Shown: piece by piece, positions 1 to 64,000 of the stretch
Numbering within the stretch: the first letter of the stretch is position 1
Layout of the letters: every line of letters begins with the position of its first letter
Source of the DNA: Flavobacteriales bacterium
GTDB lineage: Bacteria > Bacteroidota > Bacteroidia > Flavobacteriales_F > PHOS-HE28
Length of the DNA stretch: 64,000 nt
Direction: 5' to 3'
Assembly: GCA_023382455.1 (NCBI GenBank)
Contig: JAHDVX010000006.1
Coordinates: 11,995 to 75,994, forward strand
Notes under the pieces: generated by a model
Databases searched by the model: none
Told to the model about the DNA's origin: nothing
What the model saw: the letters and a program-made list of their open reading frames with translations, nothing else
Made by a program: the position numbers and the translations under genes

Positions 1-214
1 GCTCATTCCCGAATATATACCGCTAACCGGTGAAACGGCCGTCTTCCCCGCCCCCCCCCATTGCCCCCAACGGCCAGGAACACCCCCCCCCGCCCCGGGT
101 CCCCACCTCCTACAACCCGCTTTTTTTTTTTGCGGGGGGGGGGGGGCCCGCAGGCGCCCCCCCCCCTGCGTTTCCATGACCAGCCCTTTCCCTGGATCGG
201 CGTTAATTTGGGGC
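1..214. other. Homopolymer-rich window end, no gene
   Basis: This stretch has runs of nine or ten C, eleven T, about fourteen G and ten C within roughly 130 bases (about 50-170). Nothing like it occurs elsewhere in the window. The T run sits between CCCGC and GCGGG, so it could form a weak hairpin. No reading frame here looks coding. I infer low-quality sequence or a contig edge rather than a biological element. Confidence 0.5.
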
Positions 215-880
215 ATGGCCTCCTCCGCAACACCGGTCACGGCCCAGCCCCGTCTGCTGGTGGTGGGCGCCGGGGCCATCGCCAACAGCCTGCTGCCGCG
301 CGTGGCCCGCATGGGGTGGTCCTTGATCACCATCATGGACGGGGACCGCGTGGAGGAAAAAAACCTGGAACGGCAGGAGCTCTTCGCCCCCGTGGACATC
401 GGCAAGCCGAAATGCGAGGTGCTCGCCGCCTGGTTGCGCAACATGCCCATGCCCGTGCATGTGAGCTTTGTGGATGAATTCCTCGATGGGAGCAATGCGG
501 GGCGGATCCTGGCCTTGCATGATGTGGTGGCCGATTGCACCGATGACGCCCACGCCAAACGGCTGCTGGACCGCAAATGCGCGGAGTACGGGCTGGCCCT
601 GGTCAGCGGGTCGGTGCACGGCGCACAAGCCCAGGTGATCGCGCTGCACGCCGAGGGCCCGGGCGAGGAGATCGCCCGCGACGACCTCTTCAGTGGCAAG
701 CTCGGCGGCGAGCAGGACGGCTGCGACATGCGCCATGTTCCCCTGGCCACCATCAACGAGACCGGGCGGCGCATGGCCCAACTGCTCCAAGCATTGGCCT
801 CCCGTGAACCCGTGACCAACGGCCGCATCGACCTGTTCGACGGCCACCAGTGGACCGCGATCGATCCCCCGACCACCTGA
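215..880 (+). CDS. ThiF/MoeB/HesA-family adenylyltransferase-like protein
   Basis: The 221-residue protein resembles E1-like enzymes that adenylate the C-terminal Gly-Gly of sulfur carriers such as MoaD. A Rossmann nucleotide-binding loop GAGAIA is at residues 18-23. The family pattern D-x-D-x-V...N-L-x-R-Q follows at 42-54, and an ADCTDD motif lies near the middle. It opens the molybdenum cofactor cluster, and the next gene starts 2 bases after its stop, so MoaD (3463-3687) is the likely partner. Two features are odd. It is short, and the paired CxxC zinc motifs of MoeB are missing: only isolated cysteines remain in the second half. An upstream ATG at 176 is possible, but it lies against the homopolymer region. 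Function as a working MoaD activator is an inference. Confidence 0.7.
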   Translation: MASSATPVTAQPRLLVVGAGAIANSLLPRVARMGWSLITIMDGDRVEEKNLERQELFAPVDIGKPKCEVLAAWLRNMPMPVHVSFVDEFLDGSNAGRILALHDVVADCTDDAHAKRLLDRKCAEYGLALVSGSVHGAQAQVIALHAEGPGEEIARDDLFSGKLGGEQDGCDMRHVPLATINETGRRMAQLLQALASREPVTNGRIDLFDGHQWTAIDPPTT

Positions 881-882
881 CC

Positions 883-1611
883 ATGGACCCGCTGCTCCTC
901 ATCGTACTGATCGCTTTCGTGGCCTTTGCCTATGCCATGGTGGGCCATGGGGGTGCCAGCGGCTACCTCGCGCTGATGGCCTTGGCAGGCATGTCGGTGG
1001 TGGTGATGCGTCCGTCAGCCTTGGTGCTCAACCTCTTCGTCAGCGCCATCTCCTTCACGCAATACGCTCGGGGCGGCCATTTCCGGTGGCGCGTCTTCTG
1101 GCCATTCGCAGTGGCCTCGATGCCGGCCGCTTGGCTCGGCGCGCAGATGCAGCTGGACCCGCTGGTGTACAAGCGCATCCTGGCCGTGTGCCTGCTTTTC
1201 GCCGTGGCGCGCATGTTCGGCCTGTTCGGCAAGGGCCGCGAAAACCTGGTACCCGTGCCCATCGTGGCGGCCCTGGTGATCGGTGCCGTGCTCGGCTTCG
1301 TGTCCGGCATGATCGGCATCGGCGGGGGCGTACTGCTCAGCCCCGTGCTGCTGCTGTTGAACTGGGCGGACATGAAGACCACGGCGGCCACCTCCGCGCT
1401 CTTCATCTTCGTGAACAGCGCCGCCGGCCTGGCCGGGGCCATCGGCAACGGGGAAACGCTCAGCACCAACATGCTGCCGTGGATCGCGGCGGCCGTGGCC
1501 GGCGGCCTGCTCGGCGGGTGGATCGGTGCCAAGCGGCTCAATGAACTGCGCCTGAAGCAGGCCTTGGGCATCGTGCTGCTCTTCGCCAGTGTGAAGCTGA
1601 TGATGCCATGA
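883..1611 (+). CDS. TauE/SafE-family membrane permease
   Basis: A 242-residue integral membrane protein with about eight hydrophobic helices and the duplicated half structure of the TauE/SafE (DUF81) family. The Gly-rich segment GMIGIGGGVLLSP near residue 145 is the typical family signature. Relatives export sulfite, sulfoacetate or other organosulfur anions across the inner membrane; the substrate here is unknown. It starts 2 bases after the ThiF-like gene and its stop overlaps the moeA start (ATGA). It is therefore co-transcribed with cofactor genes, and a role in handling sulfur or an oxyanion for cofactor synthesis is possible. The start at 883 is preferred over 850 because it directly precedes the first hydrophobic helix. 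Confidence 0.8.
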   Translation: MDPLLLIVLIAFVAFAYAMVGHGGASGYLALMALAGMSVVVMRPSALVLNLFVSAISFTQYARGGHFRWRVFWPFAVASMPAAWLGAQMQLDPLVYKRILAVCLLFAVARMFGLFGKGRENLVPVPIVAALVIGAVLGFVSGMIGIGGGVLLSPVLLLLNWADMKTTAATSALFIFVNSAAGLAGAIGNGETLSTNMLPWIAAAVAGGLLGGWIGAKRLNELRLKQALGIVLLFASVKLMMP

Positions 1612-2780
1612 TCCACGTGCAGGAGGCCAAGCAGCGCATGATGGCGGATGCCGCCCGCCTTCCGGCCGTGGTGGTGCCCTTGCTGCAGGCACATGGGCGC
1701 TTTGCCTGGGAGGATGTGCCCGCCCCTTTCGACCACCCACTCTTCGATTGCAGCGCCATGGACGGCTATGCCTTCGCGTTCGATGAGAACGCAACCCAAT
1801 GGACCGTGGTGGGTGAGGTGGCCGCCGGCGGGACCTTCCAACGCCGCTTGGCCAAGGGCGAATGCGTGCGCATCTTCACCGGCGGCATGCTGCCCGAAGG
1901 GGCTGATACCGTGGTGATGCAGGAATTGGCGCAACGCCACGACGATTCGATCACCCACACGGATGCCAAGCTGAAAAAGGGTGGCAACGTGCGCCTGAAG
2001 GGCGAGCAGCTGCGCGCAGGCGAGGTGGCCGTTGAGGCCGGGACACGGCTGGGAGCTGCGGCAATCGGTCTGCTGGCCTCGGTGGGTGTGAGGGACGTGA
2101 AGGTGGCGGCCCGGCCCCGCGTGGCCTTGCTCGTGAGCGGGAATGAATTCGCCGAAGGCACCCTCCCCCAACCGGGAAAGATCTTCGGCAGCAACGGGGT
2201 GATGCTGCTGTCCGCCCTGCAGGCCTTGGGCATCCAGGCCGAACTGGCCGTGGTGCCGGACGACCGCCCGGCACTGATCGCCGCTTGGCGGCGGTTGGCT
2301 GCGGACCATGATGCCATCCTCTCCACAGGCGGCGTCTCCGTGGGCGACTATGACCTGATACCCGCCACCTTGCAGGAGCTCGGCGCCTCCATCCACTTAC
2401 ACGGCGTGATGCAGAAACCGGGAAAACCCCTGCTTTACGGCCGGCTGGGCCGGTGCGCGGTCTTCGGCCTGCCCGGCAATCCGCGCGCCGTGATGGTCCT
2501 GTTCGGCGAATACGTCGCCCCGTGGCTTCGTGCCGTCCAGGGGGCCGCTGCGCCCGGGCCCGAAACCGACCTGCTGCCGCTCGCCCATGCCGTACGGATC
2601 AAGGGGAACCGGGCGGAATTCCGCGCGGCTCGCGTGCTGCATGGCCGTGTGGAACTGCTGCCCGATGAGGGATCGCACATGCTGCGTTCCCTCGCGGGTG
2701 CCAACGCCATCGCCTTTATCCCGGCCGACCAGCGCGAGCTTGCCGGCGGCCAACTTGTTGAAGTGCATTACCTGGATTGA
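1608..2780 (+). CDS. moeA: Molybdopterin molybdenumtransferase MoeA
   Basis: MoeA inserts molybdate into adenylated molybdopterin in the cytoplasm to give Mo-molybdopterin. The 390-residue length is normal. Recognisable elements are the N-terminal substrate-binding segment FDCSAMDGYAF (about residues 47-57), a central TGGVSVGDYD motif (about 242-251) of the MoeA/MogA-like domain, and PGKPLLYG plus GLPGNP in the last third. GLPGNP is followed by RA, where V-S is usual. The start overlaps the permease stop by 4 bases, and mobA begins at the stop codon, so translation is probably coupled along the cluster. Confidence 0.96.
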   Translation: MIHVQEAKQRMMADAARLPAVVVPLLQAHGRFAWEDVPAPFDHPLFDCSAMDGYAFAFDENATQWTVVGEVAAGGTFQRRLAKGECVRIFTGGMLPEGADTVVMQELAQRHDDSITHTDAKLKKGGNVRLKGEQLRAGEVAVEAGTRLGAAAIGLLASVGVRDVKVAARPRVALLVSGNEFAEGTLPQPGKIFGSNGVMLLSALQALGIQAELAVVPDDRPALIAAWRRLAADHDAILSTGGVSVGDYDLIPATLQELGASIHLHGVMQKPGKPLLYGRLGRCAVFGLPGNPRAVMVLFGEYVAPWLRAVQGAAAPGPETDLLPLAHAVRIKGNRAEFRAARVLHGRVELLPDEGSHMLRSLAGANAIAFIPADQRELAGGQLVEVHYLD

Positions 2781-3349
2781 TGGGAAGCAAATACGCTTGG
2801 ACCGGTGTGCTGCTCGCTGGCGGCAAAAGCACCCGCATGGGGCAGGACAAGGCCCTGATGGAAGTGGACGGCAAACCATTGCTGCTCCATGGCACCGAGC
2901 GGCTGAAACCGCATGTTCGCGAACTGTTCGTCATCGGCGATCCCCGGCTGTACAGCCACCTCTGGCCCGATGTGCTGCCGGACGAGATCCCCGGCCTCGG
3001 GCCCTTGGGCGGCATCGCCACGGCCATGGGCGCCGCCCGCTTCGACCGCCTGCTGGTGCTCGCCGTGGACGTGCCCGGCGTGAACGCCAGGCTGCTGGAG
3101 CGCCTGACCCGCGAGCTGCCGGATGATGCCGACGCCCTGGTGCCCCGCCATGCCGGAAGCCTGGAGCCGCTGGTGGCCGCCTACAATCGGCGCTGCAGGC
3201 CCGCCTTCCTGGACCTGATCAAGCGCAGCCGCCTGTCCATGCACGGAGCCTTGGAATCGGTGCACACCGCCTTTCTGGACATCGCACCCGGCGAGGACGG
3301 TTGGCCCGAGGACCTGTTTCGCAACCTCAATAAACCTGGCGATCTTTGA
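2780..3349 (+). CDS. mobA: Molybdenum cofactor guanylyltransferase MobA
   Basis: MobA transfers GMP from GTP to Mo-molybdopterin, giving the guanine dinucleotide form used by DMSO-reductase-family enzymes such as the formate dehydrogenase encoded at 38482-41340. The 189-residue protein has the N-terminal nucleotide-binding motif LLAGGKSTRMGQDK (from about residue 10). LGPLGGI and the metal-binding aspartate segment LAVDVPG follow. The ATG at 2780 overlaps the moeA stop (TGATG); a TTG one codon upstream is possible. A 113-base gap with a short tandem repeat separates it from moaD. Confidence 0.94.
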   Translation: MGSKYAWTGVLLAGGKSTRMGQDKALMEVDGKPLLLHGTERLKPHVRELFVIGDPRLYSHLWPDVLPDEIPGLGPLGGIATAMGAARFDRLLVLAVDVPGVNARLLERLTRELPDDADALVPRHAGSLEPLVAAYNRRCRPAFLDLIKRSRLSMHGALESVHTAFLDIAPGEDGWPEDLFRNLNKPGDL

Positions 3350-3380
3350 GGTCATGGACGTGATGCTTCCCCTCACTAAC

Positions 3381-3434
3381 TCCCGCAGTGGTCTCCGCCT
3401 CGGGACCTCCCGCAGTGGTCTCCGCCTCGGGACC
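3381..3434. repeat. Perfect 2 x 27-bp tandem repeat
   Basis: Two identical 27-base units, 3381-3407 and 3408-3434, lie end to end between mobA and moaD. Each unit begins TCCCGCAGTGG and ends CGCCTCGGGACC. They contain no convincing gene. The region may be a mobile or slippage-derived spacer. Confidence 0.9.
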
Positions 3435-3462
3435 CTGCGGCAGATGACCTGAAACCGACACC

Positions 3463-3687
3463 ATGGACGTGAAGCTTTTCGGTTTGATCGCGGAAAAGGC
3501 CGGCACGGAACGCATGCAGCTGTCCGCTCCGGACACGGATGCGTTGCTCCGGGCCTTGGAGCAGCACATCCCGGGCCTCTCCAGCCTTAGCTACGCGTTG
3601 GCCGTGGACCGGAAGATCGTCCGGGACAATGTGAAATTGGGCGGAGGCGAGGAAATCGCGCTGCTGCCCCCATTCGCAGGCGGATGA
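3463..3687 (+). CDS. moaD: Molybdopterin synthase sulfur carrier subunit MoaD
   Basis: A 74-residue ubiquitin-fold protein that carries a thiocarboxylate and donates sulfur to precursor Z in the MoaD-MoaE molybdopterin synthase. The decisive feature is the C-terminal PPFAGG, whose terminal Gly-Gly is adenylated and thiocarboxylated. The fold pattern, with a hydrophobic strand at the start and VRDN...EIALLPP at the end, fits the family and the length is normal. Its stop overlaps the moaE start by 4 bases, which suits equal production of the two subunits. The ThiF-like protein at 215-880 is the candidate activating enzyme. Confidence 0.95.
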   Translation: MDVKLFGLIAEKAGTERMQLSAPDTDALLRALEQHIPGLSSLSYALAVDRKIVRDNVKLGGGEEIALLPPFAGG

Positions 3688-4184
3688 GCGAAACGAAGAC
3701 CCATAAGAAGCGCGACATCTTCGTGGAAGGCCCGATCGATCCAGCCTTCATCGCGGAAAGCATCGCCAAGCACAGCACCAAGCACGACATCGGTGCGCAC
3801 GAGATCTTCCTCGGCCAGGTACGCGCGGATGAGTTGAAGTCGCCGCAGGGAATGGCCACGAGAGGCCCGGCAACGGGCAACCAACAACCGACAACTGTCC
3901 AAGCCATCGAATACACCGCCTACCGCGACATGGCCAATGAGCAGATGGCCGCCATCCGCGAGGAGGCCTTCGCCCGCTGGCCCATCACCTGCCTGCATGT
4001 GCACCACAGCCAAGGCATCATCAAGGCCGGCGAGCTCTGCTTCTTCGTTTTCGCCTCCTCCGCACACCGGCAGATGGCCCGCGAGGCCGTGGCCTACGTC
4101 ACCGACGAAGTGAAGAAGCGCCTGCCCATCTTCGGCAAGGAGATTTTCCAAGGCGGCGGGCACCAGTGGAAGCATAACACGTGA
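3684..4184 (+). CDS. moaE: Molybdopterin synthase catalytic subunit MoaE
   Basis: MoaE forms the active site of molybdopterin synthase with MoaD and converts precursor Z to molybdopterin. Family features in the 166-residue protein include HEIFLGQVR near residue 37, HVHHSQGIIKAGELCFF near 105-121, an AHR motif, and the C-terminal KRLPIFGKEIF with the active-site lysines. Between QVRAD and the strand VQAIEYTAY there is an extra low-complexity loop of about 20 residues. It is encoded partly by a 7-base degenerate tandem repeat (3868-3902). The loop lies where MoaE proteins usually have a short variable hairpin, so the enzyme is probably intact. Confidence 0.94.
   Translation: MSETKTHKKRDIFVEGPIDPAFIAESIAKHSTKHDIGAHEIFLGQVRADELKSPQGMATRGPATGNQQPTTVQAIEYTAYRDMANEQMAAIREEAFARWPITCLHVHHSQGIIKAGELCFFVFASSAHRQMAREAVAYVTDEVKKRLPIFGKEIFQGGGHQWKHNT
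3868..3902. repeat. Degenerate 7-base tandem repeat inside moaE
   Basis: Consecutive 7-base units read CGGCAAC, GGGCAAC, CAACAAC, CGACAAC and a decayed TGTCCAA. Because 7 is not a multiple of 3, the repeat is read in shifting frames and encodes the surface-loop insertion of MoaE. A second array with another unit precedes moaC 287 bases downstream, and a third lies at 60911-60945. Confidence 0.75.
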
Positions 4185-4188
4185 TCGT

Positions 4189-4216
4189 TTTCAGCTTTCC
4201 ACTTTCAGCTTTCAAA
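4189..4216. repeat. 7-base tandem repeat abutting the moaC start
   Basis: Four units, TTTCAGC, TTTCCAC, TTTCAGC and TTTCAAA, fill the space between the moaE stop and the moaC ATG at 4217. The repeat is T-rich in an otherwise GC-rich cluster. It would form the ribosome-access region of moaC and gives an unstructured leader. Frame-consistent starts at 4181 would translate the repeat, which argues for the 4217 start. Confidence 0.8.
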
Positions 4217-5134
4217 ATGATCGACATCACCCACAAATCCACCACGCTCCGCGAGGCCATCGCCGAGGCCACGGTGTCGGTGAGCACGCCTGCCACGATC
4301 GCCGCCATCCGTGAGCGCCGCGTGCCCAAGGGCGATGTGGTGGAGGCCGCGCGCATCGCCGGGCTCTTCGGCATCAAGCGCACCGCCGACATGATCCCGG
4401 ACTGCCATCCGCTGCCGGTGGAGCATGCCGAGGTCAGCTGCGACGTGCAGGACAGGGCCGTCGTGATCACGGTGAAGGTGCGCACCATCTACCGCACCGG
4501 CGTGGAGGTGGAGGCCATGCACGGCGCCAGCGTGGCCGCGCTCACCATGTACGACATGCTCAAGCCCATCGACAAGGGCATCACCATCGACCGGATCCGG
4601 CTGGTGGAAAAGAAAGGTGGCAAGAGCGACTGGAAGGACAGCTTCGACCGCGAATTGCGCGCCGCCGTGCTGGTGATCAGCGACAGCGTTTCAGCGGGAA
4701 AGAAGGAGGACAAGGCCGGGGCCGCCATCGGCGAGCGGCTGAAGACGGTCGGTGTGGCGGTTGCCGCACAGGGCCTGGTGCCGGATGAACCGGAACGGAT
4801 CGCCGCGCAAGTGAAAGCATGGGCCGAACAAGGCCTGGACCTCATCCTCACCACCGGCGGTACCGGCCTTTCCCCGCGCGACCGAACGCCGGAGGCCATC
4901 GCGCCCATCCTGGACCGCGAAGTGCCCGGCATCATGGAAGCCGCCCGCGCCTACGGCCAGGAGCGTGTGCCCCTGGCCATCATGAGCCGCGGCATCGCCG
5001 GCATGATCGGCCGCGCGCTGGTGATCACGTTGCCCGGTTCCACACGCGGCGCACAGGAAACCATGGACGCACTGTTCCCCTTTGTGCTGCACGTGGTGAA
5101 GGTGCAGGACAAGTCGTTCAGGCACGGGCAGTGA
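4217..5134 (+). CDS. moaCB: Fused MoaC / MoaB-Mog bifunctional cofactor protein
   Basis: A 305-residue fusion. Residues 1-150 match MoaC, the cyclic pyranopterin monophosphate synthase that acts just after MoaA; the signature segments are PDCHPLPV, VEVEAMHGASVAALTMYDM and the catalytic lysine in KPIDKG. Residues about 155-305 match the MoaB/Mog molybdopterin adenylyltransferase fold, with ISDSVSAGKKEDK, LTTGGTGLSPRD and LPGSTRGAQE. The fusion links an early and a late step of cofactor synthesis; similar bifunctional MoaCB proteins are known. It closes the plus-strand cluster, and the next gene is convergent 11 bases away. The missing early gene moaA is at 12127-13119. Confidence 0.94.
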   Translation: MIDITHKSTTLREAIAEATVSVSTPATIAAIRERRVPKGDVVEAARIAGLFGIKRTADMIPDCHPLPVEHAEVSCDVQDRAVVITVKVRTIYRTGVEVEAMHGASVAALTMYDMLKPIDKGITIDRIRLVEKKGGKSDWKDSFDRELRAAVLVISDSVSAGKKEDKAGAAIGERLKTVGVAVAAQGLVPDEPERIAAQVKAWAEQGLDLILTTGGTGLSPRDRTPEAIAPILDREVPGIMEAARAYGQERVPLAIMSRGIAGMIGRALVITLPGSTRGAQETMDALFPFVLHVVKVQDKSFRHGQ

Positions 5135-5145
5135 GCAATCCCCCT

Positions 5146-6408
5146 TCAAGGCCGCACCACCACGCCGCCGGCCACCTGGCCACCCTCGGCGATGAAGCGC
5201 CCTGCCGAGACCGTGCCACGGGGCAGCTGCACCCGTTCCATGCGGTCACCGGCGACCCGGCGGCGCACCAAGATCTGGCCATGCAGGCTGTACAACGTCA
5301 GGATTCCCGCTTGCGGGGAACGGACCCACATCCCGTCCTCCCCTGCCTGCACGGAGAACCCCTCGACCGGCTGTTCCGCCATGCCCGTGGTGGCCACGTT
5401 CACCGTGAACGTACTGGTATCGCTGCGCCCGCAATCGTCCGTGGCGATGTAGGTCACCGTGTAATTCCCGGTGGCGGCGTAGGTGTGGGTGAAGCTGCCC
5501 GCCGTGCCGGTGCTGCCATCGCCCAGGTCCCAGAAGTGCTGCGTCGCATTCACCGAGGCCTGGCTGAAGGCGATTTGCCCGCTGCCCAAGTCGGTGTGTT
5601 GCGGCAGCGCCACCGGGTCATACACGCCGATGTTCCAGGGGTCCAGGCTGTCCAGCACCACGGCCGAGGCCACCTGTTGCAGCATGGCCACGGTGGCCGC
5701 ATCGAGGGAGGCCGTGTACGTGGCGCCCACCGTGGGCTGCCGGAAGAAGGTGCTGTACATGGTGCAGGCCGCCAGGTAGCTGCCGGCCACGCTGGGGTGG
5801 CTGCCATCGCCTGAATACAGATTGATGGCGGGGTACTGATCGCGTACGCGCTTCCATGCCATGCCCACCGGCGCGCATTCCGCGCCGTTGTCCGCGGCCA
5901 TCTGCAGGTAGCTCATGCGCAGTTGGGCCTGCATGCCCTCATAGGTGCATACCGGGGGCCACGCCGCACAGTTCTGCTGGTCGCCGTTCTCCCGTCCCCA
6001 GGTCATGTAGAACACCGTCTCCGCGCAGGGCGAATGGGCGGCGATGCTGTCCACCAAGGCTTGCGCGTATGGCAGGCAGTCATTGGCCACCTGGGCCGGC
6101 GGAAAGGAAGGCAGCTGGCTTTACTCCTGCAGCACCACGAAATCCCAGTCGCCCTGATCGATCAGCCCTTGGGTGGCCGTGTTGGTGCAATGCTGCGAAA
6201 AGATGAACCCACCCGGGCTGGAGCTGGCCACCTCCAGCGTATCCCCGAGGGAAAGCGCCAGTTGGCGGGTCATCTCGGACAGGTTGTTCACGCTGGTATA
6301 GCTGTTGCCGATGAATAGCACACGGTGTTGCTGGGCCGAAGCAACGGTGGTACCCAGCGCCAGAAGAATGGACAAGGAGGTCTTTTGTATCGCGACGATG
6401 ACGGCCAA
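5146..6408 (-). pseudogene. SGNH-hydrolase/PKD secreted protein, interrupted by an in-frame stop
   Basis: Read leftwards, one continuous frame encodes a signal peptide (LLALGTTVASAQ), an SGNH block I (VLFIGNSYT), a PKD domain with the pattern FWDLGDGS, and a C-terminal beta tail like T9SS cargo. The SGNH block V segment DGSHPSVAG lies before the PKD domain. A TAA at 6121-6123 breaks the frame directly after WDFVVLQE. Related SGNH proteins often continue with Gln-Ser there, and the next codons encode Ser-Gln, so a single C-to-T change of a CAA codon explains it. The first usable start is a TTG at 6408. An ATA lies where an ATG would give the ideal signal peptide (residue 7, before QKTSL). Nonsense mutation, sequencing error or readthrough all remain possible. 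Confidence 0.75.
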
Positions 6409-6542
6409 GTTCCGTGCTCCGTTGCATGGAATTCATCCTCGCCGCAGCCATGGATCTGCTGGGAATGCAAGGAAGATGGGCATTTCGGCACCATCCTCCG
6501 GAAGGCCGTCCGGATGCCGATACAGTTGCGTTCTTTGCAGGC

Positions 6543-7550
6543 ATGGTGAACGGCAAGGAAGCTTTCGTGGACGAAATCGTGCTACACCGCATCGCCGCGC
6601 AGGAGGAGGCGTGCGTCTTCAGCGATTTCAGTGCGGTGATCAAGGGTGAGGAGGAACAGCAGTTCCTGCGGAAGCTCTTCCTGCGGCCCTTCACCAACAT
6701 GGCCTTCACCTGCGAATTCGACGGAAGCAAGGCGAACGTGCTGCAGGGCCTGTGCGCCAAGCTGCACAAGGGCGCGGACATCGTGGAAAGTTCCGTGGCC
6801 ATTGCCAAGCATGTGATCGCCGCGGGCGGTGAGGACATGCCCGAGGGCGACCTGATCGCAGCGCGTTTCAGCGAGGTGGAGGTGGCGGGTGCGGTGTACG
6901 ACGCCGTGGGCATCTTCAAGTTTGATGACAAGGAGGTTTTCCTGGAGAGCAAGCACAAGGGCAAGGCCATCTCGCTGGGCCTGAAACGCGGGCTGGGCAA
7001 CAACAAGCCCAACAAGGCCTGCCTGGTGGTGTACATGGAAAAGGAGGCCACGCTCTTCATTATCGACAACGAGGGAAACACGGCCTGGTGGCAGAAAGAT
7101 GTGATCCGCTCCCGGCCCAAGAAGGACCACGTGAACAGCACCACCGACGTGATGCAGCTCACCAAGACCTTCATCACCGAACAGCTGCCGGAGGACTTCG
7201 TGGTGGAAAAGACGGACCAGATCGACCTGCTGAACCGGTCGGTGCAGTACTTCAAGGAGCACACGCAGTTCGACCGGCAGGAATTCGCCGAGGAGGTCTT
7301 CCAGGACGAGAAGGCCATCCACTCCTTCAACCAGTACAGCGACCGCTACCAGGAGGAGCATAATGTGGAGCTGGGCAACAGCTTCGCCATCTCGCCCGAT
7401 GCCGTGAAGAAGCAGGCCCGCGTGTTCAAGAGCGTGCTGAAGCTGGACAAGAACTTCCACGTGTACATCCACGGCGACCGCAGCAAGATCGAGCGCGGAC
7501 AGGACGGCCAGGGGAAGTTCTACAAGATCTATTACGAGCAGGAGTCCTGA
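6543..7550 (+). CDS. Nucleoid-associated protein, NdpA/YejK family
   Basis: A 335-residue soluble, charged protein resembling the 37-kDa nucleoid-associated protein family (NdpA, YejK), which binds DNA. The start at 6543 gives the family-like opening with EIVLHRI close to the N-terminus. Further features are LRPFTNMAF, a central SKHKGKAISLG stretch, and a basic C-terminal half ending in HVYIHGDRSKIERG. No enzymatic motif is visible. A longer frame begins at 6414, but its extra residues are not family-like. It is transcribed away from the broken SGNH gene. Confidence 0.8.
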   Translation: MVNGKEAFVDEIVLHRIAAQEEACVFSDFSAVIKGEEEQQFLRKLFLRPFTNMAFTCEFDGSKANVLQGLCAKLHKGADIVESSVAIAKHVIAAGGEDMPEGDLIAARFSEVEVAGAVYDAVGIFKFDDKEVFLESKHKGKAISLGLKRGLGNNKPNKACLVVYMEKEATLFIIDNEGNTAWWQKDVIRSRPKKDHVNSTTDVMQLTKTFITEQLPEDFVVEKTDQIDLLNRSVQYFKEHTQFDRQEFAEEVFQDEKAIHSFNQYSDRYQEEHNVELGNSFAISPDAVKKQARVFKSVLKLDKNFHVYIHGDRSKIERGQDGQGKFYKIYYEQES

Positions 7551-7874
7551 GCCAGCTCCCGGCCTTGTTGCCTCCGGCCCAAGGTCGTCGCGTCTTCCTT
7601 TTCATTGGCGCCTGGTTTCCTGAACGGCAACCGCAGACCCATACGGGCCTTGCTTCGCCGAAGGCGCATCGGACGATGGGCCATTGCCTTTGAGCGCGTG
7701 GCCCACATCGCATCTTTTGTCCACGCCCCGGCCTTTATCCGTGTTCATCCGTGTCGATCAGGGGGCCCAACCGCTCCATCGCATGAGCCGCCAGGCCCGT
7801 GCACAAGACCCGAGCGCCTTGGCATCCGGCCCGGCGCGTGCCCCTACCTTCACGCCCGCACAGCCCTCCGCCGC
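7551..7874. other. 324-base spacer between ndpA-like gene and polA
   Basis: I see no gene here. An open frame continues upstream from polA to 7605, but its residues are arginine- and proline-rich and unlike any polymerase N-terminus. The spacer holds two copies of the 10-base unit ATCCGTGTTC / ATCCGTGTCG at 7737-7756, a small degenerate tandem repeat. A weak -7-like TACCTTCA begins at about 7846, 22 bases before the polA ATG. Confidence 0.6.
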
Positions 7875-10709
<2,835 letters not shown>

Positions 10710-10769
10710 TCGCCCCCCCCGGAACCGGCACCTTTACCACGTGGAGCCCAAACCTGAATTTGCCTGAAC

Positions 10770-11654
10770 ATGCGCTTGAACCCGTTCTTTTCCGCAACCA
10801 TACTGGCCTTGGTGCTCACCGCATGCGGCGGGGAACAGCCGCAACAGGATACCCTGACGGTGCAGCCGGTCGATTCCACCGCCGCGGTGAGGTCGCAACG
10901 TACGCGGAACATCTTCCACAACATCCCCTCCCCCATGGAGACCGCCGAACTGCTGCGGAAGGCCGGGGCGGAATACAGCAAGGACATCCTCAACGACGTG
11001 AAGAACGTGGACAACTACACGTCCGCCAGCAAACAGGCGCTCAACCTGGGCATCTACGGTGCTGACCTCAGCTATGCCAGCGTGTTCAACAACACCCAGG
11101 AAAGCATGCTCTACACCAGTTGCGCGCAGAAGCTGGCCAAGAAACTGGACGTCAACAACGCCTTCAACGAAGCCGTGGTGAACCGCCTGGAACAGAACCG
11201 CAACAACCGCGATTCGTTGCTGAACATCATCAGCGAGACCTACTGGCAGGTGGACGGCTACCTGAAGGAGAACGGACGCGATAACATCAGCGTGCTCATG
11301 GTGGCCGGCGGATGGATGGAGGGACTGTACATCGCCACCCAGGTGATTGCCGGGCACGACACGCCGGAACTGCGCCAGCGGATCGCCGAGCAGCGCATAC
11401 CCTTGGAAGACCTCGTGGAGCTGGTGAAGACCTACAGCCCCGATGACCCCGCCGTCGCAGGCGTGCTCAAGGACCTCGAATCCATCCAGGCGCTCTTTGC
11501 CCAGGTCACCGTACCCCAGGGCGGCAGCACGATCACCGAGGAGAACGGCGTGACCGTCATCGGCGGCACAGCCCCCACCGCCGCGCTCACCGACGACCAG
11601 CTCAAATCCATCACCCAGGCCGTGGCCGCCATTCGCGCCAACTACATCAGCTAA
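10770..11654 (+). CDS. Conserved lipoprotein of unknown function
   Basis: A 294-residue protein with a lipoprotein signal peptide: MRLNP, a hydrophobic helix, then the lipobox LTAC with cysteine near residue 19. It is therefore probably anchored in the cell envelope. The rest is mostly alpha-helical and polar, with a Gly-Gly-Trp segment (VAGGWMEGLYIATQ) near the middle. I recognise no functional domain, although it looks like a conserved Bacteroidota family. A -7-like TGAATTTG ends 7 bases before the ATG. Its stop overlaps the start of the next gene (TAATG), so the two form an operon. Confidence 0.8.
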   Translation: MRLNPFFSATILALVLTACGGEQPQQDTLTVQPVDSTAAVRSQRTRNIFHNIPSPMETAELLRKAGAEYSKDILNDVKNVDNYTSASKQALNLGIYGADLSYASVFNNTQESMLYTSCAQKLAKKLDVNNAFNEAVVNRLEQNRNNRDSLLNIISETYWQVDGYLKENGRDNISVLMVAGGWMEGLYIATQVIAGHDTPELRQRIAEQRIPLEDLVELVKTYSPDDPAVAGVLKDLESIQALFAQVTVPQGGSTITEENGVTVIGGTAPTAALTDDQLKSITQAVAAIRANYIS

Positions 11655-12094
11655 TGCCCATGAAGCGCTTTGCCCCGATCCTGGCCGCCCTGTTCATCCT
11701 GGCGCTGCCTGCCGTGTCCGACGCACAATGCCGCAGCTTCGCCAAGAACAAGTGCATGCCTTCCATGGCACCGTACAAGTTCAACGAGACCTTCAATGCG
11801 GCCCAGCTGGCCCCGGGTGAAGAGGCCCAGGTGGACCTCACCTTCTACAGCGGCCAGGAATACCGACTGATGATCTGCGCCCACCCCATCCTGGGCCAGG
11901 TGAACTGGCAACTCACCGACGGGGCCGGCAAGATGCTGGTGGAAAGCACCAAGGATGCGCCCCGCGAGACCTTCGATTTCAAGGTGGCGTCCACGCAGAA
12001 GCTCACCGTGCACATCGATGTGCCCGCTGCGGAGAAAGGAGGGAACAACCTGCTGACCGTGGGTTGCGTGGGGATCCTGGTCGGATACAAGTGA
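11654..12094 (+). CDS. Small exported protein of unknown function
   Basis: A 146-residue protein with a cleavable signal peptide ending near SDAQ (about residue 24). Three cysteines follow (CRSFAKNKC, and MICAHP further on). The mature part has alternating hydrophobic residues and reads as a beta-sandwich exported to the periplasm or surface. No known motif is visible. It shares a TAATG junction with the upstream lipoprotein, and a translational or functional link between the two is likely. An ATG two codons downstream (11660) is an equally good start. Confidence 0.75.
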   Translation: MPMKRFAPILAALFILALPAVSDAQCRSFAKNKCMPSMAPYKFNETFNAAQLAPGEEAQVDLTFYSGQEYRLMICAHPILGQVNWQLTDGAGKMLVESTKDAPRETFDFKVASTQKLTVHIDVPAAEKGGNNLLTVGCVGILVGYK

Positions 12095-12104
12095 GCCCGC
12101 ACGC

Positions 12105-12125
12105 CCGGGCCTCGTGAGGGCCCGG
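12105..12125. terminator. GC-rich hairpin between convergent genes
   Basis: CCGGGCC (12105-12111) pairs perfectly with GGCCCGG (12119-12125) around a 7-base loop. It lies in the 32-base gap between the exported-protein gene and moaA, which converge, so it could act for both strands. There is no T run, so the role as a terminator is tentative. Confidence 0.45.
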
Positions 12126-12126
12126 C

Positions 12127-13119
12127 CTATCCGCCGATGCTCACCATCGGCCGCGTGCTCAGGTCGTGAAGCACCTCATCCTGTTTGTCCGGCTGGAAAC
12201 GCGGAAGCCCGCCCAGCATCTCGTGCTTGGCCAGCACATTGGCCCTGATCAATGCATCCAGGTCCTCACCCTTGCGCAGCGGCGTAAGCAGGTCCGTTTC
12301 CTCGCGGGCAAACAGGCAGTTGCGCATCTTCCCTTCGGCCGTCAGGCGCAGGCGGTCGCAGCTTCCGCAGAAAGGCTCGGTCACCGTGCTGATCACCGCA
12401 AACGTGCCGGGCCAGCCCTTCACGCGCCAGGCCTTGGCCGTGCTGTTCGGCTCGTCGTCCAGCTTCTCGATGGGAAACGCGCTGCCGATCCGGCCCAGCA
12501 TCTCCGCGTAGGTGTACACCTTGTCCCGTCCCCAATGGTTGCCCGCGAACGGCATGAACTCGATGAAGCGCACGTGCACGTTCCTGTCGCGGGTGAGCTC
12601 CACGAAGCGGAGCAGCTCGTCCTCGTTCACCCCGCGCATCACCACCGTGTTCAGCTTCACGCGCAGGCCGCTGTCCACGGCCGCTTGGATGTTGGCCCAC
12701 ACCTGGTCGAATCCTTCGCGCCGTGCGATCTGCCGGAAGCGCTCCGCATCGAAGGTGTCCAGGCTGATGTTCACGCTTTTCAGCCCCGCGGCCACCAGCC
12801 GGTCCAGGAAAAGGTGCAGCCGCATGGCGTTGGTGGAGAGGCCCAGCTTCACCGGCAGCTTCGCCAGGTCGCCCACGATCTCCGCCACGTCGCGGCGCAT
12901 CAGCGGCTCGCCGCCCGTGAGGCGCACCTTGGTGATGCCGTAGCGCTCCACGAAGAGCGTGGCCAAGGTGCGGATCTCCTCCCGCGTCATCAGCGCCTCG
13001 TTCCGGAGGAACTGCTGCTCCTCGGGCATGCAATAGGCGCAGCGCAGGTCGCACTTGTCCACGATACTGATGCGCAGGCTACGGTGCGTGCGGGAAAACC
13101 GGTCGGTGAGCAGCGTCAT
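12127..13119 (-). CDS. moaA: GTP 3',8-cyclase MoaA
   Basis: MoaA is the radical SAM enzyme that begins molybdenum cofactor synthesis by rearranging GTP. The 330-residue protein has the N-terminal 4Fe-4S motif CDLRCAYC (C-x3-C-x2-C, about residues 21-28). LTGGEPLMR follows, and LSTN and ISLDT lie in the barrel. The second cluster motif is CGSC with a third cysteine 13 residues on (KMRNC). The C-terminal Gly-Gly (SIGG), needed for activity in this family, is present. It stands about 7 kb from the other cofactor genes and on the opposite strand, so it is separately expressed. An open frame extends upstream to 14214, but it is antisense to another gene. Confidence 0.97.
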   Translation of the reverse strand: MTLLTDRFSRTHRSLRISIVDKCDLRCAYCMPEEQQFLRNEALMTREEIRTLATLFVERYGITKVRLTGGEPLMRRDVAEIVGDLAKLPVKLGLSTNAMRLHLFLDRLVAAGLKSVNISLDTFDAERFRQIARREGFDQVWANIQAAVDSGLRVKLNTVVMRGVNEDELLRFVELTRDRNVHVRFIEFMPFAGNHWGRDKVYTYAEMLGRIGSAFPIEKLDDEPNSTAKAWRVKGWPGTFAVISTVTEPFCGSCDRLRLTAEGKMRNCLFAREETDLLTPLRKGEDLDALIRANVLAKHEMLGGLPRFQPDKQDEVLHDLSTRPMVSIGG

Positions 13120-13128
13120 GGCGACGCA

Positions 13129-13136
13129 CAAAGGTA
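13129..13136 (-). promoter_or_regulatory. Bacteroidota -7 box (TACCTTTG) of moaA
   Basis: On the minus strand TACCTTTG matches TAnnTTTG exactly and ends 9 bases before the moaA ATG at 13119. The transcript would have almost no leader. No clear -33 TTG is visible. Confidence 0.6.
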
Positions 13137-13194
13137 GGGAGACCACCCTGCGGGGGCGGGCCGCCGTTCTACCTTGCAGGTCCCAAGCTCCCCG

Positions 13195-14361
13195 ATGGAC
13201 GCCGATGACCTTTCCTTCATCCTGAACCACCTGGGCGAGGACCGCGAGGCCGGTTTCCGCGCCGTGGTGCCGCCCGTAGTGCAGAGCGGCAACTTCGCCT
13301 ATCCCACGGTGGCCGCCTTGCGGCAGGCCATGCACAACGAGTTCGACCTGCCCGTGTACACGCGTGGCGCCAACCCCACGGTGGCCGTGGTGCGCCGGAA
13401 GCTGGCTGCCTTGGAACATGCCGAGGATGCCCTGCTCTTCAGCAGCGGCAGCGCGGCCATCACCGCGGGGATCATGGCCTTCGTGCGGGCCGGCGACCAT
13501 GTGGTGAGCGTGCGCAAGCCGTATAGCTGGACCCACAAACTGCTGACCGCACTGCTGCCGCGCTACGGCGTGGAATGCACCTTCGTGGACGGCTCCGATG
13601 CGGCCAACTTCCGCGATGCCACCACCCCCCGCACCCGCCTGTTCGTCCTGGAAAGCCCCAACTCCCTCACCTTCGAACTGCAGGACCTGCGTGCCGTGGC
13701 CGGAATTGCCCGTGAACACGGCATCATCACCCTGTGCGACAACAGCTACAGCAGCCCGGTCTTCCAGAATCCGATCGACCTCGGCATCGACCTGGTGGCA
13801 CATTCGGGCACCAAGTACCTCAACGGCCACAGCGACGTGGTCTGCGGCGTGCTGGCGGGCAGCGCGGCCAACATCCGCCAAGTGATGGAGCGGGAGTTCA
13901 TGACACTGGGCGCCGTGCCGTCGCCACACGATGCCTGGCTGCTGATGCGCGGCCTGCGCACCCTGGAGCTGCGCACCAACCGCAGTGCCGACAGCGCCGA
14001 ACGGGTGGCCCGCTTCCTGGAGGCGCACCCCAAGGTGCGGCAGGTGAACTGGCCCTTCCTGGAAAGCTTTCCGCAGTACGGCCTGGCCAAGCGGCAGATG
14101 AGGCGTTGCGGCGGCCTGATGAGCTTCCGCCTGCATGCTGCAGACATCGCCGCCGTGGAGCGCTTCTGCAACAGCCTCCAGCGCTTCCTGATGGCCGTGA
14201 GCTGGGGAGGGCACGAATCACTGCTGTTCCCCACGGCGGCCGTGGTGGACCCCGATGCGCAGACCAGCGAGCTGCCTTGGGACCTGGTGCGCCTTTACGT
14301 AGGCCTGGAAGATCCCGAAACCCTGATCCAAGACCTCGATCAGGCCCTGGCCCGGGTCTGA
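13195..14361 (+). CDS. Cys/Met-metabolism PLP-dependent transsulfuration-type enzyme
   Basis: A 388-residue cystathionine gamma-synthase/lyase family enzyme. The PLP lysine is in HSGTKYLNGHSDV (about residue 210). Upstream are the YTRGANPTV substrate loop, FSSGSAAITAG for phosphate binding and LCDNSYSSP with the PLP aspartate. The paralog at 37228-38367 is more canonical. This copy has a divergent N-terminus and may act on another thiol or homoserine ester substrate, so I do not assign a specific reaction. TACCTTGC at 13170-13177, a variant of the -7 box, ends 17 bases before the ATG; moaA is divergent. Confidence 0.85.
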   Translation: MDADDLSFILNHLGEDREAGFRAVVPPVVQSGNFAYPTVAALRQAMHNEFDLPVYTRGANPTVAVVRRKLAALEHAEDALLFSSGSAAITAGIMAFVRAGDHVVSVRKPYSWTHKLLTALLPRYGVECTFVDGSDAANFRDATTPRTRLFVLESPNSLTFELQDLRAVAGIAREHGIITLCDNSYSSPVFQNPIDLGIDLVAHSGTKYLNGHSDVVCGVLAGSAANIRQVMEREFMTLGAVPSPHDAWLLMRGLRTLELRTNRSADSAERVARFLEAHPKVRQVNWPFLESFPQYGLAKRQMRRCGGLMSFRLHAADIAAVERFCNSLQRFLMAVSWGGHESLLFPTAAVVDPDAQTSELPWDLVRLYVGLEDPETLIQDLDQALARV

Positions 14362-14490
14362 TCACCGATCCAATGCCCCAACCTTTCCTCCTGTAGCCCA
14401 CCAACTGACCCGGTTTCCTCGTTCATCACGTTCCTCCATCGCCCTGGTTGGTGAACCCGGCGGGTCGAGGCAACTTTGATTGATTCCGAA

Positions 14491-15060
14491 ATGGCCATTA
14501 CCGAAAAACCCCGCTGCCCCTGGTGCCTGAAGGACGACATCTACAAGCGCTACCACGACGAAGTGTGGGGCGTACCCGAACACGACGACCGCAGGCTCTT
14601 CGCCAAGCTGGTGCTGGACGGCGCGCAGGCGGGATTGAGCTGGTACACCATCCTCATCCGCACCGAGGGCTACCGCAAGGCTTACGATGACTGGGACATC
14701 GGGAAGATCGCCCGGTATGGCGACAAGGACATCGCGCGCCTGATGAACGACCCCGGCATCATCCGCAACCGCGCCAAGGTCACCGCCTCCATCGCCAATG
14801 CCCAGGCCTGGCTGAAGATCATGGAGGGCGGCCCCGGTTCCTTTGACCGTTTCCTGTGGAAGCACGTCGGTTTCAAGACCAAGGTGAACCATTGGAAGAG
14901 CGGCGTGCAGCTGCCCGCCACGTCACCGGAAAGCGATGCCATGAGCAAAGACCTGAAGCAGCATGGCTTCAAGTTCGTGGGCAGCACCATTGTCTATGCC
15001 TTCATGCAGGCCTGCGGCATGGTGGACGACCACTTGGAGAGCTGTTGGCGGCGGCAATAG
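14491..15060 (+). CDS. tag: DNA-3-methyladenine glycosylase I
   Basis: Tag removes 3-methyladenine from alkylated DNA and starts base-excision repair. The 189-residue protein matches the E. coli enzyme along its length. It has RYHDEVWGVPEHDD near the start, LDGAQAGLSWYTIL, the GIIRNRAK segment and GFKFVGSTIVYAFMQACG near the end. Zinc ligands are the N-terminal cysteine/histidine pair and DDHLESC at the end. The ATG at 14491 is preferred to a TTG at 14476, because the -7-like CAACTTTG (14471-14478) would overlap the latter. It converges on ruvB with no bases between the two stop codons. Confidence 0.96.
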   Translation: MAITEKPRCPWCLKDDIYKRYHDEVWGVPEHDDRRLFAKLVLDGAQAGLSWYTILIRTEGYRKAYDDWDIGKIARYGDKDIARLMNDPGIIRNRAKVTASIANAQAWLKIMEGGPGSFDRFLWKHVGFKTKVNHWKSGVQLPATSPESDAMSKDLKQHGFKFVGSTIVYAFMQACGMVDDHLESCWRRQ

Positions 15061-16086
15061 TCACTCGAACAGGCTGCCGGGCTTGGCCTGCGGCGCCTTG
15101 CCCAGGTGCCTGTACGCCCGCTCGGTGGCCTGGCGGCCACGCGGGGTGCGCATCAGGTAGCCTTCCATGATCAGGAAGGGTTCATACACCTCCTCGATGG
15201 TGCCGCTCTCCTCGCCCACGGCGGTGGCCACCGTGTTCAGACCCACGGGCCCGCCGCCGAACTTCTCGATGATGCACAGCAGGATGCGGTTGTCCATTTC
15301 GTCCAGGCCGTGGGCATCCACGTTCAGTGCCTTCAAGGCGTGCTTGGCGATGGCCATGTCGATGCTGCCGTCGCCTTTGATCTGGGCGAAATCGCGGACC
15401 CGGCGCAGCAAGGCATTGGCGATGCGGGGCGTGCCACGGCTACGGCGGGCGATCTCATGCGCGGCCTCCTGCGCCATGGGCACGTTCAGCAGGCCCGCCG
15501 AGCGTTGCAGGATGCCGGTGAGTGTGTCCGCATCGTAGTAGTCCAGCCGGCTGTTGATGCCGAACCGGGCCCGCAGGGGCGCGGTAAGCAGGCCGCTGCG
15601 CGTGGTGGCGCCCACCAGCGTGAAGGGGTTGAGGTTGATCTGCACCGTGCGTGCATTCGGCCCGGCATCGATCACCAGGTCGATCCGGTAGTCCTCCATG
15701 GCGCTGTAGAGGTACTCCTCCACCACGGGGCTCAGGCGATGGATCTCGTCGATGAAGAGCAGGTCGTTGGGCTCCAGGTTGGTGAGCAGGCCGGCCAGGT
15801 CGGCGGGCTTGTCCAATACAGGGCCACTGGTGACGCGCATGCCCACGCCCATCTCCTGCGCCACGATGCCCGCCAAGGTGGTCTTGCCCAGTCCGGGAGG
15901 GCCGTGCAGCAGCACATGGTCCAAGGCTTCGCCCCGTTGCTTGGCGGCTTGCACGAAGATCTTCAGATTGTCCGTCACCGCGCGTTGGCCGGCAAACTCC
16001 TCAAAACGCCGCGGCCGCAGCACCTGCTCCATCTCCTTGTCGGAGGCCGAGCGTTGTTCCTGGCGCACGTCAAACGGTTCGGGCAT
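15061..16086 (-). CDS. ruvB: Holliday junction branch migration helicase RuvB
   Basis: RuvB is the hexameric AAA+ motor that drives branch migration of Holliday junctions with RuvA. The 341-residue protein has the Walker A motif GPPGLGKTT and Walker [10 protein letters not shown]. Sensor 1 (VGATTRSG), the arginine finger region PLRARFG and the C-terminal winged helix (ending [16 protein letters not shown]) follow. An ATG at 16098 lies inside the promoter box (16096-16103), so the ATG at 16086 must be the start. No ruvA or ruvC is nearby, which is common in Bacteroidota. Confidence 0.98.
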
Positions 16087-16095
16087 GGGCGGTGG

Positions 16096-16103
16096 CAAAG
16101 GTA
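16096..16103 (-). promoter_or_regulatory. -7 box (TACCTTTG) of ruvB
   Basis: TACCTTTG on the minus strand ends 9 bases before the ruvB ATG at 16086. Sequence and spacing are identical to those of the moaA box. It decides the start codon, because the only upstream ATG falls within the box. Confidence 0.62.
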
Positions 16104-16112
16104 ACGCGGCGT

Positions 16113-16733
16113 TCAGCGCTCCAGGTCCCGCATCAGGTCGCCGAAGAAGACCTTGACGCCCAGCAGGTAGATGGGGGCGGTCAGGGGTTCATCCAGGTGC
16201 GTGTGGGCCAGCACCAGCCGGAATCCCCAGCCGGCACTGGCGCCGAAATAGCGGAGAAACCGGTACTGGACGGTCATGCAGGGTTCGTAGGTCAGTAGGA
16301 AGGAGCGCTCCACCACCCGCTTGTCCCGGCCATTCCCGGCCAACAGGGAAACCCGCCCCAGACCGAACTGCACCGGTATACGAACCTCCCATGGCCCGCG
16401 CTGGAAGAAAGCATATTCCACGTACGGGGTGGCGTAGCCCATGCGCAGGCGCACCGGCACGTCCGGCACACCATCCACGGTGCGCAGGAACTCCGCGGGG
16501 TGCACCAGGAAGGTATAACCCAAGCCGTATTGGAAGCGGCCCGCGTGCTCCAGCCCCACCTTGACGCCCATGAGGCGCACGTGGCTGTTGCGGATGAACG
16601 AACCCCGGGAATCCAGCTTGGCCGTGATCCGGGGCGTTTGCCGACTGAACAGCGCCAGGCTGTCCATCAACTGGCCTCGGGCCGGCAGGCAGGCCAGGGC
16701 ACCGATACCGAAAAGCACCGTCAACCTGCGCAT
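16113..16733 (-). CDS. Putative outer-membrane beta-barrel protein
   Basis: A 206-residue protein with a signal peptide ([21 protein letters not shown]) and alternating aromatic/hydrophobic residues through the mature part. Tyr-, Phe- and Arg-rich strands such as [13 protein letters not shown] and [11 protein letters not shown] are typical of an 8- to 10-stranded outer-membrane barrel. I do not recognise a family. An open frame continues upstream to 16799, but it runs through the cytochrome oxidase terminator hairpin, so 16733 is the start. No good promoter is seen in the short space after that hairpin. Confidence 0.7.
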
Positions 16734-16743
16734 CCAAAACGGG

Positions 16744-16770
16744 AAAGTCCGCACGTGGCGTGCGGACTTT
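16744..16770 (-). terminator. Perfect hairpin terminator after ctaD
   Basis: AAAGTCCGCAC (16744-16754) pairs with GTGCGGACTTT (16760-16770), an unbroken 11-bp stem around a 5-base loop. It lies 37 bases beyond the ctaD stop in the direction of transcription. The stem ends in A/T pairs, as in bidirectional intrinsic terminators. It closes the alternative complex III-oxidase operon. Confidence 0.85.
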
Positions 16771-16807
16771 CGCGAAGACCCGGAGGTCCTGAGGTTCATG
16801 GCCGGGA

Positions 16808-18613
16808 TCAGCTTTCCTCCTCCCCGTCCTCCAGCGGCACGGTTTGCGGCACGAAATCATCCGGCTTGCCGGGCTTGCTGTAGTCGTACGGCCAGCGGTG
16901 CACCACGGGCAGCGGGCCGGGCCAGTTGCCATGCAGGTGCTCCACGGGGGCGGTCCACTCCAGCGTGTTGCTGTTCCACGGGTTCTGCACGGCCTTCTGG
17001 CCGTACCAGATGCTGCGGAAGAAGTTGTAGAGGAAGATCAGCTGTGCGGCACCGCCGATGGCGGCGAACACGGTGATGATCACGTTCAGGTCCATGAAGG
17101 CGCCTTGGAACATGGGGAACTCGGTGTACTCGTAATAGCGCCGGGGACCGGAGAGGCCCACGTAGTGCATGGGGATGAACACGCCGTAGGCGGCCACAAG
17201 GGTGATCCAGAAGTGGAAGTAGCCCAGCTTGGTGTTCATCATGCGGCCATACATCCGCGGGAACCAGTGGTACACCCCGGCCAACATGGCGAAGATGGCG
17301 CTCACGCCCATCACCATGTGGAAGTGCGCCACCACGAAGTAGGTGTCGTGCACCTGGATGTCCAGCGCGGCGTTGGCCACGATGATGCCGGTGAGACCGC
17401 CGGCGATGAAGGTGGACACCATGCCGATGCTGAAGAGCATCGCGGGCGAGAACACGATGTTGCCGCGCCATAGCGTGGTGATGTAGTTGAACACCTTGAT
17501 GGAGCTGGGCACCGCGATCAACGTGGTGGTGAAGGCGAACACCGCACCCAGGAAGGGGTTCATGCCCGTGATGAACATGTGGTGCGCCCACACGATGAAG
17601 CTGAGGAACGAGATCGCCATCAGCGAACCGATCATGGCCCGGTAACCGAAGATGGGCTTGCGGCTCATGGTGGAGATCACCTCGGAGCTGATGCCGAAGG
17701 CCGGCAGGATCACGATGTACACCTCGGGGTGGCCCAGGAACCAGAACAGGTGCTCGTACAGGATGGGGCTGCCGCCCATGTTGTCCAACGCCTCACCGGC
17801 GATGTGGATCTCGCTGAGGTAGAAGCTGGTGCCCATCATGCGGTCCATGATCAGCAGCACCACGGCGCTCACCAGCACCGGGAAGGCCAGCACACCCACG
17901 ATGGCCGTGAGCAGCAGGGCCCAGATGGTCAGCGGCAGGCGCGTCATCTTCATGCCCTTGGTGCGCAGGTTGAGAATGGTGACGATGTAGTTCAGGCTGC
18001 CCATGAGCGAGCCGGCGATGAACAGCACCATGCTGAACAGCCAGAGCGTCATGCCCGTGCCCGAGCCCGGTATGGCCTGCGGGAGCACGCTCAGCGGAGG
18101 GTACACCGTCCAGCCGCCGTTGGCCGGGCCGCTCTCCACAAAAAGAGAGGACAGCATCACCACGGACGCGGCCAGGAAGAACCAGAAGGACAGCATGTTG
18201 ATGAAGCCGCTGGCCATGTCGCGTGCGCCGATCTGCAAGGGGATCAGCAGGTTGCTGAACGTGCCCGAAAGGCCGCCCGTGAGCACGAAGAACAGCATGA
18301 TGGTACCGTGGATGGTGACCAACCCGAGGAACATCGACGGGCTCAGCACGCCATCCGGGGCCCATTTGTCGCCCAGGAAGAAGTGGGTGAAAGCGAAGCT
18401 CTCTCCGGGGAAGGCGATCTGCAGGCGGAAGATGATGGACATGATCATGGCCACGACGGCCATGATGATGGCGGTGATCAGGAATTGCTTGCTGATCATC
18501 TTATGGTCCTGCGAGAAGACGTACTTCGAGATGAAGCTCTCCTTGTGATGATGAAGTCCCGCGTGGGCGTGGCTGTTGCTGTCAGCCACCGGCGGATGCA
18601 TTGCGGCGCTCAT
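16808..18613 (-). CDS. ctaD: Cytochrome c oxidase subunit I
   Basis: The catalytic subunit of an A-type haem-copper oxidase in the inner membrane; it reduces oxygen to water and pumps protons. The 601-residue protein has about twelve to fourteen hydrophobic helices. The haem ligand is in TIHGTIM. The Cu-B/cross-linked tyrosine motif WFLGHPEVYIVILP includes the glutamate typical of A1 oxidases. AHHMF supplies further Cu-B histidines, and HDTYFVVAHFHMVM carries the haem a3 and a ligands. It is the last gene of the operon that begins at actA, so it is likely to form a supercomplex with alternative complex III. A His-rich N-terminus (about residues 14-24) may bind metal. It begins 15 bases after ctaC. 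Confidence 0.97.
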   Translation of the reverse strand: MSAAMHPPVADSNSHAHAGLHHHKESFISKYVFSQDHKMISKQFLITAIIMAVVAMIMSIIFRLQIAFPGESFAFTHFFLGDKWAPDGVLSPSMFLGLVTIHGTIMLFFVLTGGLSGTFSNLLIPLQIGARDMASGFINMLSFWFFLAASVVMLSSLFVESGPANGGWTVYPPLSVLPQAIPGSGTGMTLWLFSMVLFIAGSLMGSLNYIVTILNLRTKGMKMTRLPLTIWALLLTAIVGVLAFPVLVSAVVLLIMDRMMGTSFYLSEIHIAGEALDNMGGSPILYEHLFWFLGHPEVYIVILPAFGISSEVISTMSRKPIFGYRAMIGSLMAISFLSFIVWAHHMFITGMNPFLGAVFAFTTTLIAVPSSIKVFNYITTLWRGNIVFSPAMLFSIGMVSTFIAGGLTGIIVANAALDIQVHDTYFVVAHFHMVMGVSAIFAMLAGVYHWFPRMYGRMMNTKLGYFHFWITLVAAYGVFIPMHYVGLSGPRRYYEYTEFPMFQGAFMDLNVIITVFAAIGGAAQLIFLYNFFRSIWYGQKAVQNPWNSNTLEWTAPVEHLHGNWPGPLPVVHRWPYDYSKPGKPDDFVPQTVPLEDGEEES

Positions 18614-18628
18614 GTCTCAATTCAAGTA

Positions 18629-19873
18629 TTAATTCGTTCCCGAAGTCTCTTCCGTTCCCTCGGCGGGGGTGGCCTCAGCGGTGGCGGCCGGGGCCGGGGA
18701 TCCGGCCTTCTCGAAGACGGGCAGCATGATGTTCCACACCTTGAACGCCCCGGCGGCCTCCACGGTCAGGGGGGCCTGCATGTTGTAGTGGGAGATGCCG
18801 CACACCTTGTTGCACATCAGGATGTAGTCGAACTCGGGGTTGTTGGTCATCACCCGCATGCTGTCCGTGGTGATGGTGGGCTTCAGGTGCATGCGGGTGG
18901 TCATGCCCGGCACCGTGTTCATCTGCGCACGCATGTGCGGCAGGTAGGCACTGTGGATCACATCCTGGCTGCGCATCAGCAACTCCACGTCGGTGTCCAC
19001 GGGCAGGTGGAACTCCTTGGTCACCTTGTCATCGGCCCCGTGCATGTAGGCGCTGTTCGCCCCGTTGGCCTTGATGTCGTCCTCCATCAGCTTCTGCAGG
19101 CCCATGAGGCGTTCGATCATCCGGTTGATGTGCGCGATGTCCGCATCCCTATCCTCCAGGCTGGAGGTCGGCAACGTGGCCGCCTGTGCCTCCCTGTCGG
19201 CCGTGGCTTGTGCCGACTCCTGCTTCAGCGTGGCCAATCGGTCCGAGAGACTCTTGCGCGTCACGATGCCCAGCGGGTTGTCGCTGGTGATCAGCCGGAA
19301 GTCGGTAGCCCCGAGCTTGCCGTCCTTGCCCGGGTACCGGAAGGTCCAGTCGAACTGCTTGCTGTACATCTCCACCTGCATGGTGCCCGGGGCCACCGGT
19401 GCCGTGATCCGGTTCCAGACGATGATGCCGTAGATGATGCCGGCCACCAGTACGATGGTGGGCACGATGGTCCAGATCATCTCCAGCTTGTCGTTGTGCG
19501 GGTACCAATAGGCCCGCTTCCCGTCGCGGTGGTAGTATTTGCCCGCGAACCAGAACAGGGCGATGTTGGTGCCGAAGAACACGATGCCCAGCACCACCCA
19601 GTTGATGTCGTACAACTGGTCGATCAACACCCCCTGCGTACTGGCCGCCGGCGGCAGGAACACCTCGTGGAAGTGGATCGGCATCCAGGTGAACAGGATG
19701 AGGTAGATGGCACCGAACGCCCACATCAGGCGCCCGGAGATCCGGTTCTCCCGTTCGGTGATCCGCTCCTCGCGCAACCCGCGCAGTTCACGGGTCAGAT
19801 CGGCAACCCGGCTCAGGCGGAGCACCACCAACAAGCCAAGTACCAGCACCGTAAGTATCAACAACGTCGTCAT
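18629..19873 (-). CDS. ctaC: Cytochrome c oxidase subunit II
   Basis: The electron-entry subunit. The 414-residue protein has three hydrophobic helices before its periplasmic domain, one more than the usual two. The dinuclear Cu-A site is complete: the histidine in QDVIHSAYLPHMR, then CNKVCGISHYNM with both cysteines, the second histidine and the methionine. Between the first strands (ending TSDNPLG) and the Cu-A region lies a roughly 70-residue, Lys/Gln/Glu-rich insertion that reads as a coiled coil; it may contact alternative complex III. The C-terminus is an Ala/Pro/Glu-rich tail. No C-terminal cytochrome c domain is present, so this is not a caa3 type. Confidence 0.95.
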   Translation of the reverse strand: MTTLLILTVLVLGLLVVLRLSRVADLTRELRGLREERITERENRISGRLMWAFGAIYLILFTWMPIHFHEVFLPPAASTQGVLIDQLYDINWVVLGIVFFGTNIALFWFAGKYYHRDGKRAYWYPHNDKLEMIWTIVPTIVLVAGIIYGIIVWNRITAPVAPGTMQVEMYSKQFDWTFRYPGKDGKLGATDFRLITSDNPLGIVTRKSLSDRLATLKQESAQATADREAQAATLPTSSLEDRDADIAHINRMIERLMGLQKLMEDDIKANGANSAYMHGADDKVTKEFHLPVDTDVELLMRSQDVIHSAYLPHMRAQMNTVPGMTTRMHLKPTITTDSMRVMTNNPEFDYILMCNKVCGISHYNMQAPLTVEAAGAFKVWNIMLPVFEKAGSPAPAATAEATPAEGTEETSGTN

Positions 19874-19907
19874 ATCCGGTTCGATTAAGGTCTGTTACTG
19901 CCCGTGG

Positions 19908-21116
19908 TCAAATGTGATGATGGACACTCTCCTCCAGGAAGGGATGGGCCACCACGGTAAGCGGCGCCTTGGCAAGTGCGCTGAGCACCGTATGAACAAA
20001 GACCCCCAGGAACGCCAGGAAGAAGCCGATCTCCAGCATGCCGATGTGCTCGAAGTGCAGCCCCAGCGAACCGGGCATGATCATTTGCACCGTGTCCAGC
20101 CAGTGGCCGATGAAGATCAGCACGCCCACCCCGATCAGGAACTTGGGCGAACGCTTGGAATCCCGGCTCATCAGCAGCACCATCGGCAGGGCGAAGTTCA
20201 CGAAGAACATCCCCCACATCAGCCAAGGATGGTGGTCGATGCGCACCTTGTAGTACGTCACCTCCTCCGGAATGTCCGAATACCAGATCAGCAGGTATTG
20301 CACGAAGTAAAGGTAGCTCCACAGGAAGCTGACGGCGAAGACCCACTTGCCCATGTCCTGGATGTGGCTGCCGTTCACCTGGGGCAGGTAGCCCTTGCCC
20401 TTGAGGTAGAGCACCAGCACCACGGCCGTGATCATGCCGCCGGCCCACATGCCGCCGAACACGTACCAACCGAAGAGCGCGCTCTTCCAGTGCACGTCGA
20501 TGCTCATGATCCAATCCCAGGCCAGCAGCGAGCTGAAGAAGGCGAAGAGTACGATGAAGCCCACGCTGCGGTGGTAGTTCTTCCAGTGCGAGCGCAGCAG
20601 GGTCTCGCCCGTTTCCTGGTCCATCTTCAGGCTGTGCTTGCGGAACCAGCGGGTGAAGAAGACGAAGGTGGCCAGCATCAGGATGGCACGCACCCAGAAG
20701 AAGGGCTTGTTCAGGTAGGCCGTCAGCTTGGCGATGTGCGTATCATAATTGGCCGCATCGTTCACGTCCACGGTGCGTGCATCCATCCAGTGCCAGATGT
20801 GGTTCAAGCCCATGGATCCGGCCACCAGCACCACCAGCACGGTGATGGCGCCCAGCGGCACGTACTGCGCGATCGCTTCGTAGACGCGCTTCACGAGTAC
20901 CGTCCAAGCGGTTTCCGTCACATGGTTCAAGGCGTAGAAGAACAGGCAGCCCAAACCAATGAAGAAGAAGAACAAGGCATTGGCGTAGAAGGCCGCCCAC
21001 GTGTACTGCTTGTGGTCGGTATGGTCCCCGGCCACCCCGAAGGCGGCCATCACCAGGCCGATGACGATCAGCGCCAAGGTGAAGGTGCGGGCCCGTTTGC
21101 TAATGGTGAAATTCAT
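19908..21116 (-). CDS. actF: Alternative complex III subunit ActF
   Basis: A membrane subunit of the quinol:cytochrome c/oxidase oxidoreductase. The 402-residue protein has about ten hydrophobic helices, conserved histidines (for example GLNHIWHWMDA and the GHWLDTVQMIMP segment), and SWEYLYF-like FLWSYLYFVQYLLIW in helix six. It lacks cofactor motifs, as expected for ActF, which is related to ActC and helps form the proton path. A GTG at 21134 overlaps the actE stop and would add 6 residues; I prefer the ATG at 21116 because MNFTISKRAR resembles relatives. It is followed 34 bases later by ctaC. Confidence 0.93.
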   Translation of the reverse strand: MNFTISKRARTFTLALIVIGLVMAAFGVAGDHTDHKQYTWAAFYANALFFFFIGLGCLFFYALNHVTETAWTVLVKRVYEAIAQYVPLGAITVLVVLVAGSMGLNHIWHWMDARTVDVNDAANYDTHIAKLTAYLNKPFFWVRAILMLATFVFFTRWFRKHSLKMDQETGETLLRSHWKNYHRSVGFIVLFAFFSSLLAWDWIMSIDVHWKSALFGWYVFGGMWAGGMITAVVLVLYLKGKGYLPQVNGSHIQDMGKWVFAVSFLWSYLYFVQYLLIWYSDIPEEVTYYKVRIDHHPWLMWGMFFVNFALPMVLLMSRDSKRSPKFLIGVGVLIFIGHWLDTVQMIMPGSLGLHFEHIGMLEIGFFLAFLGVFVHTVLSALAKAPLTVVAHPFLEESVHHHI

Positions 21117-21130
21117 CGCTGGAGGTTTGG

Positions 21131-21832
21131 TCACTTGGCTTGGGTGGCGGTGCTGTCCGTGGCCGTGGCGGTGCTATCCTGGGCTGCCGTCCCTTGTCCG
21201 GGGATCTGGCCGCCGTGCTGCAGGAACTTCACGTACTGGGTCACCAGCCAACGCTCCTTGGTGTTCAACTGGCTCGCATGGGCGCCCATGGCCACGTTGC
21301 GTCCGTAGGTGATCGAATGAAAGACCTTGCCCTCGGGCAGGTCCTTGAGCTGGGGCCCGTCGTAGGCCGGCGGCGGCGGGTAGCCTCCCTTGGCCACCAC
21401 TTGGCCGTCACCCTTGCCCTTGGCACCATGGCAGTGCTGGCAGAACTTCTCGTAGATCACCTTCCCCTCGTCCACCGTGGCCTGGGTCATGGGGATGGGG
21501 CTGTGCAGGTTCAGGCCCGAGGCCTCGTACCCTTCCGGGGTGTTGGGGTACGGGTCGGGGAAGTTGAGGGCCGCGTCCTGTTCCCGCCCGGCGAAAACGA
21601 TGGTGCCTTCCACCGGCAGGCGGGCGCTGGGCGTGGCGCGCTGGGCCCCGGCCAGGCTGTCGCCGAAGTAATACGGGTCCTGGCCATAGTCCACGTAGGC
21701 CTCGATGGCCGGGCTGCGGTACATGTCCGGCATGTACTCCAGGCCGGGGCTGTCGGCATCGCCGACACAGCCGGCCAGCAGGGCCACCGCGCCGAAGGCG
21801 GCGAACGGGGCCAGGGTGATCTTGCTCTTCAT
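21131..21832 (-). CDS. actE: Alternative complex III monohaem cytochrome c, ActE
   Basis: A 233-residue membrane-anchored cytochrome c. The lipoprotein signal ends in the lipobox LLAGC, so the mature protein is tethered to the membrane by a lipid. One haem-binding motif, CQHCH, lies near the middle, with a later methionine in NVAMGAHA as probable distal ligand. In the complex it takes electrons from the ActA haems towards the oxidase. The start at 21832 is chosen because it gives a proper lipoprotein signal; an ATG 3 codons upstream (21841) overlaps the actD stop. The C-terminus is a Thr/Ala-rich tail. Confidence 0.92.
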   Translation of the reverse strand: MKSKITLAPFAAFGAVALLAGCVGDADSPGLEYMPDMYRSPAIEAYVDYGQDPYYFGDSLAGAQRATPSARLPVEGTIVFAGREQDAALNFPDPYPNTPEGYEASGLNLHSPIPMTQATVDEGKVIYEKFCQHCHGAKGKGDGQVVAKGGYPPPPAYDGPQLKDLPEGKVFHSITYGRNVAMGAHASQLNTKERWLVTQYVKFLQHGGQIPGQGTAAQDSTATATDSTATQAK

Positions 21833-21834
21833 GC

Positions 21835-22368
21835 TCAGCATTGGCGCTCGTTGATCTCGAACACGGGGGTTTCGCGCAGCATGGCCGTGATGGCTTCCGG
21901 GGCGTGCTGCGTGTTCTCCTCGGTGCGCAGTTCGATGATGAACTTGTCGTTGGTGCTGCGCGGGTCCGGGTTGCGGGCCGGCATGCCGGGCAGCGTCTTG
22001 TTGCGGATCAGGTACGTGATGGCCATGCCGTGGGCCGCACATAGCACCGTGAACTCGAACAGCACGGGAACGAAGCCCGTCACGTTCTGGTAGTAGTAGT
22101 GGTTGGGCTTGCCGCCGATGTTCATCGGCCAGTCGTAGATCATCATGTAGTACGTGCCCAGGACTGCCAGGGAAAGACCCATCATGCCGAACATGAAGGA
22201 GACGATGCCCAGGCGGGTGCGCTTCAGGCCGATGATCGGGTCGATGCCGTGGATGGGGAACGGGCTGAACACGTCGCGCACCTGCACGCCGGCCGTGATC
22301 AGCTTGCGGGCCGCGCCCTTCAACTCCTCGGGATCCTCGTAGATCGCGTAGATGACTTTGTTCGCCAT
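21835..22368 (-). CDS. actD: Alternative complex III subunit ActD (DUF3341)
   Basis: A 177-residue membrane subunit of the DUF3341 family. The N-terminal soluble part has YAIYEDPEELKGAARKL, typical of this family, and the FSPFPIHGID motif. Two hydrophobic helices follow (about residues 58-78 and 100-125). It has no redox centre and is regarded as a structural subunit. The next gene, actE, begins within 3 bases of its stop, and actC ends 5 bases upstream. Confidence 0.95.
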   Translation of the reverse strand: MANKVIYAIYEDPEELKGAARKLITAGVQVRDVFSPFPIHGIDPIIGLKRTRLGIVSFMFGMMGLSLAVLGTYYMMIYDWPMNIGGKPNHYYYQNVTGFVPVLFEFTVLCAAHGMAITYLIRNKTLPGMPARNPDPRSTNDKFIIELRTEENTQHAPEAITAMLRETPVFEINERQC

Positions 22369-22373
22369 GACGC

Positions 22374-23768
22374 TCAGTGCTGTGATTTGGGTAATACCTC
22401 GCCCTTGTAGCTCTCCCCGCTGGTCTTCAGGATGGTCTTCAGCTCATTGAGCGCCAGCACCGGGAAGTACCGCGCAAAGAGCAGGTAGAGGGTGAAGAAG
22501 ATGCCGATGGTGCCCACGAAGGTGCCCACGTCCATCCAGGAGGGGTGGAACATGGTCCAGCCCGAGGGCAGGTAGTCGCGGTGCAGGCAGAGCACGATGA
22601 TGTCGAAACGCTCGAACCACATGCCCACGTTGATCACGATGGAGATGGCCCACGCCCAAAAGAAGCTGGTGCGGATCTTCTTGAACCACAGCAGCCCGGG
22701 GATCAGGATGTTGCAGATGATCAGCGCCCAGAAGGCCCAGGCGTACTGGCCCGTGGCCGCACCCACCGACATGTAGGTGTAGTACTCGTACTCCACGCCA
22801 CTGTACCAGCCCATGAAGAACTCGGTGGCGTAGGCCACGGCCACGATGCCGCCGGTGACCATGATCACGATGTTCATGTACTCCACGTGCTTGCGCGTCA
22901 CGTAGGCCTCCAGGTTCATGGCCTTGCGCATGATCAGCAGCAGGGTCTGCACCATGGCGAAGCCCGAGAAGATGGCGCCGGCCACGAAGTAGGGCGGGTA
23001 GATGGTGCTGTGCCAGCCGGGCACCAGCGAGGTGGCGAAGTCCGTGGACACCACCGAGTGCACCGAGAACACCAGCGGGGTGGCCAGGCCGGCGAGTACC
23101 AGGCTCACCTCCTCGAAGCGCTGCCAAGCCTTGGCATTGCCCGACCAGCCGAAGGAAAGCACCCCGTAGAAGGATTTCTGCCACTTGCTGGACACGTGGT
23201 CACGCAGGGTGGCGAAGTCCGGAATCAGGCCGATGTACCAGTACACCAGGGATACCGAGAAGTACGTGGAGATGGCGAACACGTCCCAGAGCAGCGCCGA
23301 GTTGAAGTTCACCCACAGGGAACCGAACTGGTTCGGCAGCGGGAACACGAAGTAGGCCAGCCAGATGCGGCCCATGTGGATCATGGGGAACACGGCGGCC
23401 ATCATCACGGCGAAGATGGTCATGGCCTCGGCGGAGCGGTTCACCGCCATCCGCCAGCGCTGGCGGAAGAGCAGCAGCACCGCGCTGATCAGGGTGCCGG
23501 CGTGGCCGATGCCCACCCACCACACGAAGTTGGTGATGTCCCAGGCCCAGTTGATCGTCTTGTTCAAGCCCCATACACCGATACCCTTGCTGATCAGGTA
23601 CAGGATGCACCCCACGCCGTAGAGGGCGATGATGGAGGCGATGGTCAGCAGGAGGTAGTATGTCCGGGAGGCCTTGTTCTCGATCGGGGCCGCCACGTCA
23701 GCCGTGATATCGCCGTAGGTGCGGTGCCCCAGGATCAGGGGCGGTCGGATCGCTGCTTCTTGATGCAT
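22374..23768 (-). CDS. actC: Alternative complex III quinol-oxidising subunit ActC
   Basis: An NrfD/PsrC-like integral membrane protein of 464 residues with about ten helices. In this complex it carries the quinol-binding site near the periplasm and passes electrons to the ActB iron-sulfur clusters. Family features are WWVGIGHAGTLISAVLLL in an early helix, the AEAMTIFAVMMA segment and MGRIWLAYFVFPLPNQ. It lies 15 bases after actB and 5 bases before actD, in the conserved gene order. Confidence 0.95.
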   Translation of the reverse strand: MHQEAAIRPPLILGHRTYGDITADVAAPIENKASRTYYLLLTIASIIALYGVGCILYLISKGIGVWGLNKTINWAWDITNFVWWVGIGHAGTLISAVLLLFRQRWRMAVNRSAEAMTIFAVMMAAVFPMIHMGRIWLAYFVFPLPNQFGSLWVNFNSALLWDVFAISTYFSVSLVYWYIGLIPDFATLRDHVSSKWQKSFYGVLSFGWSGNAKAWQRFEEVSLVLAGLATPLVFSVHSVVSTDFATSLVPGWHSTIYPPYFVAGAIFSGFAMVQTLLLIMRKAMNLEAYVTRKHVEYMNIVIMVTGGIVAVAYATEFFMGWYSGVEYEYYTYMSVGAATGQYAWAFWALIICNILIPGLLWFKKIRTSFFWAWAISIVINVGMWFERFDIIVLCLHRDYLPSGWTMFHPSWMDVGTFVGTIGIFFTLYLLFARYFPVLALNELKTILKTSGESYKGEVLPKSQH

Positions 23769-23783
23769 GTTGACGGGTCTCTC

Positions 23784-26700
23784 TTAGGCTTGTGCGGTTT
23801 CTTGCTCGGGCTTGTTGCGCACCTTCACCAGGTAGTTCACGTTGGGGGCGGTGCCGATCTCCTCCAGCATCAGGTAGCTGCGGGCGCTATCGTGCTCGGC
23901 GCGTACCTGGCTGCCCGCATCGTTGAGGTCGCCGAAGACGATCGCATTGGTGGGGCAGGCACTGGAGCAGGCCGTTTCAATCTCCCCGTCGCGCACGGGA
24001 CGGCCTTCCTTCTTGGCATCGAGCTTGCCGGCCTGGATGCGCTGCACACAGAGCGAGCACTTCTCCATCACGCCGCGGCTGCGCACCACCACGTCGGGGT
24101 TGAGCACCATGCGGCCCAGGTCGTCCCAAGCCGGGTTCACCTGGCCGAAGTCCTCGGTGACGTAGTTGAACCAGTTGAAGCGGCGCACCTTGTAGGGGCA
24201 GTTGTTCGCGCAGTAGCGCGTGCCGATGCACCGGTTGTAGGTCATCATGTTCAAGCCCTCCTCGCTGTGCGTGGTGGCCGCCACCGGGCACACCGTTTCG
24301 CACGGTGCGTGGTTGCAGTGCTGGCACATCATGGGGATGAACATCACCGACGGGGCGGCGCCGGGCTGCTCCATGGCCGCCAAGGTGCCGGCCCAGCTAA
24401 GCCCTTCGCTGTGCGCGTGGGTGTCACTGGAATAGTACCGGTCGATGCGCAGCCAATGCATTTCGCGGCTGCGGCGCACCTCGTCCTTGCCCACCACGGA
24501 AATGTTGTTCTCGCTGTTGCAGGCGGTGATGCACGCCCCGCAGCCGATGCATGAACTCAGGTCGATGCTCATGCCCCAGCGGTGGCCCACCTCCTCGATC
24601 GGATGTGCCGCCCAGAGGTCCAGGGAAGTGGCCGGCACACGGTCCTGCGCGTTGATCACGCCGTCCTTGTTCACGTCCTCATGCACGGCCAGGGTGTGCG
24701 GCGGGTTGTAGGTTTCCGCCGGCTTGCCCAAGGCCCACACCGTGTAGGTGGTCTCCCGGATGATGCTGTCGCGGTCCATGCCCGTCATCTGCGTCTGGGT
24801 GAGCGCGACGGCGTATGTGCGGCCCGTGGTTTCCACCGTGGCGGACAGTGCCTCGTAGCGGATGGTGTTGTCCTTCAGCGAAGCCCAAGGATAGGCGTTC
24901 TTGCCCACGGGGGCCGCACTGCCGTCCGGATTGCGCAGGCAAGCGGCGCGCCCCACGCGCTCCCCGTTCGCCCCGCGACCGTAGCCCAAGGCAACCGCGA
25001 TGGTCTTCGGTGCCTGGCCGGGGCTCATGATGGCAGGCAACTCCATGGCCACACCATTCACGGTGACCTTTAGCAAATGGGCCGGGCTCTCCTGGCCGAT
25101 GTACAGTTCCTTGAAGGACTTGCCCGTGAGTGCGCTCAGGTCCTCCGGGGAGATGCACACGAAGTTGTCCCAAGTAGCCTTGGTGATCGGGTCGGGCAAC
25201 TCCTGCAACCACGGGTTGTTGGCGTGCAGGCCGCTGGCCAGCGCCTCGGAGGTGTACAGTTCCAGTTCCCATTCGCCGGCCCCCTTCACGCTCTCTGTCG
25301 CGCGGCGGGCGGCATCGGCCAGGTCTGCGGTGAAGGCTGCCGGCTCGGTGACCAGGGTGGTGATGGCGGTGTAGGCACCGTCATGCACGCTTTGTTCCCA
25401 GGACACCGGCATGGTGTTCTTGGCCACCCCTTGCACGAACGTGCGCCAATCGGTGTCCACTCCGCTCCATTTCAGCAGGCTCTCACCCCATTGACGGGTG
25501 TCGAACAGCGGGCGAATGGTGGGCTGCGTCAGGCCGTATTGGCCGGGCTTGGGGCTGTGGTCCCCCCAGCTTTCCAGCCAGTGGTGGTCCGGGGCGATCC
25601 AGTTGCAGAGCGAGGCGGTCTCATCCGCGTAGCCACTGAAACTCACACTGAGACCCACCTTCTTCAGGCCGGTCTTGAACTGCTCGGCGTTGGGCAGGGT
25701 GTAGGCGGGGTTGGCACCGGCGACCAGCAAGGCGCCCACGCTGCCGGCGTTCAGGTCCTTCACCAACTGGGCCATGGCCGCATCATTGCCGCGGTTGAAG
25801 GCCGAGGCGTTGCGGATGTCGATGGTGTAGCCGTAGTTGCCCAGCATGTTGTTGATGCTGTTCACCAGGACCTGCACCCCCTCATCATTGGATCCACAGA
25901 GCACCGCGCTCCGCCCCTTGGCGGCCAGCAGTTCCTTGGCGCACTGGGAGGCGGCCTCCGCGATGTTCGCCGGCAGGTTGGCCTTGCCGACCGTGCTTCC
26001 GCCGGTGGCGGCGGCAATGGCATCATGCAGGGCCAGCACCACCTGCGGCAGCTGGCTGGGGCGGGCGGCCACGCGGCGGTCGGCATTGGCACCGGTGAGG
26101 CTCATGCGGGCCTCGAACTGCCAGTGGCGGCTCATGGGCGACCCCTCCTTGGCCGACTCCGGCTTGCGGCGGCTGGCATACTGCCAGGTGTACTCGGTGG
26201 TGCTTCCCCAGTTGCTCAGGAAATCCGCGCCGATGCCCACCAGCACGTCGGCCTTGGAAAGGTCGTACGTCGGGAAGGCCCACTTGCCGAAGGTCTTCAA
26301 GTTGGCGCTGGCGATGCCGGCGTAGCTCACGGCATCCACCTGCACATGCTCCACGGTGCCGCCCACGGTGGCCGTCACGGCAGGGTCGCCACCGCTGATC
26401 GCCAGTCCGTGCTTGGCCTTGAATACGTCGATGGCCGCCAGGATGCTGGGGCTGATCACCGTGCCACTGAGAATGACGATGCGCTTGCCCGCCGCTGCGG
26501 CCTTGGCCAGGCCTTCGCCGATGGCCTTGTCGGCCTCGGCCCAAGTGGCCCGGACGGCCTTGCCCGTGTCCATCCGCATGGGCGCCTGCAGGCGCTCGCT
26601 GTCGTACAGGGAGAGCACGCTGCTGTTCACCCGGGCGTTCACGCCGGACTTGCCGGTGTTCGGATCGCGGTTGATACCGAAGCGCGGGTTGCCGCTGATG

Positions 26701-27053
26701 TGAATGGGGCGCCCTTCGCGGGTCTTCACCAGTACGTTGGCGTAATCCTCGCCATCGTAGAAGGTGCTGGCATACCAGTTGGCCACCCCGGGGGTGATCT
26801 CCTCCGGTTTGTTCACATAGGGAATGCTCTTGATCACCGGGGCCTCGCAGGCGGCCAGCGTGGCCGCGCCCACGGAGAAGCCCAGGAACTTCAGGAAGTC
26901 GCGGCGGCTGGTGGTGGAGCCGGTGATGCTGCCGTCGGCCAGCACCTGGTCCAAGGGCATCGGCTCATTGAACTCCTCCGTACCGGCATTGGCCGGCAGG
27001 CCCGCAGGGTCCAGTTCGGAAAGGTCCTGCCAATATCGCTTCGTGTTCGACAT
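23784..27053 (-). CDS. actB: Alternative complex III iron-sulfur subunit ActB
   Basis: A 1089-residue periplasmic subunit that fuses two parts. Residues about 60-770 resemble a molybdopterin oxidoreductase but bind no molybdenum in this complex. The C-terminal part is an iron-sulfur protein with CIGCGACITAC, CQHCNHAPCETVCP, CIGTRYCANNCP and CSLCVQ...CSSACP, enough for three 4Fe-4S and one 3Fe-4S cluster. A twin-arginine signal, SRRDFLKFLGF (around residue 48), shows export in folded form by the Tat system. The start at 27053 gives the typical opening NTKRYW. Electrons run from ActC through these clusters to ActA. Confidence 0.95.
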   Translation of the reverse strand: MSNTKRYWQDLSELDPAGLPANAGTEEFNEPMPLDQVLADGSITGSTTSRRDFLKFLGFSVGAATLAACEAPVIKSIPYVNKPEEITPGVANWYASTFYDGEDYANVLVKTREGRPIHISGNPRFGINRDPNTGKSGVNARVNSSVLSLYDSERLQAPMRMDTGKAVRATWAEADKAIGEGLAKAAAAGKRIVILSGTVISPSILAAIDVFKAKHGLAISGGDPAVTATVGGTVEHVQVDAVSYAGIASANLKTFGKWAFPTYDLSKADVLVGIGADFLSNWGSTTEYTWQYASRRKPESAKEGSPMSRHWQFEARMSLTGANADRRVAARPSQLPQVVLALHDAIAAATGGSTVGKANLPANIAEAASQCAKELLAAKGRSAVLCGSNDEGVQVLVNSINNMLGNYGYTIDIRNASAFNRGNDAAMAQLVKDLNAGSVGALLVAGANPAYTLPNAEQFKTGLKKVGLSVSFSGYADETASLCNWIAPDHHWLESWGDHSPKPGQYGLTQPTIRPLFDTRQWGESLLKWSGVDTDWRTFVQGVAKNTMPVSWEQSVHDGAYTAITTLVTEPAAFTADLADAARRATESVKGAGEWELELYTSEALASGLHANNPWLQELPDPITKATWDNFVCISPEDLSALTGKSFKELYIGQESPAHLLKVTVNGVAMELPAIMSPGQAPKTIAVALGYGRGANGERVGRAACLRNPDGSAAPVGKNAYPWASLKDNTIRYEALSATVETTGRTYAVALTQTQMTGMDRDSIIRETTYTVWALGKPAETYNPPHTLAVHEDVNKDGVINAQDRVPATSLDLWAAHPIEEVGHRWGMSIDLSSCIGCGACITACNSENNISVVGKDEVRRSREMHWLRIDRYYSSDTHAHSEGLSWAGTLAAMEQPGAAPSVMFIPMMCQHCNHAPCETVCPVAATTHSEEGLNMMTYNRCIGTRYCANNCPYKVRRFNWFNYVTEDFGQVNPAWDDLGRMVLNPDVVVRSRGVMEKCSLCVQRIQAGKLDAKKEGRPVRDGEIETACSSACPTNAIVFGDLNDAGSQVRAEHDSARSYLMLEEIGTAPNVNYLVKVRNKPEQETAQA

Positions 27054-27076
27054 CTGGTATGGTTCGCTGATCGATC

Positions 27077-28396
27077 TTAGTAATGGCACTTGGCGCACTC
27101 GAAACCGCCGAGCTCACGCACCGTGATCTTCTCGTCCTCGAGGTATTTGCGCAACTCCTTCTGCCCCATCGGCGTGGTGGCCAGGCGCCGGTGGATCTCC
27201 TTGTAATAGCCGTTCTCCGAGCCGGCCACCTTCACCTCGCGCGTGTTGTGGCAATCCAGGCACCAGGCCATGGTCAGCGGGCTCCACTGCTCCACCTGGT
27301 CCATCTTGGTGTCCACGGGGCCGTGGCACTCCTGGCATTCGATCTTGCCCACGGCCACGTGCTGCGAGTGGTTGAAGTACACGTGGTCCGGCAGGTTGTG
27401 CACCTTGTTCCACACGATGGGCTTCTGCTCGCCGGTGTACTTCATGGCGGTGGGGTCCCAGCCGGTGGCCGCATAGATCTTCGCGATCTCCTCGGTGCCG
27501 GTCTTGGTGCCCTCGCTCACTGCCTGGTGGCAATTCATGCACACGTTGGCGCTGGGGATGCCGGCATGGCGGCTCTTCTCGGCGCCGCTGTGGCAGTATT
27601 GGCAGTTGATGGCCAAGTTGTCCTTGCCGGCGTGCAGGCTGTGGTCGAAGGCGATGGGCTGGCTCGGCTTGTAGTGGGCCACCTTGTCACCGCCGTAGAC
27701 GCCGATGTTGAACAGGAAGTTCCACAGCAGCACCAGCATCCACACCACGATGAGCAGCACGGCCACCGAGGCCCAGCCTTTGTTGCGCACGGCCCAGGCC
27801 TTGATGCGGCCCCAGGTGCCCAGGACCGGCTCCGCGGGCAGGCCCTGCTTCTCGCGCACGGCGTTGGCCAGCTGCGTGCGCACACCGCCCAGTGAAAGCA
27901 GCACCACCAACAGCAGCAGGCCGGTGATCACCAACCATTCCCAATTGCTCGAGGGCTCCTCCGCGGGCACTGCCGCCGTGGGCTCCGTGGGCTTCTTCGC
28001 GCCGGCAGGGGCGAAGTTGTCCGCATAGTACAGGATGGCGTCGATCTCCTCAGTGCTCACCGCCTGGGGCGGCATCACGATCTTGTTATGCTCCTCGAAG
28101 AGTTGTTTGGCATGGGCATTGCCGCTCTTGATGTAAGCCTGGCTGTCCTTGATCCACAAATGCAGGTCGCCCTTCCCTTCCCAACGCTCGCGGGCACCCT
28201 TCACCGCGGGTCCCGTCATGTCCTTGTCCGGCTTGTGGCAGCTTCCGCAGTTCGCCTTGAAAAGTTTCTCACCTTGGTCATAGACCGCCTGGTCCACTTG
28301 GGCCGAAACCCGAGGGGCCACGCAGAGAAGTGCTGCTACCAAGGCAGGGGCAAGCAGCCCGGCTGAGCGCCTAAAATGCCTGAATAAAAGGGACAT
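27077..28396 (-). CDS. actA: Alternative complex III multihaem cytochrome ActA with extra N-terminal haem domain
   Basis: The 439-residue protein opens with a signal sequence, then a class I-like cytochrome c domain (CGSCH near residue 49; a Met in VMPPQ as possible ligand). Two hydrophobic helices follow (near residues 158 and 205). The C-terminal domain has five haem motifs: CQYCH, CMNCH, CQECH, CLDCH and CAKCH, the last at the very end. The five-haem part is the classical ActA that receives electrons from ActB; the sixth haem domain at the N-terminus may hand electrons to the oxidase. It is the first gene of the operon, and the ATG at 28396 gives the best signal peptide. Confidence 0.93.
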   Translation of the reverse strand: MSLLFRHFRRSAGLLAPALVAALLCVAPRVSAQVDQAVYDQGEKLFKANCGSCHKPDKDMTGPAVKGARERWEGKGDLHLWIKDSQAYIKSGNAHAKQLFEEHNKIVMPPQAVSTEEIDAILYYADNFAPAGAKKPTEPTAAVPAEEPSSNWEWLVITGLLLLVVLLSLGGVRTQLANAVREKQGLPAEPVLGTWGRIKAWAVRNKGWASVAVLLIVVWMLVLLWNFLFNIGVYGGDKVAHYKPSQPIAFDHSLHAGKDNLAINCQYCHSGAEKSRHAGIPSANVCMNCHQAVSEGTKTGTEEIAKIYAATGWDPTAMKYTGEQKPIVWNKVHNLPDHVYFNHSQHVAVGKIECQECHGPVDTKMDQVEQWSPLTMAWCLDCHNTREVKVAGSENGYYKEIHRRLATTPMGQKELRKYLEDEKITVRELGGFECAKCHY

Positions 28397-28439
28397 GCCG
28401 AACGATTTAGATGGACGGACCCATTGGCCCAACGCCGGG

Positions 28440-28447
28440 CAAAAGTA
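28440..28447 (-). promoter_or_regulatory. -7 box (TACTTTTG) of the act-cta operon
   Basis: TACTTTTG on the minus strand fits TAnnTTTG and lies 43 bases before the actA ATG. This leaves a leader of roughly 35-40 bases, longer than at most genes here. No clear -33 TTG is seen. Confidence 0.5.
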
Positions 28448-28506
28448 GCCGCAGAGGAATACGGCGGAAGCCATACAGCCAACGGTTAGCGCCGAAAAGC
28501 CCTATT

Positions 28507-28521
28507 TAGAATCATTCTAAG
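28507..28521. promoter_or_regulatory. Perfect 7-1-7 palindrome upstream of actA
   Basis: TTAGAAT-C-ATTCTAA is a perfect AT-rich inverted repeat in GC-rich DNA. It lies in the divergent space between actA and the SPOR-like gene. Its 7-1-7 geometry resembles Fur/PerR-family operators. It lies about 60 bases upstream of the act -7 box, so the site may control that iron-rich operon. The regulator is unknown. Confidence 0.55.
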
Positions 28522-28659
28522 ATTTGGTGGCGATCACCCGAATCCGCATCCCGGCTGGTCAGGTAGATGTCACAGTCCTGTCATTTTCAAGCGAATCAGC
28601 CGCCCCATGCACCACCGGAACCAGCTCCCCACGACCCTCTTCCGGGTGCGTTCCATGGG

Positions 28660-28667
28660 TACCTTTG
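28660..28667 (+). promoter_or_regulatory. -7 box (TACCTTTG) of the SPOR-like gene
   Basis: A perfect TAnnTTTG box ends 8 bases before the ATG at 28676. It excludes the in-frame ATGs at 28607 and 28654, which lie upstream of it. Confidence 0.6.
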
Positions 28668-28675
28668 TCTCCACC

Positions 28676-29149
28676 ATGCGAATCGGAATGATCGCCCCCC
28701 TGCTGCTTCTGGCCACGGCCATGCACGCGCAGCAAGATGAACGCCTCTTCCATCCGTACGCGATCCCTGAGGCCGTAAACCCACGCCAGCAGGCCCCTGC
28801 CGACACGTCGGGGCGGGTGCAGCTGGAGGAGAGTGCACGCATCCGGAACCTGATGGCGGAATATGCCGCCCGGCGCCAACCCCTCAACGGCTATCGCGTG
28901 CAGATCTTCCTGGGCGACCGCAACACGGCGGAAAAGACCCGGCGGGAGTTCCTGGCCAAGTACCCGGAGACGCCCGCCTACCTGAGCTACCTGGCCCCCA
29001 ACTTCCGCGTACGTGTGGGCGACCTGCGCGACCGGGTCACGGCTGAACACTTGCGTGGCCAGTTAGCCGCGGAATTCCCCGGGCTGTACGTGGTGCCCGA
29101 CCAGATCGAGCCGCCGCGCCTGCAGACCGGCACGGCCGAAACCCACTGA
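28676..29149 (+). CDS. Exported SPOR-like domain protein
   Basis: A 157-residue protein with a signal peptide ending in HAQ (about residue 18). After a polar linker, residues about 70-145 have the pattern of a SPOR (peptidoglycan-binding) domain: YRVQIFLGDRNTAEKTRREF, then FRVRVGDLRDRVTAEHLRGQL and a final strand LYVVPDQIE. SPOR domains bind denuded glycan strands at division or wall-remodelling sites. The small size and lack of a catalytic domain are typical of Bacteroidota SPOR proteins. The start is set by the -7 box at 28660-28667. It is convergent with infB. Confidence 0.8.
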   Translation: MRIGMIAPLLLLATAMHAQQDERLFHPYAIPEAVNPRQQAPADTSGRVQLEESARIRNLMAEYAARRQPLNGYRVQIFLGDRNTAEKTRREFLAKYPETPAYLSYLAPNFRVRVGDLRDRVTAEHLRGQLAAEFPGLYVVPDQIEPPRLQTGTAETH

Positions 29150-29271
29150 GGGCGGAAACCCGGCAGCACCGACCGGTTCAGCCGGCGATCTTCACCTCTT
29201 GACCGGGCGTGACGCTTACCGCAACACAGCGGACGCATCCCGATCTGTCCGTTCGCTTCCCGGGACCGGGA

Positions 29272-31989
29272 TCACCCGTTCAGGCTCCGCTTCACCTCCA
29301 CCATTTCAAACGCCTCAATGTGGTCGCCCACCTTGATGTCGTTGAAATTCTTGATGCTCAGGCCGCACTCGTAGCCGTGCGTCACTTCCTTCACATCGTC
29401 CTTGAAGCGCTTGAGGTCGGCCAGTTCGCCGGTGTACACCACGATGCTCTCGCGGATCAGGCGCACCTTGCTGCTGCGGGTGATCTTGCCATCCAGCACG
29501 TAGCAGCCGGCCACGGTGCCCACCTTGCTGATCCGGAAGGTCTCGCGCACCTCGGCGGTGCCCAGCACCTTCTCCTCCTCCTTCGGGGCGAGCATGCCCT
29601 CCATGGCCTGCTTGAGCTCCTCGATGGCGTCGTAGATGATGGAGTACAGCCGGATCTCGATCTCCTCGTTCTCAGCCAACTTGCGTGCACCCACGGTGGG
29701 GCGCACCTGGAAGCCGATGATGATGGCGTTGGAGGCGGAGGCCAGGAGCACATCGCTCTCGGCGATGGGGCCCACGGCCTTGTGGATCACGTCCACCTTG
29801 ATGTTTTCGGTGCTCAGCTTGAGCAGTGAATCCGTCAGGGCTTCCACGGAGCCGTCCACGTCGCCCTTCACGATCACGTTCAGTTCCTTGAAATCGCCGA
29901 TGGCGAGGCGGCGGCCGATCTCGTCCAAGGTGATGTGCTTGCGTGTGCGGATGCCCTGCTCACGCTGCAGCTGCTGCCTGCGGGTGGCGATCTGGCGTGC
30001 CTCGCGCTCATCCTCCATCACATGGAAGCGGTCGCCGGCATTGGGCGCACCGTCCAGACCGAGGATGGATACGGGCACGGAGGGCCCGGCCTCGGCCACG
30101 GCCTGGCCGCGCTCGTTGAACATGTTGCGCACGCGGCCGCTGAACTGGCCCACCAGCAGCACGTCGCCTTTGCGCAGGGTGCCGCCTTCCACCAACAGGG
30201 TGGTCACATAGCCGCGGCCGGTCTCCAAGGTGCTCTCGATCACCACGCCGTTGCCACGCTTGCCCGCGTCGGCCTTCAGGTCGAGCATCTCGGCCTCCAG
30301 CAGCACTTTGTCCAACAGCGCTTCGATGCCCATGCCCTTCTTGGCACTGATCTCCTGGCTCTGGAACTTGCCGCCCCACTCCTCCACCAGGATGTTCATC
30401 TGCGAGAGCTGCTCACGGATCTTGTCCGCATTGGCCTGGGGCTTGTCGATCTTGTTGAAGGCGAAGACCATGGGCACACCGGCGGCCTGCGCGTGGTTGA
30501 TGGCCTCACGGGTCTGGGGCATCACACTGTCATCGGCGGCGATGACGATGATGGCGATGTCGGTGACCTGGGCACCGCGTGCACGCATGGCGGTGAAGGC
30601 TTCGTGGCCGGGGGTGTCCAGGAAGGTGATCTTCTTGCCGTTGTCCAGCTTCACGCTATAGGCCCCGATGTGCTGGGTGATGCCCCCGGCCTCGCCGGCG
30701 ATCACATTCGCCTTGCGGATGTGGTCCAACAAGGAGGTCTTGCCGTGGTCCACGTGGCCCATCACGGTGACGATGGGCGCGCGGGGCGCCATGCGGGCGG
30801 GATCGTCGGCCTCCTCCACGGTGACATCCTGCACATCGGCGCCCACGAACTCCACCTTGAAGCCGTACTCGTCGGCGATCACCGAGAGGGTCTCGGCATC
30901 GAGGCGCTGGTTGATGCTCACCATCATGCCCAGGGAGAAGTAGGCCTTGATGATGTCGGTGACGGGCACGTCCATCATGGAGGCCAGCTCGCTGGCGGTA
31001 ACGAACTCGGTGACCTTGAGTGTGCGCCCGGCCAGCTGGCGGGCCTGGTCCTCCTCCTCGCGCCGCTGGAAGCGCTCATGCCGCTTGTCCGTACGGCGCT
31101 TGGCCCCCCGGCCTTTGCCGGTGCCGCCGGTGAGGCGTGCGAGCGTTTCGCTCACCTTCTTCTTCACGGCGTTCTCATCCAATTCACCGGGGCGGCCGGT
31201 GCTGGCCTTGCGCTGCTCTTGCTGCACCACGCGGCCCACGTTCACCGGGCCGGTGCGCACGATGCGCTTGCGGCGGCCCCGATCCTTGTCCGCCCGGTCG
31301 GCGGGCTTGCGCTCGCGCTCCTTGGGCAGCTCAATGTGGCCCAGGGTCTTCGGCCCTGTCAGTTTCTCCACCTGTACGCGGATGGTCTCCGGCTCGGGCG
31401 GGGCGGCAGGCGGTGCGGGGGCGGCCGGGGCTGGCGTCGGGCCGGCGGGTGCGGGTGTCGGCGCCGGTGTTTCCGCCGGTGCATCCTTGGCGGCAGGGGC
31501 GGCCTTGCCCTTTTTCTTGGGGGCGAGGTCGATCTTGCCGAGGGTCTTCGGGCCGGTCAGCGTGTGCGGTGTGGCACGGATCACGTCCGGACCATCCGTC
31601 TTCACCTCCTCCGGGGTGGCAGGCGCCGCGGCCTCGGGTACTGCCTTTGCGGGCGCCTCGGCCGGTGCAGCGGCAGGTGGTGCCGGGGGTTCCTCCGCGC
31701 GCGGTGCCGGGGCTGCGGGTGCCTCGGCCGCGGCCGGTGCGCTGGCCAGGGCCACCACCTCGCGCTCCTGGCGCTCCTGGATCACCTGCTTGCTCGCGGC
31801 CTTCTCGGCCTTGTCCTGGCCGAATTCCCTCTCCAGCAAGCTGTACAGTTCCCCGGGGATCTTGGCGTTCGGCGATGCCTCCACCACATGCCCCTTCGCG
31901 GCGAGGAACTCCACCACCGTGTGCACGCCGAGATTGAAATCCCGCGTCACCTTGCTCAACCTCACCGTTTTTCCTGCCGCTTCGCTCAT
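29272..31989 (-). CDS. infB: Translation initiation factor IF-2
   Basis: IF-2 is the GTPase that brings initiator tRNA to the 30S subunit and promotes subunit joining. The 905-residue protein has an N-terminal helical IF2-N motif ([14 protein letters not shown]). A long Ala/Pro/Glu-rich low-complexity linker (about residues 75-290) contains two copies of the motif LTGPKTLG...I-[DE]-L. The GTPase core follows, with [12 protein letters not shown] (G1), DTPGHEAF (G3) and NKIDK (G4), and then the C-terminal domains. It is the last gene of rimP-nusA-infB and begins 54 bases after nusA. Confidence 0.98.
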
Positions 31990-32043
31990 TCGCCTGTTTT
32001 TCCGTTTACCCTTCCTGTTCCCTTCCCGCGCCCGTGGTTGCTC

Positions 32044-33282
32044 TTACTTGGACAATTCCAGCTTCAGGATGCGCAGTACTTCCAGCACGGTCTCATCCTC
32101 CAGGTCGGTGCGCTTGGCCAGTTCGTCCGGGGCGATCTCCACCACCGACCGGGCCGTGTCGCAACCGATGTTCTTGAGCGTGTCGATGATCCACGGCTCG
32201 ATCTCGTCCTTGAATTCGTCGAGGTCCACGTCATCGGTCACCTCGTCGCTGTCGCGGTACACGTCGATATCGTAGCCCGAGAGGCGACCGGCCAACTTGA
32301 TGTTGTGCCCACCCTTGCCGATGGCCAGCGCCACCTGGTCGGGCTTCATGTACACCTCGGCGCGCTTGTGGGCCTCGTCCAGCTTGATCTCGCCCACCTT
32401 GGCCGGGCTGAGGGCGCGTTGGATGAGCAGCTGGTCGTTGGTGGTGAAGTTGATCACATCAATGTTCTCGTTGCGCAGCTCGCGCACGATGCCGTGGATC
32501 CGGCTGCCCTTCATGCCCACGCAGGCGCCCACCGGGTCGATGCGGTCGTCGTAGCTTTCCACGGCCACCTTGGCCCGCTCTCCGGGCTCGCGTACGATGC
32601 GTTTGATGGTGATCAGGCCGTCGGCCACCTCGGGCACCTCCTGCTCGAAGAGCTTCTCCAGGAATTCCGGGGCCGTGCGTGAGAGCAGCACCACGGGGCT
32701 GTTGTTGCGCATCTCCACCTTCCACACCACGGCCCGCACGGTGTCGCCCTTCTTGAAGAAGTCCGTCTTGATGTGCTGGTCCTTGGGCATGATCAGCTCG
32801 TTGCCCTCATCATCCAGCACCAGGGTCTCGCGCTTCCAGATCTGGTACACTTCGCCGGTGATGATCTCGCCCACGCGCTCCTTGTACTTGGAGTAGATGT
32901 GGTCGCGCTCCAGCTCCATGATCCGGCCCTGGAGGTTCTGCTTGAGCGAGAGGATGCTGCGACGCCCGAAGTCGGCGATCTTCACCTCCTGGCTCACTTC
33001 CTCGCCCACCTCGAAGTCCGGCTCCACCTTCAAGGCATCGGACAGGGCGATCTGCTTGCCGGGGTCCTCCACTTCACCGTCCGGAACGATCTCGCGGTTC
33101 AGCCAGATCTCCAGGTCGCCCTTGTCGGGGTTGATGATGATGTCGAAGTTGGCGTCCTCGCCATACTTACGCTTCACCACACCGCGGAACACATCCTCCA
33201 GGATGCCCATCATGGTCACCCGGTCGATGTTCTTGAGGTCCTTGAATTCCCCGAAGGATTCGATGAGGTTCACTGTGCTCAT
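32044..33282 (-). CDS. nusA: Transcription termination/antitermination factor NusA
   Basis: NusA binds RNA polymerase and controls pausing, intrinsic termination and antitermination. The 412-residue protein has the N-terminal polymerase-binding domain, an S1 domain (about residues 130-205) and two KH domains. KH1 includes PVGACVGMKGSRI and KH2 includes VALAIGKGGHNIKLA. A short acidic C-terminal region (DEVTDDVDLDEF) follows. It lacks the duplicated acidic repeats of E. coli NusA. It sits 14 bases after rimP. The leader of this operon has a terminator-like hairpin, so NusA could influence its own expression. Confidence 0.98.
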   Translation of the reverse strand: MSTVNLIESFGEFKDLKNIDRVTMMGILEDVFRGVVKRKYGEDANFDIIINPDKGDLEIWLNREIVPDGEVEDPGKQIALSDALKVEPDFEVGEEVSQEVKIADFGRRSILSLKQNLQGRIMELERDHIYSKYKERVGEIITGEVYQIWKRETLVLDDEGNELIMPKDQHIKTDFFKKGDTVRAVVWKVEMRNNSPVVLLSRTAPEFLEKLFEQEVPEVADGLITIKRIVREPGERAKVAVESYDDRIDPVGACVGMKGSRIHGIVRELRNENIDVINFTTNDQLLIQRALSPAKVGEIKLDEAHKRAEVYMKPDQVALAIGKGGHNIKLAGRLSGYDIDVYRDSDEVTDDVDLDEFKDEIEPWIIDTLKNIGCDTARSVVEIAPDELAKRTDLEDETVLEVLRILKLELSK

Positions 33283-33296
33283 TGCACTTGCTGCTT

Positions 33297-33764
33297 TCAG
33301 TTGAGTTTGATGCTGGCCTGAACGGCCTTGATGCCGGTGAAGGGGATCACCGTGGATTCCTTGGAAAGTTTGGCCGCGCGGCCCTTGACGTTGGAGGGCA
33401 GCAGCACCCGCAGGGTGATGCCCGCCGTGTCCCGGGCCTCCAGCACGCCCTTCAGCGAGCCGCCATCGGCCAGCAGCACGTCCACCTCCTTGCCCAGGTG
33501 CTTATCGAACTGCTGCGCCACCTTGAAGGGCCGGCCCAGACCGGGGCTGCCCACCTGCAGCTCCACGTCGTCCAGGGCTTCGCCCAGTTCGGCCTGGAGC
33601 CCCTTATTGATGGCCGTCAGCTCATCCAGGGTGATGGGGCCCTCCTCGCGGTCCACCTCCACCACGGCCTTGCCACCGGGGCGCACCTCGGCACTGACCA
33701 GGAACCGCGCGGTTCCGGCCAACTGCCGCTGCAGGACTTCCTCCAACTGGGTGGTGGTGATCAT
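33297..33764 (-). CDS. rimP: Ribosome maturation factor RimP
   Basis: RimP assists assembly of the 30S ribosomal subunit. The 155-residue protein has two domains: an N-terminal alpha/beta domain with ITLDELTAINKGL and the characteristic VELQVGSPGLGRPF segment, then an SH3-like barrel with GVLEARDTAGITLRV. The start at 33764 gives a normal length. An open frame extends upstream to 33974, but it passes through the operon promoter and hairpin and ends inside the neighbouring gene. It is first in the conserved order rimP-nusA-infB. Confidence 0.95.
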   Translation of the reverse strand: MITTTQLEEVLQRQLAGTARFLVSAEVRPGGKAVVEVDREEGPITLDELTAINKGLQAELGEALDDVELQVGSPGLGRPFKVAQQFDKHLGKEVDVLLADGGSLKGVLEARDTAGITLRVLLPSNVKGRAAKLSKESTVIPFTGIKAVQASIKLN

Positions 33765-33790
33765 CTGGTTGCCGGTCACGGGACGGGAAC

Positions 33791-33814
33791 AAAAAAGAGG
33801 GGCGGTCCCCTCTT
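33791..33814 (-). terminator. Terminator-like hairpin in the rimP-nusA-infB leader
   Basis: In the minus direction AAGAGGGG, loop ACCG, CCCCTCTT forms an 8-bp stem and runs straight into a six-T stretch. This is the canonical form of an intrinsic terminator. It lies 27 bases before the rimP ATG and after the -7 box at 33843-33850, so it would attenuate the operon. The alternative is that it only ends the upstream EamA transcript and the operon promoter lies elsewhere. Confidence 0.75.
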
Positions 33815-33842
33815 CCTCTCCTTCACCGCACCGAAACGGCTG

Positions 33843-33850
33843 CAAATATA
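33843..33850 (-). promoter_or_regulatory. -7 box (TATATTTG) of the rimP-nusA-infB operon
   Basis: TATATTTG fits TAnnTTTG exactly and is the only AT-rich octamer in the 143-base gap. It implies a leader of about 70 bases that contains the hairpin at 33791-33814. Confidence 0.6.
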
Positions 33851-33907
33851 GTGGAAAGCGCGCAATCAGGTGTCCTCGCCGACGGACTCCACCCGCCCTC
33901 GGCCCGT

Positions 33908-34864
33908 TCAGGCTCGCATCCCGCCCCTGTTCATCACCGCGATGGCCGCCAGGATCAGGAAAATGCCGGCCCATTGCACGGCCAGCACCTGCTCGTGCAG
34001 CACCAGGTAGGCCACGGTAACGGACACCGGAAGCTCCAAGGAGGAAACGATGCTGCCCAGGCCGAGCCCCACCTTGGGGAAACCGATGTTGAACAGGATG
34101 GGCGGCAGGATGGTGCCGAAAAGCGCGATGACCGGCCCGTAGGTGAGGAAGATGGAAGGCCGGAACGCCAAAGAGCCGTCCACCGGGACATGGCCACCGG
34201 GCACCAAGCCCCGCAAGGCCTCCACATGGTGCGGCCCCACCTGTGTGAGCCCGATGAAAGCCGCCACCACCAAGCTTCCGCCCAGGAGCATCAGCAGGCT
34301 CTTCCGGTAGGGCGGCACGTGGGTGGCGATGCGGTTGGACGCATACATCATGAACGTGAAGGTGGCCCCGGAGAGTAGCCCCCAGAGCACACCCCGGATA
34401 TCCAGGGCCACCTGCCGGCCGAACATATTGGTGGCCAGCACCGTGCCGATGAGGATCACCACCGTGGCCCAGGCTTTCCGGCCGCTGGGGAGCCGCCTTT
34501 GCAGCATGCTCTCCAGCACGATGCCGAACCAGACCGACTGCATCATCAGGACGATGGCGACCGACACGTCCACATAGCGCATGGAGATGTAGTAGGAAGT
34601 GCTGGTGACGCCGATGGCCAGCCCTGCCAGCATCAGCCGCCTACGGTCACGTCCGGAAACGGGCAAGGACGATCCCGGCTGCTTCCGGCACACGATCCGG
34701 TCCGCCGCCCAAAGACCCACCAGGCCCCATGCATACTGGGCGGCCAACACCTCCGCGGTGGTGTAGCCGCCCCTGTAAGCCAACTTGATCACGTTGCCAA
34801 GGACCCCATAGAAAATGGCCCCGAGCGCCACAAAGACTGCTCCCTTCACCGTTTCCTTCCCCAT
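33908..34864 (-). CDS. EamA/DMT-family transporter
   Basis: A 318-residue inner-membrane protein with ten hydrophobic helices in two similar halves, the layout of drug/metabolite transporters of the EamA family. The first half includes YYISMRYVDVSVAIVLMMQ. The second ends with the typical LELPVSVTVAYLVLHEQVLAVQWAGIFLILAA. Substrates range from amino acids to nucleosides; none can be assigned here. The start at 34864 places the first helix near the N-terminus. It stands alone, upstream of the rimP operon on the same strand. Confidence 0.88.
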   Translation of the reverse strand: MGKETVKGAVFVALGAIFYGVLGNVIKLAYRGGYTTAEVLAAQYAWGLVGLWAADRIVCRKQPGSSLPVSGRDRRRLMLAGLAIGVTSTSYYISMRYVDVSVAIVLMMQSVWFGIVLESMLQRRLPSGRKAWATVVILIGTVLATNMFGRQVALDIRGVLWGLLSGATFTFMMYASNRIATHVPPYRKSLLMLLGGSLVVAAFIGLTQVGPHHVEALRGLVPGGHVPVDGSLAFRPSIFLTYGPVIALFGTILPPILFNIGFPKVGLGLGSIVSSLELPVSVTVAYLVLHEQVLAVQWAGIFLILAAIAVMNRGGMRA

Positions 34865-35025
34865 GGCGGACCAGCCCGTGAATTTAGGCTGAAGGGACGA
34901 GGGTTCGCGAGAAATGGGCCAAGGAGGCCACCATGAAATGCGCTTTGTGGCACACACCGTGGGGGCCGTCCTGGATGGGCCGCCCCCGCCGCGGAACTTG
35001 CGCCCCTACCGGGCACGACACCAGC

Positions 35026-37113
35026 CTATTCCTTGGTGAACCTGGCCATCTGCACGCCACCGCTCCGTTGCATGCGCACGAGGTACATGCCTGCCGGCAG
35101 CCCGGAAAGATCCACGCTCCACTTGGCCGAGCCCGGCGGATGCACCCCTTGGTCGACCACGCGTACAGGGCGCCCCAGCAGGTCGAGCAGTTCCACGTTC
35201 ACGGCACCGCCGTCAGCCAACCAGGTGCTCACCACCATATGGTCCGTTGCCGGATTGGGCACCACGAACAGGCCACCTCCCCGTTCACCGCTTTCGGCGA
35301 TGCCCACGGAAGCCCCGTTCAGGTTGATGTCGTCCAGCCAGAGGTTGTTGCCGCCGTCACTCTCGAAGACGAACTTGATACGGAGGTTGGTCACCTCGAA
35401 CAGGCCACTGATCGCGGAGGTCTCGTTGTAGCCCCATTGGTCGGGACCGTTGGGCGTGAACGAGGAGCCGGTGTTCGGCGCGGTCACCAGGCCATCACCC
35501 ACCAGGGCGCGGCGGAGGCTCCAGGTCTGTCCGCAATCGCGGCTCACGTACACCCGAAGGGCATCCTCGTTGCTGTTGGAGCGCTTGGCGAAGGCGTAGC
35601 GGAAGCTGAGCACGGCAGGCGGGTCGCTGGTGATATCGATCGTGGTGCTCAACAGCGCGTCGGAGCGCCCCGCCTTGGAGGCCGCGTTGGCTACCATGAC
35701 ACTGCTGGAGCCCGTGTACGCCGCGGCGGAGGAGACCAGGAAAGTACCGTCGCTGTTGGGATCGTCCACCTGCCATTCGGTGGAGGCCAGGTTGCCCACG
35801 CCCTCAAACCCCTCGCTGAAGGGAATCGGCACGCCGTTCTGCGGAAGAACGCGGATGTAGGCCTGCTCGGTGACCCCCAGGTTCTCCGAGCCGTTGCCTA
35901 CGGTAAGGCCCACATTGTACAGGCCCGGGTTGTTGAAGGTCACGGTCGGCGTTGCGGTGTTGGCCGTGGCGGGGTCTCCTCCCTCGAAGGTCCACGCCCA
36001 TTCGGTCACCCCGTTGTAGCTCTGATCGGTGAAGGTCACGGACTGACCTGCGCAAATGGTGCGCTCGGTGCTGGTGAATTGCACGGCGCAGATCTCCGGT
36101 TCCGTGTTCACACCGGTCAAGGCCAGGTTGGAAGCGGTCCAGAGGTTGTTTCGACCGGCGGTGGAGCTGTTCAGCGCGGCGTGTACACGGGCCTTTTGGC
36201 CGTTGGTGAACATCTTGGAGCAATAGGAATACTCCATGAAGTTCTCCACGTTGTCCACGGCCGAACCGCAGCTGGCCCCGCGCAGGTTACAAGAGGTCCA
36301 GCCCTTCGTGTTCGGTGTATCGGAGACGTTATCGTCCATCTGGCAATTGGAGGGCAGGCCCGGCTCGTTGGAATCCCCCCAGCAGTGCTTCAGGTTCAGC
36401 CAGTGGCCCGCTTCATGGCTCAGGGTGTGGGACCGGTCCGGGTTGCTGGTGCCGATGGCCCCCACGTAGTTGGATAGCACCACAATACCGTCCGCAGCGG
36501 CCCCCCAAGGCCCGGCCACCGATGAAGGATACATCGAGTAACCGGCCGCGCCTCCTGCATTGGCTGCCACCCAAATGTTCAGGTAGCGGTTGCGGGGCCA
36601 ATTGATCAGGTTCTTCATATTCTGGTCCCCGTCGTAGGTGAGTGTGCTCACCGTACGGGTGATGCCGCTGGTGCAATTGCCGTTCGGGTCCAGTTGGGCC
36701 AGCCTGAAGGTGACCTCCATGTCCGCCACGATGCCCAGGAACTCGGGCTGGACGTTCATCCAATTGCTGTTCAGCTTGTTGAAGTCCTCGTTCATCACCC
36801 GGATGGCATCACGCACCTGGTCATCGCTGATGTTCTCCGCGCCGTTGTTGTGAATGATGTGGAAGACCACCGGGATGATGTAGATGTTGTCGTCCTCATC
36901 CCGCGAGGCGTCCTGCACGTATGCCTGGGTGAAGTGCTCCAGCTCGGCCTCGGCCTGGGCGATCTCCTGGAGCCGCTCCGGATGGCCGGAGATGATGGAC
37001 CCCATCCGACCCAATTCATTGGCGCCGCAATGGAACGGTGCATCTTGGGCGGATACGGTCTGAATGGCCAGCAGCAAGGAGGCGGCCAACAGGGAAGGAA
37101 AACTGCGGTGCAT
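35026..37113 (-). CDS. Secreted pappalysin-type (M43) metalloprotease with PKD domain and T9SS tail
   Basis: A 695-residue exported zinc protease. After a signal peptide ending VSAQ, the catalytic domain has HEAGHWLNLKH at residues 233-243, the extended metzincin motif with Asn at the position often held by Gly, as in several M43 proteases. A methionine-turn region, VENFMEYSYC, follows. Next is a PKD domain (FTDQSYNGVTEWAWTFEGGDP), then a jellyroll-like region (YAFAKRSNSNEDALRVYVS). The type A T9SS sorting domain opens with VVPNPATDH and has LLGRPV and AGMYLVRM. It is expected on the surface or in the medium. The start at 37113 is set by the signal peptide and the promoter. Confidence 0.9.
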   Translation of the reverse strand: MHRSFPSLLAASLLLAIQTVSAQDAPFHCGANELGRMGSIISGHPERLQEIAQAEAELEHFTQAYVQDASRDEDDNIYIIPVVFHIIHNNGAENISDDQVRDAIRVMNEDFNKLNSNWMNVQPEFLGIVADMEVTFRLAQLDPNGNCTSGITRTVSTLTYDGDQNMKNLINWPRNRYLNIWVAANAGGAAGYSMYPSSVAGPWGAAADGIVVLSNYVGAIGTSNPDRSHTLSHEAGHWLNLKHCWGDSNEPGLPSNCQMDDNVSDTPNTKGWTSCNLRGASCGSAVDNVENFMEYSYCSKMFTNGQKARVHAALNSSTAGRNNLWTASNLALTGVNTEPEICAVQFTSTERTICAGQSVTFTDQSYNGVTEWAWTFEGGDPATANTATPTVTFNNPGLYNVGLTVGNGSENLGVTEQAYIRVLPQNGVPIPFSEGFEGVGNLASTEWQVDDPNSDGTFLVSSAAAYTGSSSVMVANAASKAGRSDALLSTTIDITSDPPAVLSFRYAFAKRSNSNEDALRVYVSRDCGQTWSLRRALVGDGLVTAPNTGSSFTPNGPDQWGYNETSAISGLFEVTNLRIKFVFESDGGNNLWLDDINLNGASVGIAESGERGGGLFVVPNPATDHMVVSTWLADGGAVNVELLDLLGRPVRVVDQGVHPPGSAKWSVDLSGLPAGMYLVRMQRSGGVQMARFTKE

Positions 37114-37150
37114 GCGGGGAAAAGGGTGTGTGAGCAAGGGTCCGTTCATT

Positions 37151-37158
37151 CAAAGTTA
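37151..37158 (-). promoter_or_regulatory. -7 box (TAACTTTG) of the metalloprotease gene
   Basis: A perfect TAnnTTTG match. An in-frame ATG at 37149 begins a single base after it and would lie at or before the transcription start. This supports the ATG at 37113 as the real start. Confidence 0.6.
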
Positions 37159-37227
37159 CGAAAGCCGTCCATGCCAGCTACCGCTCGAAGGAGCAAAGGC
37201 CCTCCCCATTCTTGGGTTCCAACGGCC

Positions 37228-38367
37228 TCAGCCCAAAGCCTTCCCGAGGTCGTCGATCAGGTCCTGTGCATCCTCCACGCCCACACTGAGGCGGATCAGC
37301 GAGTCGGTGACACCGGTCTTGATCCGCTCTTCCCGGGGAATGCTGGCGTGGGTCATACTCGCGGGGTGGCCCATCAGGGATTCCACGCCACCGAGGGATT
37401 CGGCCAGGCTGAAGAGCTTGCAGGTGCTGAGGAAGCGGTTGGCATCCTCCATCCGGTCACCTTTGATGGTGAAGCTCATCATGCCGCCGAAGTCGCGCAT
37501 CTGGCGCTTGGCCACGGCGTGGTTGGGGTGGTCGGGCAGGCCGGGCCAGTAGACCTTGCCCACCTTGGGATGCTTGACCAGGAACTCCGCCACGGCACGG
37601 CCGTTGGCGCAATGGCGCTCCATGCGCAGGTGCAGGGTCTTCAGGCCGCGCAGCACCAGGAAGCAGTCCTGCGGACCGGGCGTGGCGCCGCAGCTGTTCT
37701 GGATGAAGGCCAGGCGCTCGGCCAGCGCATCATCGTTCACTACCAGGGCGCCCATCACCACGTCGCTGTGGCCGCCGAGGAACTTGGTCACCGAGTGCAT
37801 CACGATGTCCGCGCCCAGGTCCATGGGGTTCTGCAGGTAGGGCGAGGCGAAGGTGTTGTCCACGGCCAGCAGGATGCCCTTGCCTTGCGTGAGCTTGGCC
37901 AAGGCGGCGATGTCCACGATGCGCAACGTGGGATTGGTCGGCGTTTCCGCCCACACCAGTTTCGTCCTCGGGGTGATGGCAGTGGCCACGTTGGCCGGGT
38001 CGCTCATGTCCACGAAAGAGAACTTCACGCCGAAGGGTTCGAAAACCTTGGTGAAGAGACGGTAGGTACCTCCGTAGAGGTCGTTGGTGCTCACCACCTC
38101 GTCGCCGGGCTTCAGCAGTTTCACCACCGCGTCGATGGCCGCCATGCCCGTGGCGAAGCAGAGGCCATGCTTGCCGTTCTCCAAGGCCGCCAGGGCCTTT
38201 TGCAGCGCCGTGCGCGTGGGGTTGTGCGTGCGGCTGTACTCGTAACCCTTGTGCTGCCCCGGCGCGGCCTGCACGTAGGTGCTGGTCTGGAAGATGGGCG
38301 TCATGATGGCGCCGGTGGAGGGATCGGGCTCCACGCCCGCGTGGATGCACTTGGTGGAGAATTTCAT
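37228..38367 (-). CDS. Cystathionine gamma-synthase/lyase
   Basis: A 379-residue PLP enzyme of the transsulfuration pathway. The PLP lysine is in HSVTKFLGGHSDV (about residue 200). Other family segments are YEYSRTHNPTR, FATGMAAIDAV, DNTFASPYLQNP and the C-terminal SLAESLGGVESL followed by RLSVGVED. Either gamma-synthase (methionine synthesis) or gamma-lyase (cysteine formation) activity is possible; sequence alone does not decide. TACCTTCG at 38390-38397, close to the -7 consensus, ends 22 bases before the ATG. A more divergent paralog lies at 13195-14361. Confidence 0.92.
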   Translation of the reverse strand: MKFSTKCIHAGVEPDPSTGAIMTPIFQTSTYVQAAPGQHKGYEYSRTHNPTRTALQKALAALENGKHGLCFATGMAAIDAVVKLLKPGDEVVSTNDLYGGTYRLFTKVFEPFGVKFSFVDMSDPANVATAITPRTKLVWAETPTNPTLRIVDIAALAKLTQGKGILLAVDNTFASPYLQNPMDLGADIVMHSVTKFLGGHSDVVMGALVVNDDALAERLAFIQNSCGATPGPQDCFLVLRGLKTLHLRMERHCANGRAVAEFLVKHPKVGKVYWPGLPDHPNHAVAKRQMRDFGGMMSFTIKGDRMEDANRFLSTCKLFSLAESLGGVESLMGHPASMTHASIPREERIKTGVTDSLIRLSVGVEDAQDLIDDLGKALG

Positions 38368-38481
38368 GTGCGATAAAGGAATGAGGCCGCGAAGGTAGCC
38401 TTGTCACCAGCTACCTTGTTCTACCGGTCCGTCCCTTCCCTCACACCTTCTCCACCACCTCACATTTCAGGTGCCGTAGCC

Positions 38482-41340
38482 TTAGGCGAAGGTGCCCGCC
38501 TTCCGCAAGTGTCCCTTCCGCGCCTTGCGGATGCGGCAACTCACCACCTTGTACTCGGGGCACTTGGCCTCGGAGTCGTGCACGTCGCTGGTGATCACGT
38601 TGAGCATGATCTCCGGGAAGTGGAAGGTGCTGCTGAGGATACCGGGCTTCACCTCGTCGGTGACGCGCGCCTTGATGTCCACCTTGCCGCGCGGGCTTTC
38701 CACGCACACCATGTCGCCGTCGGCGATGCCGTTTCGGGCGGCATCCTCCGGGTTGATCATCAGCAGGTCCTCGGTGATGATCTCGCTGTTGGCCGTGCGG
38801 CGCGTCATGGTGCCGGCGTTGTAGTGCTCCAGCTCGCGGTTGGTGGTGATGATGTAGGGGTACTCCTCGCCGTGGGTGAGCACTTCCTTGGTCTCGGCCC
38901 AGTGGAGTGCGAAAAATTTGCCCTTGCCTCGCTTGAAGGTATCCTGGTGCAGGATCTTCGTGTCCGTGCCGTCGGCGGCCACAGGCCACTGCTTGCCGTT
39001 CTCGCCGAGCATTTCCCAGCGGATGCCCTTGAAGAAGGGTACCACGGCGCTCACCTCCTCCAGCACCCAGGCAGGGTGGTAGGTGGTGCGGGCACGTGTG
39101 CCGCCGTCCACCTTCACCTGTTTCTGGTACTTGGCAATGCTGGGTGCTGCGCCGGCACCGGTACTGAAGGGGTTGGCCATGCCCAGCCGCTCCGCCATGC
39201 GCTCGCTCACATCCACGATGATCTGCCCGTCGGGTCGGGTGCCCTCCAGGGGCTCCACGGCGGCCTGCACACGCTGCACGCGGCGTTCGCCGTTGGTGAA
39301 GGTGCCGCTCTTCTCCAGGAAGCTCGCGGCCGGCAGCACCACATGGGCATGCCGGGCCGATTCCGACATGAAGAGGTCCTGTACGATCAGGAGGTCCATG
39401 CTGTCCAGGGCGCGCATCACCTTTTGCGTGTTCGGGTCCGATTGCACCACGTCCTCGCCCATCAGCCATAAGGCTTTCAGGCGGCCGTCGATGGCGGCGT
39501 TGAACATGTCCGGGATCATGAAGCCCGGCAGGGGCGGCATGGGTACACCATAGTGCTCCTCGTAGCGTTGCTGCACCCCGTGGTCGGTGAGGTCCAGGTA
39601 GCCGGCGCCCTGGTGCGGCTGCGCCCCCATGTCGGCCGCGCCCTGCACGTTGTTCTGCCCGCGCAGGGGGTTCACCCCCACACCGCGGCGGCCGATGTTG
39701 CCGGTCATCATGGCCAGGTCGGCGATCTGCATCACGGCGAAAGTGCCCTGTGAGTGCTCGGTGACGCCCAGCCCGTGGAAGCTCATGGCGGACGGGGCCT
39801 TGGCGTAGGCGATGGCGGCCTCGCGGACCAGGTTACGGTCCACGCCGGTCACCTCTTCCATCCGCGCCACGTCCAGGTCCATGAGTTCCTTCCGGAACTC
39901 CTCCCACCCCTCGGTGCGCGCCTCGATGAAGGCCTTGTCCACCAGGCCTTCCTTGATGATGTAGTGCATCATCATGTTCAGCAGGGCCACGTTGGTGCCG
40001 GGCCTCAGCTGCAGGTGGAAGTGGGCGTAGCGGGCCAGGTGGATGCGCCTCGGGTCGATGACGATGAGGGTCTTGCCCTTCATGGCCTCCTGCTTGATCC
40101 GTGCACCGGTCACCGGGTGGGCATCGGTGGGATTGGCGCCGATCAGCAGGATGGCATGGGTATGCTTGAGATCCTCGATGCTGTTGGTGGCGGCTCCCGT
40201 GCCGTAGGTACGCTGCATGCCGGCCGCCGTGGGGCTGTGGCACACGCGCGCGCAGCAGTCGATGTTGTTGGTGCCGATCACCGCCCGCATGAACTTCTGC
40301 ATGAGGTAGTTCTCCTCGTTGGGGCAGCGCGCGCTGCTGATGCCGGCGATGCTGTCCGGGCCGTGCTTGGCCCGGATATCGGCCAAGCGGTCCACGATGT
40401 AGTCGTAGGCCTCGTCCCATGTGGCCTCCTCGAACTGGCCGTTGCGCTTGATCAGCGGGGTACGCAGGCGGTCCGGGTGGTTGTAGAAGCTGAAGGCGTA
40501 GCGGCCCTTCAGGCAGGTGTGCCCGCTGTTCACCTCGGCATCGTACGGCGCGCGGATGCTGACCACCGTGTTGTCCTTCACGTTCACGTCCAGGTTGCAG
40601 CCCACGCCGCAGTAGGTGCACACGGTGCGCACCACTTTGTCCGGCACGTTTTCCTTGCTCCTGAACACGTCGGTGATGGCGCTGGTGGGGCAGGCCTGCG
40701 CACAGGCGCCGCAGCTCACGCAGTCGCTGTCCATGAACGATTCGGCGGTGCCCTTGGCGATGTAGCTGTTGAAGCCGCGCCCGGCCATGGTGAGCACCTG
40801 TTCGCCCTGCACCTCGTCGCAGGCGCGTACGCAGCGGAAGCAATGGATGCAACTGCTGAGGTCGCTCACCATGTACGGGTGCGAACGGTCCTGGGCGAAG
40901 GCCGCTTCCTTGCCGATGAAATCCAGCGGCATGGCGCCCTTCGGATAGCGCACGCTGTCGATGTCGAAGCCGGTCTGCTTCACCACGTTGTACAGCTCGT
41001 TGCGGCCGTGGTCCTCGGTCTTGAGCTTCTCGGTATCATAGGTGGTGAGCACCATCTCCACCAGGTTCCTGCGCAGGCGCTCCATGCGGGGCGTGTGCGC
41101 CTTGATGTACTGCCCCTTGCCCACGGGCGTGTGGCAGCTGGCCATCACCTTGGAGGGGCCGTCCTCCTTCAGGGCCACCTCCACCGAGCACACGCGGCAG
41201 CTGCCGAAGGGTTCCAGGTTGGGCGCGTCGCAGAGCGTGGGCACGTGGTCGCCGCCCTTGTGGCGCCGCAGGAAGGCGAGGATGCTCTCCCCCGGATTGA
41301 TCGGATACGCCACCCCGTCGATGTAGGCCACGTCGGACAT
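38482..41340 (-). CDS. fdhA: NAD-dependent formate dehydrogenase, catalytic alpha subunit
   Basis: A 952-residue molybdenum or tungsten enzyme that oxidises formate to carbon dioxide. In order it has a 2Fe-2S ferredoxin-like domain (C37, C48, C51), a 4Fe-4S pair (C164-C174 and C207-C217), and the MopB domain with CTYCGVGC (C241-C248) and C276. The bis-MGD site has catalytic Cys367-His368 (RVCHSP), Cys rather than selenocysteine. The C-terminal MGD-binding domain ends with RGKVDIKARVTDEVKPG. There is no signal peptide, so it is cytoplasmic. It starts 4 bases after fdhB ends. The two-subunit layout resembles Methylorubrum extorquens FDH1. Confidence 0.94.
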   Translation of the reverse strand: MSDVAYIDGVAYPINPGESILAFLRRHKGGDHVPTLCDAPNLEPFGSCRVCSVEVALKEDGPSKVMASCHTPVGKGQYIKAHTPRMERLRRNLVEMVLTTYDTEKLKTEDHGRNELYNVVKQTGFDIDSVRYPKGAMPLDFIGKEAAFAQDRSHPYMVSDLSSCIHCFRCVRACDEVQGEQVLTMAGRGFNSYIAKGTAESFMDSDCVSCGACAQACPTSAITDVFRSKENVPDKVVRTVCTYCGVGCNLDVNVKDNTVVSIRAPYDAEVNSGHTCLKGRYAFSFYNHPDRLRTPLIKRNGQFEEATWDEAYDYIVDRLADIRAKHGPDSIAGISSARCPNEENYLMQKFMRAVIGTNNIDCCARVCHSPTAAGMQRTYGTGAATNSIEDLKHTHAILLIGANPTDAHPVTGARIKQEAMKGKTLIVIDPRRIHLARYAHFHLQLRPGTNVALLNMMMHYIIKEGLVDKAFIEARTEGWEEFRKELMDLDVARMEEVTGVDRNLVREAAIAYAKAPSAMSFHGLGVTEHSQGTFAVMQIADLAMMTGNIGRRGVGVNPLRGQNNVQGAADMGAQPHQGAGYLDLTDHGVQQRYEEHYGVPMPPLPGFMIPDMFNAAIDGRLKALWLMGEDVVQSDPNTQKVMRALDSMDLLIVQDLFMSESARHAHVVLPAASFLEKSGTFTNGERRVQRVQAAVEPLEGTRPDGQIIVDVSERMAERLGMANPFSTGAGAAPSIAKYQKQVKVDGGTRARTTYHPAWVLEEVSAVVPFFKGIRWEMLGENGKQWPVAADGTDTKILHQDTFKRGKGKFFALHWAETKEVLTHGEEYPYIITTNRELEHYNAGTMTRRTANSEIITEDLLMINPEDAARNGIADGDMVCVESPRGKVDIKARVTDEVKPGILSSTFHFPEIMLNVITSDVHDSEAKCPEYKVVSCRIRKARKGHLRKAGTFA

Positions 41341-41344
41341 GCTG

Positions 41345-43045
41345 CTAGGATTTGAAGTTGGCTTTGAGCTCATCACCGAAATACTGCAAGGCGTTGTTGA
41401 TGCCCAGGGGCAGCCCACCGCCCAGGGCGCACAGGCTGCCGATCTCCATGGTCTCCAGCAGGTCGTTGAAGAGCTGCCGGTCGATCTTTTGGTCCTTCTC
41501 ACGTGCACCGTGGATCAGCTCCTCGCCGCGCTTGCTGCCGATGCGGCAGGGGTAGCACTTGCCGCAGCTCTCCACCGCAGTGAACTCGAAGAGGTGCTGC
41601 AGGTAGTCGATCATGCGGAAGTCCTCGGGGATGCAGAGGATGCTGGCGTGGCCCAGCATGAATCCTTCCTTCCGGAAGGTCTCGAAGTCGATGGTGAGGT
41701 TGTCGATCTTGTGCATGGGCACGATGCCGCCCAGCGGGCCGCCGATGTGCATGGCTTTCACCTTCTTGTTCAGGCCCCGGCCCAGCTCGTCGATCACCTT
41801 CCGCAACGGCGTGCCGCACTCCACCTCGTAAATGCCGGGGCGGTTGAAGGAACTGTCCAGCGACAGCAGCTTGGAACCCGAGGTCTCCGCGCTGCCCAGC
41901 TTCGCAAAGGCCGCGCCGCCATGCTGGATGATCCAGGGCACGCAGGCCAGCGACTCCACGTTGTTCACCACCGTGGGCCGGTTGAACAAGCCCTTCTCCG
42001 CCGGGTAGGGCGGGCGCGTGCGCACCTCGCCGCGCTTGCCCTCGATGCTGTTCAGCAAGGCTGTTTCCTCGCCGCAGATATAGGCGCCCGCCGCTTGGAT
42101 CACCTTGAAGCGGTAGTTGAAACCGCTGCCCTTGATGTTGTCACCGATCCAGCCCTTGGCGGCGATGTCGTTGATCGCCTGCTTCACGCTCTCCACGGCC
42201 TCGGGATACTCGGCGCGGATGTACAGCACGCCGGTGTCGGCGCCCACGAGGTACCCGGCGATCATCATGCCCAGCAGCACCAGGTGCGGGCGCTGTTCCA
42301 GCAGGTAACGGTCGCTGAACGCGGCCGGGTCGCCCTCGTCGCCGTTGCAGACGATGTACTTGCGCGGCGTGCCGTTGCCCGTGGTGTCCTGTGCTTTGCG
42401 CACGGCCTCCAGCTTGATGCCCATGGGGAAGCCCGCACCGCCCCGCCCGCGCAGCTTGGACTGCTTGATCTCCTGCAAGAGGTCGGCGCCGTCGGCCTTG
42501 AGCACCTTTTCCCAAAGCCCGTAGAATTCATCCAGCGATGGCATCGGCGCCGTGAGGATGGGCTGCTCCATGGAGGTACCTACATGGTGCTTGCCGTTCG
42601 CCTCTCGCCAAGCGCCTTGTTCATCCCGCTTCTTCACCACGTCCTCCACATGCCCGATGCTGGAGCCGCTGTAGTTGCGGCCGTCCACATGGAACGCGCT
42701 GTTCTCGTGGCAGCGGCCCAGGCAGCACATCTCGCCGATCTCCTCCGGCTTGAAGTGCTTGCCCAGCTCCGCGTGCACCTTGCCCTGCGTACCGGCCACC
42801 AGGCAGGTGCTGCCGTTGCACACGTAGGCCTTCTTGCCCAGGTTGTCCCGCTTGAGGAAGTCGTAGAACGTAGTGGTGCCGAAGGCCATCGCCTCCCCGA
42901 TGCGGAAATCATCGGCAATGGCCGTTACCTGGTCGGCGCCGGGTGAGCCGCCCATCTCCTTGGCAGCTTGTTGCAACCGATCCCACAGCGGGTCGGTCAG
43001 CTCCTTGCCGTCGCGGCCGGAGAGGGAGGAAACGTTCTTGGACAT
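41345..43045 (-). CDS. fdhB: NAD-dependent formate dehydrogenase beta subunit (NuoE-NuoF fusion)
   Basis: A 566-residue diaphorase subunit that passes electrons from FdhA to NAD. Residues about 1-150 are a NuoE-like thioredoxin-fold 2Fe-2S domain with C76, C81, C108 and C112. The remainder is NuoF-like: the FMN/NAD region has LRGRGGAGFPMG and CNGDEGDPAAFSD, later GAYICGEETALLNSIEG, and the 4Fe-4S motif CGKCYPCRIG with a distal cysteine (SLCALG). With fdhA it makes a complete soluble enzyme without separate gamma or delta subunits. No fdhD sulfurtransferase gene is visible in the window. Confidence 0.94.
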   Translation of the reverse strand: MSKNVSSLSGRDGKELTDPLWDRLQQAAKEMGGSPGADQVTAIADDFRIGEAMAFGTTTFYDFLKRDNLGKKAYVCNGSTCLVAGTQGKVHAELGKHFKPEEIGEMCCLGRCHENSAFHVDGRNYSGSSIGHVEDVVKKRDEQGAWREANGKHHVGTSMEQPILTAPMPSLDEFYGLWEKVLKADGADLLQEIKQSKLRGRGGAGFPMGIKLEAVRKAQDTTGNGTPRKYIVCNGDEGDPAAFSDRYLLEQRPHLVLLGMMIAGYLVGADTGVLYIRAEYPEAVESVKQAINDIAAKGWIGDNIKGSGFNYRFKVIQAAGAYICGEETALLNSIEGKRGEVRTRPPYPAEKGLFNRPTVVNNVESLACVPWIIQHGGAAFAKLGSAETSGSKLLSLDSSFNRPGIYEVECGTPLRKVIDELGRGLNKKVKAMHIGGPLGGIVPMHKIDNLTIDFETFRKEGFMLGHASILCIPEDFRMIDYLQHLFEFTAVESCGKCYPCRIGSKRGEELIHGAREKDQKIDRQLFNDLLETMEIGSLCALGGGLPLGINNALQYFGDELKANFKS

Positions 43046-43126
43046 CGATTGGAATTAGGGGATGGCGAAGTAAGCAGATCGGGGCGCCTGATGGCAAATG
43101 CCACGGCGCCGGTGGTGGTGGCCCGT

Positions 43127-43516
43127 TCAAGCCCCCAGGTCCGCGAAGGAACCTTTGTACCGGGCCGAGCTTACCAAGTGGTTGTCGATCCAGTGGTAGT
43201 TGCCGCCGCGCGGCTTGCCGAAAAGGACACCGTGGTACTTGAAGCCATGCTTGTTCAGCCACAACTCGGTCACGCCCCGGTGTTCCTCCGTGCGCGAGGT
43301 GAAGAAGGTGATGATGTGCCCTTGGTCATACCAGCGGTTGCAGGCGGCCACGGCCCCGTCGAACACCGCCGCGTCGGCCATGCGCTCCGGCTCCTCGTTG
43401 GGGATGTCCTCGCAGATGGTGCCGTCGATGTCGATCAGGTAGTTCTTCTTCCCGGCAGGCAGGCCTGGGCTGGCCTTCTTCCCGTCGATGAAGATGTCAT
43501 GGAGTTCGGCGGTCAT
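43127..43516 (-). CDS. HAD-superfamily phosphatase-like protein
   Basis: A 129-residue cytoplasmic protein with the HAD motif I DIDGTICED (about residues 28-36), motif II around FFTSRTEEHRG and a late acidic motif in HWIDNHLV. This is a minimal HAD fold without a large cap domain. The substrate is unknown; the size and the NEEPERM segment after motif I resemble small phosphatases near sugar-metabolism genes in other bacteria. A -7-like TATCTTTA lies at 43535-43542, 18 bases before the ATG. I see no operon partner, since it is 81 bases from fdhB. Confidence 0.75.
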   Translation of the reverse strand: MTAELHDIFIDGKKASPGLPAGKKNYLIDIDGTICEDIPNEEPERMADAAVFDGAVAACNRWYDQGHIITFFTSRTEEHRGVTELWLNKHGFKYHGVLFGKPRGGNYHWIDNHLVSSARYKGSFADLGA

Positions 43517-43636
43517 GATCCTTCGGGTTTGGCCTAAAGATATGCGGGCTGCGGGTCATGTACGGCGAATTGCTGCCGGTACGATCGCCGGACCCCGGCC
43601 GACCGCCACCTCGCTCTTTATGCCAAGGTCCCCAAC

Positions 43637-44992
43637 CTACCGGACCACAGCGACCTTGCCTGAACGGGTGCGGCCTTGGTGGTCAAGGCGAAGCAGGTAG
43701 AGGCCTGCCTTCAGGTGGGCGGTGCTTATAGCCGCGCCGGGATCGGCGACGCGGTGCTCACCGACCACCTTCCCGGCCATGTCCATCAGGCTCACGAGGG
43801 CGCCGACTGGTGCATTGATCAGCTTAACGCACATCCGATCGGCATCGGCCCGGAAGGTGAACGCATCACCGGGATGCGGCTCGTCCACGGCAGCGCTCCC
43901 TTCCGCGAACCGCATCGCCGTGCTTTTGAACGTAAAGTCCGTGGCGTCGCTGAAGACCACGTACGGGACGTTGTCCTGGTCGATGGCCAGTGAAACGAAA
44001 TCCGACCAGTTCGGGGTGAAGCTCATCGGCCCGACAAGCTCCCAGGCATCGTTCACGAAGCGTTGTACCGTGGCCTTCTGCCCGGCATGTGAATCCTTGT
44101 ACGCCACATAGGGCACATCATTGTCGTCCAAGGCCATGGTGTAGTAGTCCATGCTGGCATCCTCGTTGGTGAAGGCCACCTGCCCCACCTGCTCCCACGT
44201 GCCGTTCACATACTTCTTCATGCTCCCACCCATGTCGTTCGATCCATCCAGGTAGGCCATGTACACCGTGTGGTCGCTCCCGATGGCCAACGATGCCGTA
44301 CGTGCGTTGTAGAAAGAACTTTCCACGCCCAACAACTCCCAAGCTCCGTTCACGAAGCGCTCCACGCGGCAACCGGAGGTGCCGGCATAACCGGTGTACA
44401 CCACGCCATTGCCATCGAAGGTCATGGACACGCTACTGGCAAAATAAGGGGAGAACCCCTCTGCGCCCAGTGTGGTCCAGCTGCCATTGGCGAACCGGCG
44501 GGTGGTCACCTTGTTCTCATGCGCACCGTCCAGATAGCTGATGTAGGGCGTGCCGTCCGGGGCGATCGCCAGGCAGGTCTTCATAGCTTGGCCTTCGGAC
44601 AGACCTGCTTGGCCCACCGTCTGCCAGGATCCCCCCTGATAGGCCATCACCGTGGCCTTCTGGCCGTTGGCCATGTCCCGGTAGGCCACGTACGGTACGC
44701 CATCGGCACTGATGTCTAGACTGATATCCAACGCAGTGCCGGCGGATAATCCTTCCGTGCCCACCACCTGCCAGGCCCCATTGAAGAAGCGCCGCACAAC
44801 GGCTTTCTCCTGCAGGCCCACATCGCCATATGCCACATACGGCGTGTTGTCCGGAGCAAAGTCGATCACCGTATGGCGGGCCCAGCCACTGGAGAACTGC
44901 TGGGTCCCCACGACCTCCCATTGGGCCTGGGTGGTTGCGGTGCCGAGCAATGCGGCCAACAGGGCGGTGCAGGATCGTAGTGTCCGTGTCAT
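43637..44992 (-). CDS. Secreted beta-propeller-like repeat protein with T9SS tail
   Basis: A 451-residue exported protein. A signal peptide (ending TTQAQ) is followed by about seven repeats of 45-50 residues. Each has a W-x-x-[VL]-G strand start, an ALA/LAI strand, a D-x-x-[VG]-P-Y-[VI]-[AS]-Y motif and a strand ending in F-x-[NG]-G-[SA]-W. This pattern suggests a seven-bladed beta-propeller. The C-terminal 75 residues are a T9SS type A sorting tail with SLMDMAGKVVGEHRV and LKAGLYLLRLD. No catalytic residues are evident; binding or adhesion at the surface is an inference. Confidence 0.8.
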   Translation of the reverse strand: MTRTLRSCTALLAALLGTATTQAQWEVVGTQQFSSGWARHTVIDFAPDNTPYVAYGDVGLQEKAVVRRFFNGAWQVVGTEGLSAGTALDISLDISADGVPYVAYRDMANGQKATVMAYQGGSWQTVGQAGLSEGQAMKTCLAIAPDGTPYISYLDGAHENKVTTRRFANGSWTTLGAEGFSPYFASSVSMTFDGNGVVYTGYAGTSGCRVERFVNGAWELLGVESSFYNARTASLAIGSDHTVYMAYLDGSNDMGGSMKKYVNGTWEQVGQVAFTNEDASMDYYTMALDDNDVPYVAYKDSHAGQKATVQRFVNDAWELVGPMSFTPNWSDFVSLAIDQDNVPYVVFSDATDFTFKSTAMRFAEGSAAVDEPHPGDAFTFRADADRMCVKLINAPVGALVSLMDMAGKVVGEHRVADPGAAISTAHLKAGLYLLRLDHQGRTRSGKVAVVR

Positions 44993-45195
44993 CGGATGGT
45001 ACTCTGTTTATCGGGAAATGATCTGAGGCTGGAACCCTCCAAAGAGGTGGCCAAAAATGCCACAGACCAGGACGCCGGGCAATCCGGTGGTTCCCGTAGT
45101 TTCCTACTCTCCCTCCCACAGGGTCTCCTGCACGGGGTCCCGCGAAGGAATCAAGGCCTGGCTTCTTGCGGGTGCGAAGGATCATAGCACGAAAC

Positions 45196-45360
45196 TCATT
45201 CATCCTTGTGCTTCCGCTTACGGCTGTATGTTTTCTTGCTCTTTTCCACCTTCTCGCGGAACCGTCCGTCCAGCGCACCTTGCCGCTTGCGCTCCTCGCG
45301 CACGGCCGCCTGCTCGATCTTCAGCAGCTCCTTCTTGGTGATGCGCTTTTTCTTGGCCAT
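45196..45360 (-). CDS. 54-residue basic protein
   Basis: A very small lysine- and arginine-rich protein: MAKKKRITKKELL at the start, a helix with EQAAVREERKRQGALDGRF, and a basic end KTYSRKRKHKDE. About 40% of the residues are Lys or Arg, suggesting nucleic acid or ribosome binding. It has its own perfect promoter, TAGCTTTG at 45375-45382, 14 bases before the ATG, which argues that it is a real gene. The first 19 codons are about 88% identical in DNA to those of the chimeric gene at 54834-54995. I do not recognise the family. Confidence 0.7.
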   Translation of the reverse strand: MAKKKRITKKELLKIEQAAVREERKRQGALDGRFREKVEKSKKTYSRKRKHKDE

Positions 45361-45374
45361 GGCGGCACAAGATC

Positions 45375-45382
45375 CAAAGCTA
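45375..45382 (-). promoter_or_regulatory. -7 box (TAGCTTTG) of the 54-residue protein gene
   Basis: An exact TAnnTTTG match that ends 14 bases before the ATG at 45360, in the 61-base gap after the carotenoid operon. Confidence 0.6.
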
Positions 45383-45421
45383 ATGCTTGCGTGGGCGCGC
45401 AGCCGGGCAAGCGCCGGGCGT

Positions 45422-46573
45422 TCATTCCGCCTCCAACAATGCCACCATCAAGCTCCTGAGCACCGGGTCCTTTACCCTCGCCAAGCCTGCCCGCAGCTGC
45501 CTTTCATCCTCTTCCTGGTCCGACCGGTAACCCAATATCCACGGACAATTCCTTTGTATCGACAGCCGGATGAAGCGCAGTTCAACCTCCTCCGGCAGCC
45601 CCGAGATGGCCTGGTCGATCCGATCGGTGCCACGCCGGAAGCTCTCCAGCTTGGACCTCGGCCCCTGGGCGTGCTCGGCCCACATGGCCTCAAAGGCCCC
45701 CAAGTATCCCGATGCCAGCTGATCCAATTGCTTGCCCTGAAAATGGGCCAACATGTCCTGGCATGCTTGGGGATCACGCGCAGCCTGGGCGTAATGCCCG
45801 CGCACGAGCTCCAGGTCGATGCCTTGGGCAGCCGTGCCTGATCCTGCCATCAGTACAAAGGCGGTGGCCGCCACCCCACGCCGCCCGGCCAGTGCCCGCC
45901 ATGGCGCGGCCTCGTATAGCCAGACCGTGAGCAGAAACATCAGCAAGCCGTAGAACACGTCCTCGACGGGGATGGTGGCCAGGCGCTGGCCCCAGATGGC
46001 CTTTTCGTTATACCAGACCACCGGCTGGTCGAGCCCCGTGCCGGTGAGGATGCCGTTCACCACGAAGAAGGGAAGCAGCAGCACGGCGTAGGTGATAAGG
46101 GCCAGCCCCGTGCGTTCAGGGCGTGGCCGCAACTGCACGTACAACAGGAACCCCGCAAGCAGGGCAAAGGTGGGTGCGGTATAGGGCTGGTGCCGCCAGA
46201 GCACGGCCGCGGCCACCGACGCCACGAACAAGAGGCGGGTGGCCCACATGGCCCCAGCCGCAGGCAGGCCCGGAAACCGGAGAACCTTGAAGCAGTGGTA
46301 GGTGAACAGGCAGGCGTAGGGGATGCAGATGAAGAAGAGCCACTCTTCCACGGGCAGGCCGAGCAGCTGCACGCCGGTGAGGTGTTGCGCATTGAAGCCC
46401 CAAACGCCGCGTGCCGTGGCCCAAATGTCCCATGGAACGAAGAGCAGCATCATGCCGGCGATGGCCGGTAAGGCGCGTCCCCATTCCCGGTGGAAGCGCA
46501 GCTTCGGATGGAAGCTGTAGATCAAGGGGATGCTGATCGCGCCCAGGTCCACCCAGAGGTAGGTCCACATCAC
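45422..46573 (-). CDS. crtY: Lycopene cyclase (CrtYcd type) fused to an extra C-terminal domain
   Basis: Residues 1-230 form the membrane lycopene beta-cyclase of the heterodimer-derived type: two three-helix halves, each with the signature PVEEWLFFICIPY (74-86) and PVEDVFYGLLMF (202-213). The enzyme closes the ends of lycopene to give beta-carotene. Residues 251-383 are an unrelated, soluble, helical domain of unknown function. It contains LASGYLGAFEAMWAEHA and VELRFIRLSIQRNCPWILGY, which resembles a separately encoded Bacteroidota family as far as I recognise. At the junction, residues 231-250 (RRGVAATAF...TAAQ) look like a signal peptide now buried in the fusion. The start overlaps the crtZ stop (ATGA). 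Confidence 0.85.
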   Translation of the reverse strand: MMWTYLWVDLGAISIPLIYSFHPKLRFHREWGRALPAIAGMMLLFVPWDIWATARGVWGFNAQHLTGVQLLGLPVEEWLFFICIPYACLFTYHCFKVLRFPGLPAAGAMWATRLLFVASVAAAVLWRHQPYTAPTFALLAGFLLYVQLRPRPERTGLALITYAVLLLPFFVVNGILTGTGLDQPVVWYNEKAIWGQRLATIPVEDVFYGLLMFLLTVWLYEAAPWRALAGRRGVAATAFVLMAGSGTAAQGIDLELVRGHYAQAARDPQACQDMLAHFQGKQLDQLASGYLGAFEAMWAEHAQGPRSKLESFRRGTDRIDQAISGLPEEVELRFIRLSIQRNCPWILGYRSDQEEDERQLRAGLARVKDPVLRSLMVALLEAE

Positions 46574-47058
46574 CGCTTGTCGTTGCTACCGTACTTCATT
46601 CGCCAAGCCTCGCGGAAAAAGCGCATCGGCACGATGAGCATGCCGAAGCACTCACCGTGCTCCTTGCCCAAGTGCTTGTGGTGCATCTTGTGTGCGCGCC
46701 GAAGCGCGAGGAAGTACACCGAATTCGTGTTTCGGAGCCATTTGATGCGTTGGTGGATGAATACCTCATGCACCAGGAAATAGGCGATACCATAAAGCAG
46801 GATGCCCAGGCCGATCCATGTCCAAGGAGCAGCGGGGCCACGCAAGGCACCGAGCAGGAAGAGCAGCATGGACGGCACGGCGAACAATAGGAAGAAGGCG
46901 TCGTTGCGCTCCAGCACGTGGTCATGGTCGCGTTGGTGGTGATCGCGGTGCAGCACCCACAGAAAGCCATGCATGACAAAGCGGTGCATGGCCCAAGCCA
47001 CTCCTTCCATGGCCAGGAAGGTGGCCAACACGATACCGATGTTCAACCAAGGTTGCAT
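46570..47058 (-). CDS. crtZ: Beta-carotene hydroxylase CrtZ
   Basis: A 162-residue di-iron membrane hydroxylase that converts beta-carotene to zeaxanthin. The histidine clusters of this fatty-acid-hydroxylase-like family are present: HRFVMH near residue 25, HRDHH (37-41), HEVFIH near 97 and HKMHH near 123. Four hydrophobic segments anchor it in the inner membrane. It overlaps the SRPBCC gene by 16 bases and the cyclase gene by 4, so its translation is probably coupled to both. Confidence 0.94.
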   Translation of the reverse strand: MQPWLNIGIVLATFLAMEGVAWAMHRFVMHGFLWVLHRDHHQRDHDHVLERNDAFFLLFAVPSMLLFLLGALRGPAAPWTWIGLGILLYGIAYFLVHEVFIHQRIKWLRNTNSVYFLALRRAHKMHHKHLGKEHGECFGMLIVPMRFFREAWRMKYGSNDKR

Positions 47059-47570
47059 GGTACGGGGAATAGTGCCTGCAACGTACGCTGGCGGTGATCG
47101 AAGATCTGTTCGAGACGGCGGCGCACCACTAGGCGGTGTACCAGCTCCCCCAGCACACCGAATGGCATTTGGTACTCCACCTCATCGCAAACCACCGTAC
47201 CGCCGGGCACCTCCTCGAAACTGTGCCTGTGTCGCCAAAGCTTGTAGGGGCCTTTCAATTGCTCGTCCGTGAAGGTGCGGGCGGCCTCCACGCGGGTGAT
47301 GCCGGTGAGCCAAGTGAGCGGCAGGCCCAGCAAGGGCCGCACCGTGTAGGTGATGCGCTGCCCTTCCTGTATGCCCCCCGGAGGGTGCATGTGCCGGATG
47401 CGGAAGCCCATGTAGGACGGGGTGATCCTTGCCAAGTTGACCGCCGAACTGAAGAACGCCCATGCCTCCTGCCGCGGAATGGGCAGGAATTGCCGCCGTC
47501 GGATGCGGTGGCAAGCGGAGGATTCCCGCCGGCGTGGAAGGGCCACTGCGGAGGTGTTCAGGTTTTCCAT
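47043..47570 (-). CDS. SRPBCC (START-like) lipid-binding protein
   Basis: A 175-residue protein of the SRPBCC/polyketide-cyclase fold. Recognisable features are RRRQFLPIPRQEAWAFFSSAVNL at the start of the fold, ITPSYMGFRI, then ITRVEAARTFTDEQLKGPYKLWRHRHSFE and the C-terminal amphipathic helix with RRRLEQIFDHR. Such proteins have a deep hydrophobic cavity; related members often sit in carotenoid clusters, where they may carry or protect intermediates. The start at 47570 lies within the photolyase gene (13-base overlap). The role in carotenoid synthesis is inferred from context. Confidence 0.82.
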   Translation of the reverse strand: MENLNTSAVALPRRRESSACHRIRRRQFLPIPRQEAWAFFSSAVNLARITPSYMGFRIRHMHPPGGIQEGQRITYTVRPLLGLPLTWLTGITRVEAARTFTDEQLKGPYKLWRHRHSFEEVPGGTVVCDEVEYQMPFGVLGELVHRLVVRRRLEQIFDHRQRTLQALFPVPCNLG

Positions 47571-48874
47571 TCCATCAATGTGCTTTTGTAGTGTTCCACC
47601 GCACGGTTCACCGCCATGGCATGGTCCACAATGGGGGCGGGATATGCGGTCGTGCCGAACTCGGGTATCCACCGTTCCACGTACCCCCGTCCATGATCGA
47701 AGCGTTCCAGCTGCCGTGCGGGGTTGAACACGCGGAACCACGGGGCCGCATCGCATCCGCTTCCGCTCACCCATTGCCAGTTCCCGTTGTTGCTGCTGAG
47801 CTCAAAGTCCAACAGCTTTTCCGCGAACCAAGCCTCGCCCCAGCGGGGATCGATCAGCAGATGCTTCACCAGGAAACTGGCCGTGACCATGCGCGCCCTG
47901 TTGTGCATGAAGCCTGTGGCAGCGAGCTCCCGCATGCCGGCATCCACAAAGGGGAAACCGGTCATGCCCTGGCACCAGGCCCTGAAGTGTGCGGGATTGT
48001 TGTGCCAGATCATCCGCTCATAGGCCGGCTTGAAGGGTCGGTCGGCCACGTGCGGATGGTGCCACATCAACTGCATGAAGAACTCTCGCCAAGCGAGTTC
48101 ATTCAGGAATACCTCGCCGTGGCCCAAGGCCCGCCTGGCCTGTGCGCGCACGCTCACCGTGCCGAAGCGCAGGTGAACGCCCAGGCGGGAGGTGCCCGCC
48201 ACGCCCGGCAGATCGCGCGTGGCACCGTAACCGGCGATCAGTTCGTCGGCCACGTGCGGATCAGGCACCACCAGGTCCGTTGCTTGGAAACCGATGTCCG
48301 TGATGGACGGCATGGGCAGCGGTGCAACCTTGTGCAAGTGGTGCAGTTGCTCCCCTGAGGGATACTCCCGCAGCACGGCATCGTTGAGCATGGAGCGCCA
48401 TTTGCGCCCGTATGGCGTGAACACGGAATAGGGCGTGCCGTCCGCCTTTAGCACTTCGTCCCGCTCGAAGATGCTGATGTCCTTGTAGCTGTGCCAAGCC
48501 ACCCCGCGTGCCTCAAGCCATTGCTGCACCGCAGCATCGCGACGCAGGGAATAGGGCTCATGGTCATGCACCACCGTTACCGCCCCCACATTGAACCTTT
48601 GCAGGACACGTGGCCATACTTCCTCGGGCGTGCCGTGCTCAACCAGCAGCGTGCCGCCGGCCTGTTCCAATTCCCGCTTCAACCGCACAAGGGTCCGGTG
48701 GATGAAGTCCACCCGGCGATCAGCACGATCTTCCAAGCGCTCCAGTATGGCCGTGTCGAAGATGAACAGGGGCAGCACTTCGCCGTGGTCCTTCAGCGCA
48801 CGATACAGCGCGTGGTTGTCCACCAGCCGCAGGTCGCGCCGGAACCAGTGGATATTGACGAACGGCTTTTCCAT
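47558..48874 (-). CDS. phrB: Cryptochrome/photolyase-family DNA repair protein
   Basis: A 438-residue flavoprotein that splits cyclobutane pyrimidine dimers using blue light. The N-terminal antenna domain begins NIHWFRRDLRLVDNHAL. The helical FAD domain has the family signatures ELAWREFFMQLMWHHPHV, FPFVDAGMRELAATGFMHNRARMVTASFLVKHLL, and FELSSNNGNWQWVSGSGCDAAPWFRVFNP. The asparagine in the last motif is the one that makes N5 of FAD reducible in repair enzymes. The ATG at 48874 overlaps the idi stop (ATGA). Its place inside the carotenoid operon ties repair to pigment production. Confidence 0.93.
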   Translation of the reverse strand: MEKPFVNIHWFRRDLRLVDNHALYRALKDHGEVLPLFIFDTAILERLEDRADRRVDFIHRTLVRLKRELEQAGGTLLVEHGTPEEVWPRVLQRFNVGAVTVVHDHEPYSLRRDAAVQQWLEARGVAWHSYKDISIFERDEVLKADGTPYSVFTPYGRKWRSMLNDAVLREYPSGEQLHHLHKVAPLPMPSITDIGFQATDLVVPDPHVADELIAGYGATRDLPGVAGTSRLGVHLRFGTVSVRAQARRALGHGEVFLNELAWREFFMQLMWHHPHVADRPFKPAYERMIWHNNPAHFRAWCQGMTGFPFVDAGMRELAATGFMHNRARMVTASFLVKHLLIDPRWGEAWFAEKLLDFELSSNNGNWQWVSGSGCDAAPWFRVFNPARQLERFDHGRGYVERWIPEFGTTAYPAPIVDHAMAVNRAVEHYKSTLMEWKT

Positions 48875-49419
48875 CAGGTACAGGACAAGGCAAGGTGGCG
48901 CTGCAGCCGGGGCCAAGCGATCAACAGCCATGGCGTGAAGCGCTCCGGGGTTTCATTCATCTCCCGTTCCAGTTCGCCGGGTGTGACCCAGCGCAGGTCC
49001 GCCACCTCCTCGGCAGCCGGGTGGAAGGGACCTTGGCAGGCACCGGTGAACACATGGTCCACCTCATGTTCAATCAGCCCCTGGCCCACCTCGGCACGGT
49101 AGATGAAATGGAAGCGCCGCTCCAGGGGCGCATGCACGCCCAACTCCTCGTACAACCGGCGGTGGGCCGCATCTTCCAAGGCCTCTCCGGGCCTTACATG
49201 GCTGCAGCATGCGTTGCTCCAAAGGCCCGGCGTATGGTATTTCCCCCAGGCCCGTTGCTGCAGCAGCACCCGGCCTTGATCATCGAACAGGAACACGCTG
49301 AAGGCGCGGTGGAGGACGCCCTTGTGATGCGCCTCCAACTTGTCCATGGTCCCCACGGGTTGGTCATCGGTGTCCACCAGGACCACCAGCTCCGTGCCAT
49401 CATGCAGGGCTTTGCTCAT
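48874..49419 (-). CDS. idi: Isopentenyl-diphosphate delta-isomerase, type I
   Basis: Interconverts IPP and DMAPP, the precursors for the phytoene pathway. The 181-residue Nudix-fold enzyme has SNACCSHVRPGE with the active-site cysteine and metal histidine, RRLYEELG from the Nudix box, HFIYRAEVGQGLIEHEVDHVF with the catalytic glutamate, and a final EEVADLRWV. The ATG at 49419 overlaps the crtB stop (ATGA); a TTG two codons upstream is less likely. Confidence 0.95.
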   Translation of the reverse strand: MSKALHDGTELVVLVDTDDQPVGTMDKLEAHHKGVLHRAFSVFLFDDQGRVLLQQRAWGKYHTPGLWSNACCSHVRPGEALEDAAHRRLYEELGVHAPLERRFHFIYRAEVGQGLIEHEVDHVFTGACQGPFHPAAEEVADLRWVTPGELEREMNETPERFTPWLLIAWPRLQRHLALSCT

Positions 49420-50258
49420 ATCCAACCGATGTGGTGTTTGATGCAGCAGGTGGCCAGCAGGCCCATCTTCCGCGGGTTGCCCAACCTGATGCGCTCCTGC
49501 ATCACACGCGCCGCCGACAGGCCTTGGATGCGCTGGAACAGGGTGCGATAATAGACGTAGCTGATGTACACCCCCAGCCTTGCGCCCGTCGGGAGTTCGC
49601 GGATGCCTGCCAAGGCCGCCTCAAAATCAGCCTCGAGGTCCCGCTCCACTTCACGCTTCATTTGTTCATCGAAACGCCCGGCCTTCACTTGGGGGAAGTA
49701 GTTGCGCCCCAATGCGCCGAGGTCGTCGCGGATGTCGCGCAGGAAGTTCACCTTCTGGAAGGCGGCCCCTAAGCGCACTGCGGCGGGCTTCAAACGCTGA
49801 TAGGCCGCTTCATCCCCTTCGCAGAATACGCGCAGGCACATCAGCCCCACCACCTCGGCCGACCCCATGATATAGCGGTTGAACGACGCCGGGTCGTGCT
49901 CCTTGCAGTCCAGATCCATGGCCATGCTTTCCAGGAACGGCTCGATCAGCTCCGGCCCGATGCCGTAAGTATTGGCACAGGCTTGGAAGCTGTGCAGCAC
50001 GGGGTTCATGCTGATGCCATCGCGGATGGCGCCGTAGGCATCCTCGCGGAAACGCGCCAACAGGCGGGCCTTGTCCTTGCCATGGAAGGTGTCCACGATC
50101 TCGTCCGCGAACCGCACGAAGCCATAGATGGCCTTGATGGGTGGGCGCAGCCGAGGGGCCAAGGCGCGCACCCCGATGGAAAAGGACGTGCTGTAGCGGC
50201 GCACAACGGCGCTGCTCGCCTCGGCGCATACATGATCGTAAAGGGCCATGGTGTTCAT
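49416..50258 (-). CDS. crtB: Phytoene synthase CrtB
   Basis: Condenses two geranylgeranyl diphosphates to phytoene, the first carotenoid step. The 280-residue squalene/phytoene synthase family protein has STSFSIGVRAL, the first Asp-rich motif FVRFADEIVDT and the second motif NFLRDIRDDLGALGRNYFP. It shares 4 bases with both the preceding crtI and the following idi. Confidence 0.95.
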   Translation of the reverse strand: MNTMALYDHVCAEASSAVVRRYSTSFSIGVRALAPRLRPPIKAIYGFVRFADEIVDTFHGKDKARLLARFREDAYGAIRDGISMNPVLHSFQACANTYGIGPELIEPFLESMAMDLDCKEHDPASFNRYIMGSAEVVGLMCLRVFCEGDEAAYQRLKPAAVRLGAAFQKVNFLRDIRDDLGALGRNYFPQVKAGRFDEQMKREVERDLEADFEAALAGIRELPTGARLGVYISYVYYRTLFQRIQGLSAARVMQERIRLGNPRKMGLLATCCIKHHIGWI

Positions 50259-51742
50259 CGGCGGTGCAATTCCTTGATGATGAGGTCAGCGGCCACTTGG
50301 CCACTGATCAGGGCCGGCGGAAGCCCGGGGCCCGGCACGCTGAGCTGGCCGGCGAAATAGAGTCCTTTGACCTTGCGGCTTTTGATGGCTGGGCGGAACG
50401 GCCCTGTTTGGGCCAGCGTGCTGGCCAGTCCATAGGCATTCCCGCGGAAGGCGTGATGATCCTCCTCCAGGTCGCGCACGCAGTAACTACGCTTCACCTT
50501 CAGGTGCGCCCGGATGTCCATGCCCAAATGCCGTTGGATGCGGTCGGCAATGGTGGTGAAGCAAGCCTCACGCAGCGCATCGGTATCCTCCGAGCCGCTG
50601 GCGATGGGCACCAGCACCACCAGGTTTTCTCCACCGGTAGGGGCGGTGGAGGGGTCGGTAACACTGGTGCAGCTGACATAAAAGAGCGGTTTGCGCGGCC
50701 ACCGCCGGTGGGTGTAGATGTCCTTGCCATGCGCATCCAGGTCCTCATCGAAGAAGAGCATGTGGTGCTGGGCGCCCGGCAGGCGTGTATCCAGGCCGAT
50801 GTAGAACAGCAAGGTGCTCGGCGCCATGGTGCGCTTCTCCCAGAACGCTTGGCTGTAGGTGCGGCAAGGGGCCTCCAGCAATTGCTGCTCCACGTGGTGG
50901 TAATCCGCTGTGGCCAGCACGGCATCCGCATGGTGCACGCCGCTTGCCGTTTCCACGCCCACGGCGCGCCCATGTTCCACCACCACGCGCCGCACCGGAT
51001 CGCCCAGTCGCAAACGCGCGCCTTGCTCCTCGGCCAGTTGGCGCATGCCCTGCATCACGCGGCCCATGCCGCCCATGGGATACCACGTGCCGAGATCGAT
51101 GTCGGCGTGGTTCATCAAGCTGTAAAGTGCAGGGGTATGCTGGGGCATGGCCCCCAGGAAGAGCACGGGGAACTCCATCACGCCACGAATGCGGGCACTG
51201 CGGAAGTTGCGTCGCACGTGCCGCCGTAATGAGGAAAGGACCGAGGTGCGCAACAAGCCCTTGAGCACGCCCGGCTCCATGTACTCAGCCCAGGAGAGCG
51301 AAGGCTTGTACACCATATGCTGCATGCCGATCCTGTACTTCATCGCCGCCTCGTCCAGAAAGCCGTCCAGGCGCTTCGCCGCACCGGGCTCCTCCTGCTC
51401 GAAGAGCCGCTTCACCGCTGTGCGACCGGCGGGCATCCGCCATTGGTCGTTGGGGCCGAAAACCACCGCGTAGGAAGGGTCCAGTCGCCGCAGTTCATAG
51501 TAGCGGGCACTGGTATGCCCGAACCGACCGAAGAACCGCTCGAACACATCGGGCATCCAGTAAAAGCTGGGACCCATGTCGAAATGGAAGCCGTCCTGTG
51601 CCCAAGTGCGTGCGCGCCCGCCCACTTCTGTATGCCGCTCATGCACAGTGGTGCGTACCCCTGCGCGGGCGAGGACGGCGGCCGCTGCCAGGCCCGAGAT
51701 GCCCGCGCCGATGATGGAGACCGAAGAAGGGGGGTGAGTCAT
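50255..51742 (-). CDS. crtI: Phytoene desaturase CrtI
   Basis: An FAD-dependent desaturase that converts phytoene to lycopene in four steps. The 495-residue protein has the N-terminal dinucleotide-binding motif IIGAGISGLAAAAVLARAG. HERHTEVGGRARTW follows, and the C-terminal carotenoid-binding motif is GLYFAGQLSVPGPGLPPALISG. It is the first gene of the operon and is preceded by a full promoter with both -33 and -7 elements. It is divergent from the DUF4397 gene. Confidence 0.95.
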   Translation of the reverse strand: MTHPPSSVSIIGAGISGLAAAAVLARAGVRTTVHERHTEVGGRARTWAQDGFHFDMGPSFYWMPDVFERFFGRFGHTSARYYELRRLDPSYAVVFGPNDQWRMPAGRTAVKRLFEQEEPGAAKRLDGFLDEAAMKYRIGMQHMVYKPSLSWAEYMEPGVLKGLLRTSVLSSLRRHVRRNFRSARIRGVMEFPVLFLGAMPQHTPALYSLMNHADIDLGTWYPMGGMGRVMQGMRQLAEEQGARLRLGDPVRRVVVEHGRAVGVETASGVHHADAVLATADYHHVEQQLLEAPCRTYSQAFWEKRTMAPSTLLFYIGLDTRLPGAQHHMLFFDEDLDAHGKDIYTHRRWPRKPLFYVSCTSVTDPSTAPTGGENLVVLVPIASGSEDTDALREACFTTIADRIQRHLGMDIRAHLKVKRSYCVRDLEEDHHAFRGNAYGLASTLAQTGPFRPAIKSRKVKGLYFAGQLSVPGPGLPPALISGQVAADLIIKELHRR

Positions 51743-51746
51743 TGCC

Positions 51747-51759
51747 TTTGTTCGACAAA
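51747..51759. promoter_or_regulatory. Operator-like inverted repeat over the crtI transcription start
   Basis: TTTGT-TCG-ACAAA has perfect 5-base arms. It overlaps the end of the crtI -7 box (51756-51763) and the start of the leader, where a bound repressor would block transcription. Related 8-base sequences, ATTGAACA at 51771 and GTTGAACA at 51948, flank the two divergent promoters. A MerR/CarH-type regulator is encoded 2 kb away. The link is inferred. Confidence 0.4.
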
Positions 51760-51790
51760 CTTATGGCTTTATTGAACACCACCAACAAAA
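51756..51790 (-). promoter_or_regulatory. Promoter of the carotenoid operon
   Basis: On the minus strand TAAGTTTG (51756-51763) is an exact -7 box 13 bases before the crtI ATG. A TTTTGTTG run (51783-51790) supplies the -33 TTG at a spacing of 19 or 22 bases. It is the most complete Bacteroidota-type promoter in the window. Confidence 0.7.
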
Positions 51791-51944
51791 TAAATCTTCA
51801 CCAGCCAAGATCGGCTGGACGAGAAAGCACACAACGCACTCATATTAATCGCTGATTATCTGCTCTTTACCTTCGATTTCAAGACACACCAAGCCTTCCC
51901 GACGCACAGGGCTAAAAATTCATTGTGTTCATCTTTTTTTTCTG

Positions 51945-51980
51945 TTTGTTGAACATTCATGGATTTTGATTGTACGTTTG
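51945..51980 (+). promoter_or_regulatory. Promoter of the DUF4397 gene
   Basis: TACGTTTG (51973-51980) is an exact -7 box 22 bases before the ATG at 52003. TTTGTTG (51945-51951) gives a -33 TTG 21 bases upstream. The surrounding 260-base divergent region is AT-rich compared with its flanks. Confidence 0.65.
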
Positions 51981-52002
51981 CCACATCCAAATCACTCACA
52001 CC

Positions 52003-53730
52003 ATGAAACTCAGTTCCTCCCTTCTGTTGGCAGCCGTGGCCTGCCTCCCCTTGGGCGCGTGGGCCGGCGGCGGCCCGCTTGCCCGCGTGCAGATCGTCCA
52101 CAATTGCGCGGACCTCGCGGCCGCCTCGGTGGACGTTTACGTGAACGGCAGCCTGCTGCTGGACAACTTCGCCTTCCGTACGGCCACCCCCTTTGTGGAG
52201 GTGCCTGCGGAAACTGCCTTGGAAGTGGCCATAGCCCCGAGCACCAGCACCAGCGCCGGCGATGCCATCTTCACCCAAAGCCTCGTGCTTGCCGATGGTG
52301 CCAGCTACTTGGTGGTGGCCTCCGGCATAGTAAGCCCCTCGGGCTATTCACCGGCCACCCTGTTCAGCTTGGCCATTTATGACATGGCCCGGGGCTCATC
52401 GGCAGGAGCCTCCACCACCGATGTGGTCGCCTTCCACGGCGCAACGGATGCCCCCACCGTGGACATTTACGAGAGCGGCGTATTGGACGCCACGGCGGTG
52501 AACGACCTGTCCTACGGTGAATTTGCCGGATATCTCGAACTGCCCACCGCCGACTATACGCTCCAGGTGCGTGATGCCGCCAACAGCACCATCGTGGCGG
52601 CGTACGCGGCCCCCTTGGCCACCTTGGGCCTGGGCGGCGCAGCCCTCACGGTGCTGGCCAGCGGCTTCCTCGACCCGGCCGCCAACAGCAATGGCCCCGC
52701 CTTTGGCCTCTATGTGGCGCTGCCCTCCGGCGGTCCCTTGGTACCGCTGCCCGCAGTGGCCATCCCCACCGCGCGCCTGCAAGTGGTGCACAATTGCGCC
52801 GACCTGGCCGCCGCCACCGTGGACGTATGGCTGAACAATACCCTGCTGCTTGATGACTTTGCCTTCCGTACCGCCAGCCCCTTCGTCGATGCACAGGCTG
52901 GCGTGCCCTTCGTGGTCAGCATCGCCGCACCCAACAGCACCGATACCACCAATGCCATCGCCCAATACGTGTTCACCTTGGAGGAAGGAGGCAGCTACCA
53001 GGTGGTGGCCAATGGCATTGTGAGCGCCACCGGCTACACGCCGGAGCAGCCCTTTGACCTGTACGTGGCCGCCGATGCCCGCGAGGCGGCCACCGTCCCC
53101 ACGCAGACCGATATCCTGGTGTTCCATGGCGCCACCGATGCACCCACCGTGGACGTGGGTGAGACCGCCCTGCTGGGCGGCGCCACCGTGGTGGACGACC
53201 TGTCCTATGGTGAGTTCGCCGGATACCTGGAGGTGCCTGCCGCCGATTACACACTGGAACTGCGCACGGCGGACGGTACGCCCCTGCTGAGCTACGCTGC
53301 GCCATTGGCCACCTTGGGCCTGGAGGGGGCGGCGATCACCGTGTTCGCCAGCGGATTCCTCCAGCCGGCGAACAACAGCAATGGGCCTGCCTTCGGGCTG
53401 TGGGCCTCCTTGCCTTCCGGCGGCCCGCTGGTGCCCCTGGACAACACCACCGCCGTGCAAGGAACGCAACCGGTGGCCGATCGCATCACCCTGTACCCCA
53501 ACCCGGCCTCCCAGCAGGCCCAGCTCCTGATGCTCGGCGCCCACGGCCCACAGGTGGACCTGCAAGTGACGGACATGGCAGGGCGTGTGGTGCTGGACCT
53601 TGGCCGGCACGCCACCGGCACTGAAACGCTGGTGCAGCTGGACGTTTCACCCTTGGCGCCCGGCAGTTACCGCTTGGTGCTCAATGCGGCGGAAGGTGCA
53701 GCTTCACTTCCTTTGCAGATCATCCGCTAA
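52003..53730 (+). CDS. DUF4397 cell-surface protein with internal duplication and T9SS tail
   Basis: A 575-residue exported protein. The signal peptide ends near GAWAG. Residues about 25-245 and 255-475 are two long repeats. Each begins ARVQIVHNCADLAAA or ARLQVVHNCADLAAA and contains two DUF4397 units with the motifs VAFHGATDAPTVD / LVFHGATDAPTVD and DLSYGEFAGYLE. The final 80 residues are a T9SS type A domain: ITLYPNPASQQ, VTDMAGRVV, LAPGSYRLVL. DUF4397 proteins are secreted or wall-anchored and of unclear function. It has its own promoter, divergent from crtI, and precedes the MerR gene. Confidence 0.87.
   Translation: MKLSSSLLLAAVACLPLGAWAGGGPLARVQIVHNCADLAAASVDVYVNGSLLLDNFAFRTATPFVEVPAETALEVAIAPSTSTSAGDAIFTQSLVLADGASYLVVASGIVSPSGYSPATLFSLAIYDMARGSSAGASTTDVVAFHGATDAPTVDIYESGVLDATAVNDLSYGEFAGYLELPTADYTLQVRDAANSTIVAAYAAPLATLGLGGAALTVLASGFLDPAANSNGPAFGLYVALPSGGPLVPLPAVAIPTARLQVVHNCADLAAATVDVWLNNTLLLDDFAFRTASPFVDAQAGVPFVVSIAAPNSTDTTNAIAQYVFTLEEGGSYQVVANGIVSATGYTPEQPFDLYVAADAREAATVPTQTDILVFHGATDAPTVDVGETALLGGATVVDDLSYGEFAGYLEVPAADYTLELRTADGTPLLSYAAPLATLGLEGAAITVFASGFLQPANNSNGPAFGLWASLPSGGPLVPLDNTTAVQGTQPVADRITLYPNPASQQAQLLMLGAHGPQVDLQVTDMAGRVVLDLGRHATGTETLVQLDVSPLAPGSYRLVLNAAEGAASLPLQIIR
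52081..53430 (+). repeat. Tandem duplication within the DUF4397 gene
   Basis: Two copies of about 660-690 bases, beginning near 52081 and 52770, encode the two halves of the DUF4397 protein. Long segments are almost unchanged; for example both encode VHNCADLAAA, GATDAPTVD and FASGF/LASGF followed by SNGPAFGL. Exact limits are approximate. Confidence 0.8.
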
Positions 53731-53744
53731 ACACCGGCGACCGA

Positions 53745-53780
53745 AGGGGAAGGAGCGGTGGCCGCACCGCTCCTTCCCTT
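53745..53780 (+). terminator. Strong hairpin after the DUF4397 gene
   Basis: GGGAAGGAGCGGTG (53747-53760) pairs perfectly with CACCGCTCCTTCCC (53765-53778) around a 4-base loop, and two further weak pairs extend it. It lies between the DUF4397 stop and the MerR start, 12 bases before the latter. It ends the first transcript or limits readthrough into the regulator gene. Confidence 0.75.
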
Positions 53781-53792
53781 CTTGCCGACCTT

Positions 53793-54719
53793 ATGGACCG
53801 AATGGCCGCAGCCCCTTCCTATTTCAGCGACCGTTTCAGCATCAAGGACCTGGAGCTGTTCTCCGGGATCAAGGCCCATACCATCCGGGCCTGGGAACGG
53901 CGGTACGCCCTGCTCGAGCCTGCACGGAGCAAAACCAACATCCGCTCCTACAGCACCGAGGACCTGCGCACATTGCTGAACGTATCGCTCTTGATGAAGG
54001 AGGGAATGTCCATCTCGCAAGTGGCGGCACTTTCCTCGGCCAAGCGCGAGGAAAAGATCAGGACCATGGCAGGTGCCGGGCACGGCAAGGACCAGGCCCT
54101 GAATGAACTGAAAATGGCCACGGTGACCTACGATGAGGAACGCTTTGAGGCCACCTCGCGCAATTACCGTGTGGACCATGGCTTCGAGGCGCTGGTGGAA
54201 AATCTCTACCTGCCGCTGCTGACCATGCTCGGGCTGCTGTGGCAATCCGCCACCATTAGCCCGGCACAGGAGCACTTTGCCAGCAATTTGGTCAGGCAGA
54301 AATTGATCAGCGCCATTGATAGCCTGCCCTTGGGCAGAAACCACGACGGGCCCACGGTGGTGCTTTATCTACCGGAGAATGAGATCCACGAGCTGGGCCT
54401 GCTCTACCTGCACTACCGCCTTCGGCGAGAAGGCTGGCGAACGCTCTACCTGGGGGAAAGCGTGCCCATGGCCGACCTGGTGGGCGTGGCCCGCGAATGG
54501 CCCGGGCCCTTGGCCATTTGCGCCATCCTCACGGTGCATCCCCGTCCACCCGAGGTACTCCCTTACCTGGAGGACCTGGCGCAGAGGCTTCCAGATGTAC
54601 AGTTCCACTTTTGCGGCCCCGCACTCCAGCCCGTGGAAGGCCGGTCACTGCCGGAGTGCATCCATGTGCATCCCGATATAGCTGCGCTCGTCTCGGCACT
54701 CCACCCCTCATCCCAATAA
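53793..54719 (+). CDS. MerR-family regulator with cobalamin-binding light-sensor domain (CarH/LitR-like)
   Basis: A 308-residue transcription factor. Residues about 15-85 are a MerR winged helix with FSIKDLELFSGIKAHTIRAWERRY. Residues about 100-180 are the helical cap of the cobalamin-binding region, with W150 and E160-H161 spaced as W-x9-E-H. Residues about 186-300 are the Rossmann-like cobalamin domain with E197-x-H199-x-x-G202, which supplies the lower histidine ligand in CarH. In CarH, adenosylcobalamin makes a DNA-bound tetramer in the dark and light breaks it, releasing carotenoid genes. All key residues are present, so the same mechanism is likely here, with the crtI operon as target. 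Function is inferred from the family. Confidence 0.85.
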   Translation: MDRMAAAPSYFSDRFSIKDLELFSGIKAHTIRAWERRYALLEPARSKTNIRSYSTEDLRTLLNVSLLMKEGMSISQVAALSSAKREEKIRTMAGAGHGKDQALNELKMATVTYDEERFEATSRNYRVDHGFEALVENLYLPLLTMLGLLWQSATISPAQEHFASNLVRQKLISAIDSLPLGRNHDGPTVVLYLPENEIHELGLLYLHYRLRREGWRTLYLGESVPMADLVGVAREWPGPLAICAILTVHPRPPEVLPYLEDLAQRLPDVQFHFCGPALQPVEGRSLPECIHVHPDIAALVSALHPSSQ

Positions 54720-54833
54720 CGCCGAAGGCAGGCTTTGCAACCGGGCGAAGTTGAATGTCCGGATGGTACTACTACCATTTGGAGGATGACCCCGGGTGGC
54801 TACTGGATGGAGGCACCGAGGCAATAAGCCCTG

Positions 54834-54995
54834 TTATTGTGCGCTGCGCACCACCCGCATCATTTGCCCACCGTGTGGCGTTTTGGCCACCAAGTGGTAA
54901 ACACCGGGCTGGTCCGGCAGCACGCAGGGCCAACCGTCGGCCGCCCGCCCCAGCTTCAGCAGCTCCTTCCTGGTGGTGCGCTTCTTCTTGGCCAT
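54834..54995 (-). CDS. 53-residue chimeric gene: basic-protein N-terminus joined to a T9SS-type tail
   Basis: The frame starts MAKKKRTTRKELLKL. Its first 19 codons match the 54-residue basic protein gene (45196-45360) at about 50 of 57 bases. From codon 20 it becomes GWPCVLPDQPGVYHLVAKTP and ends RVVRSAQ. This matches the last 35 residues of the cytochrome at 58828-60774 in about 21 positions (GWRCILP, PGVFHLV, TPHG, RVVR). It thus joins a cytoplasmic start to a secretion-signal remnant, with no signal peptide. No good promoter is seen upstream. It may be a recombination scar rather than a working gene. The rest of 54720-55070 holds nothing I can identify. Confidence 0.6.
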   Translation of the reverse strand: MAKKKRTTRKELLKLGRAADGWPCVLPDQPGVYHLVAKTPHGGQMMRVVRSAQ

Positions 54996-55070
54996 GGGGA
55001 CGGAACTTTTCAACCGCCGGATAATCGCGGCCAGATGGCGATAGCTTGCAGGTCCTTAAGCCCTCCCGCC

Positions 55071-56057
55071 ATGCGCAAACTACTGAAGTTCATCGTGATA
55101 CTGGTGGTCGTGATCGTCGTGGTGGCCATGGGCAGCGTGGCCTATATCACCCAAGCCATGCCCCACGTCCCGGTCCCTGCCGACCTGCACGTGGAGCCCA
55201 CGTCCGCACGTGTGGTCCGGGGCGAATACCTGGCCAACCATGTTACCGTTTGCATGGACTGCCACAGCACCCGCGATTGGAACAAATTCTCCGGGCCCGT
55301 GCAGCCCGGGACCCTGGGCAAGGGAGGTGAGGTGTTCGATCGGAGCATGAACTTCCCGGGCCGGTTCGTGAGCAAGAACATCACGCCGTTCAACCTCAGG
55401 AAGTGGAGCGATGGGGAGATCTTCCGCGCCATCACGAGCGGCGTGAGCCGAGATGGGCACCCTTTCTTCCCGGTGATGCCTTATCCGTACTACAACAAGC
55501 TCTCCACCGAGGACGTGTACAGCATCATCGCCTACCTGCGCACGCTGCCCGAGATCCCCAGCCAGCCCGAGGCGTCCCAGGCGGACTTTCCCATGAACGT
55601 GATCATGCACACGATCCCCGAGCCCGCGCATCCCATGTCGCTGCCGAAGCCCACCGATGCCGATTATGGTGCGTATTTGGTGAACGCCGCCGGATGCCGC
55701 GAATGCCACACGAAAATGGAGAACGGCAAGGCCGTGGGTGAACCCTTCGCCGGTGGTTTCGAGTTCCACTTCCCCGGCGGGTCCGTGCTGCGCTCCGCGA
55801 ACATCACGCCCGATCAGTCCACCGGCATCGGCGCCTGGGACCGCGACACCTTCATCCGAAAGTTCCGCCAGTTCGCGGACAGCAGCTACGTGCCCACCGC
55901 GGTGGACTGGAAGGCCGGCGACATGCAAACGGTGATGCCCTGGACTATGTATGGCGGCATGAGCGAGCAGGACCTTGGCGCAATCTATGACTACCTGCAC
56001 GCCCTGAAGCCCGTGGTGAACAGGGTGGAATACTGGCAGCCTGTGGCCACGAAGTGA
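55071..56057 (+). CDS. Membrane-anchored diheme cytochrome c
   Basis: A 328-residue electron-transfer protein with an N-terminal hydrophobic anchor (KFIVILVVVIVVVAMG) and two cytochrome c domains, each with one haem motif: CMDCH near residue 64 and CRECH near residue 205. Probable axial methionines follow each motif, for example in VMPYPYY and VMPWTMY. The layout resembles diheme cytochromes linked to dehydrogenases or alternative oxidases. TAGCTTGC at 55042-55049, a variant -7 box, lies 21 bases before the ATG at 55071. A long upstream open frame from 54837 is not coding-like. Confidence 0.88.
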   Translation: MRKLLKFIVILVVVIVVVAMGSVAYITQAMPHVPVPADLHVEPTSARVVRGEYLANHVTVCMDCHSTRDWNKFSGPVQPGTLGKGGEVFDRSMNFPGRFVSKNITPFNLRKWSDGEIFRAITSGVSRDGHPFFPVMPYPYYNKLSTEDVYSIIAYLRTLPEIPSQPEASQADFPMNVIMHTIPEPAHPMSLPKPTDADYGAYLVNAAGCRECHTKMENGKAVGEPFAGGFEFHFPGGSVLRSANITPDQSTGIGAWDRDTFIRKFRQFADSSYVPTAVDWKAGDMQTVMPWTMYGGMSEQDLGAIYDYLHALKPVVNRVEYWQPVATK

Positions 56058-56061
56058 CCGC

Positions 56062-56847
56062 TCAGGCCGCCCGCAGCGCCATGGCCGCCTCCCGCATGGC
56101 CAGCGCCCGCGCCTTGCCGAGGTAGCGCTCCACGCCCGCGTGCACCAGGTAAACCAGCGGCGTGGCCAGCAGCGCCACCAGGAATTTGTAGCAATAGGCG
56201 GTGATCACCATGGCCGTGCATTGCGCGAAGGGCATGCCCTTGAGGATCCAGAAGGCCACGTAGGTCACCACCACGCTGTCGATCAACTGGCTGATGAGGG
56301 TGCTGCCCGTGGCGCGCAGCCAGATGCGTTTGTCGCCCGTGATGCGCTTGAAGCCCCGGAAGGTGCGGGCATCCACCAATTGCCCGATGATGAAGGCGGT
56401 GAGCGAGCCGATGATGATGTTGTTGCCCTGCCCAAAGATGCTCTTGAACGCCGCCTGCATGTCGGGCACGCCCTGCTTCATGCTGCTGGTGATCCACCAG
56501 CCCTGATCGGGCGGCATGCGGATGGCGAGCCACATCATTACGTACATGAAGGCGATCAACGCCGCCGTGATCATGGTGAGGAAGCGCACGCCGCGCACAC
56601 CGAAGTAATCGTTGATCACATCGGTCATGATGAAGATGATGGGCCAAGGCAGCACGCCCACGCTGAGCACGAACGAGAGGTGATGTTGACCGAGCAGCGT
56701 AAAGTCCGCCTTTTCCAGGCCCAGGGCGGTCTCCAGTTGGAAGAGCTTCACGCCGATCATTTCCGCCACGATGGCGCTGGCCGTGAAGAAGGCACCGAGG
56801 ATGATGTACAGTCGGGTAGCCTTGTTGCCGAGGATCTCGTGGATCAT
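56062..56847 (-). CDS. Queuosine precursor transporter, YhhQ family
   Basis: A 261-residue membrane protein of the YhhQ (DUF165) family, which imports queuosine precursors such as preQ0/preQ1 for tRNA modification. Typical features are PIIFIMTDVINDYFG near residue 70, an ALIAFMYVMMWLA helix, and in the second half SLTAFIIGQLVDARTF followed by GSTLISQLIDSVVVTYVAF. About six hydrophobic helices are seen. It converges with the diheme cytochrome gene, 4 bases apart. Confidence 0.9.
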   Translation of the reverse strand: MIHEILGNKATRLYIILGAFFTASAIVAEMIGVKLFQLETALGLEKADFTLLGQHHLSFVLSVGVLPWPIIFIMTDVINDYFGVRGVRFLTMITAALIAFMYVMMWLAIRMPPDQGWWITSSMKQGVPDMQAAFKSIFGQGNNIIIGSLTAFIIGQLVDARTFRGFKRITGDKRIWLRATGSTLISQLIDSVVVTYVAFWILKGMPFAQCTAMVITAYCYKFLVALLATPLVYLVHAGVERYLGKARALAMREAAMALRAA

Positions 56848-56980
56848 GATGCCGGGGTGCCGGAAAAGTACGCGGTAGGGCCGGGTTGTCCGTGGTGGTT
56901 GTCCCTTGTCTTAAGTCTCATGCGCGTGCCGGCATAAGACATGGGCCGCCACGCCCACTCCTGATCCACCTGCAGGTGTT

Positions 56981-57778
56981 TCACGGCTCGGCCGCCCCCA
57001 CCGGATCGCCCACGCGCAGCATGCCAGCAGGCTCATAGGTTGCGTTCATCCCAAAGAGCACTTTGTGGCCCACCGTGCGGTAGCTGGCCAGGGTGCGCAG
57101 GGGTTCGTTCAGCCGCACGCCGGTATGCTGGTCGGTGTTGGGGATCACGCAACGCGCACAAGGCTTCACCAGATGGAAGCGCACGGACCCGATCCGGACC
57201 GCCCGCCATGCATCTTCCTGGAAGGCCGCACCGCCGGCGATCACCAGGTTGGGCCGGAATCGTTCCATCGGCACCGGCATGGACAACCGCGTGTTGAGGT
57301 CGTCCAGCGAGGCTTGGGAGATGATCAAGGCCGGGAAGGCATCGTTGAGCGCCACGGGCACTTCGGCGTAGGTGGGGTCGGTGATGCGGACGGTGCGTTG
57401 AGGCATGAAGGCCAGCCGCACGGGCCGTAGCAAGGCCTCGCTGAACCAGCCGTGCACCGCATGATCCGCGAGCAGCAGGTCCACGGCATCGTCCCACACC
57501 CGCGCCCGAACAGGTTCTCCTTCCGCCAACTCCCACGGCAGGTCGATGAATGCACCGCTGCGCACATCGCTGACGCGGAAGCCCGGTCCGACCGGCGTGC
57601 AATGCAGGCAGGCCATCTCCCGGCATTCACGCTGCGAGAGGAAGCGTCCATCGGGATCGATCAGCATCCATCGGCGGTCGTGCTCCAGGCCGCGGTCGGT
57701 GAGCCGCACCTCCGGCACGCTGAAGCCGCCCAGGGATTTCACCGGATGGATGTGGATGGATGCGAGCGTGGTGGGCAT
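56981..57778 (-). CDS. MOSC-domain protein (YcbX/mARC-like)
   Basis: A 265-residue protein with an N-terminal MOSC beta-barrel domain beginning LASIHIHPVKSLGGFSV and a C-terminal MOSC domain. The segment KPCARCVIPNTDQHTG has the cysteine expected to bind the molybdenum cofactor in mARC and YcbX enzymes, which reduce N-hydroxylated compounds. There is no fused ferredoxin domain at the C-terminus, so it needs a separate reductase. Together with formate dehydrogenase it is a second candidate user of the cofactor made by the genes at 883-5134. Start at 57778 or 57787. Confidence 0.85.
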   Translation of the reverse strand: MPTTLASIHIHPVKSLGGFSVPEVRLTDRGLEHDRRWMLIDPDGRFLSQRECREMACLHCTPVGPGFRVSDVRSGAFIDLPWELAEGEPVRARVWDDAVDLLLADHAVHGWFSEALLRPVRLAFMPQRTVRITDPTYAEVPVALNDAFPALIISQASLDDLNTRLSMPVPMERFRPNLVIAGGAAFQEDAWRAVRIGSVRFHLVKPCARCVIPNTDQHTGVRLNEPLRTLASYRTVGHKVLFGMNATYEPAGMLRVGDPVGAAEP

Positions 57779-57810
57779 GCTAGGCATTGCCGATCGCGGA
57801 TATGGAAGGA

Positions 57811-58434
57811 TCAAGATACCCGCTTGGCTTGGTCGCGCAGATAGGTTTTCACGCGGTCAAATGCCACTTGCTGCCCTGGGGCAACCAGAATGGGCTCCGG
57901 CACCAGGTCATCAAAGAAAACCAACGATTTCAAGATCAGTGTGCGATCCAATCGGGGCAGCTTATGGCTGCATGATTCCAAGAGCTTGTCCAGCGGAATC
58001 CGTTGCAGGATGAAGTAGAGGTCCACGTAGTCCTTCATGGCCGCACGCCCCGTGATGGCGGACAACTTCATGCATCCGATGTCGGCCACATCGGCCAACT
58101 TCAAGGGTGGCGCCTCCACCAACGGCTGAAGCAATGGGTATGGATAGGCCATGAAGCTGACCTTGATCGCTTCGTTCACCAATACGGTCAGCGTATCCCG
58201 CTCATCCTGGGTTTTCACCACTTGCTGCGGTGCGAAAGCCGCCTCGAGCAACCCGAGGATCTCGTTCGTGTCGAATGGATCCTGCCTGAAGAAGTCGAAA
58301 TCCAGGCTGTCCCGATGACCGAATTGCAGGGCCAATGCAGTTCCACCCGCCAGGTAGAAGTGCTTTTCTTGCGCAAACCGCAACCGTGGCAGGGCCGCTT
58401 GCCGCTCGCTATCCAGCACGGACCAATGGATCAT
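57811..58434 (-). CDS. AbiEii-type nucleotidyltransferase (toxin-like)
   Basis: A 207-residue protein of the AbiEii/DUF1814 nucleotidyltransferase family. The core motif FYLAGGTALALQFGHRDSLDFDFF (about residues 26-49) has the Gly-Gly-Thr and the two catalytic aspartates (LDFDF). A later KLSAITGRAAMKDYVDLYFI segment carries the third, conserved region. Such proteins modify tRNA or other targets and act as toxins in AbiE-like modules. The start overlaps the stop of the small upstream gene by 4 bases (ATGA), the usual arrangement of a toxin after its antitoxin. Confidence 0.87.
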   Translation of the reverse strand: MIHWSVLDSERQAALPRLRFAQEKHFYLAGGTALALQFGHRDSLDFDFFRQDPFDTNEILGLLEAAFAPQQVVKTQDERDTLTVLVNEAIKVSFMAYPYPLLQPLVEAPPLKLADVADIGCMKLSAITGRAAMKDYVDLYFILQRIPLDKLLESCSHKLPRLDRTLILKSLVFFDDLVPEPILVAPGQQVAFDRVKTYLRDQAKRVS

Positions 58435-58703
58435 GCGAACCGCGCTGTGACCTTGGGTTCCACCCCGAACACCAGCGCCCAATAGTTCAATGACTTCCGG
58501 TTCCATTCACCCGGCCTTGGATGCTCCACCTGGGCAGCGATCTCATGCCGGGAATAGGTCGCGAACAGCCAAGCCACCGCATCATGTGTGCCGAGGTTCA
58601 GCACGTTGGTGATGATGTGCGCCTTATGGGCCCGCAGATCGAGCTTATCTACATCATACGACCACAGGACCGCCTTCACCGATGCGGGGAATCTAGTGTT
58701 CAT
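58431..58703 (-). CDS. Small protein paired with the AbiEii-type gene (putative antitoxin)
   Basis: A 90-residue protein with FPASVKAVLWSYDVDKLDL near the start, then a helical ITNVLNLGTHDAVAWLFATYSRHEI. This layout recalls the small DUF6922-type partner proteins found next to AbiEii-like toxins, but assignment is tentative. It overlaps the toxin-like gene by 4 bases. TAACTTTC (58711-58718), one base from the -7 consensus, ends 7 bases before the ATG. The pair could be a defence or stability module. Confidence 0.72.
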   Translation of the reverse strand: MNTRFPASVKAVLWSYDVDKLDLRAHKAHIITNVLNLGTHDAVAWLFATYSRHEIAAQVEHPRPGEWNRKSLNYWALVFGVEPKVTARFA

Positions 58704-58710
58704 CCGTCCC

Positions 58711-58718
58711 GAAAGTTA
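58711..58718 (-). promoter_or_regulatory. -7-like box (TAACTTTC) of the toxin-antitoxin-like pair
   Basis: Seven of eight positions match TAnnTTTG on the minus strand. It ends 7 bases before the ATG at 58703, again leaving almost no leader. Confidence 0.45.
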
Positions 58719-58827
58719 CGGAGAACCCGGCTGGAAGACTCATCACCAGAGGGAAGATCTTGACCGGCTGTTTCGAAATGATGGACGAGATAAGCGGCGT
58801 GTCAATTCCCCGGCACCAACTGTCCTT

Positions 58828-60774
58828 TCATTCCCCGGTCCGCACCACACGCGCCAACTGTTCCCCGTGCGGAGTGCCCACCACCAAGTGGAACACACCC
58901 GGTGTTTCCGGCAGGATGCAGCGCCATCCTGCGGCATTCCGCTGCGTCACCAACGGCACCTGCTTGCCCGCCGCATCATAGGCCTTGATCCATTTTGCAT
59001 CCGGCGATGACACGTGCACCACGCCGTCCCGTGTGGGGTTGGGGAAGGTGCGCACCAAGGCACTGGCCTCCATGGTCACACCGGTGCTCAAGAAAACCGT
59101 GGAATCCGCCACCACCAGCTCCGGTGAGTTGTCTGCGGCAAGGAACATGTCCCGGAACGGGTCGATGCGCGCGCCGTGGAAGCTGAACATCTCGTCGTTC
59201 CAACGCGGCGGCACCTGCTGGAACCACACGCGGGCCTTCACCTCCACCGCGCCTGCATACCCGCCCAACGGGATGTGGTAGTGCACGATGTCGCCGCCGT
59301 TGCCCTCCACCCCACCGGTATCGTGGTTGAAGTCCGGGTCAGCGAGCGCGAGCCCCGCTACGGCGGAGGTGTCCTGGCTTGGGTGCGAGAGGCTGTAGCC
59401 CACGGGTACCAAGCGATTGTCCTTCAGCCGATGTACGGCGCGCAGCAACGTGGTGGTGACGTTGGAGTCCACATCACCCATGACGAACTCGTAGATCTGC
59501 GCCTGGTCTTCCTGCGTGATCACATCGTGGTGCGGCTCGTACGGCAGACCGTTGCCGATCACCTCGTAGGTGCTGTTCCAGCTGCCGCTGTTGAAGATCG
59601 TATCGCCCGTGGCGCCAATGGCCAGCAGCTGCACAAAGGCCCGCCGGTTGGGAAATCCGCCCGGGAACTTGTGGCCGGTGAGGTTGGTGAGGGCCACCTC
59701 CACGAACAAGGTGTCGTCCGTTCGGTCCACGGCCTGCAACGCCATGGTCATGGAGGTCTTCCGCAAGGCGATGCTGCGTGCGATGGTGCTGTCGAACTGC
59801 ACCGGCGTGGCCGGAATGCCGAAGTCCGCGATGTGGTCCTTCATCATCTTCAGCATGAACACGCCTCCGCCCGTGAGGTGATGCTTGCCGAACGGCGACT
59901 GGCCCGGCAGGAAGATGTACTCCGAGGCCAACACCACGGAATCCTGGATCCGCGGCATGTGGCAGCTGCGGCAGTTCTGCTCCGTTCCGTAGTACACCGA
60001 GTTCTCGTACTCCTGCCACAGCGTCTGCTCGTAGAATGAGGTGCCCGTGGGAACGCCCTGCAGGTCCACCGGTTGGTTGATGGCCGTATGGCATCCGGCG
60101 CACACGCTGCCGTCCAGTATGTTGGAGCCCTGGTCCGGCGTGTAGTTCACGAAGTACTGCATGATCGCCGGGTTGATCTGCTCATCGGTGTAAGGGCCCC
60201 AAACGCGCGCACTGTCAAACACCAGATCACCGGAAAACACATGTCCGCCCGATGCCGGGTTCTGCATGTGGCAAGCCAGGCAGGACACGCCGTCCTGTGC
60301 CAGCACACTGGTGTCCAGATGTGCTGCGGTGAAGGCGGTAGCGCCCTTCATCTGCTGCTCGAAAACGGCCAAGGGGGCGTGGCATTTCAGGCAGCTGTGC
60401 TCAATCGTCTCCTTGATCGCCGGGTTCACCAGTCCTTCATGTTCCATCTTGGCCAGGAAGAAGGGGTCTCGTGCGCTGTTGGCCATCATGGTGCTGCGCC
60501 AATCGTCCACCACGTTCACGCTGATTCCCTCGCCCGCCACCATGGCGATGCCCAGGGAATCATAGCCGTGGCAGCCCGCGCAGCGGCCTGCGGTGACGAA
60601 GTAGGTGCCGAACTGGACCGGCAGGCCCTGGATCTGTTCCCGCAGGAAGGCCAGCTCGATCGGACTGTGCGGGCCTTTCACCGGCGTGGTGGCGGCACTC
60701 CAGCCCACCAGCACGAACACCACCAGGAGCAGACCCACCACCACACGGAGCTTCGCCGGCAACAAACGCTTCAT
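58828..60774 (-). CDS. Five-haem exported cytochrome with T9SS-like C-terminal tail
   Basis: A 648-residue protein with an N-terminal hydrophobic signal (RVVVGLLLVVFVLVGWSAAT) and five haem motifs: CAGCH, CLKCH, CLACH, CAGCH and CRSCH. Histidine-rich segments between them (for example SPFGKHHLTGGG) are possible axial ligands. Residues about 330-560 are beta-rich with an unusual VALTNLTGHKFPGGFPNRR segment, as seen in cytochrome c554-like multihaem proteins. The final 80 residues have RTFPNPTRDG, KAYDAAGKQV and PGVFHLVVGTPHG, a T9SS type A sorting domain. Export across the outer membrane would place haems outside the cell. TAACTTGC at 60788-60795 is a variant -7 box. Confidence 0.85.
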   Translation of the reverse strand: MKRLLPAKLRVVVGLLLVVFVLVGWSAATTPVKGPHSPIELAFLREQIQGLPVQFGTYFVTAGRCAGCHGYDSLGIAMVAGEGISVNVVDDWRSTMMANSARDPFFLAKMEHEGLVNPAIKETIEHSCLKCHAPLAVFEQQMKGATAFTAAHLDTSVLAQDGVSCLACHMQNPASGGHVFSGDLVFDSARVWGPYTDEQINPAIMQYFVNYTPDQGSNILDGSVCAGCHTAINQPVDLQGVPTGTSFYEQTLWQEYENSVYYGTEQNCRSCHMPRIQDSVVLASEYIFLPGQSPFGKHHLTGGGVFMLKMMKDHIADFGIPATPVQFDSTIARSIALRKTSMTMALQAVDRTDDTLFVEVALTNLTGHKFPGGFPNRRAFVQLLAIGATGDTIFNSGSWNSTYEVIGNGLPYEPHHDVITQEDQAQIYEFVMGDVDSNVTTTLLRAVHRLKDNRLVPVGYSLSHPSQDTSAVAGLALADPDFNHDTGGVEGNGGDIVHYHIPLGGYAGAVEVKARVWFQQVPPRWNDEMFSFHGARIDPFRDMFLAADNSPELVVADSTVFLSTGVTMEASALVRTFPNPTRDGVVHVSSPDAKWIKAYDAAGKQVPLVTQRNAAGWRCILPETPGVFHLVVGTPHGEQLARVVRTGE

Positions 60775-60910
60775 GGCCATCGGGTGGGCAAGTTATACGC
60801 GGCCGCCGTGAAAATGTGCGGTAAATCATAGATCACGGGCAGCCACCGTAAGCCGTTGCAATCCACGGGCCGGCCAGCGCAACCTCAACCGGGTGACCGG
60901 TGATCGCCGT

Positions 60911-60945
60911 GGTGGGCGGTGGGTGGTGATGGGCAATGGGCGGAT
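60911..60945. repeat. Degenerate 7-base tandem repeat
   Basis: Units read GGTGGGC, GGTGGGT, GGTGATG, GGCAATG and GGCGGAT. They lie in the 237-base space between the cytochrome gene and the MORN-type gene. This is the third 7-base array in the window. Confidence 0.65.
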
Positions 60946-61004
60946 CGAGCGGACACCAAAATGTTCCTTCCCCCGTTCCTTCAACCAGGGCAGGAACGCT
61001 CCTG

Positions 61005-61012
61005 TACTTTTG
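61005..61012 (+). promoter_or_regulatory. -7 box (TACTTTTG) five bases before the MORN-type gene
   Basis: An exact TAnnTTTG match with only GCCGC between it and the ATG at 61018. Transcription would start at or within the first codons unless a later start is used, so the mRNA is probably leaderless. Confidence 0.6.
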
Positions 61013-61017
61013 GCCGC

Positions 61018-62670
61018 ATGCCGCATCTTCCCCTGTATCCCGACCGGAGCCGCGGGTTCCGCACCAAGCGCATCCATCGGTACCTGGCCAGCGGGCTGCT
61101 GTTGCTGCCGTTGGCCGTTGCCGCGCAAAGCGTACAGCCCTATGTGGACCATTGGGACAGCCTGAAGACCGTGAAACGGAGCGAAGGCCTGATGGTGAAT
61201 GGCCGCGAATGGGGCGAATGGAAATTCTGGAACCCTGCGGGAAAGCTCACGGAACGGTCTGATTTCAAGAGCGGCGAACGCGATGGCCACGTGGTGATCT
61301 TCTACGACAATGGCCAGGTGCAGCACGATGGATGGTTCCACCGCGGGCAGCAGGACAGTACCATGCGCAGCTACTACCGCAGCGGCACGGTGATGGAGGA
61401 GGGCTCCTATGCCGCCGGGAAGAAGACCGGCCTGTGGAACTACTATTACAAGGACGGTCGCAAGATGCTCACCGAGCAATGCGACAAGGGCATCTGCCTG
61501 GCCATGGATGCCTGGGACCCGGACAGCGTACAGACCTTGAGGAAGGGCGAGGGCTTCATCCGCACCTTCTACCCCTCGGGCGACACCGCCTCCTCCAGCC
61601 GCTACCACTTGGGCGTGCTGAGCGGTGAGCAGCGCGAATACTGGCCCGCCGGCAACCTGAAAGCCAAGGGGAATTGGATAGGCGGGGTGAAGACCGGCCT
61701 GTGGTCCTATTGGACTTCCGGCAGCAAGCCCGAACGGAATGAGACCTGGGATAAGGGCAAGTTGAACGGCCCGTTCATCACCTGGTTCGGCAACGGACAA
61801 GTGCAGGCCACCGGTTTCTTCCGCGACGGCCTGAAGGACAGCACCTGGGCCTGGTATGCCACCACGGGGGCCAAGGACATGCTGGGCCACTTCAAGGCCG
61901 ATCAGCAGGACGGGCTTTGGAAATACTGGTATCCCAACGGGCAGCTCAGCTCCACCGGCCTTTACCGCGATGGCAAGCAGGAGGGCGAATGGGTGTACTA
62001 CTACGACGGGGGCCAGATCTGGAAGCGCGGGCTATGGCGCAACGGGGAGAAGGACAGCCTGTGGACCACCTGGTTCGAAGGCGGGCAGAAACTGCAGGAG
62101 GGGCGCTATGCCGCCGGCAAGGAGGAAGGCCTGTGGAACAGCTGGTATGAGAACGGCCAACAGAAAGACAAGGGCGGCTATAAGCAAGGCCGGATGGACG
62201 GCATCTGGCAGGGCTGGCTACCCGACGGGCAGGAGCGCTACATGGCCACCTGGAAGGAGGATGTGAAGAACGGACCTTGGAAAAGCTGGTATGAAAACGG
62301 CAAACTGCAGGAGGAAGGCAGCTTCGCCGACGGCCTGCGCAGCGGCCGGTGGACGGAATACAACGACCGGGGTGTGCTCCTGAGCGAAGGCATGTATGCC
62401 AAGGGAACCCCCACCGGGCAATGGACATACTATGAGAAAGGCGTGAAGGTGCGCGAACAGGCCTTCCTGAACGGCACGCCCCACGGCAAATGCATCGTGT
62501 ATGACCAACGCGGCCGGGTGACCCAGGAGATGAACTACAAGGAAGGGCGCCTGCACGGCCCCATGATCCGCTACAACAGCCGGGGGCAGGAGGTCTCGCG
62601 CATCGAGTACGAGGACGGGAAAGTGAAGAAGGCACCTCCCCCGGCCATGCCGGGTTCGCGGAGAAGGTGA
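61018..62670 (+). CDS. YwqK/MORN-repeat exported protein
   Basis: A 550-residue protein with a signal peptide (LLLLPLAVAAQ near residue 35) followed by about twenty repeats of 22-24 residues. The unit is G-x-W-x-x-[WY]-Y-x-[ND]-G-x-x-x-x-x-[GA]-x-[YF]-x-x-G; examples include GLWKYWYPNGQLSSTG and GLWNSWYENGQQKDKG. This is the toxin-antitoxin YwqK-like MORN variant common in Bacteroidota. Such repeats form elongated beta-hairpin stacks and serve in binding; the ligand is unknown. The C-terminus ends in a Lys/Pro/Arg tail, without a T9SS domain. Confidence 0.85.
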   Translation: MPHLPLYPDRSRGFRTKRIHRYLASGLLLLPLAVAAQSVQPYVDHWDSLKTVKRSEGLMVNGREWGEWKFWNPAGKLTERSDFKSGERDGHVVIFYDNGQVQHDGWFHRGQQDSTMRSYYRSGTVMEEGSYAAGKKTGLWNYYYKDGRKMLTEQCDKGICLAMDAWDPDSVQTLRKGEGFIRTFYPSGDTASSSRYHLGVLSGEQREYWPAGNLKAKGNWIGGVKTGLWSYWTSGSKPERNETWDKGKLNGPFITWFGNGQVQATGFFRDGLKDSTWAWYATTGAKDMLGHFKADQQDGLWKYWYPNGQLSSTGLYRDGKQEGEWVYYYDGGQIWKRGLWRNGEKDSLWTTWFEGGQKLQEGRYAAGKEEGLWNSWYENGQQKDKGGYKQGRMDGIWQGWLPDGQERYMATWKEDVKNGPWKSWYENGKLQEEGSFADGLRSGRWTEYNDRGVLLSEGMYAKGTPTGQWTYYEKGVKVREQAFLNGTPHGKCIVYDQRGRVTQEMNYKEGRLHGPMIRYNSRGQEVSRIEYEDGKVKKAPPPAMPGSRRR

Positions 62671-62779
62671 TCACGGCCCACACGCGTGGGATAGGTGATC
62701 GGTTCGCAGTGCGTGAAGTCCACGGGGTCGCCGGTCGGCTTCCACCCGTCAATGTCCGCCTTTCCACGGAACGCAATGT

Positions 62780-64000
62780 TCAGCGCACCACGGTCACATG
62801 GCCGTAGCGGTCCGCGGCTTGGCCGGCAGGGCCGTAGTAGCGGAACATGAACGGATAAACGCCGGGCACCGGCCGATGTCCGTTGAACGTGCCATCCCAG
62901 CGCTCAGTGGGGTCCTCCGATTCGAACACCAGCCGGCCCCAGCGGTCGAAGATGCGCAGCCGGAAATACTGGATCCCGGTTCCGTCCACGCCCCACGTGT
63001 CGTTGATGCCGTCCCCGTCCGGGGTGAAGGCATTGGGCAGGTACAGGTTGAACTGCGGCGACACGTTGATGTATTTCACCAGCGTATCCACGCAGCCCAG
63101 GGTGTCCACAATGGCCAACTGGACCGGGTGCAGGCCTGGCTCGGGAAAAGTCACCACTGGGTTGCGGTGCGTGCTCTCCAGGTCCTCCACGCCGAAATCC
63201 CATGACCACGCAATGGCGCCTATGCTCAGGTCGTGGAACTGTACCGGGAAATTGTCCTCCCACAGGCTGCCGTCGATGGCGAAATCCGCAATGGGGCGCT
63301 CCACGGCCACGATGGCGTAGGTGGAATCGCTGATGAGGCATTCATCCGTGACCTTGGCCCAATACCCGGCCGTGTGCTCCGGATGCACCTGGATGCTGTC
63401 CGCCATGGCTCCGGTATTCCACACTATGCTGTACGCCCCGTGGCCCGCCGTGGGGAAGGCCCGTACCGTGATGGTGTCGCCGTAGCAGATCAGCGTGTCA
63501 GGCAGCACTTGCACCCGCACCGAATCATAGTCCACGGCAACGGCGGCGGAATCAACCAGCAGGTTCCCGCACAGGTCGGTCACCTGCAGGTTGAAGGTCT
63601 CCGTCACCGGCGGCGCCACGTTGATCTGCGCCACAGCCCCCAGGCCACCGGCCCAGGCATAGGTGTAGGGCGGCGTTCCCCCGGAGACGGTCCCGTGCAT
63701 CACCACCGGGGTTTCCGGGCAATGGACCAGGGTATCCGGACCCACTTCCAGCTGGAAGCTGTCCGGTTGGAAGATGGTCAGCGTCATGCTGTCCACGGGA
63801 TTGAACACGCCGCATTCATCCGTGACCGAAAGGATGTACACGGTGGTCTGTGGTGGGCGCAGCCAGGCCATGGTATCCCCATCGGCCAGTCCCGTGTTCC
63901 AATCCAGTGTCAATGTGCCGAAACCTCCGGAAACATGTGCGACCATCAAGGTGCTGTCCGAGCAGGTCAACATCGTGTCGGCATTGATGCTCACGTTGAT
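62780..64000 (-). CDS. Gliding-type surface protein, 3' part only
   Basis: The gene enters from the right edge, so its N-terminus is missing; at least 406 residues are visible. They form repeated immunoglobulin-like/PKD modules with the pattern DTLICYGDTITV...Y-x-W-x-[TG]-G, then a PKD domain with FHDLSIGAIAWSWDFG. The C-terminus is a gliding-motility-type (T9SS type B, CHU_C) domain: LPNAFTPDGDGINDTWG, RIFDRWGRLVFES, WDGTFNG and VPGVYPFMF. Such proteins are large adhesins exported and attached through the type IX system. It converges with the MORN gene over 109 bases, which hold no gene. Confidence 0.88.
   Translation of the reverse strand: MNVSINADTMLTCSDSTLMVAHVSGGFGTLTLDWNTGLADGDTMAWLRPPQTTVYILSVTDECGVFNPVDSMTLTIFQPDSFQLEVGPDTLVHCPETPVVMHGTVSGGTPPYTYAWAGGLGAVAQINVAPPVTETFNLQVTDLCGNLLVDSAAVAVDYDSVRVQVLPDTLICYGDTITVRAFPTAGHGAYSIVWNTGAMADSIQVHPEHTAGYWAKVTDECLISDSTYAIVAVERPIADFAIDGSLWEDNFPVQFHDLSIGAIAWSWDFGVEDLESTHRNPVVTFPEPGLHPVQLAIVDTLGCVDTLVKYINVSPQFNLYLPNAFTPDGDGINDTWGVDGTGIQYFRLRIFDRWGRLVFESEDPTERWDGTFNGHRPVPGVYPFMFRYYGPAGQAADRYGHVTVVR

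Follow-up and report, generated by a model that had tools for sequence, protein, structure and literature searches.

Within a 64,000-nt stretch of Flavobacteriales DNA (the window), a short GC-rich hairpin followed by a run of T precedes rimP, the first gene of the rimP-nusA-infB operon. The locus raises the question whether this hairpin attenuates transcription of the operon, and if so, what decides between termination and read-through. The reading preferred here, with a probability of about 0.6, is a Bacteroidota rimP-leader attenuator of rimP-nusA-infB, with NusA as the best candidate regulator.

Anatomy of the rimP leader

The features of the locus are collected in Table 1. The hairpin lies on the minus strand, 28 nt 3' of the TATATTTG box and 26 nt 5' of the rimP ATG. 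An earlier note on this DNA had described an 8-bp stem with a 4-base loop and six T between an exact -7 box and rimP, leaving the strand unstated. The element is real at that place, on the minus strand, and the box agrees exactly with the Bacteroidota -7 consensus TAnnTTTG (PMC7366714). Stem and loop also stand as described, but 'six T' after 8 bp counts two T twice: an 8-bp stem leaves TTTT and a 7-bp stem TTTTT. When G-U pairs are allowed, the stem grows to 12 bp and uses up the whole T-run. This is probably why a simple consensus terminator scan of the window (7 sites listed, 9.1 expected) misses the hairpin, since the scan would stretch the stem via G-U pairs into the T-run. The 73-nt rimP leader folds on the minus strand at -32.6 kcal/mol (z -3.05), a value equalled by 1 of 200 shuffles, and the plus-strand fold shows nothing notable (z -1.04). 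A DNA operator palindrome is disfavoured because the T-run is found on one side only.

Table 1. Predicted features of the rimP leader and its surroundings, in window positions
Feature	Position	Strand	Basis or remark
TATATTTG, predicted Bacteroidota -7 promoter element	33843..33850	minus	exact match
Predicted leader terminator with G-U-extended stem GAGGAAGAGGGG/CCCCTCTTTTTT	33791..33818	minus	38-leader consensus: 12 pairs, of which the inner 8 never vary
Predicted leader terminator, core 8-bp hairpin AAGAGGGG-ACCG-CCCCTCTT	33795..33814	minus	read from sequence
5' stem arm AAGAGGGG	33814-33807	minus	
Loop ACCG	33806-33803	minus	
3' stem arm CCCCTCTT	33802-33795	minus	
T-run (U-tract), six T	33791..33796	minus	first two T shared with the 8-bp stem
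rimP, first gene of the operon, 155 aa	33297..33764 (ATG at 33764)	minus	translation and weak Pfam matches
nusA, 412 aa, NusA_N and KH domains	32044..33282	minus	NusA_N 1.3e-30, KH_5 3.4e-26
infB, 905 aa	29272..31989	minus	Pfam IF-2 5.4e-40
EamA-family transporter gene, outside the element	33908..34957 (start codon uncertain)	minus	Pfam EamA 2.7e-17

The RimP of the window scores 21.3 bits for DUF150_C and 17.3 bits for RimP_N, both under the Pfam cut-off. With the RimP of this genus below these cut-offs, automatic annotation may overlook the gene. Between the N-terminal and KH domains of the window's NusA, no S1-domain Pfam match is found at E 0.01; possibly, only a divergent S1 is present.

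Conservation in the genus, the class and the phylum

Of the 45 genomes of the genus, 39 contain a RimP homologue, with RimP identity as low as 47%. Forty upstream regions were read and 38 were aligned, excluding L030, which is cut by a contig end, and L032, whose leader is identical to L031's. The 8-bp stem and the six T are invariant in all 38 leaders. Mean pairwise identity amounts to 100% for stem and T-run, 87% for the promoter box, 57% before the hairpin and 40% after it, and the loop mostly reads A/G-CCG. The exact motif occurs once in each of 39 of 44 genus genomes, and the five genomes that lack it also lack a RimP match; in the window's own genome it is single-copy even with up to 3 mismatches. 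Since stem and T-run are identical in 38/38 leaders and present in one copy per genome in 39/44, a chance hairpin is excluded. A consensus fold of the 38 leaders holds no covarying pairs within the genus, the sequence itself being held fixed. In one genome (G028), two different contigs each hold a rimP locus with the hairpin (L039 and the truncated L030), perhaps reflecting a strain mixture in the assembly.

The promoter box recurs as well. As TAnnTT(T/C)G, it is present in 39/39 genus leaders, 22-31 nt before the stem, and as TAnnTTTG in 31/31 same-class leaders (from 31 of 36 genomes opened), 12-30 nt before it. A box 10-32 nt upstream of the hairpin is found in all 31 class leaders, versus 2.5% of shuffles. 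The leader in the window has no canonical -33 TTG at a spacer of 17-21 nt; a TTG precedes the box in 16/39 genus leaders (18-19 nt) and 22/31 class leaders (17-21 nt). Outside the class, 50 of 76 loci lack an exact TAnnTTTG within the 5-45 nt preceding the hairpin, which, like the missing TTG of the window, weighs against the preferred reading. The possibility, raised in the earlier note as a refutation, that the operon's transcript starts downstream of 33791 is weakened by the box preceding the hairpin in 39/39 genus and 31/31 class leaders. As only 21-30 nt (60 nt at one locus) separate the T-run from the start codon in the genus, there is also little space for a later promoter.

The same note had allowed that the hairpin only ends the EamA transcript. 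In the window, the EamA gene indeed runs in the same direction and stops 94 nt short of the hairpin. However, an EamA gene was found ahead of the hairpin at just 2 of the 39 genus loci, namely the window and L006; the other 37 gave no EamA match, while the hairpin does not change. At L012 and L015, the sole long coding-like upstream ORF is on the opposite strand according to a crude ORF test, and every genus leader has the promoter box ahead of the hairpin. A mere 3' terminator of the upstream gene is therefore rejected as highly improbable.

For the survey of the phylum, PF02576 matched 146 of 148 genomes, but not the window's own RimP. Of these 146 genomes, 110 were opened, 30 automatically and 80 chosen to cover genera. 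In a folding-based search, 107 of 110 leaders contain a hairpin of -8 kcal/mol or lower followed by a T-tract, although in some GC-rich loci (e.g. L055, L072) the hairpin picked by energy may be a different one from the leader terminator. The same search returned 6/110 shuffled leaders and, in same-class genomes, 5/30 purA and 3/30 recA leaders; none of these eight control hairpins has a TAnnTTTG box up to 70 nt upstream. Weaker hairpins are present in the three remaining leaders (L062, L114, L129). With a stricter, bulge-free finder at -8 kcal/mol, the counts are 78/110 leaders versus 6/550 shuffles. A set of 80 loci from named genomes, spanning Flavobacteriales, Bacteroidales and other Bacteroidota MAGs, included three that were too short; the hairpin was found in 72 of the remaining 77, two of them (L200, L231) at an odd distance, and was lacking in 5. 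An exact box within 60 nt was found in 48/77. The conservation upstream of rimP in relatives that the earlier note had suggested checking thus extends through the genus, class and phylum samples, and the arrangement it had pointed out, a hairpin between a predicted promoter and rimP, is conserved far beyond the genome of the window.

Most class stems read GAGGGGAC..GTCCCCTC. At L085 (genus g6), the stem is GAGGCACGC..GCGTGCCTC, both arms having changed together. In the class alignment (MAFFT, with some stems shifted), both-side changes occur in 4 of 8 pairs and slid controls are not clearly lower, so that covariation in these sequences is weak as proof of an RNA structure. The class stem pattern matches 40 of 198 genomes, at one place each. 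Seven of these loci were opened and six precede a RimP-like ORF, as judged from translation. The exception, L300 in genome G241, has the GAGGGGAC..GTCCCCTC hairpin and no RimP-like ORF on either side.

Mechanism and candidate regulators

The hairpin, its T-tract and the promoter box are deeply conserved, independent of the upstream gene and free of a competing structure. Judged from sequence, the element is well supported as a minimal promoter-proximal intrinsic attenuator of rimP-nusA-infB. RNA polymerase would start about 6 nt past the -7 box, and some 40-50 nt further on, the GC-rich hairpin and the U's would form, upon which some polymerases would release and others read through the operon. 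Assuming a start 6 nt after the box, the predicted terminated RNA has a median length of 45 nt in the class, with a range of 36-52 nt, and measures 40-49 nt in the genus.

No antiterminator fold was found: leader plus 5' arm alone reaches a median of -0.1 and at best -4.5 kcal/mol, versus -12.4 to -13.5 kcal/mol for the hairpin. A riboswitch or antiterminator is rejected, as the stretch before the hairpin cannot mask its 5' arm. Likewise, no conserved leader ORF or ATG is present, and a conserved leader peptide is rejected because an ATG precedes the hairpin in only 14/39 genus and 6/31 class leaders. A two-tier G-quadruplex in the purine-rich 5' side was dropped; its pattern occurs in 19/39 genus and 0/31 class leaders.

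Because the leader before the hairpin is too short and unstructured to hold a riboswitch, antiterminator or leader peptide, the fraction of read-through would most likely depend on a factor that travels with the polymerase. NusA is the foremost candidate, since it is encoded in the operon and since there are precedents in B. subtilis and E. coli. A 2025 review (PMC12288461) states that NusA of B. subtilis controls its own synthesis by stimulating termination in the leader, and according to a 2019 paper (PMC6511841), E. coli NusA regulates its own operon. That NusA reads the attenuator in Bacteroidota is plausible by analogy, and would imply a negative feedback in which more NusA leads to more termination. 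We infer that termination takes place in the cell, affects only part of the transcripts and is regulated, with NusA as the regulator.

The NusA-dependent terminators of B. subtilis are weak, and NusA might therefore matter little at the rimP hairpin. Furthermore, the polarity of the stem flips in several families, which speaks against one fixed sequence being read by one protein. Such flipped stems, with a C-rich 5' arm and a G-rich 3' arm, are seen in families f13, f15, f29 and f33 (L121, L123, L134, L043 and others), and resemble the first leader hairpin of E. coli.

Alternatively, the hairpin might stop a fixed share of transcripts without any regulation, and only bring operon output down to a constant level. 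A leader without sensor structure, leader peptide or antiterminator would suit this, as would a strong stem with U6. Nevertheless, stem invariance in the genus exceeds what a fixed strength requires, and the sources cited above describe control by NusA for the counterparts in B. subtilis and E. coli; a fixed terminator is considered unlikely. Regulation by another factor, be it antitermination by a cold-shock protein or control by NusG, a ribosomal or assembly protein (e.g. RimP) or a retained sigma factor, fits the very short distance from start to terminator, with the hairpin within about 50 nt. For the E. coli operon, moreover, a proposal of CspA-type antitermination is cited in PMC6511841. 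The same paper reports E. coli data inconsistent with antitermination, however, and the direct precedent belongs to NusA (PMC12288461, as summarised there); a different reader is accordingly considered quite improbable. Finally, having its own conserved promoter box and conserved terminator, the RNA of about 45 nt could be taken for a trans-acting small RNA; outside the hairpin it is poorly conserved (57% identity) and has no conserved seed, leaving this explanation extremely improbable.

Returning to NusA, a more specific model can be put forward tentatively. The nusA operon of Bacteroidia might carry a factor-only attenuator consisting of a promoter and one hairpin, which would halt the polymerase at about +45, near sigma exit and NusA entry. 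Such a switch would need no sensor RNA and might directly gauge the speed at which NusA loads on early elongation complexes.

Comparison with known leaders and significance

As described by Naville & Gautheret (2010, PMC2965389) in their account of the rimP-leader, this is a short, sequence-conserved terminator for which NusA feedback was tentatively proposed. Their screen covered 302 genomes, and the leader is reported there in Firmicutes and Gammaproteobacteria; the terms 'bacteroid' and 'flavobact' are absent from the main text. The element described here shares with it the gene, the operon and the place between a predicted promoter and rimP, as well as a G-rich 5' arm, a C-rich 3' arm, a T-stretch and the lack of a visible antiterminator. 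Both motifs are specific to the leader, that of the window being single-copy in its own genome. The distance to the gene is 4-130 nt for the rimP-leader according to the same account, and 26 nt for the window hairpin. Of the published motif GGGc(...)gCCC, the GGG/CCC core is present, in the form GGGG(nCCG)CCCC in the genus and GGGGAC..GTCCCC in the class; the c-g step is missing in the genus (loop nCCG) and is mostly GAC..GTC in the class. The predicted stop at about 45 nt contrasts with a B. subtilis leader of 180 nt, as given in PMC2965389.

The likeness to B. subtilis NusA autoregulation consists of an intrinsic terminator in the nusA-operon leader, NusA dependence being proposed here by analogy. 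In the metY-rimP region of E. coli K-12, rimP is likewise preceded by two hairpins followed by T-runs, of which the second is GGGC-TTTA-GGCCC with TTTTTTT, but the region differs in its tandem terminators, upstream tRNA and longer leader. Rfam RF01770 (rimP) represents the leader of the same operon. It has no match in the window, none above the gathering cut-off in 20 relatives, and among 14 control genomes a match in E. coli only.

The idea of a rimP-leader has been known since 2010; what is new is how nearly universal and how extremely compact the element is in Bacteroidota, together with its invariant sequence in the genus. In the open-licence literature, searched by titles and abstracts, no report of a Bacteroidota rimP-leader attenuator was recognised, which does not prove absence.

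The element extends to Bacteroidota what its describers in 2010 called, in their account, the 'most ubiquitous transcription attenuator' (PMC2965389). Bacteroidota promoters differ from those of model bacteria, and the public RNA model is blind to the element there. Due to its shortness, the leader would provide a clean template for asking what sets termination in the nusA operon. The sampled Bacteroidota very probably rely on a built-in brake of a known type, with NusA perhaps as its reader, and the element favours the view that NusA feedback is ancient.

Follow-up and report, generated by a model that had tools for sequence, protein, structure and literature searches.

The question raised by this locus is how an open reading frame of 53 codons (54834..54995, minus strand) can begin like one gene and end like another, and whether such a frame works as a gene at all. 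It lies in the 64,000-nucleotide stretch of Flavobacteriales DNA analyzed here, hereafter the window. The original prediction, made from the sequence alone, had left the choice between a recombination scar and a new micro-gene capturing a secretion tail behind a cytoplasmic start. We hold, with fair but not full confidence, that the frame was formed at the left end of an insertion of about 9.6 kb, which split a small basic-protein gene, and is not a working new gene.

A frame with two recognizable halves

Read from 54995 to 54834, the frame translates as MAKKKRTTRKELLKLGRAADGWPCVLPDQPGVYHLVAKTPHGGQMMRVVRSAQ and a stop codon. Its head, the first 19 codons (54939..54995, minus strand), matches the start of the basic small-protein gene read from 45360 to 45196 (MAKKKRITKKELLKIEQAAV...) in 50 of 57 nucleotides, and blastn places 54938-54997 against 45303-45362 with E = 1e-14. 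Its tail, the last 34 codons (54834..54941, minus strand), corresponds to the 3' end of a multihaem cytochrome gene of the type that ends in a type IX secretion system (T9SS) tail. The closest match in this genome is the extreme C terminus of the five-haem cytochrome, at 21 of 35 residues; the nucleotides agree at 70.5% over 95 nt (blastn E = 2e-5), and the protein-level search of the same genome gave E = 7e-12. That search returned no other match comparable to these two. The head and tail matches overlap only at GCCG (54938..54941, minus strand), a 4-bp microhomology common to both halves; consequently, the junction falls between codons 19 and 20, and the frame is kept. The anatomy proposed in the original prediction, from the two resemblances to the in-frame junction, is thus upheld by nucleotide alignment of each half.

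Chance similarity is excluded for either half by these E values. An assembly artefact is also unlikely, as a misjoin of the two genes of this genome could not produce halves that differ by 12% and 29% from their counterparts. Nor is the tail the intact end of an unrelated upstream gene: the frame upstream of it is the basic-gene head, before which the ancestral spacer lies.

The same junction, sought in relatives, was recovered from its own genome only. Across 45 genomes of the genus, one per species, the sole full-length match to the frame was the frame itself, and it was absent from the other 44. An order-level search gave back the same 45 genomes only. The chimera was found neither in PLSDB plasmids nor in a protein scan of one-genome-per-species contigs.

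The locus is split relative to the nearest relative

In relatives with enough contig, the gene order runs from a MORN-repeat gene through the cytochrome, a MOSC-domain gene, a gene of the type at 55994 and a divergent cytochrome c gene to the basic gene. Here, the chimera holds the place of the basic gene beside the divergent cytochrome c gene (55071..56057, plus strand; Cytochrom_C), the conserved left neighbor by synteny, while the intact basic gene (45196..45360, minus strand), which has orthologues in most genomes of the genus, lies 9.6 kb off, behind a block of other genes.

The comparison with G017, the nearest relative, whose genes at this locus are the most alike, makes the split explicit. 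The spacer between the cytochrome c gene and the chimera (54996..55070) finds its counterpart in the spacer that precedes the basic gene of G017, and none of 1000 shuffles aligned as well. Behind the intact basic gene, the 3' flank aligns with that of this very G017 gene, and again none of 1000 shuffles did as well. In the crosswise comparisons, by contrast, 726 and 527 of 1000 shuffles equalled the real sequence, and the region upstream of the intact basic gene does not align to the spacer. A single locus of G017 is therefore divided over two sites in this genome, one on each side of the block. In addition, a second gene (43637-44992) stands between the intact basic gene and the neighbor that adjoins it on the right in G017, so more than one event has affected this locus.

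The block is composed of two gene groups. On the minus strand (45422..51742) lie genes for a CrtI-like protein, phytoene synthase, a NUDIX protein, photolyase, a hydroxylase and lycopene cyclase, forming a carotenoid/photolyase group assigned by Pfam. On the plus strand (51970..54719), convergent with the chimera, are a DUF4397 protein with a T9SS tail and a MerR/B12-binding regulator, likewise assigned by Pfam. In the relatives compared, no block gene stands at this locus, except for a MerR gene that adjoins the basic gene in G022, where the intact basic gene is also convergent to it. At the thresholds used, neither MerR nor the cyclase had a match in G017. The GC content of the block is not unusual, and no known RNA or tRNA was found as an integration site.

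Within the block, a tandem direct repeat of 670 bp, at 67% identity, lies in the DUF4397/T9SS gene (window 52081-53439). The lycopene cyclase frame (45422-46573, 383 aa) is longer than most of its matches in relatives, these extending over roughly its first 225 residues, and a second cyclase match exists elsewhere in the same genome (G000:C22).

Unequal divergence of the two halves

The two halves differ strongly in their synonymous divergence from the matching genes of this genome. For the head against the intact basic gene, dS was 0.12 and dN 0.14 (dN/dS 1.15), and for the tail against the cytochrome, dS was 1.02 and dN 0.30 (dN/dS 0.29). The contrast in dS gave Fisher p values of about 0.02 to 0.04 on rounded counts; both halves are short and all substitution counts small, so that the rates are rough. 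The dN/dS of the tail falls inside the range between functional cytochromes (0.11 to 0.46). The intact basic gene has a dN/dS of 0 to 0.23 against G012, G028, G005 and G003 and of 0.39 against G017; the head, with its ratio near 1, appears to have lost constraint.

The cytochrome itself (58828..60780, minus strand) carries five CXXCH motifs, as originally described, although a further ATG at 60780 lies upstream of the start first given at 60774. The claim that this gene is the parent of the tail is not supported. In addition to the dS of about 1, the tail is closer to the G019 cytochrome (23 of 33 residues) than to the one in its own genome. At 14 diagnostic sites, where the cytochromes of this genome and of G017 share a base that differs from most others, the tail sides with the others at 7 and with the own/G017 pair at 3. 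Because of the dS contrast and the diagnostic sites, the tail would seem to have diverged mostly within a functional cytochrome elsewhere and to have been joined to the head later. The five-haem cytochrome of the window would then be a relative of the source of the tail, which belonged to a diverged lineage.

The sequence directly behind the stop codon of the chimera (54787..54819, minus strand) resembles the start of the MOSC-domain gene that in most relatives comes next after the cytochrome stop codon, and is a probable relic of it. With collinear placement held near the stop, a limit fixed after the alignments had been seen, 1 of 1000 shuffles reached the profile score; in a second test with this limit relaxed, 1 to 4 of 400 shuffles (about 0.3 to 1%) and 2 of 798 genomic control stretches did so. 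When the chimera 3' flank was aligned locally to one relative at a time without such a restriction, most results lacked significance (best p of about 0.02, for G019). In this genome and in G017, a DUF6922/AbiEii pair stands between the cytochrome and the MOSC gene; therefore, the MOSC-like flank of the chimera points to another or older source. Being weakly significant, the relic may be taken as supportive, not decisive, for the source of the tail. The pair itself, which is toxin-antitoxin-like (window 57814-58715), occurs in this genome and in G017 but not in the other relatives compared.

An insertion seam as the probable origin

The most economical reading of these observations is a single insertion, and the position and neighbors of the chimera, which are those of the intact basic gene in relatives, count in its favor. 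A 9.6-kb block would have entered the small basic-protein gene, bringing a cytochrome 3' end, the MOSC scrap, the MerR regulator, the DUF4397 protein, the carotenoid/photolyase operon and a basic-gene head. The incoming cytochrome 3' end would have become attached, on the left and at GCCG, to codons 1 to 19 of the resident gene. At the right end, the basic gene would have been restored intact, as expected from homologous exchange within it. The open chimeric frame would be an accident, since both partners shared the frame and ended in a stop codon.

An event of this form, with one insert end joined in a shared gene and the other at a few matching bases, resembles homology-facilitated illegitimate recombination, a process reported from experiments with naturally competent species and with Escherichia coli conjugation (for example PMC3240628); here, we infer it from a single genome. 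Of its features, this locus shows the GCCG at the seam, which may be due to chance; the right-end basic gene, intact and with an orthologous 3' flank, may mark an end joined through long homology. As for a possible foreign origin of the incoming DNA, G017 lacks the MerR and cyclase matches, the tail does not come from the cytochrome of this genome, and the block is ordinary in GC. A single step with one homologous and one illegitimate end would account for the locus, and the donor may have been another species of the genus. The arrangement expected of a donor (a cytochrome 3' end by MerR, a basic-gene head behind lycopene cyclase) occurred in no genome compared. The insertion reading is further tempered by the weak significance of the MOSC relic, by the second gene at 43637-44992 and the additional event that it implies, by 4-bp microhomologies being common by chance, by the small substitution counts and by the ambiguous ancestry of the head. 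The scar that the original prediction had considered is located exactly at the edge of an insertion splitting the basic gene, as seen against G017; it is ordinary in kind but unusually well documented.

A less likely origin is an old tandem duplication of the segment that starts in the cytochrome 3' end and stops in the basic-gene head. The chimera would be its novel joint (basic 5' followed by cytochrome 3'), with the duplicated genes in the middle later lost and the carotenoid block in their place. In most relatives, the cytochrome and the basic gene do share a strand, with the cytochrome upstream, so that a duplication would yield exactly such a joint plus a second, intact basic gene downstream, and the MOSC scrap behind the stop codon fits as well. 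However, this requires at least two events, more steps than an insertion, and nothing left of duplicated MOSC, 55994-56917 or cytochrome c genes was found in the window. Moreover, no copy of the spacer precedes the intact basic gene, and the strong difference in synonymous divergence between the halves also speaks against it.

Read in this way, the locus illustrates, base by base, how inserting an operon-sized piece of DNA can create a chimeric open frame at one border and re-form the interrupted gene at the other. Frames of this kind may be taken for new genes. Comparing synonymous divergence between the two halves is a simple safeguard, since unequal values set a seam with old or foreign DNA apart from a fusion within one genome.

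Coding potential of the frame

A new micro-gene, in which the frame is expressed as a basic peptide with a T9SS signal end and acts, for example, as a cytoplasmic decoy or regulator, is improbable. The frame is open, and its tail preserves the last residues of the T9SS type A sorting domain (TIGR04183 / PF18962), with the conserved final motif (PGVYHLV...RVVR, cf. PxGxYVV, in the last ~22 residues). In Porphyromonas gingivalis fusions, the last 22 residues of the domain, which are present here, were enough for T9SS-dependent secretion (review PMC5445135). Nevertheless, the chimera has 34 of the ~70 to 75 residues of the domain, about half, without its PNPT part, and matched neither the Pfam nor the NCBIfam model; in most P. 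gingivalis cargoes, the sorting domain measures 67 to 88 residues (PMC11285876). The chimera also contains no signal peptide-like segment, its N terminus being basic and its peak 11-residue hydropathy 0.25, against 3.5 in the cytochrome. T9SS cargo first requires Sec export; hence, a tail on its own would be without effect in the cytoplasm.

The frame shares its first 19 residues with the small basic GALDGRFR family of this uncultured Flavobacteriales genus, for which no Pfam model matched above its cut-off. Yet the frame lacks the GALDGRFRxKV core, whose GALDGRFR is present in nearly all aligned basic-gene orthologues, and the basic C terminus of the family. The chimera is also missing the upstream CTTTG box found in the intact basic gene (TAGCTTTG, 22 nt upstream of the ATG) and in about half of the orthologues. 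This box, which resembles the Bacteroidota -7 promoter element, occurs in many basic-gene orthologues some 9 to 24 nt ahead of the start codon, for example at window 45361-45382 and in L033, L034, L037 and L039. Together with the dN/dS near 1 in the head and the occurrence in a single genome, these absences tell against the captured secretion tail of the original prediction. Most likely, judging from such sequence features, the chimera makes no useful protein, and the frame would be a non-functional scar at the insertion edge. Hardly credible is the more specific version, a strain-specific expressed micro-protein in which a basic cytoplasmic head and a T9SS signal end interfere with or regulate secretion.

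A direct fusion of the own cytochrome tail to the own basic-gene head, the parents first named, has in its favor that both genes lie in the window and are the best matches within this genome, but is highly improbable given the tail dS of about 1 against 0.12 for the head, the 7-to-3 division of diagnostic sites for other species and the closer G019 tail (23/33 against 21/35).

Possible recurrent exchange at the basic gene in this clade

The chimera head is closer to the intact gene of this genome and to that of G012 than to that of G017. Between this genome and G017, the basic genes agree in 39 of 54 nucleotides up to about codon 18 and in 102 of 108 beyond, so that their change-point, near codon 18, is close to the chimera junction, and the basic-gene head of G017 itself looks recombined. 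In G017 (L061:11093-12346), a second copy of the 3' part of the basic gene lies 1.1 kb downstream. Judging by this partial copy and the change-point, the basic gene seems to undergo exchange readily in the clade. A fusion at our locus driven by REP elements and a transposase, as in G017, was considered and rejected, as the GCAGGGTCTCC and GGAGACCCTGC repeat cores were not found in the window. In G017, the two copies are separated by a transposase-like ORF (11488-12132, minus strand) with flanking GCAGGGTCTCC/GGAGACCCTGC palindromic repeats.
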